DNA of 24,695 bases from a virus. Numbering within the stretch: the first letter of the stretch is position 1; each line of letters begins with the position of its first letter. The stretch is from positions 1 through 24,695 of IMG/VR virus record IMGVR_UViG_3300006928_000077; one strand, 5' to 3'. The notes beneath the pieces are model-generated. The model saw nothing but the letters and a program-made list of their open reading frames with translations, was not told the DNA's origin and searched no databases. The translations under genes were made by a program, and so were the position numbers. Shown in pieces: positions 1-24,695 of the stretch.

Positions 1-5
1 ACCTT

Positions 6-3000
6 ATGCCATTCCCTGATTATGAGATAATGACGGGTCAGAATGTTGGACTTGGTGACACTGGAATTGATGCAGAGGTAATTACACAGGAAGGTAACAA
101 ACTAGCAACACTGCGTGTTAGACTGTTCGAGAATACCTACCAATCAAAGCCAGAACATCCTATTATAGATATTGACTACGTCACTTCTCATACAGGGCAA
201 GTGTATGATAGGATTATTACACAGGGTGATGTACACTCCAATGTGGAGTTTAAGGATTATAGGATAGATGATGCCATAGTTTACTTTCAAGAGACATTTG
301 GTGGGGTGGCAACCCTCAACGTGACCTCGACAGGTATCGAGTTCTTCGATATTCCAGGAACGACTGTTCTTGGTAGATCAAACACGGGTGTTTATTCTTC
401 ATGGACTTCCAACACTGATTTGGAGCCAATCGGAGAGACGAGATACAGTACATCTGCTTTTAATGTTATGACAATCACGACTGATCAGTCGTCATTTGTC
501 TTTGCAAACGGATTTTCAAATTCAGATCCAACTTATCCTGACTCACGTATTGATGTAATGGAACTGGTCAGAACAGGTATGGCACCTGCTGATCAGATGT
601 TTGTATACGCACTTAATCCCAATGGTATGACCAAGGCAGAACTGGTTGGTGTCCTTGATCTTGAGTCAATCGCATATTTTGTACAAGAGGATTACGATAG
701 TAGATCAGAAGATGATTTCTTTTTCTTATCTGAAGAAGATCCTGATGGTGATGATAAGTTCGTCGCTGAGGGTGATTCAGTTGTTCTCAAAGTTTTATTT
801 GATGAAGATACTGCTGATCCATTCTTCCCAGGTCAAACAATGGAAGTACGGGATGCTGCAAATACCTTTATCATGCAGTTTGATGCGACCCTTGTTTCGG
901 ATTTTCGTAAAATGGGTACTGATGGTATTATTTCAGTTCCATACCTTGCGACCAACTCGATTTTCGATATATCAATCCTTGACCCAGGGTCAGATTACGG
1001 TATAGACTATTTGCCAGTGGCGGATACGAACACCTTCGGAAATCAAAATGCCATTCTTATACCACACCTGACTGGCACAATCAAGTATGAAGGTAGGTGG
1101 CTCGGGTACGATGGTATGCTTGATTCCCCGATGCAGGTACAAGACTCATACTACTGGCAAGACTTTTCATATAGCATACGTTCAGGTTTTGAGATATCAG
1201 TTTATAGGGATATGGTCAAACGACTTGTCCATATCGCAGGCACACAACTGTTTGGTGAACTTCTCATTACAATCAACGTCGATGCTCAGATGTTCTCAGG
1301 TGGCGAGTATGGTGGCAAATATAATCCCAACTACCTTATTGATGCCAACTCACACACCATGGGACCATTTGGTGGCCCATTCCAGGACAGACCCTTCTTC
1401 AATCTTGAGAGGGAGTTTTTATATACAGGACCAGATGGTACGGTAAGTCCATTCGCCAAAGGTGAATGGCAGGCAAATACTGAGGACCAGTATGCACATA
1501 TTGACGGTCGTCTCAGAGACATGCAGATAAATCATGAACCAATACCTCATGATAATTTATTCTATGCTAATGGGCAACCTGTCACCTATGTAGTTACCCC
1601 AGGTAAACGATACAATAATCCTAAGTTGAATGAACTGATGGATAGGTTCATCGTTGAGAATCCTTCATTGAGACCAGAAGGTTTATTGATGGAAGAGCAG
1701 TCGACTGGACCAGGGGTATCAGATTATATTTACAGTGAATTCAATGATGTTGAAGTTAAGAATCAGTTCTTGCATGGGCAACGGATCAACTGGACTGAGT
1801 TCAGAAGGATGCGTGAGACAGGTGAGATCATTTGGGTTGACTATTCATTAGATGCTCCAAGGGAAGGTTTTGACTATCAGGTGCCTGATGATAGTTTTGA
1901 GGGTGCATGGTATCGAGTTGATCTTGAAGGCAGTCATCTTATCTGCGAAGAGTCAACTGGATTGCATGGCATCATCACAGAAGAATCAAACCAAGACTTA
2001 TATTTCCCACTGGAGGAGTACAATCCTGTGGCAGTCAATGGTGCAACAATCATTTCACAAATCACCAACTCATCTGAGGTTCAACTATTTGGAATGGACT
2101 TTAACTTTAACCACTTTGATGGTATCAAAGTAGGCCAAGAGGTTGAACTTTCATTTACAGGTTTTGAGCCAAGGTATAAAGACTCAGGTTACAACATTGA
2201 AGTCTTACCACCTTTTGATGAGCATCAGGTTGCAGTTGAACCTTCCTACGAAGAGTTCCGTGGACAGATGTTAAATCCATCATTGTTTACACCAAACTCA
2301 GGTACACAAGGACAGTTTACTTGGTCCTTTGGTAATGCCTCTCAGATTTCATTTATGAATAATACTGAGGCAGGGGCAATGGGATTCTCTCATACCTGGG
2401 TCAATCAACCTGTTACTCTTGAACTTGAAGGGATTGGTTCAGGTGTAGTTCATGTGACTGGCGTAAGTGGAGTTTTATATAATATTGTAAGTACGACTAT
2501 TGGATTCCCCTCTTCTCAGGTCAGAATTAGACGTGGTTCTTTCATCACGTATGAAGGCAGGGTAAACCTCAAGGATGTATCTGGCAGTGATTTAAACAGA
2601 GCAACTTTTACCGCAACTATTGATGAGATTGGTTTGGTTGACCCTGCTATTGAAAGTTTGACTGTTAATTCAGGTGGCACAGTTTCAATAACAAATCAAT
2701 CTGTCTATAAGTTCAATCAAGAGGCATCAACAAGTGACTACTACGTTGAGCACATATCTGGACCAGTTTTAGACTTTGGTGGCCCAACTGATGTTTATGG
2801 TGGATCACATAATGCCATCATAAGACAGAATCAAGACCAGATTATTGAGTTGGAAACAACTACACTTACCAATGATGACTATAAAATCATTAAGTCAGAC
2901 ACTGGTGCGACAGTAACTCAAGATACATCTTTGGGAACAGACCTTGGTGGTACAACGGCAATGGATGTATACCCAGGTTACAATTATGGTGAGTTTGATC

Positions 3001-6000
3001 TCAATGGTGTAACGATTATTGCTGATGTAAGATACAGAGGTAATGGAGCAGGAATTTGGAATACTGTTGCAGCAGGATTATCCCCAGGTGATTATCTGCA
3101 TGCTCAATACGTAGGACATTCTGGGAATGGAACTGCACAGGTTCTGCATATAGATACTGCAAGTCAAATCATCTACATGAAAGGTGGGATGGTTTCTTGG
3201 AGTCAACATAGCTATGTAGATAAGGCATTATACAAAAGAGAGATACTGCCTGTTGAATCAATTCCAATGACAACAAATGAGGCAGTCTATAATTTTTACA
3301 ATGTTGGTGGAGACCGATACAAAGTTTCTCATGTATCAGGTGAAGTAATAGACTTTGGTGGGCCAACTGATCGTTACGATCAAGGTTTTGAGACCACCTT
3401 GAGAATTGAGGCAACACAGACAGTTAGACTGCATCAGCAAGTTAAAGATGATTATGACAATATTATTTCAACTTCACTTTACGCAGGTGCTGCTCAAACA
3501 CTCAAACTTACCAATGTTGAACCTTACGTTGAGACTCCAAAGTCAAATGGTACACTGACGCATACACAGAATGCTGGAGGAAACTTTTATCACTTTGATA
3601 ATATTTCGTCAGCAGGAATGAATATTGGTGACACGGCATACATTACAGGTTTTGCTGCTGGCAACAAGGTACTGGACTTCAAGGCACCTATCACAAGCAA
3701 AGGTAGTGTTGAAGTAAGATTGCCTGACATGGCATTTGTCCCAGGTATTCAATCTGGTACAATGGGATACTCCAATGTTGTTGTCAAATTATACGGCATC
3801 TCACCTGCTAATACTGGTACCAATGATCATCTGAATACTACCTTTAACTTTGGTGAGTATACCTTTACTCCAACTGGTTCAAACAATGAGTATGAAATAC
3901 AATATATCTCAGGTACAGAATTAAACTTTGGTAATGAGAATGAAGTTTATGGATCAGCAACTGCTGAGACGACTTACCTTGATCCTTCAGTAACACCTCA
4001 AGGTGGATCAGGTACAGCATTTTATCTTTATAGTGACTATGGTCCCTTTACTGGAACAATCACTGATATTGATTCTGCTGGACCAATCATCACAATCAAT
4101 GAAGACATAACGGGTGCTTTCTTAACAACAGATGTTTCTGTTGTCAGACAAGCAGTGACTCAAACCTTTTCAGGTGCAGTTTCGCATCCATTTTATTTCC
4201 GTTTGGAAAATGATTCCCCAGGTGCGGCATGGGATCCAATCTCATTTGAATATCCATACTGGGCGATGGATGGAACTGTTTTTGCTGAGGCACAACATGA
4301 GATTGAGAGCCAACTGCCTATTGATGTAACTACTTGGAACTTTTACAATCCTCTTTACGATCAGGAACGCCATCCATCTGATTACGATGGAACAAACTTT
4401 AGAGACTGGAGAGATAATCCAACTACTATCTATGAACCTTATAGGTACAGATATGATGAGGTTGTAGCCACTAGTGAGATCCCTTCCATCTTAGATTTTT
4501 ACTTCATGTTGGAAAGTGATAACCAAGACCATACAGGTGAATTAAAGTTACTGTTTGAAGATGGTTCAATCTGGTTAAAAGAAAGTTACCATGATGACTG
4601 GGCAGCAGCAGTTGATTATACTGAGGCCAATGGCGCAGTTCATATGCATCGTGATTGGTTTGCCTTTACTGAACCAACAATCGTATATCACAATAAAGAT
4701 TTTGTCTCAGCAAATGTCCCTGTCTTTATACGAGACATGGGAGACTTTAGGCCAATCCCTGCTCCAACTATTGACATGGCGCCAAGTGTTGCCATGGAGT
4801 TACAGGAGGAGATACGTGGACATGGCATACCTTTGGATCCAACTGACTTCCATATCCTACCACTAAACATACCTCAAGACTTTGGTAATTTCCAAGAGGA
4901 ATATCACTTATTTGCTGACATGGAAATGTTTGTTGTTACAGACTTGGGTGATTTCAATATTGAGGAAGAACTTAAAGTACCAGTTCCACTGTCTTATAAT
5001 GTTGAGTTGATTATTGGTGTTGGAATATCTGAGATGGCAATCAAGTTGCCTCTTGGTAAGCAGTGCGGTAGGTTGGTCGCTGAAGATGCAACAGGTTTCT
5101 TTGAGCCATTGTATGAAAACCTTATTAACACACCTGAGTCTCACAAATCAGACTACTATCCAAAACAACTTACAATAACTGAGATGACAATGATCCAGGA
5201 GACCATGGAAGCATTGTTGTATGAGGATGGTGGGCAGTTGATTGGTGAGACTATGACACATGATTATGTCTCAGCCACGAATCCAGTTCTTGATGGATAT
5301 ATAAAGAATCATTGGTTCTTCCTTGAGAATGTAGATCAGGTTGAGAGAGGTGATGCAACTGATCCACTGCAGATTGGTGGATACTTTCCGAAATCAGTTA
5401 CAGCATCCCGTGGCCAAGGGGTTGGATTCTTGGAAATGGAAGATACTGAATGCGGACAAATACCCATTGAGTATCACAAAGAGTTATATTCATTTGGTTG
5501 GAATGGACAAGTTTTATTTTCAGCAGATATAATCCAACCTATTGAATACACAATGTATGCCAATGTCGAAGTCCAACATGTTCTAGAACCTGTTGAACTT
5601 GAGACCCTCTACAAATCAAACATGCCTCCGATGACGATGCATGTTGATTATGAGAATAGAGTAGAAGATTACACTTTTATTCCATATGGACTTCAGTCAG
5701 ATAACTTTGGTTATCATTATATGAATGAAGACCTATCTGGCTATGCGATTATCTTTGAGGATGGAGGTTACATCCTTGATGAGAAGATTCCAGAAGCAGT
5801 ACGTTCAATCAGATATGATTGGGAGTTAGTAGATCGACAGTTTGTTGAGTATGGACGTGGTAGTGACTTCTCAAGGAGCATGAGAGGTTGGGGCATGACC
5901 CGAGACATGGGTGACTATGAACTTGACCTTTTAGATCCTCCAAGAACAGGTTTACTTGCACCAACAATGTTGATGCCAGGAATCGATGGTGGACCTCAAG

Positions 6001-9000
6001 CACAATGGTGGTTCCTAACAGAAGATGGAGATCATTATCTGATGGGTGAGAATGGTGAGGATAGGTTGGTTGATGAGACCCCATGGTGGGCAGTACAACC
6101 ACATACCCCACGCCATGTCGAAATCGAAATTATCGCTGCTTTGCCTGAGTTGAAGCCACCTCTAAGAGAGACACCTTTCGACAATGCAGTTTCAGTTGGA
6201 CCAATTAATATTACGTCTGACTTCCCAGAATTTGAAATGGTTGATCCATTTTTCTTTGATGCCACAGTCACAATGTCACAGGAAACTGAACTTGACTTGG
6301 CTGAGTTTCAAGTTGCCACTATTTGGTATAACTACCCACAGTCACCAGCATACAGATCATACGATCATGACTCTGACCTCAGAGCAATTTTAAATGGTGT
6401 CTACCCTGAACCAGTAGGTGGCGAACTACCTGCTGACATTGGTATAGCATTTATCAAACCTCTTGAACGAACGGCATTAAGTTTTGAGTTCATTGTAGAC
6501 TACGATACTGCGACAATTTATACTTACTATGAGCCAGAAATCTTCCGTGTGGATGAAGACCTGCAGGTACGTGCAGTTGATGATCCGATTGAAGTTGAGC
6601 ATTACCTTTTTGCCCCAACTGTCATGGTCAAGGCAAACATGGAACTGCCAAGACATCTGGAACTTGAACTTGATATGGATAACTCTGCCCTTGATGTCTT
6701 GGGTATTGTATTACCAATACATGAAGAGCATGATCCAGTCGTGGTTGGTTCACTTATCGCAGGTTCTGAGTTCTTGGAGCCAGATTATCAACATGAACTT
6801 CTTATTGATGTTGCACCTTTCATTATTGGTCAAACTGGTCAAGCACCTGAACTACTTGGATTTGTTACACAGATTCCGACCATTGACCTTGATCTTTCCT
6901 TTGAGACACTGGATTTTGATACTGATATTGTTGCCACTGCTGATGTATTCCCATACTCAGCAATCGATAGAGGTCCAAACTCATATGGTTTGACTCCATA
7001 TGATGCCATCTGGACTCCGATTGGCGATACTGCATTGGTACAAAGGAGAGTTGACGTTAATGGTTCCAGGATAAACACCTACGACAGTTACCCAGTTGCC
7101 AAGCAACAGGACAGTGACTTTGCCGCAGCAAACAACTCATGGTCAGTTACAGCGATGTTTAATATTGAAAATATGTCAGGACTGTTTGACGGACAAAACA
7201 GAGGCAACTCAAATTTGAGTAAATGGGATCCAATGTGGGTTTGGTCTCAGGCACGTGAGAACGAAGGTCCTGGATTTCGATTTGGTGTTAACAACCGATT
7301 CATGGTTTTTGCTTATGGTGAACCAGATGCATCGAATACTTTTATTACTCGACTACAAATTGCCCCTGAGGAGGGTACCTGGGCTAACAAATATAGAACA
7401 CGTATAAATGAATGGTATTCGATCACAATAACTTATAATGGAAAACATTGTGGTGCTGGTATCAATGAGTTTAGAGAAGATGATCCTGATACTGATTGGA
7501 TTGAAGGCACTGACGATGATCCTCAGAATAATCAGTTCCGTTTCTACCTCACCGAACTCGAAACAGGTATGACTACCGAACTAAACACCAGTGCACATCC
7601 ATTGACAGTAAATGCTGTTACCACTGCTGTACCTGAAGGATTTACCGTTGGCGCATCTGGTCCTGAGACCTTACGTTCCAGTTCCAATACAGGTTCATTC
7701 TCCACGTTTTATGAGCATAACATGAAAGTTGGTTTGATCGCAACTCACAACAAGGCATTGTCAATAAGAGAGATTGAAGGTACTTTCCCTGAGCGACGTT
7801 CAGGTTTTGCCCTTGACCCTGTGGGTTGGAAATACACTGAAGATTCTTCATTTGTCTATGTAAATGACGCAGGCACTATTGAGATAGAGGGTGTAATGGA
7901 TCCAACCTTAGCACGTGTAAATGCTAACACTACACAGATTTGGCACTTTGGTGCTGGAAGAAATGATGGATTTGTTCAGCAAGGACTTGCAGGTATCCAC
8001 TCAAGCATACCTGACAACCAACTTGTAGATAACACCGTGATGAATCCTTATGGTTTATTTTTAAATGGTGACAATACCACTAACTTTACAGTGGGCACAA
8101 CTTATGGCATACACAAGGATACACCTGACTTTGGTGATCAGTTTCACTTATACGCAGGTGATATTTCCACAATCGAAAGAGATTGGTCAGATCCTTTTAT
8201 TGCCAACAACCAGAATATCTCTGCAGGAGGTGCTTATACCTTTGCAGGGAATACATCTTCAGTGAAAACTGAATATGACTTTGAGCATACTGGCATAACT
8301 GCTGATGTTACTAACTTAGTGCCTTATGAGTTCTTTCCATTGGAAATCTCACCTACCGCAAACTTAGGTATACTTGCGTATGGTGATCCTTTGATGGGAG
8401 GAAATTCTGCCCTAAATAATAGTAACTCACAGATAGTGTTGAGTATAGATTACGACTGGTCAACTGTTGAATCTGAGATCGATAGGAGAGTAAAAGATCA
8501 CAGGACAGTTGATGCTACTTTAGATGGAATACCTCTAAATGTCCTAGTATATGAGTTTACTGCAAATGCCATCACCGCAGACCCTGATGGTAGTATAATC
8601 TCAGATGTGAGTGCCCCAGGAAGGGGATCCGCATCGACTATGGACCTTGCACATACACTAAACACCACGTCATTAGGTAGAAAAGAAACTGAGATTTCTT
8701 CTGCTATAATACAATATGGCTATAGCCGAATGTTCACTCAAGGTGATAATGTTCGGTTGCATGGTTTGATTGTAGAAGAACCCTTACAGTTTATACTAGC
8801 CGAAGAAGATGATACCCCATTGATTACTGAGATATATGAAGGGGAAGAAGGTTTGGCTACTGAACTTGACGTCTTTATAATTGCAGAGGGTACATACGAC
8901 ACGATGATACTTGATTCAGAACTAGGTGGGGAACCTTTCTTTTTACAAACTGAAACGGGAACCGACCTTGACCTTGAACTTTTCGAGGATTATGGAGATA

Positions 9001-9242
9001 GCATTATCGCAGGGTATGACACTTTGCATGACTTTGTGCTGACGGAACGGCATGATACGGTTCAAAGTGATGATTGGATTTTGACCCATGATGGTCATAC
9101 AATCGTCTCTGAAGATCCGATTCGTGCTACAGATTCTGAGATTATTTTAGACAGTATTAGTAATCCTAGGACGATTGCAGATATTGCCTTTGATGACTTT
9201 GAGAGGTTTGATACACATGATGGTGTGTCGACCTTAGATTAA
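6..9242 (+). CDS. Giant phage structural protein (at least 3078 aa), probably 5'-truncated by the window edge
   Basis: An uninterrupted frame of 3078 codons ends in TAA 58 bp before gp8. The ATG at position 6 is simply the first in the window. The codon before it is open and no ribosome site can be seen, and the N-terminus reads like mid-protein sequence, so the true start is probably upstream. The protein is acidic, rich in beta-type alternation, and has no obvious signal peptide or membrane segment. Visible parts: a three-copy cassette with a DFGGPTD core at about residues 900-1330; short LLFEDG-type motifs at about 1516, 1737, 1915, 2003 and 3025; and a LamG/concanavalin-like region at about 2346-2594 (SWSVTAMFNI, INEWYSITITYNGKHCGAGI, HNMKVGLIATHNKALSIREI). 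In T4 the gene before gp8 is gp7, a wedge protein of about 1000 residues; I see no gp7 resemblance. A virion structural or receptor-contact role is inferred from position, size and the lectin-like fold. The exact function is unknown. Confidence 0.85.
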   Translation: MPFPDYEIMTGQNVGLGDTGIDAEVITQEGNKLATLRVRLFENTYQSKPEHPIIDIDYVTSHTGQVYDRIITQGDVHSNVEFKDYRIDDAIVYFQETFGGVATLNVTSTGIEFFDIPGTTVLGRSNTGVYSSWTSNTDLEPIGETRYSTSAFNVMTITTDQSSFVFANGFSNSDPTYPDSRIDVMELVRTGMAPADQMFVYALNPNGMTKAELVGVLDLESIAYFVQEDYDSRSEDDFFFLSEEDPDGDDKFVAEGDSVVLKVLFDEDTADPFFPGQTMEVRDAANTFIMQFDATLVSDFRKMGTDGIISVPYLATNSIFDISILDPGSDYGIDYLPVADTNTFGNQNAILIPHLTGTIKYEGRWLGYDGMLDSPMQVQDSYYWQDFSYSIRSGFEISVYRDMVKRLVHIAGTQLFGELLITINVDAQMFSGGEYGGKYNPNYLIDANSHTMGPFGGPFQDRPFFNLEREFLYTGPDGTVSPFAKGEWQANTEDQYAHIDGRLRDMQINHEPIPHDNLFYANGQPVTYVVTPGKRYNNPKLNELMDRFIVENPSLRPEGLLMEEQSTGPGVSDYIYSEFNDVEVKNQFLHGQRINWTEFRRMRETGEIIWVDYSLDAPREGFDYQVPDDSFEGAWYRVDLEGSHLICEESTGLHGIITEESNQDLYFPLEEYNPVAVNGATIISQITNSSEVQLFGMDFNFNHFDGIKVGQEVELSFTGFEPRYKDSGYNIEVLPPFDEHQVAVEPSYEEFRGQMLNPSLFTPNSGTQGQFTWSFGNASQISFMNNTEAGAMGFSHTWVNQPVTLELEGIGSGVVHVTGVSGVLYNIVSTTIGFPSSQVRIRRGSFITYEGRVNLKDVSGSDLNRATFTATIDEIGLVDPAIESLTVNSGGTVSITNQSVYKFNQEASTSDYYVEHISGPVLDFGGPTDVYGGSHNAIIRQNQDQIIELETTTLTNDDYKIIKSDTGATVTQDTSLGTDLGGTTAMDVYPGYNYGEFDLNGVTIIADVRYRGNGAGIWNTVAAGLSPGDYLHAQYVGHSGNGTAQVLHIDTASQIIYMKGGMVSWSQHSYVDKALYKREILPVESIPMTTNEAVYNFYNVGGDRYKVSHVSGEVIDFGGPTDRYDQGFETTLRIEATQTVRLHQQVKDDYDNIISTSLYAGAAQTLKLTNVEPYVETPKSNGTLTHTQNAGGNFYHFDNISSAGMNIGDTAYITGFAAGNKVLDFKAPITSKGSVEVRLPDMAFVPGIQSGTMGYSNVVVKLYGISPANTGTNDHLNTTFNFGEYTFTPTGSNNEYEIQYISGTELNFGNENEVYGSATAETTYLDPSVTPQGGSGTAFYLYSDYGPFTGTITDIDSAGPIITINEDITGAFLTTDVSVVRQAVTQTFSGAVSHPFYFRLENDSPGAAWDPISFEYPYWAMDGTVFAEAQHEIESQLPIDVTTWNFYNPLYDQERHPSDYDGTNFRDWRDNPTTIYEPYRYRYDEVVATSEIPSILDFYFMLESDNQDHTGELKLLFEDGSIWLKESYHDDWAAAVDYTEANGAVHMHRDWFAFTEPTIVYHNKDFVSANVPVFIRDMGDFRPIPAPTIDMAPSVAMELQEEIRGHGIPLDPTDFHILPLNIPQDFGNFQEEYHLFADMEMFVVTDLGDFNIEEELKVPVPLSYNVELIIGVGISEMAIKLPLGKQCGRLVAEDATGFFEPLYENLINTPESHKSDYYPKQLTITEMTMIQETMEALLYEDGGQLIGETMTHDYVSATNPVLDGYIKNHWFFLENVDQVERGDATDPLQIGGYFPKSVTASRGQGVGFLEMEDTECGQIPIEYHKELYSFGWNGQVLFSADIIQPIEYTMYANVEVQHVLEPVELETLYKSNMPPMTMHVDYENRVEDYTFIPYGLQSDNFGYHYMNEDLSGYAIIFEDGGYILDEKIPEAVRSIRYDWELVDRQFVEYGRGSDFSRSMRGWGMTRDMGDYELDLLDPPRTGLLAPTMLMPGIDGGPQAQWWFLTEDGDHYLMGENGEDRLVDETPWWAVQPHTPRHVEIEIIAALPELKPPLRETPFDNAVSVGPINITSDFPEFEMVDPFFFDATVTMSQETELDLAEFQVATIWYNYPQSPAYRSYDHDSDLRAILNGVYPEPVGGELPADIGIAFIKPLERTALSFEFIVDYDTATIYTYYEPEIFRVDEDLQVRAVDDPIEVEHYLFAPTVMVKANMELPRHLELELDMDNSALDVLGIVLPIHEEHDPVVVGSLIAGSEFLEPDYQHELLIDVAPFIIGQTGQAPELLGFVTQIPTIDLDLSFETLDFDTDIVATADVFPYSAIDRGPNSYGLTPYDAIWTPIGDTALVQRRVDVNGSRINTYDSYPVAKQQDSDFAAANNSWSVTAMFNIENMSGLFDGQNRGNSNLSKWDPMWVWSQARENEGPGFRFGVNNRFMVFAYGEPDASNTFITRLQIAPEEGTWANKYRTRINEWYSITITYNGKHCGAGINEFREDDPDTDWIEGTDDDPQNNQFRFYLTELETGMTTELNTSAHPLTVNAVTTAVPEGFTVGASGPETLRSSSNTGSFSTFYEHNMKVGLIATHNKALSIREIEGTFPERRSGFALDPVGWKYTEDSSFVYVNDAGTIEIEGVMDPTLARVNANTTQIWHFGAGRNDGFVQQGLAGIHSSIPDNQLVDNTVMNPYGLFLNGDNTTNFTVGTTYGIHKDTPDFGDQFHLYAGDISTIERDWSDPFIANNQNISAGGAYTFAGNTSSVKTEYDFEHTGITADVTNLVPYEFFPLEISPTANLGILAYGDPLMGGNSALNNSNSQIVLSIDYDWSTVESEIDRRVKDHRTVDATLDGIPLNVLVYEFTANAITADPDGSIISDVSAPGRGSASTMDLAHTLNTTSLGRKETEISSAIIQYGYSRMFTQGDNVRLHGLIVEEPLQFILAEEDDTPLITEIYEGEEGLATELDVFIIAEGTYDTMILDSELGGEPFFLQTETGTDLDLELFEDYGDSIIAGYDTLHDFVLTERHDTVQSDDWILTHDGHTIVSEDPIRATDSEIILDSISNPRTIADIAFDDFERFDTHDGVSTLD
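2703..3990 (+). repeat. Triplicated protein cassette inside the giant gene
   Basis: Three diverged copies of a cassette of about 60 residues recur with regular spacing. Copy 1 has YYVEHISGPVLDFGGPTDVY (DFGG at residue 923), copy 2 has YKVSHVSGEVIDFGGPTDRY (residue 1116) and copy 3 has YEIQYISGTELNFGNENEVY (residue 1307). Spacing is 193 and 191 residues. Copies 1 and 2 both continue into a Thr/Glu/Gln-rich strand and a DDY motif (TNDDYKII, KDDYDNII). The intervening sequence of about 130 residues is not clearly repeated. Similarity is evident at protein level only, so this is an old internal duplication. Confidence 0.7.
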
Positions 9243-9245
9243 ACC

Positions 9246-9252
9246 CTAAATA
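9246..9252 (+). promoter_or_regulatory. Possible T4-type late promoter motif CTAAATA before gp8
   Basis: CTAAATA lies just after the stop of the giant gene and 48 bp before the gp8 start. It resembles the T4 late promoter box TATAAATA and its variants in T4-like marine phages. The same heptamer also occurs inside coding sequence (8412-8418, 22984-22990), so a chance match cannot be excluded. Placement in one of the few real intergenic gaps is the main support. Confidence 0.35.
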
Positions 9253-9254
9253 AA

Positions 9255-9282
9255 AAGCAACATTTGATGCTTATACTTTTTT
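9255..9282 (+). terminator. Weak terminator-like hairpin between the giant gene and gp8
   Basis: AAGCA (9255-9259) can pair with TGCTT (9268-9272) around an 8-nt loop, and a run of six T follows at 9277-9282. The stem is only 5 bp and A/T-rich, and four bases separate it from the T run, so it would be leaky at best. It follows the CTAAATA motif rather than preceding it. Confidence 0.2.
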
Positions 9283-9289
9283 AACTTAC

Positions 9290-9296
9290 AGGAGAA
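9290..9296 (+). promoter_or_regulatory. Strong ribosome binding site for gp8 (AGGAGAA)
   Basis: AGGAG at 9290-9294 is followed six bases later by the ATG at 9301. It is the best Shine-Dalgarno match at any gene start in the window and fixes the gp8 start. High translation of a baseplate wedge component would fit. Confidence 0.8.
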
Positions 9297-9300
9297 TAAA

Positions 9301-11136
9301 ATGCCTGCTATCGTAACGAATAAGTTCCGTATTCACAACTCGGAACAATTTCTGGAAGCATTCTCGGAAGCATCGGGAACTAACCAGTACATATTCATCG
9401 GTAAGGTGTCTCCTTGGGAAGAACATCAATCAGGTGGTGCCTGTGTCAATATCGACTCTGCCCCACCCTCCCCAACGGACACCGTAGAATCTACGGAGTA
9501 TGCCCATTGGGACGACATGATCCTCGCTAAGAGATGTCTCTCTGGCGATGTTTCCCATGTTATCAATCGATACAACTGGACCACTGGAACAGTTTACGAT
9601 CAGTTTGATTCCCAGGATGCATCCTTATATTCAAAACCTTTCTTTGTCGTCACTGAAGATTTTAACGTCTACAAGTGTATGTACAATGCTCACGGAGCAC
9701 AATCCTCTGTAATGCCTTCTAGTATTAACACTACGGCAGGTGTTTCAGAAACTACAGCAGATGGTTATAAGTGGAAATACCTCTATACCATTACTGCTGC
9801 TGATGCTCTCAAGTTTATCACTACCTCTTTCGTACCAGTGCGCAGAGTAAGAACAGACGACTTTACCGTTCTTGGTTCTGCTTCAGGTGAGTTGGCTGAT
9901 GACGGAACTAACCAGTGGGAAATCGAGAACAATTCTATTGACGGAGCAATCGATATAGTATTGCGTAACGCCAGTGGTAATGGTGCTGGATATCTCTTCT
10001 CAGATGCTGAGGTAAATTCCTCAACCTTGGGTGGAGCAACTCCTGACCTTACTCTTGATTTTACCAACTATGGTGGAGCCAATCCTACCCAGGATATCTT
10101 CACTGAAGGTTCCATGTATGTGTCGTCTTCAACCACTGCACAAGGTTTGCTAGCTAAAGTTGCTGCTCACAATGGTACCACTTTTACTCTGGAAGCAAAT
10201 ACAGGTAACTTTGGCTCCCAGACTGGTGATGCTGCTTATACTTTCGATACCACTGCTGCTCTACAGGCAGGTGATATCGTTAAGTTGGGTCCATCTGTTA
10301 CCATTAATGGTGACGGAACTGGTGCCTTGGCTTATGCCGTTGGTTCAAACACCGACAGTATCACTGACATCGTTATCGCAGAGGTTGGGTCTGGCTACCA
10401 CGTAGGTAACCTTACAATCACTCAAAACTCTTCGCAAACACCTACCACTGCAGCAGACTTTCGTCCTGTGTTGAGTCCAGTAGGTGGCCATGGTTACAAC
10501 ATGGTTGAGGAACTGTTTGGATACAACATTATGTTGAATGTACGTTTGGAAGGTTCAGAATCCAACACATTCACCGTATCTAACGATTTCCGTAAGATTG
10601 GTTTGATTCGTGATCCGATTCAAAATGCCGATGCCAATGCGTTGTTTACTTCAACTTTGGCTGACCAGTGCGTTAAGATTAAGATCGGTGCACAGATCGC
10701 AAGTTCAACTGATTACTATGTACCTGACCAAGAAGTTATTGGTTCATTGTCTGGTGCTAAGGCATTCGTAGTTGATTACAACAACACTGCTGATGCCAAT
10801 ACAGCAGGTACTCTTGGATCTGGTTCTGATCCACAAATATATCCGATGCTGAGGGTAACTGAGATTACTCGTGGTGCTAATGGCACTTTAGGTTGGGATG
10901 GTGTTTCCGGTTCTTTCCAAGTTGGCGAGAGAATTATGCGTATCACTGATACCGATCCTACTGGTGTAGCAACCGACCCAGTAACCGCAGCTAACGATGC
11001 GACTTCATCCAACGTGGTCATGGATCCACCTGACATGTTGAAGTATCGTGGGGATATTCTTTATGTTGAAAATCGCTCGCCTGTTTCAAGGGCAAGTGAC
11101 CAGGTTGAAGATATCAAACTTATCGTTCAGTTCTAA
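9301..11136 (+). CDS. 8: Baseplate wedge subunit gp8 (T4-like), enlarged by a central insertion
   Basis: This 611-aa protein is recognisable as T4 gp8 at both ends. Residues 3-9 (AIVTNKF) match T4 AIVTSKF. SPWEEH and PPSPTDTVE match the T4 SEPW...PPYPTDSV region. ADGYKWKYLY at about 153-162, followed by FVPVR, matches GDGYVWEYLF. FRKIGLIRDP at about 430 matches RQISIITNP. The last 36 residues (MLKYRGDILYVENRSP, DQVEDIKLIVQF) match T4 MRHSGEMIYMENRPP and DQTEEINILFTF. In T4, gp8 dimerises and joins gp10, gp7, gp6 and gp53 in each baseplate wedge. T4 gp8 is 334 aa; the extra length lies mainly at about residues 185-425, a Gly/Thr/Asn-rich stretch containing a GSGY beta module (about 337-376). 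The start is set by AGGAG six bases upstream. Enlarged gp8 proteins are, to my knowledge, usual in T4-like marine phages. Confidence 0.92.
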   Translation: MPAIVTNKFRIHNSEQFLEAFSEASGTNQYIFIGKVSPWEEHQSGGACVNIDSAPPSPTDTVESTEYAHWDDMILAKRCLSGDVSHVINRYNWTTGTVYDQFDSQDASLYSKPFFVVTEDFNVYKCMYNAHGAQSSVMPSSINTTAGVSETTADGYKWKYLYTITAADALKFITTSFVPVRRVRTDDFTVLGSASGELADDGTNQWEIENNSIDGAIDIVLRNASGNGAGYLFSDAEVNSSTLGGATPDLTLDFTNYGGANPTQDIFTEGSMYVSSSTTAQGLLAKVAAHNGTTFTLEANTGNFGSQTGDAAYTFDTTAALQAGDIVKLGPSVTINGDGTGALAYAVGSNTDSITDIVIAEVGSGYHVGNLTITQNSSQTPTTAADFRPVLSPVGGHGYNMVEELFGYNIMLNVRLEGSESNTFTVSNDFRKIGLIRDPIQNADANALFTSTLADQCVKIKIGAQIASSTDYYVPDQEVIGSLSGAKAFVVDYNNTADANTAGTLGSGSDPQIYPMLRVTEITRGANGTLGWDGVSGSFQVGERIMRITDTDPTGVATDPVTAANDATSSNVVMDPPDMLKYRGDILYVENRSPVSRASDQVEDIKLIVQF

Positions 11137-11141
11137 TCCAT

Positions 11142-11161
11142 TGGGGCAGGTAACTGCCCCA
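11142..11161 (+). terminator. Perfect GTAA-tetraloop hairpin between gp8 and the DUF4815 gene
   Basis: GGGGCAG (11143-11149) pairs perfectly with CTGCCCC (11154-11160) around a GTAA loop of the stable GNRA class, and T11142 can pair with A11161 to give an 8-bp stem. It begins six bases after the gp8 stop. No T run follows, so it is not a textbook intrinsic terminator. It could instead be an mRNA 3'-end stabiliser or processing barrier. It lies 20 bases before the next ATG, just upstream of that gene's ribosome site. Confidence 0.75.
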
Positions 11162-11166
11162 GAATT

Positions 11167-11174
11167 AAGAGAAG
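11167..11174 (+). promoter_or_regulatory. Ribosome binding site for the DUF4815 gene (AAGAGAAG)
   Basis: A purine-rich AAGAGAAG ends seven bases before the ATG at 11182. It is weaker than the gp8 site and begins five bases after the hairpin stem, so it should be exposed even when the hairpin forms. It supports the start at 11182. Confidence 0.5.
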
Positions 11175-11181
11175 TTACGGA

Positions 11182-14100
11182 ATGCCAGTACAAGATTCAC
11201 TTACATTTACATCTGCACCATATTATGATGATTTTAATGAGAAGAATGATTTTTATAGAGTTCTTTTTAGACCATCATATGCGGTACAGGCAAGAGAGTT
11301 AACTCAAAGTCAAACCATTTTACAGGATCAAATCACGAAACTGGCGAATACAACTTATGCCGATGGTGACCTGCTTTCAGGGGGTGGTGTTATAATTGAC
11401 ACGACCTTAGCATCAGTTAAGTTGGAGAACCAGTTTGATTCAATTGACCTTGAGGTAATTCAGTTCCAACATCAAGTAATAGAAGGTGCGTCGGATACAA
11501 CTGGCACAGCACGGGCATACGTAGTAGGAGTTGTCCCTAGGGACGCAGATGACTACAACACTCTTATAGTTCGTTATTTGAACGATCACAAGTTTGGTGA
11601 TGGTATTACGGTATCGACCGATGATGACTCGGTTCAGGCGACTACAGTTTCTGCAACAGGTCCATCTAAGATTCCAAATGCTTCAAATGTTGCGTCAATG
11701 GTTTCAGTTCAGGAATCCGTCATTTATATGTCTGGGTTCCTGAACTACGTACCAGAGCAATATTTGATACTTGAAAAATATTCATCGGAACCCTCATATT
11801 CAGTGGGTTTCTTTATTGATGAGATTATCGTCGATGAAAACGATGCTAATGCCAGTCCTGTACTGACGGGCACTGACATCGGCGAAACTCTTTTAGACCC
11901 TGCCAATGGTGCATACAACTACAATGCTCCAGGGGCAACAAGGTACCGACAAAAGTTGGTATTAGCAAAACGTGAGTATAACTCAGATAATGTATTTTTT
12001 GCTGAAGCCAATACCAAGTACCTTGAGTTATTCAGAATTGCAAATGGAGCAGTTAGTTCTTCTTTCAACTCAATCGACCCTGAGGATATTTTTAGGGATG
12101 ATAGGGAAGAGTTTAGAGGGCAGATTAAACCTTTAACTTTATCCATAACAGAGAACAACGGAGTTGATGGTACAACTAACTCCTCGCAAGTTGCCGTTAT
12201 CACAGGCAACAATACATTTTTTGATAAAGACTTTGCAGTTGGTGACATAGTTTATCTTAGTAACAAACAATACTACGGCAATGGCGTAGTAAGCACCAAC
12301 GGGTCAGGTTTCGTGACAGGTAATGGTACTTCCTTCCAAACTGACTTTGTAGCAGATCAAAAAATATTTATCAATCATAAAAAATATGACATCGTCTCAG
12401 TCTCAAATGATACTTCACTCTATGTAGCAGGTCAAACTGAAAAATACATGACCAACCAACCTTACATTGTTGGTGCACTCTCACATGCTGAAGTTGTATC
12501 AATCGCATCCAATACACAAATGACATTGAATACTTTGGTTGGTGACGGGTCAGTACAGAATATAATAAACTCCAACACAGTTTCAGTCCACGTTGAGCCA
12601 GGGTTATTGCAATATGGTAATGCTATTGTTAATCACCAAAGGACAAAAACTGTTACTGTCAGAAAACCAAGAGACAAACAGTTTGTGGATGGAGTTACAG
12701 TTGGAAAAGAAGTCAAAAATTATTTCTTGGTTACAGGGGAAGAAGCACCAGGTGTCATTGATGTACAAAACATAGATCAGGTGATTTACTGCCATACTTG
12801 CCCAGTTCCAAATACTGCATCACAAACTCAGTTAAACTCCACTGTCATGGCGACTGCTAGGATTAGAGACTTTGTCCCAATCAATGTTAAAAATGTTGAC
12901 CAAGGGTACAATGAATATGCAGTATCACTTTGGAATGTTAAACCAAGAACACTGGCAAATACTTTAGGTTATATTGCCAACAATAGTTTCCTTACGCTCA
13001 ATGGGCCAACCGCAGCACTTGAGGATGCCTACAATGGTGTCACAATCGAGTTCACAAGTGGTAAGTTAAAAGGTCACCGAGCAAAAATCTTAAAATATTA
13101 TCAGAACACGTCTTGTGATGTAGAGGAGTTACCCAATACACCTCTTGCAGATGATGGATATAGATTTATCTATCAGACAAAAGACGTAAAAGCAATATGC
13201 GTCCACAATGGTCTTGCTGTACCTACCAAATTCAGAGTTTCGGCAAACAATGGAGTGGACTCCTCAGGTGGATCCTATCTATTTTCCCAGAGTCAGGATT
13301 CCACGTTCTTGTATGAACTTCCTTACGAGGTTTCGACCTTAAAGGATGCCACAGGATCAACGAAGACTAGTTACAGAAGTCGTCGCATGAGGGAAGTCAA
13401 TGTAACTGCTGCAGGTGGACAAGCAGCGAGTTTTACATTAGATTCAGGGACTGGGTTCACATTCACAGAATTTGATACCCAGACAGCAGCAGGACTGGAC
13501 GCATCGCTCGCAAGAGAACTTTTTCAGGTATTTGTTACCACATCGCCTGATACAGCACAAACACCAACAGGTAACTCACTTACAATTTCATCCAATGTGG
13601 ATATCGTTACCCTATCAGGTGGTGGTGCATCAGGAACAAAAGCACAACTTGCAACCTTCTTTGTTGGTGATGCTGGAGCATTGGCTTCAGGTGGTACCAT
13701 TGCAGTCGTTTACACTGTTGAGACTGACAACCTTGGACCCAAATCAAAAACACTGATTGAAGGTGAAACCATTACTGTCATTGATCCAAATACACAACTT
13801 GGTGGTATTGATTCAGTTCAGACTATTGACGTCTCTCGAATCAAAGCAGTTATTGATACACAAGTTGATGCATCAGGCACGGTGTTAAGTTTAAGTGCTG
13901 CAGATCTTGAAGCAGCAGCACAGGGGTCGTCACTGACTGGAGCGAATACTATTTACGTTACAGAAAATTACGAGATACACACAGGACAAGAGGACAACTA
14001 CTACGGTCATGGTGGAGTAAGATTGGTTGGGCCACCACCCACGGGTCAAATCGGAATCGTGTTTGACTATTGGGCACACGGTGATTTGAATGGTGGAGAC

Positions 14101-17100
14101 TTTTTCTCAATCGACTCATATCCAACTACAATGAAAAAGGAAGAAATACCTTCCTACACGACCTCAGCAGGCAAGGTAATCAACCTTGGAAATGCGATTG
14201 ACTTTAGACCAACAGTACAAAATTTGGGCATTGACTCAGGTGTACAAAATACAAGTTCAGTTGCTGATAACAATATTGATAACTATGGTGAGATTTGGAC
14301 CAATGAAGTAAAAAGGTTCCCAACTGCTGATGGCGGTATCTCAATGAGTCTTGGGTACTATACTAACAGAACAGACACGGTCGTTGTTGATACGGAAAAA
14401 GATATTGAGTTACTTACAGGCATTGCATCATCCTCACCAAGTGCTCCAAATCTAAGAAAAGAACATTTGGAACTTGTTGATATTATGTGTGCCCCATACG
14501 TATATGATGTCTTGGATGTTAGACTTAAACCTGAGTTTGCAGAGTTCAATGAATTTTATGACATGACTGTAAACTTTGCTGAGTCAAACAACAAAGGGTT
14601 GCCAGAAATACTTGGTAGACCTCAACCAGTTGTTTTCCAAGCATTTGATAACTTTGAAGGACACTCTAAAGCAGATATACAGAATCCTGATTATGCCGCA
14701 GCGATTGATCCATATGAAAATATTCTGAGACCAGCAATCATCACAACCAACTGGGATATGAACTATTCACCGATTGGTTCTAAGAATGTTGATAGTTATA
14801 GTTCACTAGTGACTGCTGAAGCCATCACTTCAAATACTGCATATACACAACCTTTTTACACGGCCAAGATACCAATCAACCCTTTTGGTCGCAGTCAGTT
14901 TAGAGGCACTATGCAGATTTCACCTCAGTATGCCAACTGGTTTGATACTGATATTTCCCCAATCATTAATATTAATATGATTGGTGAGAATGATGGTTTC
15001 TTTAAGTCATCAGTTCCATATAAGAATATTTTTACAAATATGCATGAGAACTATTGGTATGGAGTTCATTCAAAAAGAGATATATTTGGTAAGAAGTCCT
15101 CACGACAATATCAGAACTTTGGGGCACAGATTAATCAAGTGCTCCCACCAATGCAGTTTAGAGAGCAGTTGACGCCAAACCTGTCAAGGGACTTGTCGGT
15201 GGCACCATACTTAAATGCAGATACAATATATTTTAGTGCAAAGGGAATGAAAGGTTTCGCCAATCTGTACATGTACTTTGATAATGAAAGGGTTGATACA
15301 AGGTTTGTACAGTTCACCAAAAAGATTACATTTGAAGATGCAGAAATTTCATCAGGTGCATATCAGGTAGGTGAGACAGTCAGACAAACTGTTGGACTTG
15401 AGACTGCACTGGGACAGATTGTCTTGGTGATGAAGCCAACACCTGAACGAACTCAAATACATATCATACAAACAAGTGCACAGGACTTTAGTACAGCATC
15501 AGTTGATACAGTTGATGGTGTTACCTCAAATGCAAGAGGAAATATATTTACGATTGAGGAAGCACCAACTACACTTTTTGCTGATCAATATGGCATGGTA
15601 TCAGGTGCGTTTACGATACCAGCAGGTAGGTTTACTGCGACAGACAAACTTCTCAGAATCACTGATGCAGATGATAATGATCCAAATGCAAATGAATCAA
15701 CTTTTTCTGAGTCAATATACTACGGCAAACCTGTTGCGCCATCTGATAAGACTACAAGACAAACCATAGCCAGAAGATCTGACAACGATGATCCAACTGT
15801 CTATTACACTGAATATGATCGTTCCAAAAAATCAACGAACTTTTTGCGTGAGTTTGGACAAGAAATTTATGTTGACCCATCTGCATTTCCAAAAGGATTA
15901 TTCTTAACAGGTGGTTTGGTTTATGTTGCAAACAATGACTCCGAGGCCAACACGGGTGCTCCATTAAAGATTGGAATCAAACCGATTGTTGATGGTTTCC
16001 CAAGTCCTTCAGAGATATTACCATTCTCAGAGGTCATTATTCAGGCAACTGAGGTTAATGCAACCGCAACCCCCGATACAGAAAATGCTGAAACTCAAAC
16101 TTCATGGTTATTCTCAAACCCAGTATTCCTGTCACCAGGAAAGTCATATGTGTTGACCTTTGATACAGATAATCCAGAGTATCAACTGCACATGGCAAGG
16201 GTTGGTGAGTCACTGACAAATGAAGACCATAGGGTGCCAAGATTTAAATACTTCCCAGGATTGTGGAGAACAAACAACCATGGGGTTTGGAAGAGAGACG
16301 ACAAGACAATGCTTTGCTTAGATTTACATAGAGCAAAGTTTTACAACACACAAAACTCTGCTGCTTTCTTCAACATCAAAGAGTTCCCATCCTCTAACGT
16401 GGCGTATGATTCATTCTACTTGAGAGCACCACACATGTCCTTTGGCAATGTGGCGCAACCTGAGTTTACATACAAGTCCACGACAGTCTCAGGTTCTGAT
16501 CTGGAGTTTAAATCATTTAAGCCAAATCAGAATTATGACTTTTCAATATTTGGAAGAGTGGGACAACAAAGAGTTATGACTGATGATGCAAATACTATGA
16601 CAATCAATGTCAGTATGTATACGGATGATGAATACGTATCACCAGTTTTAGATAAAGATCAGATGCAACTGATCACGGTCGAAAATATAATAAATAACCT
16701 TGAACTTACCAATGATGCTTTTATCATCGAGGAGCCAGGGTTTGGATATGATTATGATACGACTGCTACAGGAAATACAAATGCGACTATAACAATCTCA
16801 GGTGGTGCGATATATGCAAATGGTACTGAGCAAGGGCAAGCATCTTTGATAATGGGTCCAGGTGGACGTATTGTTGATATTGTTCTAAGTGATCCAGGAT
16901 CATTGTATACAGGAAATGTTGCAGTAACGATTACGAATAAAACTGGTGCAACACCTCCAACTACTGATGCAATCATAAGAGTCAAAAGTGAAACTGACCC
17001 ATACCTTGGTAATGCTGGATCAAGATACATCTCAAAGGTTTATGATGTTGGTACCACTGCAAAAGGAATCAAGGTTCTTGCAGAGGGTGTAAGACCAGGT

Positions 17101-17382
17101 GGAACAGATATTTTAGTTTACTTTAGAGCAACATCAGGTTTCTCATCGAGGAAACTCCAAGATGAATTTTACCAGATGTTACCAGGAACACAAAATAGCA
17201 ATGTGTTTGGTGATGGTATGACGGTCTTTGGATGGCAGACAGCAGATGACTTTTTACTGAGAGACGAATATCAAATCGTATATGATACATTCTCAAGTTT
17301 TCAAATTAAGGTTGTCTTTATATCATCTGATTCATCGACAGTTCCTTATCTCAAAAACATGAGAATTTTTGCTTACTCATAA
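11182..17382 (+). CDS. DUF4815-type virion structural protein, 2066 aa
   Basis: The N-terminus carries YYDDF (14-18), FYRVLFRP (24-31) and AVQARELTQSQTILQDQI (34-51). This is the hallmark of DUF4815 structural proteins of T4-like marine phages, whose exact role is not established. A pair of related beta modules follows, with GNNTFF at 342 and GNGTSF at 380. Near the C-terminus are DEYVSPVLDKDQ, a GGAIYANG...GSLY beta module (about 1874-1922) related to one in the gp8 insertion, then YISKVYDVG and PYLKNMRIFAYS, also typical of the family. There is no signal peptide or membrane segment. By position it fills the T4 slot of gp9 to gp12 next to gp8, so a baseplate-peripheral or fibre-attachment role is inferred, not shown. 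The start is supported by AAGAGAAG. The stop is only seven bases from the next start, suggesting coupled translation. Confidence 0.88.
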   Translation: MPVQDSLTFTSAPYYDDFNEKNDFYRVLFRPSYAVQARELTQSQTILQDQITKLANTTYADGDLLSGGGVIIDTTLASVKLENQFDSIDLEVIQFQHQVIEGASDTTGTARAYVVGVVPRDADDYNTLIVRYLNDHKFGDGITVSTDDDSVQATTVSATGPSKIPNASNVASMVSVQESVIYMSGFLNYVPEQYLILEKYSSEPSYSVGFFIDEIIVDENDANASPVLTGTDIGETLLDPANGAYNYNAPGATRYRQKLVLAKREYNSDNVFFAEANTKYLELFRIANGAVSSSFNSIDPEDIFRDDREEFRGQIKPLTLSITENNGVDGTTNSSQVAVITGNNTFFDKDFAVGDIVYLSNKQYYGNGVVSTNGSGFVTGNGTSFQTDFVADQKIFINHKKYDIVSVSNDTSLYVAGQTEKYMTNQPYIVGALSHAEVVSIASNTQMTLNTLVGDGSVQNIINSNTVSVHVEPGLLQYGNAIVNHQRTKTVTVRKPRDKQFVDGVTVGKEVKNYFLVTGEEAPGVIDVQNIDQVIYCHTCPVPNTASQTQLNSTVMATARIRDFVPINVKNVDQGYNEYAVSLWNVKPRTLANTLGYIANNSFLTLNGPTAALEDAYNGVTIEFTSGKLKGHRAKILKYYQNTSCDVEELPNTPLADDGYRFIYQTKDVKAICVHNGLAVPTKFRVSANNGVDSSGGSYLFSQSQDSTFLYELPYEVSTLKDATGSTKTSYRSRRMREVNVTAAGGQAASFTLDSGTGFTFTEFDTQTAAGLDASLARELFQVFVTTSPDTAQTPTGNSLTISSNVDIVTLSGGGASGTKAQLATFFVGDAGALASGGTIAVVYTVETDNLGPKSKTLIEGETITVIDPNTQLGGIDSVQTIDVSRIKAVIDTQVDASGTVLSLSAADLEAAAQGSSLTGANTIYVTENYEIHTGQEDNYYGHGGVRLVGPPPTGQIGIVFDYWAHGDLNGGDFFSIDSYPTTMKKEEIPSYTTSAGKVINLGNAIDFRPTVQNLGIDSGVQNTSSVADNNIDNYGEIWTNEVKRFPTADGGISMSLGYYTNRTDTVVVDTEKDIELLTGIASSSPSAPNLRKEHLELVDIMCAPYVYDVLDVRLKPEFAEFNEFYDMTVNFAESNNKGLPEILGRPQPVVFQAFDNFEGHSKADIQNPDYAAAIDPYENILRPAIITTNWDMNYSPIGSKNVDSYSSLVTAEAITSNTAYTQPFYTAKIPINPFGRSQFRGTMQISPQYANWFDTDISPIININMIGENDGFFKSSVPYKNIFTNMHENYWYGVHSKRDIFGKKSSRQYQNFGAQINQVLPPMQFREQLTPNLSRDLSVAPYLNADTIYFSAKGMKGFANLYMYFDNERVDTRFVQFTKKITFEDAEISSGAYQVGETVRQTVGLETALGQIVLVMKPTPERTQIHIIQTSAQDFSTASVDTVDGVTSNARGNIFTIEEAPTTLFADQYGMVSGAFTIPAGRFTATDKLLRITDADDNDPNANESTFSESIYYGKPVAPSDKTTRQTIARRSDNDDPTVYYTEYDRSKKSTNFLREFGQEIYVDPSAFPKGLFLTGGLVYVANNDSEANTGAPLKIGIKPIVDGFPSPSEILPFSEVIIQATEVNATATPDTENAETQTSWLFSNPVFLSPGKSYVLTFDTDNPEYQLHMARVGESLTNEDHRVPRFKYFPGLWRTNNHGVWKRDDKTMLCLDLHRAKFYNTQNSAAFFNIKEFPSSNVAYDSFYLRAPHMSFGNVAQPEFTYKSTTVSGSDLEFKSFKPNQNYDFSIFGRVGQQRVMTDDANTMTINVSMYTDDEYVSPVLDKDQMQLITVENIINNLELTNDAFIIEEPGFGYDYDTTATGNTNATITISGGAIYANGTEQGQASLIMGPGGRIVDIVLSDPGSLYTGNVAVTITNKTGATPPTTDAIIRVKSETDPYLGNAGSRYISKVYDVGTTAKGIKVLAEGVRPGGTDILVYFRATSGFSSRKLQDEFYQMLPGTQNSNVFGDGMTVFGWQTADDFLLRDEYQIVYDTFSSFQIKVVFISSDSSTVPYLKNMRIFAYS

Positions 17383-17389
17383 GGTGTAA

Positions 17390-20233
17390 ATGGCCAATAC
17401 AGACAACAGCAATAATAGCATAGCAAATACTTTAGATCCGATTGTAGAAATATCTCAAGCAGATACTCTTGATTTCTTTAGGTTACAATTCAATACCTTA
17501 GCAAATCTTGTAAACATCTCAATCACGGATCAGGATGTTGCTAACCTCGATCATAGGCTAGCAGGTGGAAACCTTTTCTTTGGGAATACTTTCGTAATGA
17601 GAGGACCAAGTGGTTCGTTTGCTGCTGGTGACATTACTTGTAACAATATTATAATGACAGGTGATATCACAGGTACCATTAATTATATTGCTGATGACGA
17701 CAACTCAACAATGATTAAGTTGGATGGCGCAGATCCACTGATTGATGATGAAACAATAAAATTTTATGCAGGTGGTATTGCAAATGGTGAAGTCGCTACG
17801 ATGAATAGTGAGGTCACTATTATCAATACCAAACTGGATCTATCAGGCGATGCTAATACAGCAGGTACACTTTATGTTAATGGACCAGCAGATATTAGAG
17901 GCAACACAACCTTTTTTGGGCCAGTGTCACTGCCTCAAATCGCAGAATCAAATACAGCAGGTCTTGAAGGACAAATAAGACTCAATACTGATACTGATGT
18001 AGTACAAGTTTACGACACCGCAAATGGATGGGCCAATGTGGCAGGTGATCTTGGGAACCTGGCCAGTGTAGATTTATCTACGGCACCTCAGAATCAAGAG
18101 GTTCTCACTTGGGATGGGAGCAAATGGATTGCTCAAGTTGTTACACCTGTCGGCACTTCAGGTATTGGAGACCTAGCAGACATTGATCTCGCTACCACTG
18201 CACCTCAATCTGGTGATAGGTTAAGGTATGATGGTACAATGTTTGTTCCTTCTCAGATACAATTTGATGAGATAGTTGATGTCGATTTATTCTCACTCGC
18301 ACCCACGGATGGGCAGGTGTTACACTTTGTTGCGGCAAACAATACTTGGGTACCAAATACCGTAGCAAATACATCGCTAAAAGAGTTAAACCTATCAGGC
18401 AATACAGTAACTGCCAAACGTAATGATGATTCGGTTATAACAATGGACATGTCTCCATTGTTCCAGACCATTACACAGTTTGCTGATGTACATACATCTG
18501 GATTAACGAATGCATCTATTCTTATTTACGATAGTGACTTAGCAAAATGGGTTGCAGGGCAAGAGACAGCAGCAGCAAATACTTCGACTGCATCAGGTGC
18601 TCTTGGATCACCAACCTCTGCAAAGGCCAATACAGTCACTTATTACAGAGCAGATGGTACATTCTACGATGTAAACTTAACAAACTTATTAACAGGGATT
18701 GATAAACTCGGTAATGTCGACTCGACGGGAGTTACCCACCACCAGGTCCTACAATGGGAATCCGCAGAAAGTATGTGGAAGCCAGGAGATGTAGTAGCGA
18801 CGAATGTTGATTTGTCAACAAATATGCTTACCGAGTTGTCAGACGTTGACTTACCTGCCGTAAGTGCTCTGACAGACAAATATGTATTAAAGTGGGATGC
18901 CACAGCAACCAAATGGACAGCACAAGAAGATTTAAATGACCCTTCACTGCATGGCATTGGAATAATGGCGGATGTAGATACATCCAACACGGCATCACCT
19001 ACACAAGATTTATACCTTAGATGGAACCCAACCAACTCAAGTTGGTATGCAGATCAATGGTCTGCGAATGATGTGCCTGAGTTGAGACATCTACCGGATG
19101 TTAATATTGGATATCCTTATGTAGATCATCCCAACCATGGGCAGGTTCTAAAATGGAACTCAATCAACTTGGCATGGGAGCCAGCAGATGATGCTCTAAC
19201 TGAGATCGGAACTTTTGGGTTGGATCGCCTTGCTGATGTTGATATCATTACAACTGCGCCAACTGATGGACAGATACTAAAGTTTGAGTCAGCAACAGGA
19301 AACTTTATTCCATCAGATGATACCTCATACCTTGCTATCCTTGACACAGTTCTCTTGGATGCAATGAATGATGTAGACACAGTAACAAATGGTAAAGATG
19401 TTGGTGATGTACTTAGATGGGATGGCACATTGTGGCAAGCACATACAATGCCACTTGCTCCCAATACAGTCAATGATATACCAGATGTATCAAGCACAGC
19501 ACCAACTGCAGGACAAATATTAAAGTATGATGGAACTGAATGGCAAATGGCTGATGAGTATGAATATACTCTTGACCTCACGTCATCAAGTATTTTTGAG
19601 TTATCTGATGTAACCATGGGGTCAACTCCTCAGGTCAACTCCCAACTTATTTGGGATGGGACAGCATGGGTGCCTCAGGCAGTTCCAGTTATACCTACAG
19701 AACTTGATGACCTTAGCAATGTTGCTTCAACTACTCCAACAACAGGGCAAGTCCTAAAATGGTCAGGCAGTGATTGGTATCCTGAAGATGAAGCAGGAGC
19801 AGGGTCAGTAACAGATTTAAACAATCACACAATCGATGAACTCAGTGATGTCCTAAATTATGGTAGTGCACAAGTAAATGATGTGCTAACTTGGAATGGG
19901 ACTCAATGGGGTGCCGCAAGTGCAGCATCAACGATTGATACAAAAGCATTGCAAGATGTTGAAGAAAATTCAACTGCAGTTGATGAGCAAGTGCTTGCTT
20001 TCAATGATTCAACAAGCAAGTATGAACCTACGAACATTTCAAGTTTATTGAGAGCACCTGTCACAACTATCGCTTCCTCAACTGGAAGTGCTGGTGACAA
20101 AGCAGGAAATATAGCAATGGATGCAAATTACTTATACCTTTGCACCGCAGATTATGATGGATCAAGTGATATTTGGAAAAGAATAAGTTTCGCAGGGGCG
20201 ATGGCTCTTGAATCAGGGGACAACAACTGGTAA
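17390..20233 (+). CDS. Repeat-rich tail fibre protein (947 aa, about 15 DVD/WDG repeats)
   Basis: The N-terminus (ISQADTLDFFRLQFNTLANL, 21-40) resembles that of the next fibre (ITQIETTNTFDDWRVL) and may be the attachment end. Residues of about 110-215 hold two half-modules shared with that fibre: DETIKFYAGG, and GQIRLNTDT. From about 219 to 884 there are about 15 imperfect repeats of 28-60 residues following the plan L..L.DVD....AP..GQ.L.WDG..W.P. The C-terminus has SAGDKAGNIAMDANYLYLCT and IWKRISF, an ending I know from other phage tail fibres. This suggests a long fibrous trimeric shaft with a small tip. There is no enzyme motif. The start is 7 bases after the previous stop; the only ribosome-site-like sequence, TAAGG, overlaps that stop codon, so translation is probably coupled. 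Host-range fibre is the likely role; the receptor is unknown. Confidence 0.85.
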   Translation: MANTDNSNNSIANTLDPIVEISQADTLDFFRLQFNTLANLVNISITDQDVANLDHRLAGGNLFFGNTFVMRGPSGSFAAGDITCNNIIMTGDITGTINYIADDDNSTMIKLDGADPLIDDETIKFYAGGIANGEVATMNSEVTIINTKLDLSGDANTAGTLYVNGPADIRGNTTFFGPVSLPQIAESNTAGLEGQIRLNTDTDVVQVYDTANGWANVAGDLGNLASVDLSTAPQNQEVLTWDGSKWIAQVVTPVGTSGIGDLADIDLATTAPQSGDRLRYDGTMFVPSQIQFDEIVDVDLFSLAPTDGQVLHFVAANNTWVPNTVANTSLKELNLSGNTVTAKRNDDSVITMDMSPLFQTITQFADVHTSGLTNASILIYDSDLAKWVAGQETAAANTSTASGALGSPTSAKANTVTYYRADGTFYDVNLTNLLTGIDKLGNVDSTGVTHHQVLQWESAESMWKPGDVVATNVDLSTNMLTELSDVDLPAVSALTDKYVLKWDATATKWTAQEDLNDPSLHGIGIMADVDTSNTASPTQDLYLRWNPTNSSWYADQWSANDVPELRHLPDVNIGYPYVDHPNHGQVLKWNSINLAWEPADDALTEIGTFGLDRLADVDIITTAPTDGQILKFESATGNFIPSDDTSYLAILDTVLLDAMNDVDTVTNGKDVGDVLRWDGTLWQAHTMPLAPNTVNDIPDVSSTAPTAGQILKYDGTEWQMADEYEYTLDLTSSSIFELSDVTMGSTPQVNSQLIWDGTAWVPQAVPVIPTELDDLSNVASTTPTTGQVLKWSGSDWYPEDEAGAGSVTDLNNHTIDELSDVLNYGSAQVNDVLTWNGTQWGAASAASTIDTKALQDVEENSTAVDEQVLAFNDSTSKYEPTNISSLLRAPVTTIASSTGSAGDKAGNIAMDANYLYLCTADYDGSSDIWKRISFAGAMALESGDNNW
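18044..20041 (+). repeat. About 15 tandem protein repeats (DVD...WDG) in the first fibre
   Basis: Units begin with a hydrophobic-x-x-hydrophobic-x-DV core and end in a WDG..W.P turn. Examples are LGNLASVDLST (from residue 221), IGDLADIDLATTAP, LDRLADVDIITTAPTDGQIL, VNDIPDVSSTAPTAGQIL and LDDLSNVASTTPTTGQVL. Units keep the protein plan but differ widely in DNA, and the spacing varies through spacer segments, mostly in the first half. The last unit (ALQDVEENST) is the most degenerate. Confidence 0.8.
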
Positions 20234-20234
20234 T

Positions 20235-20238
20235 AGGA
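20235..20238 (+). promoter_or_regulatory. Ribosome binding site AGGA for the second fibre
   Basis: AGGA ends four bases before the ATG at 20243 and sits in the 9-base gap after the first fibre's stop. It supports that start and a tightly linked pair of fibre genes. Confidence 0.5.
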
Positions 20239-20242
20239 TAAA

Positions 20243-23233
20243 ATGGCAGGATACACAAATCTAACAGATATTACACAGATAGAAACTACCAATACGTTCG
20301 ATGATTGGAGAGTATTAACAAACCAAACCATCGCAAGGGTGAATAATGCCTCAGCAAGTAATACTAATGGGCATGCAGGATATGATGAAATAACAAATCG
20401 TATAGTGGTAAGAGATAACACTGCTAGTTTTTCTACCAATAATGTTACTGCTAATAACCTTACGGCAAATCAATCAAACTACTTTTTTGCCAATGGTGAG
20501 ACCCTGCATGGTAATACGGTAATCACAAATAGTGGTTTTTATGTCAATGCTGATCCAGTAACAGACCCTTCAGGTCTGCGATCAGTAGTTATGAGAACAA
20601 CTGATGCATTTTTGATGCCAGTTGGAAATACCCAAGAGGAGCCAGTCAATGGTGAAATGGGTATGATGAGATTTAACACTGATACTCTTCAGTTGATGTA
20701 CTACAACCCATCGACTGCAAGTTTCTTGGGTATTGGTGGTGCTCAGATGTCCGACCGTGACCAGGATACGATTGTCAATGTTGAAGGTGCTCCAGGAACT
20801 GATGAAGACACAATCAACTTCTACGTTGGTAATACTGGTGACACATTTCCCGTAATGACATTAAATGCCGTACTCTCAAATACTTCTATTAATGCTACAT
20901 TCCGTGATCACGTAAGATTTGAAAAAGACATTACCATCACAGGTAACCTTACTGTCCTTGGTCAACAATTATCGATTGACGCAACTACACTTGCTATTGA
21001 GGACAAACTGATCAACCTTGGTATGAACTATGGTCTAAGAAATGGTGTCAATGTATCTCAAAATGGCGCCAATCCTAAGTTTACAATGCCTGTTGATGGA
21101 ACAACAAACATACAAATACCTCACTCATTGCAACTTGATGACCTTATTTGGGTTACCAATATCAATGATGTTCATAACTTACCTGAGGGTATATACAAAG
21201 TTGAATCAATCGATGGACTATTTGAGTTTACACTTGAAAATGTAGATGGGTCAGCGATTGGTGTTATTGTAGGTTCATCCTCACCTCAAGCATCTTGGTC
21301 TGGTCCACAATCAGATGATGCTGTATCAGGTGGTGGTTTTATTCTTCCAGGTAATACCGAGCATAGTTTAAAGTGGGATGACGGCAATCAATATTTCACA
21401 ATGTCTGATGGTTTGTATATTGCAAACACAAACGCATTGGTACTACCAAATGGTAATACATCCCAACGTCCATCCCAAAGTCTCTCAACAGGAAATACTG
21501 AAACAGACGCAGTAGGTGACTACCTTGGCTCAATCCGATTCAACAATGAGTTGAACACTTTTGAAGGTTTGATTGAAGGACCAGGTGGCACAGGTTTTAA
21601 GACATGGGTTGACTTTAGAGGCATGATTGACAATGACAATGGTGCTGATACCTTTATCAATGTCTATGGATCAAACACAGTCCCAACTGCCTTAACTTCA
21701 TCAGCAGGTCACACACTTGATGATATAGTTTTTGTCGCAAGTGGAACTGAGAGATTCTTTATTGACAAACTGGGATATGCAAAGTTTTCATCCAACAGTG
21801 GTTTGACCATACCTCGAGGTACGACAGCAGAACAACCACAGTTCCCTTCAACTGATGTTGGCACAGATGATGCAACAGGTGAGGGTATGGAACTTGGTAT
21901 GATTCGTTTCAACACTGATGAGAATATCTATGAGGGTGTTATTGCTGATAGCACAAGCACTGATAGTTTACGTTGGGTTCCGATTGGCCATGGTGGTTAT
22001 ATGGATACCTTTGGAGGAAGTGCAAACAATACTTTCCTCTCAGTTGTTGGTAATGACGCAGATGGAACAGCAGTTGGACCAGCAGGCAATCATGTCGACA
22101 TAAGTGGTGGTACTGATAATCATACGCATGATGACTTTATTGTTGTCACCAATGGTACAAAAAGACTTTTTATTGACTCAACTGGCTGGGCATCTTTTAC
22201 TTCAAACTCTACTTTGGGACTGCCCCGTGGTACATCTGCACAACGACCAACGACTGTTGGAGCAGGACTTGATGCAGGTCATATAAGATTTAACACATCC
22301 ATAAACTCCTATGAAGGAGTCCTGCTTGATGGCACAACTTGGGCAGGTTTGGGAGGAGTTGTTGACTCCGCAGATGGTGGGGATACCTTTTTAAACGTAT
22401 ACGGTAACCCAACAGACCCAACTGGCATTCTACCATCAGGGGGTCATACACTTAATGATATGATTTTTGTAACCAATAGTGTCAAACGTATGCATATTGA
22501 CGCAAATGGTTACGTTCAAATCGTTGGTAACAATGCAACCGTAGTTATACCAAAGGGTACAACTGCTGAGAGACCTGCTGATGCCGATCATGGTAAAGAG
22601 GCAGGTGGTATAAGATTCAACACTGACCTGAATAGTTATGAAGGGGTTCTGGCAGACGGAACAACTTGGGCAGGTCTTGGAGGTGTTGTTGATGCTGCAG
22701 ATGGTTCTGATACATTTATCTCAGTTTACGGTCATGCAACAAACCCAACTGCGATTACGGCAGATTCCGATCATACTCTGAATGATATAGTTTTCACAAC
22801 TGACGGCACGCACCGCATGACAGTGGATCGCGCAGGTAACGTAGTAATATCATCTGATGGAACAACCTTTATTGGTGATTCTAAACTCCATGTCATTGGA
22901 GGTACACAAGGTTTACATGTTACTGCCAATGTCAAGTTTGATGACAGACTTACAACTGATGATCATGTTGAATTCAATTCGACTCTAAATACTGATGGAG
23001 CAGTTACGTTTGGATCAACTCTTGGAGTTACAGGGATTGCTACTTTCGCTGCTCATGTTGACATGGACTCCTCTATGACAGTTGATGGAACTGCGCAGAT
23101 GTTGGGTACTACGAAAATTAAAGCAGATAACACTTCTGCTCAGTATAGAATGTTGAGATGTACTAATGCTGATGGTACGACTGAATGGGTCGATTTTGGA
23201 GTGTTTAACTCTGCAGGAACCAGAGTATTTTAA
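20243..23233 (+). CDS. Modular tail fibre protein (996 aa) with two-part repeats
   Basis: The N-terminus (ITQIETTNTFDDWRVLTNQT, 10-29) looks like a fibre attachment segment. Five A-B repeat units follow. Part A runs P.GTTAERP...G.IRFNT...YEGVL..GTTW; part B runs DTF..VYG...HTLNDIVF.T.GT.R..ID..GY. The conserved Pro of part A is at residues 126, 402, 524, 661 and 770. Between units 1 and 2 is the segment ITGNLTVLGQQLSIDATTLA (from 230) ending in IEDKLINLG, a module familiar from fibres of T4-like marine phages, and a beta-rich insert (about 275-400). The C-terminus has short VTFGSTLGVTGIATF-type beta-helix steps and ends in MLRCTNADGTTEWVDFG. No enzyme motif is seen. It most likely forms a second fibre or a partner of the first; which one carries the host-contact tip cannot be told. 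Confidence 0.85.
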   Translation: MAGYTNLTDITQIETTNTFDDWRVLTNQTIARVNNASASNTNGHAGYDEITNRIVVRDNTASFSTNNVTANNLTANQSNYFFANGETLHGNTVITNSGFYVNADPVTDPSGLRSVVMRTTDAFLMPVGNTQEEPVNGEMGMMRFNTDTLQLMYYNPSTASFLGIGGAQMSDRDQDTIVNVEGAPGTDEDTINFYVGNTGDTFPVMTLNAVLSNTSINATFRDHVRFEKDITITGNLTVLGQQLSIDATTLAIEDKLINLGMNYGLRNGVNVSQNGANPKFTMPVDGTTNIQIPHSLQLDDLIWVTNINDVHNLPEGIYKVESIDGLFEFTLENVDGSAIGVIVGSSSPQASWSGPQSDDAVSGGGFILPGNTEHSLKWDDGNQYFTMSDGLYIANTNALVLPNGNTSQRPSQSLSTGNTETDAVGDYLGSIRFNNELNTFEGLIEGPGGTGFKTWVDFRGMIDNDNGADTFINVYGSNTVPTALTSSAGHTLDDIVFVASGTERFFIDKLGYAKFSSNSGLTIPRGTTAEQPQFPSTDVGTDDATGEGMELGMIRFNTDENIYEGVIADSTSTDSLRWVPIGHGGYMDTFGGSANNTFLSVVGNDADGTAVGPAGNHVDISGGTDNHTHDDFIVVTNGTKRLFIDSTGWASFTSNSTLGLPRGTSAQRPTTVGAGLDAGHIRFNTSINSYEGVLLDGTTWAGLGGVVDSADGGDTFLNVYGNPTDPTGILPSGGHTLNDMIFVTNSVKRMHIDANGYVQIVGNNATVVIPKGTTAERPADADHGKEAGGIRFNTDLNSYEGVLADGTTWAGLGGVVDAADGSDTFISVYGHATNPTAITADSDHTLNDIVFTTDGTHRMTVDRAGNVVISSDGTTFIGDSKLHVIGGTQGLHVTANVKFDDRLTTDDHVEFNSTLNTDGAVTFGSTLGVTGIATFAAHVDMDSSMTVDGTAQMLGTTKIKADNTSAQYRMLRCTNADGTTEWVDFGVFNSAGTRVF
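21434..22870 (+). repeat. Four consecutive A-B repeat units in the second fibre
   Basis: Units start around the part-A Pro at residues 402, 524, 661 and 770, giving spacings of 122, 137 and 109 residues. The last two units are the closest: both contain NSYEGVL, DGTTWAGLGGVVD and HTLND. The second of the four is disturbed in its middle, with GHGGYMDTFGG replacing AGLGGVVD, and has a longer part A. Confidence 0.8.
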
Positions 23234-24331
23234 ATGACCAGACCTTTAGTAAATCCCGTAAGTGAAACCGCAGGTGAACTTACTTCAGGGATGAATATCG
23301 GTGTCGGTGGACAATTTCAGTTACGTGAGATGTCTGACACTGAGATCAAAAACAAATTTGCCAGACTATTAATGGGATTTTGGGCCAGCCAGAATAATGG
23401 TAGAGGTGCTATCTCATTAAGGACTGATCATGCTGGCAATCGTGGAACTTGGATCATGCGATTCCGTAATGATGCAAGTGCATCCCACCCTGTTTCCACA
23501 ACCAACTTTGCTCAATCCAATTATAGCCTAGATCAAGACGAGAATAACAAAACAACCAATCAGGCAGATGCTGTAAACTTACGTCCTGTTTGTAGAACAA
23601 CTGGTGCGTCATTTCAAGAGATGACTGATACTCAGTTGGAGACTGACATTATACGTTGTTGCAAAGAGGAGTTTGTTAACAATCAATACCCACTAGGTGG
23701 TTATCATATGGGTACATCAAACCCAGATGGTGATACATGGGTTAGCAGAGGTTCATTCGTCAACAAGCATAGATATTATGGTGGCACTTCTTCTGAGACT
23801 ATTCACCTAAGACAAAAAACAAATGTTGTTGGTGGTGGTACTTATTATGGTGAGTCAGGTAAAAAACCTATGAGAGCATTTGATGGTACTCCAAAGGGAT
23901 TGATTGAGATGGATAATAATGCCATCAGAGCATGCTACCAAAACTATGGTAATGCTATGATGGGAGGACTTACAGGCACCAACTTTGGTGAGTACAGAGT
24001 CACGGCAGGCACTACTGCTCCCGCATCAGGTACATGGGTTGCTTGCGGTACCTGGACTGAGAAATTTGCTACAGTTTCTCAATATACATATTCGCAAGGA
24101 TATACTGGATACTATTCTCAAGGTTACACTGGATCATATACCAGAATATTTGGTGGATCAGTCCAAGGTGTTTACCAGCATACGTACTCAAGTGGATATA
24201 CGGGTTTATATTCAAATCACTACAATGGTTTGACAGTCAACCCAAATGGTGGCAATAATGGTGCGCATAGGCAAGCACCTAATAATGATTATGAAACACA
24301 GGCGTATACATTTTGGAAAAGAATAGGATAA
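23234..24331 (+). CDS. Putative small fibre/adhesin (365 aa): three tandem domains plus a Tyr/Gly octad tract
   Basis: The ATG follows the previous stop directly (TAAATG), pointing to translational coupling. AGGA lies 14 bases upstream, too far for a normal ribosome site. Three repeats of about 96 residues begin at L30 (LREMSDTEI), F127 (FQEMTDTQL) and L223 (LIEMDNNAI). Each runs through a helix-like segment to a Gly-rich strand and a GTW or DTW turn (GTWIMRF, DTWVSRG, GTWVACG). Residues 286-333 form six octads rich in Tyr, Ser and Gly, such as YSQGYTGY and YSSGYTGL, and the protein ends in FWKRIG. Similar domain chains and YTG tracts occur, as I recall, in uncharacterised T4-like cyanophage proteins. 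A role as fibre tip or adhesin is inferred from its place after two fibres and from the aromatic repeat tract. A chaperone-like accessory role is less likely. Confidence 0.75.
   Translation: MTRPLVNPVSETAGELTSGMNIGVGGQFQLREMSDTEIKNKFARLLMGFWASQNNGRGAISLRTDHAGNRGTWIMRFRNDASASHPVSTTNFAQSNYSLDQDENNKTTNQADAVNLRPVCRTTGASFQEMTDTQLETDIIRCCKEEFVNNQYPLGGYHMGTSNPDGDTWVSRGSFVNKHRYYGGTSSETIHLRQKTNVVGGGTYYGESGKKPMRAFDGTPKGLIEMDNNAIRACYQNYGNAMMGGLTGTNFGEYRVTAGTTAPASGTWVACGTWTEKFATVSQYTYSQGYTGYYSQGYTGSYTRIFGGSVQGVYQHTYSSGYTGLYSNHYNGLTVNPNGGNNGAHRQAPNNDYETQAYTFWKRIG
23321..24064 (+). repeat. Three tandem domains of about 96 aa in the 365-aa protein
   Basis: The start motif [L/F]-x-EM-[S/D/T]-[D/N] falls at residues 30, 127 and 223 (spacing 97 and 96). 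The end motif [G/D]TW is at about 71-73, 167-169 and 266-268, followed by a K or D at the domain edge (D80, K178, K277). The linkers after domains 1 and 2 differ. The link after domain 3 is replaced by the octad tract. Confidence 0.7.
24089..24232 (+). repeat. Six in-phase 24-bp (8-residue) units rich in Tyr/Gly
   Basis: Units at 24089, 24113, 24137, 24161, 24185 and 24209 read YSQGYTGY, YSQGYTGS, YTRIFGGS, VQGVYQHT, YSSGYTGL and YSNHYNGL. The first two and last two are clear repeats. The middle pair is degenerate but keeps the exact register. Confidence 0.75.
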
Positions 24332-24471
24332 CCTACCCCAAAGATCACCCTGCATATAAAAAGATAGATGAGGTGATGTATCAACATTGGAAGATGCATA
24401 GATCTGTTATGCGTCCCAATGATCAATTCATTCAAGATATTCTAAATACCTTGAACACTCCAACCAAATAA
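24328..24471 (+). CDS. Probable tiny hypothetical gene (47 aa) with uncertain start
   Basis: Between the 365-aa gene and the next one, the frame open from 24295 to TAA at 24469-24471 encodes a plausible soluble peptide. From 24328 it reads TYPKDHPAYKKIDEVM, then YQHWKMHRSVMRPNDQF and IQDILNTLNTPTK. The first ATG is at 24376 and would leave only 31 aa, yet the protein-like sequence, with charged helix-forming residues, continues upstream of it. A start at ATA 24328-24330, overlapping the previous stop as ATAA with GGAAAAG six bases upstream, would explain all of it. TTG at 24313 (52 aa) or GTG at 24373 are alternatives. No known function is recognised. A real gene is likely because 143 bp would otherwise be noncoding in a very compact region. 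Confidence 0.45.
   Translation: MTYPKDHPAYKKIDEVMYQHWKMHRSVMRPNDQFIQDILNTLNTPTK
24442..24448 (+). promoter_or_regulatory. Possible late promoter motif CTAAATA before the last gene
   Basis: A second CTAAATA, identical to the one before gp8, lies 26 bases upstream of the ATG at 24475. That distance would give a short leader from a T4-type late promoter. It sits inside the probable mini-gene, so it may be only an Ile-Leu-Asn-Thr codon run. Confidence 0.25.
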
Positions 24472-24474
24472 ATT

Positions 24475-24695
24475 ATGACAGTTGATATTGAATTAGCACA
24501 ATCAGAGAAAGGTTCTTCTTTCCCCAAGGGAACCATTGTTGAAGCCATATGGCAAGAGGGTAAAAATCATGTCAATATTATTTTCGAGCAAGAGGGTAGT
24601 ACTGATAAGATAGGAATCGTTGCAGGCAAAGGCACTGAGCAGTGGGATGAGTTTTTTGGCATCCATACTGAAGAAGAGGTAGACAAGTGGACTGC
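24475..24695 (+). CDS. Unrecognised gene, 3' end outside the window (at least 73 codons)
   Basis: An ATG three bases after the mini-gene's TAA opens a frame that stays open to the window end. It reads MTVDIELAQSEKG, then IVEAIWQEGKNHVNIIFEQ, GIVAGKGTEQWDEFF and TEEEVDKW. It is acidic, has three Trp in 73 residues, and shows a mixed beta/alpha pattern without signal peptide or membrane segment. No good Shine-Dalgarno is visible in the A/T-rich sequence before it (CCAAATAAATT), so it may depend on coupling with the upstream frame. I do not recognise the family. Being next to the fibre cluster and in the same direction, it probably belongs to the same late block. Confidence 0.7.
   Translation, partial: MTVDIELAQSEKGSSFPKGTIVEAIWQEGKNHVNIIFEQEGSTDKIGIVAGKGTEQWDEFFGIHTEEEVDKWT

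Follow-up and report, generated by a model that had tools for sequence, protein, structure and literature searches.

We consider it likely that P0001, a 365-residue protein encoded on the plus strand at positions 23234-24331 of the window (the whole stretch of DNA analyzed, a virus record of 24,695 bases), serves as the distal subunit in the tail fiber of a T4-like, marine-type myovirus, formed as an antiparallel beta-hairpin needle that is inserted into the third of three collar-type domains. The evidence lies in a Tyr/Gly repeat within the protein, in the mirrored layout of this repeat among its many viral homologs, and in the genes around it.

The Tyr/Gly tract and the domains of P0001

The tract spans residues 286-333 in the ORF translation (24089-24232) and reads YSQGYTGY YSQGYTGS YTRIFGGS VQGVYQHT YSSGYTGL YSNHYNGL, exactly as an earlier note on this DNA had quoted it. 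All but one of its 12 tetrads begin with an aromatic residue, and only one of its 12 aromatics sits elsewhere, a pattern matched in 0 of 200,000 shuffles of the tract; its column identity at 4 and 8 residues was likewise reached by 0 of 200,000. The octad put forward in the earlier note stands as a regularity but not as the base period, which is four: the unit is a tetrad, aromatic-x-Gly-x, and the octad of the P0001 clade consists of two alternating tetrad types, YS-x-x and Y-x-G-x. Over the seven codons shared by the first two octads there are three differences, all synonymous (TCG/TCT, GGA/GGT, TAT/TAC). Since the YSQGYTG copies differ only in this way, the repeat is maintained at the protein level and is not the product of recent DNA slippage.

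The N-terminal region of P0001 consists of three copies of one domain, an arrangement common to its relatives. The first copy, D1 (residues 22-117, 23297-23584), contains a helix and strands modeled with high confidence and aligns with the second, D2 (residues 118-217, 23585-23884), with an hhalign E value of 8e-12 and a probability of 97.5%. D2 carries no insert. Once the tract is removed, the alignment of D2 with D3 continues through the junction (hhalign E 1.4e-18, probability 99%). The tract therefore interrupts D3 between two of its strands, in the hairpin loop of this third domain. The first part of D3 (residues 218-285, 23885-24088) includes a GTW motif region and a modeled strand at 268-279. 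Its second part (residues 334-365, 24233-24328) ends in TFWKRIG, within a strand (353-363, pLDDT about 90) that is the equivalent of the LxW-K-T strand in D2.

Inside the tract, anchor spacing (44444|8|4444, with no bulges) delimits an outgoing arm at 24089-24151, with anchors Y286, Y290, Y294, Y298, Y302 and F306, and a returning arm at 24161-24232, in which V310 is followed by anchors Y314, Y318, Y322, Y326 and Y330. The tip element YTRIFGGSVQGVYQHT (residues 302-317, 24137-24184), with a predicted turn around G307-S309, overlaps the adjoining ends of both arms. This center had been read as two degenerate octads; it aligns instead with a conserved tip element of the relatives, represented by YTLFYGGSVGGYFTGS, FFGGFLNGNF and similar sequences. 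All of these parts are on the plus strand.

P0001 was modeled as a single chain with AlphaFold, together with 28 relatives as input. The structure prediction proposed in the earlier note was thus run for the monomer: the domains were confident, and strands were placed at 281-290 in the outgoing arm and 326-335 in the returning arm, symmetric about residue 308 inside the tip, but pLDDT fell below 50 at 289-323. For L144, a short-armed relative, the model predicted one long beta-hairpin with continuous strands at 247-278 and 290-322, centered on residue 284, the equivalent of 308 in P0001. Block pLDDT was 75-94 proximally and 42-56 near the tip, with 279-290 below 50. In Foldseek searches, neither the P0001 nor the L144 model had a significant counterpart among solved or viral structures.

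Mirror symmetry and the fold of the tract

About 140 related tracts were taken from IMG/VR, and tracts were encoded as the spacings between aromatic anchors. Arm lengths were compared in 50 non-redundant single-tip tracts, with tracts carrying several interruptions and multi-tip and giant proteins set aside. The left arm had exactly one link more than the right in 46 of the 50 (r = 0.999), where random tip placement expects 2.8, over arms ranging from 4 to 24 tetrads (links); each of the four exceptions was off by one link. The same relation held in all six further tracts from the N-terminal-motif set, which had been fetched without using the tract. In 9 of 11 tracts, 6-residue bulges lie at mirrored distances from the tip, and a K-type bulge faces a TS-type bulge in 32 of 32 mirror pairs, a result equaled or exceeded in 4 of 100,000 within-tract label shuffles. 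The basis of this pairing is ten partly related tracts, all of them from relatives of the bulge-free P0001. With the tip excluded, residues also covary between the arms, most strongly at the mirror register (z = 11.2 for Phe/Phe pairs and 6.4 for nonGly/nonGly pairs), with weaker echoes two tetrads away that arise from the octad alternation. The cross-strand register is fixed only to within a few residues (sum 616, 618 or 620), because the nonGly/nonGly, F/F and F/nonGly signals are linked to one another.

These regularities bear on whether the tract has a fixed fold at all. A flexible, sticky, low-complexity Tyr/Gly adhesive would agree with the low pLDDT in P0001 and with a composition rich in Gly, Tyr, Thr and Ser. 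However, arm lengths as well as bulge positions and types stay matched over up to about 160 residues per side. Moreover, the anchor spacings outside the largest gap were even in 2242 cases and odd in 62, near-uniformity that is expected if Tyr and Gly have to stay on a single face of a beta-strand and is not expected of a disordered chain. We therefore regard a disordered adhesive as improbable.

If the tract is folded, it could in principle form a linear fiber, either a beta-solenoid or a triple-helix-like rod, with each octad making one turn of a one-way coil. The exact 8-residue phase in P0001 fits such a coil, as does the recurrence of nonGly tetrads at every second tetrad across the family. 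The view taken in the earlier note, of a physical repeat that holds its phase across the center, is borne out, and the protein does lie in a tail-fiber gene block. The folds it gave as examples fared worse. A beta-solenoid is a one-way coil without a privileged center, and neither a single central tip with equal arms nor mirrored bulges are predicted by it; none of 140 related tracts contained collagen-like Gly-x-x runs; and the C-terminal strand goes back to the D3 domain. We thus assigned P0001 to neither class, and a linear coil seems quite improbable. The 8-residue phase that was expected to persist in relatives is broken in many of them, by odd tetrad numbers or by 6-residue bulges, whereas the mirror rule survives.

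The mirror pattern might also be a by-product of duplication, one arm having been copied from the other without any pairing in the fold. Tracts with bulge orders of KT|KT and KTKT|KTKT are compatible with a direct repeat as well. Against this, the order in L186 (KKTTKKK|TTTKKTT) and L146 (KKT|KTT) is mirrored with types swapped, and is therefore not explained by tandem duplication; by eye, L007 (KKT|KTT) has the same order. Direct copying, in addition, gives no equal arms around a unique tip, and the two YSQGYTG copies of P0001 itself have diverged at synonymous sites. Duplication without pairing is in our judgment very unlikely. A membrane-inserting beta-barrel formed by the hairpins at the fiber tip, in the style of pore-forming proteins, is scarcely credible, since the long-hairpin pore proteins among the weak Foldseek neighbors of L144 (none significant, E 0.5 and higher) reflect the long hairpin only, the longest arms, with 24 tetrads (about 30 nm in beta-strand geometry), far exceed the thickness of a membrane, and the gene occupies the position of a fiber gene.

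An inserted antiparallel hairpin would be built as follows. From the hairpin loop of the third collar-type domain, an outgoing beta-strand would present alternating Tyr/Phe and Gly on one face and Thr, Ser and Asn on the other. The chain would turn at the conserved Gly-rich tip, F306-GGS-V310, and a return strand, antiparallel and in register, would run back and complete the collar domain. The hairpins of several subunits, three if the analogy with T4 gp37 holds, may bundle together as a stiff needle at the end of the fiber, and the length of this needle would be set by matched units gained or lost on both arms at once. By the same analogy, the tip or the surface of the needle may contact the host.

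Relatives and genomic neighborhood

Degenerate DNA scans for the repeat each matched at least 120 IMG/VR contigs, dozens of which encode fiber proteins with N-terminal domains of the P0001 type. Some of these matches (L017, L018, L023, L036 and similar) were rejected as out-of-frame translations or simple repeats of unrelated low complexity. Independently of these, a search for N-terminal motifs recovered 177 relatives. Full-length blastp between P0001 and its relatives reached E values down to 3e-41, and the N-terminal 284 residues alone gave 3e-30 with phmmer. Their C-terminal ends also resemble that of P0001 (TFWKRIA, KLWLRTA).

Several members differ in scale. Giant Tyr/Gly tetrad proteins of 2,600-3,700 residues are encoded in viral contigs (L103:3064-12477, L034:3020-14143, L069 and L091). 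Tandem pairs of fiber paralogs with long octad arms, of up to 24 links, occur in L008, L003, L045, L052 and L089, where the tip is not of the short form and has 18-19 residues (YGSGSE..NP..SSGP).

Known families offered little. P0001 and 28 relatives had no match in PHROG, and in Pfam, apart from isolated stray hits, they gave only Gly-zipper hits of the composition type (9 of 29 members, best E 3e-6), so that we assigned them to no known Pfam or PHROG fiber family. P0001 itself had no match in Pfam, PHROG, the PDB (phmmer and profile search) or the phage collection, and a close-relative scan with it found none. Searching phages by tblastn with P0001 or with the tract alone returned nothing even at E 10, in part because BLAST masks low complexity. 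Matches to a "structural protein" of S-RIM2 were rejected as an unrelated tract of the NVTG type; this cyanophage protein (L216:7387-13125) is fiber-like and carries NVTG/NLTG tetrads, another Gly repeat of period four. In the genome collection, the pattern was present in two contigs only, L214 and L215, both metagenome-assembled (Gammaproteobacteria, Muricauda), which are probably viral contigs binned with hosts. Among open-licence papers, we found no description of the Tyr/Gly repeat in the literature.

The genes upstream of P0001 place it in a structural block. On the plus strand, a baseplate wedge protein of the T4 gp8 family (9301-11136; PF09215, E 1.4e-18; phrog_438, E 8e-104) is followed by a VrlC-like giant baseplate protein (11182-17382; phrog_358, E 4e-191), whose best tblastn matches are the annotated VrlC proteins of the Pelagibacter phages Mosig EXVC030M and HTVC008M. 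Next on this strand are P0003, a tail-fiber connector-like protein (17390-20233; phrog_9627, E 1e-39; phrog_677, "baseplate wedge tail fiber protein connector", E 2.4e-26), and P0002, a repetitive virion structural protein (20243-23233; phrog_6005, E 8e-35), which ends directly before P0001. The gp8 and VrlC genes thus lie upstream of the fiber genes, as in the structural block of T4-like (VrlC-type) myoviruses, and the gene order matches that of other VrlC-type phages, namely the relatives and C48C1. At the start of the window, a 3078-residue structural protein (6-9242) matches baseplate and virion profiles (phrog_17744 and others) over residues 319-443 only.

Downstream of P0001, the contig end cuts off a partner gene, P0006, of which the start is present on the plus strand (24475-24695; profile match E 8e-6 in the full set and 2.8e-9 in a 3-sequence set). 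Of 200 related tract genes, 156 have a member of its unnamed family, of about 150 residues, encoded no more than 900 nt downstream; tandem paralog pairs, in which another tract gene comes first, account for many of the listed exceptions. A gene of the same family follows the fiber-like gene of C48C1. By analogy with gp38, which serves gp37, the P0006 family is a candidate dedicated fiber chaperone or folding partner, and its product probably aids folding of the fiber. A short ORF of about 52 residues with a TTG start (24313-24471) overlaps the end of the fiber gene and precedes P0006; L236 and L238 have no obvious counterpart of it.

Comparison with known fibers

The closest architectural parallel is T4 gp37, in which the D10 collar (residues 811-881 and 1010-1026) is split by the inserted D11 stem and tip (PMC6957217). 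In both proteins a collar-type domain is interrupted by an elongated insert, as seen for P0001 in the D2/D3 alignment, and the C-terminus closes the collar. Both also have an out-and-back stem with a tip in the middle of the insert, a layout suggested for P0001 by sequence symmetry, covariation and a model of moderate to low confidence. T4 gp37 requires the chaperone gp38 for folding, and the P0001 gene has a conserved gene after it. Unlike the His-lined, iron-filled core of the gp37 stem, however, the P0001 family has Y/F-x-G-x tetrads in arms of variable length. Only one of 140 related tracts has an HxH motif, P0001 has none, and no match in sequence or fold was detected (phmmer, profile search, Foldseek against the PDB); we therefore rejected P0001 as a member of the gp37 family. 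The HxH iron-binding tail fibers of marine phages such as alterophage R22Y (PMC11705849) are long trimers that contain repeated motifs. P0001, probably a fiber of marine type, resembles them in its use of repeated motifs, but the P0001 family has an aromatic/Gly repeat in place of HxH repeats.

Among named phages, C48C1 (OQ984149, Kyanoviridae) encodes a hypothetical protein of 3347 residues, WJE88074.1, that shares the N-terminal domains and the Tyr/Gly tetrads of P0001, and that has a C-terminal TLYVRVA strand and a downstream partner family as in the P0001 family. It is about nine times longer than P0001, with many interruptions by other domains. Hundreds of Tyr/Gly tetrads occur in this protein (L126:17983-28026), and hairpin formation there would be remarkable. 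Pelagimyophages and cyanomyophages are described as having a host-recognition cluster with tail fibers downstream of VrlC (PMC7029224), and the fiber genes of the P0001 locus, too, lie directly downstream of VrlC. The structural-protein domains named in the parts of that paper we drew on are YHYH, collagen, concanavalin A and YadA, with no mention there of a Tyr/Gly hairpin family.

It is an evenly balanced proposition that these proteins form a novel class of fiber tip, made of self-complementary Tyr/Gly beta-hairpin needles with sequence-programmed length, arms in mirror order and a bulge pairing code (xKx/TSx, xRx/xRx). Our analysis shows how mirror symmetry and covariation can reveal the fold of a low-complexity, poorly modeled repeat. 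It also offers a fold and a likely role for a large group of viral proteins without a Pfam or PHROG profile. Testable predictions follow for fiber length, for cross-strand contacts and for a folding partner that may be dedicated to the fiber. Should the pairing code prove true, fiber length and register would be readable from sequence and would evolve by paired insertions, and the bulges would provide a rare example of protein strands with readable complementarity.
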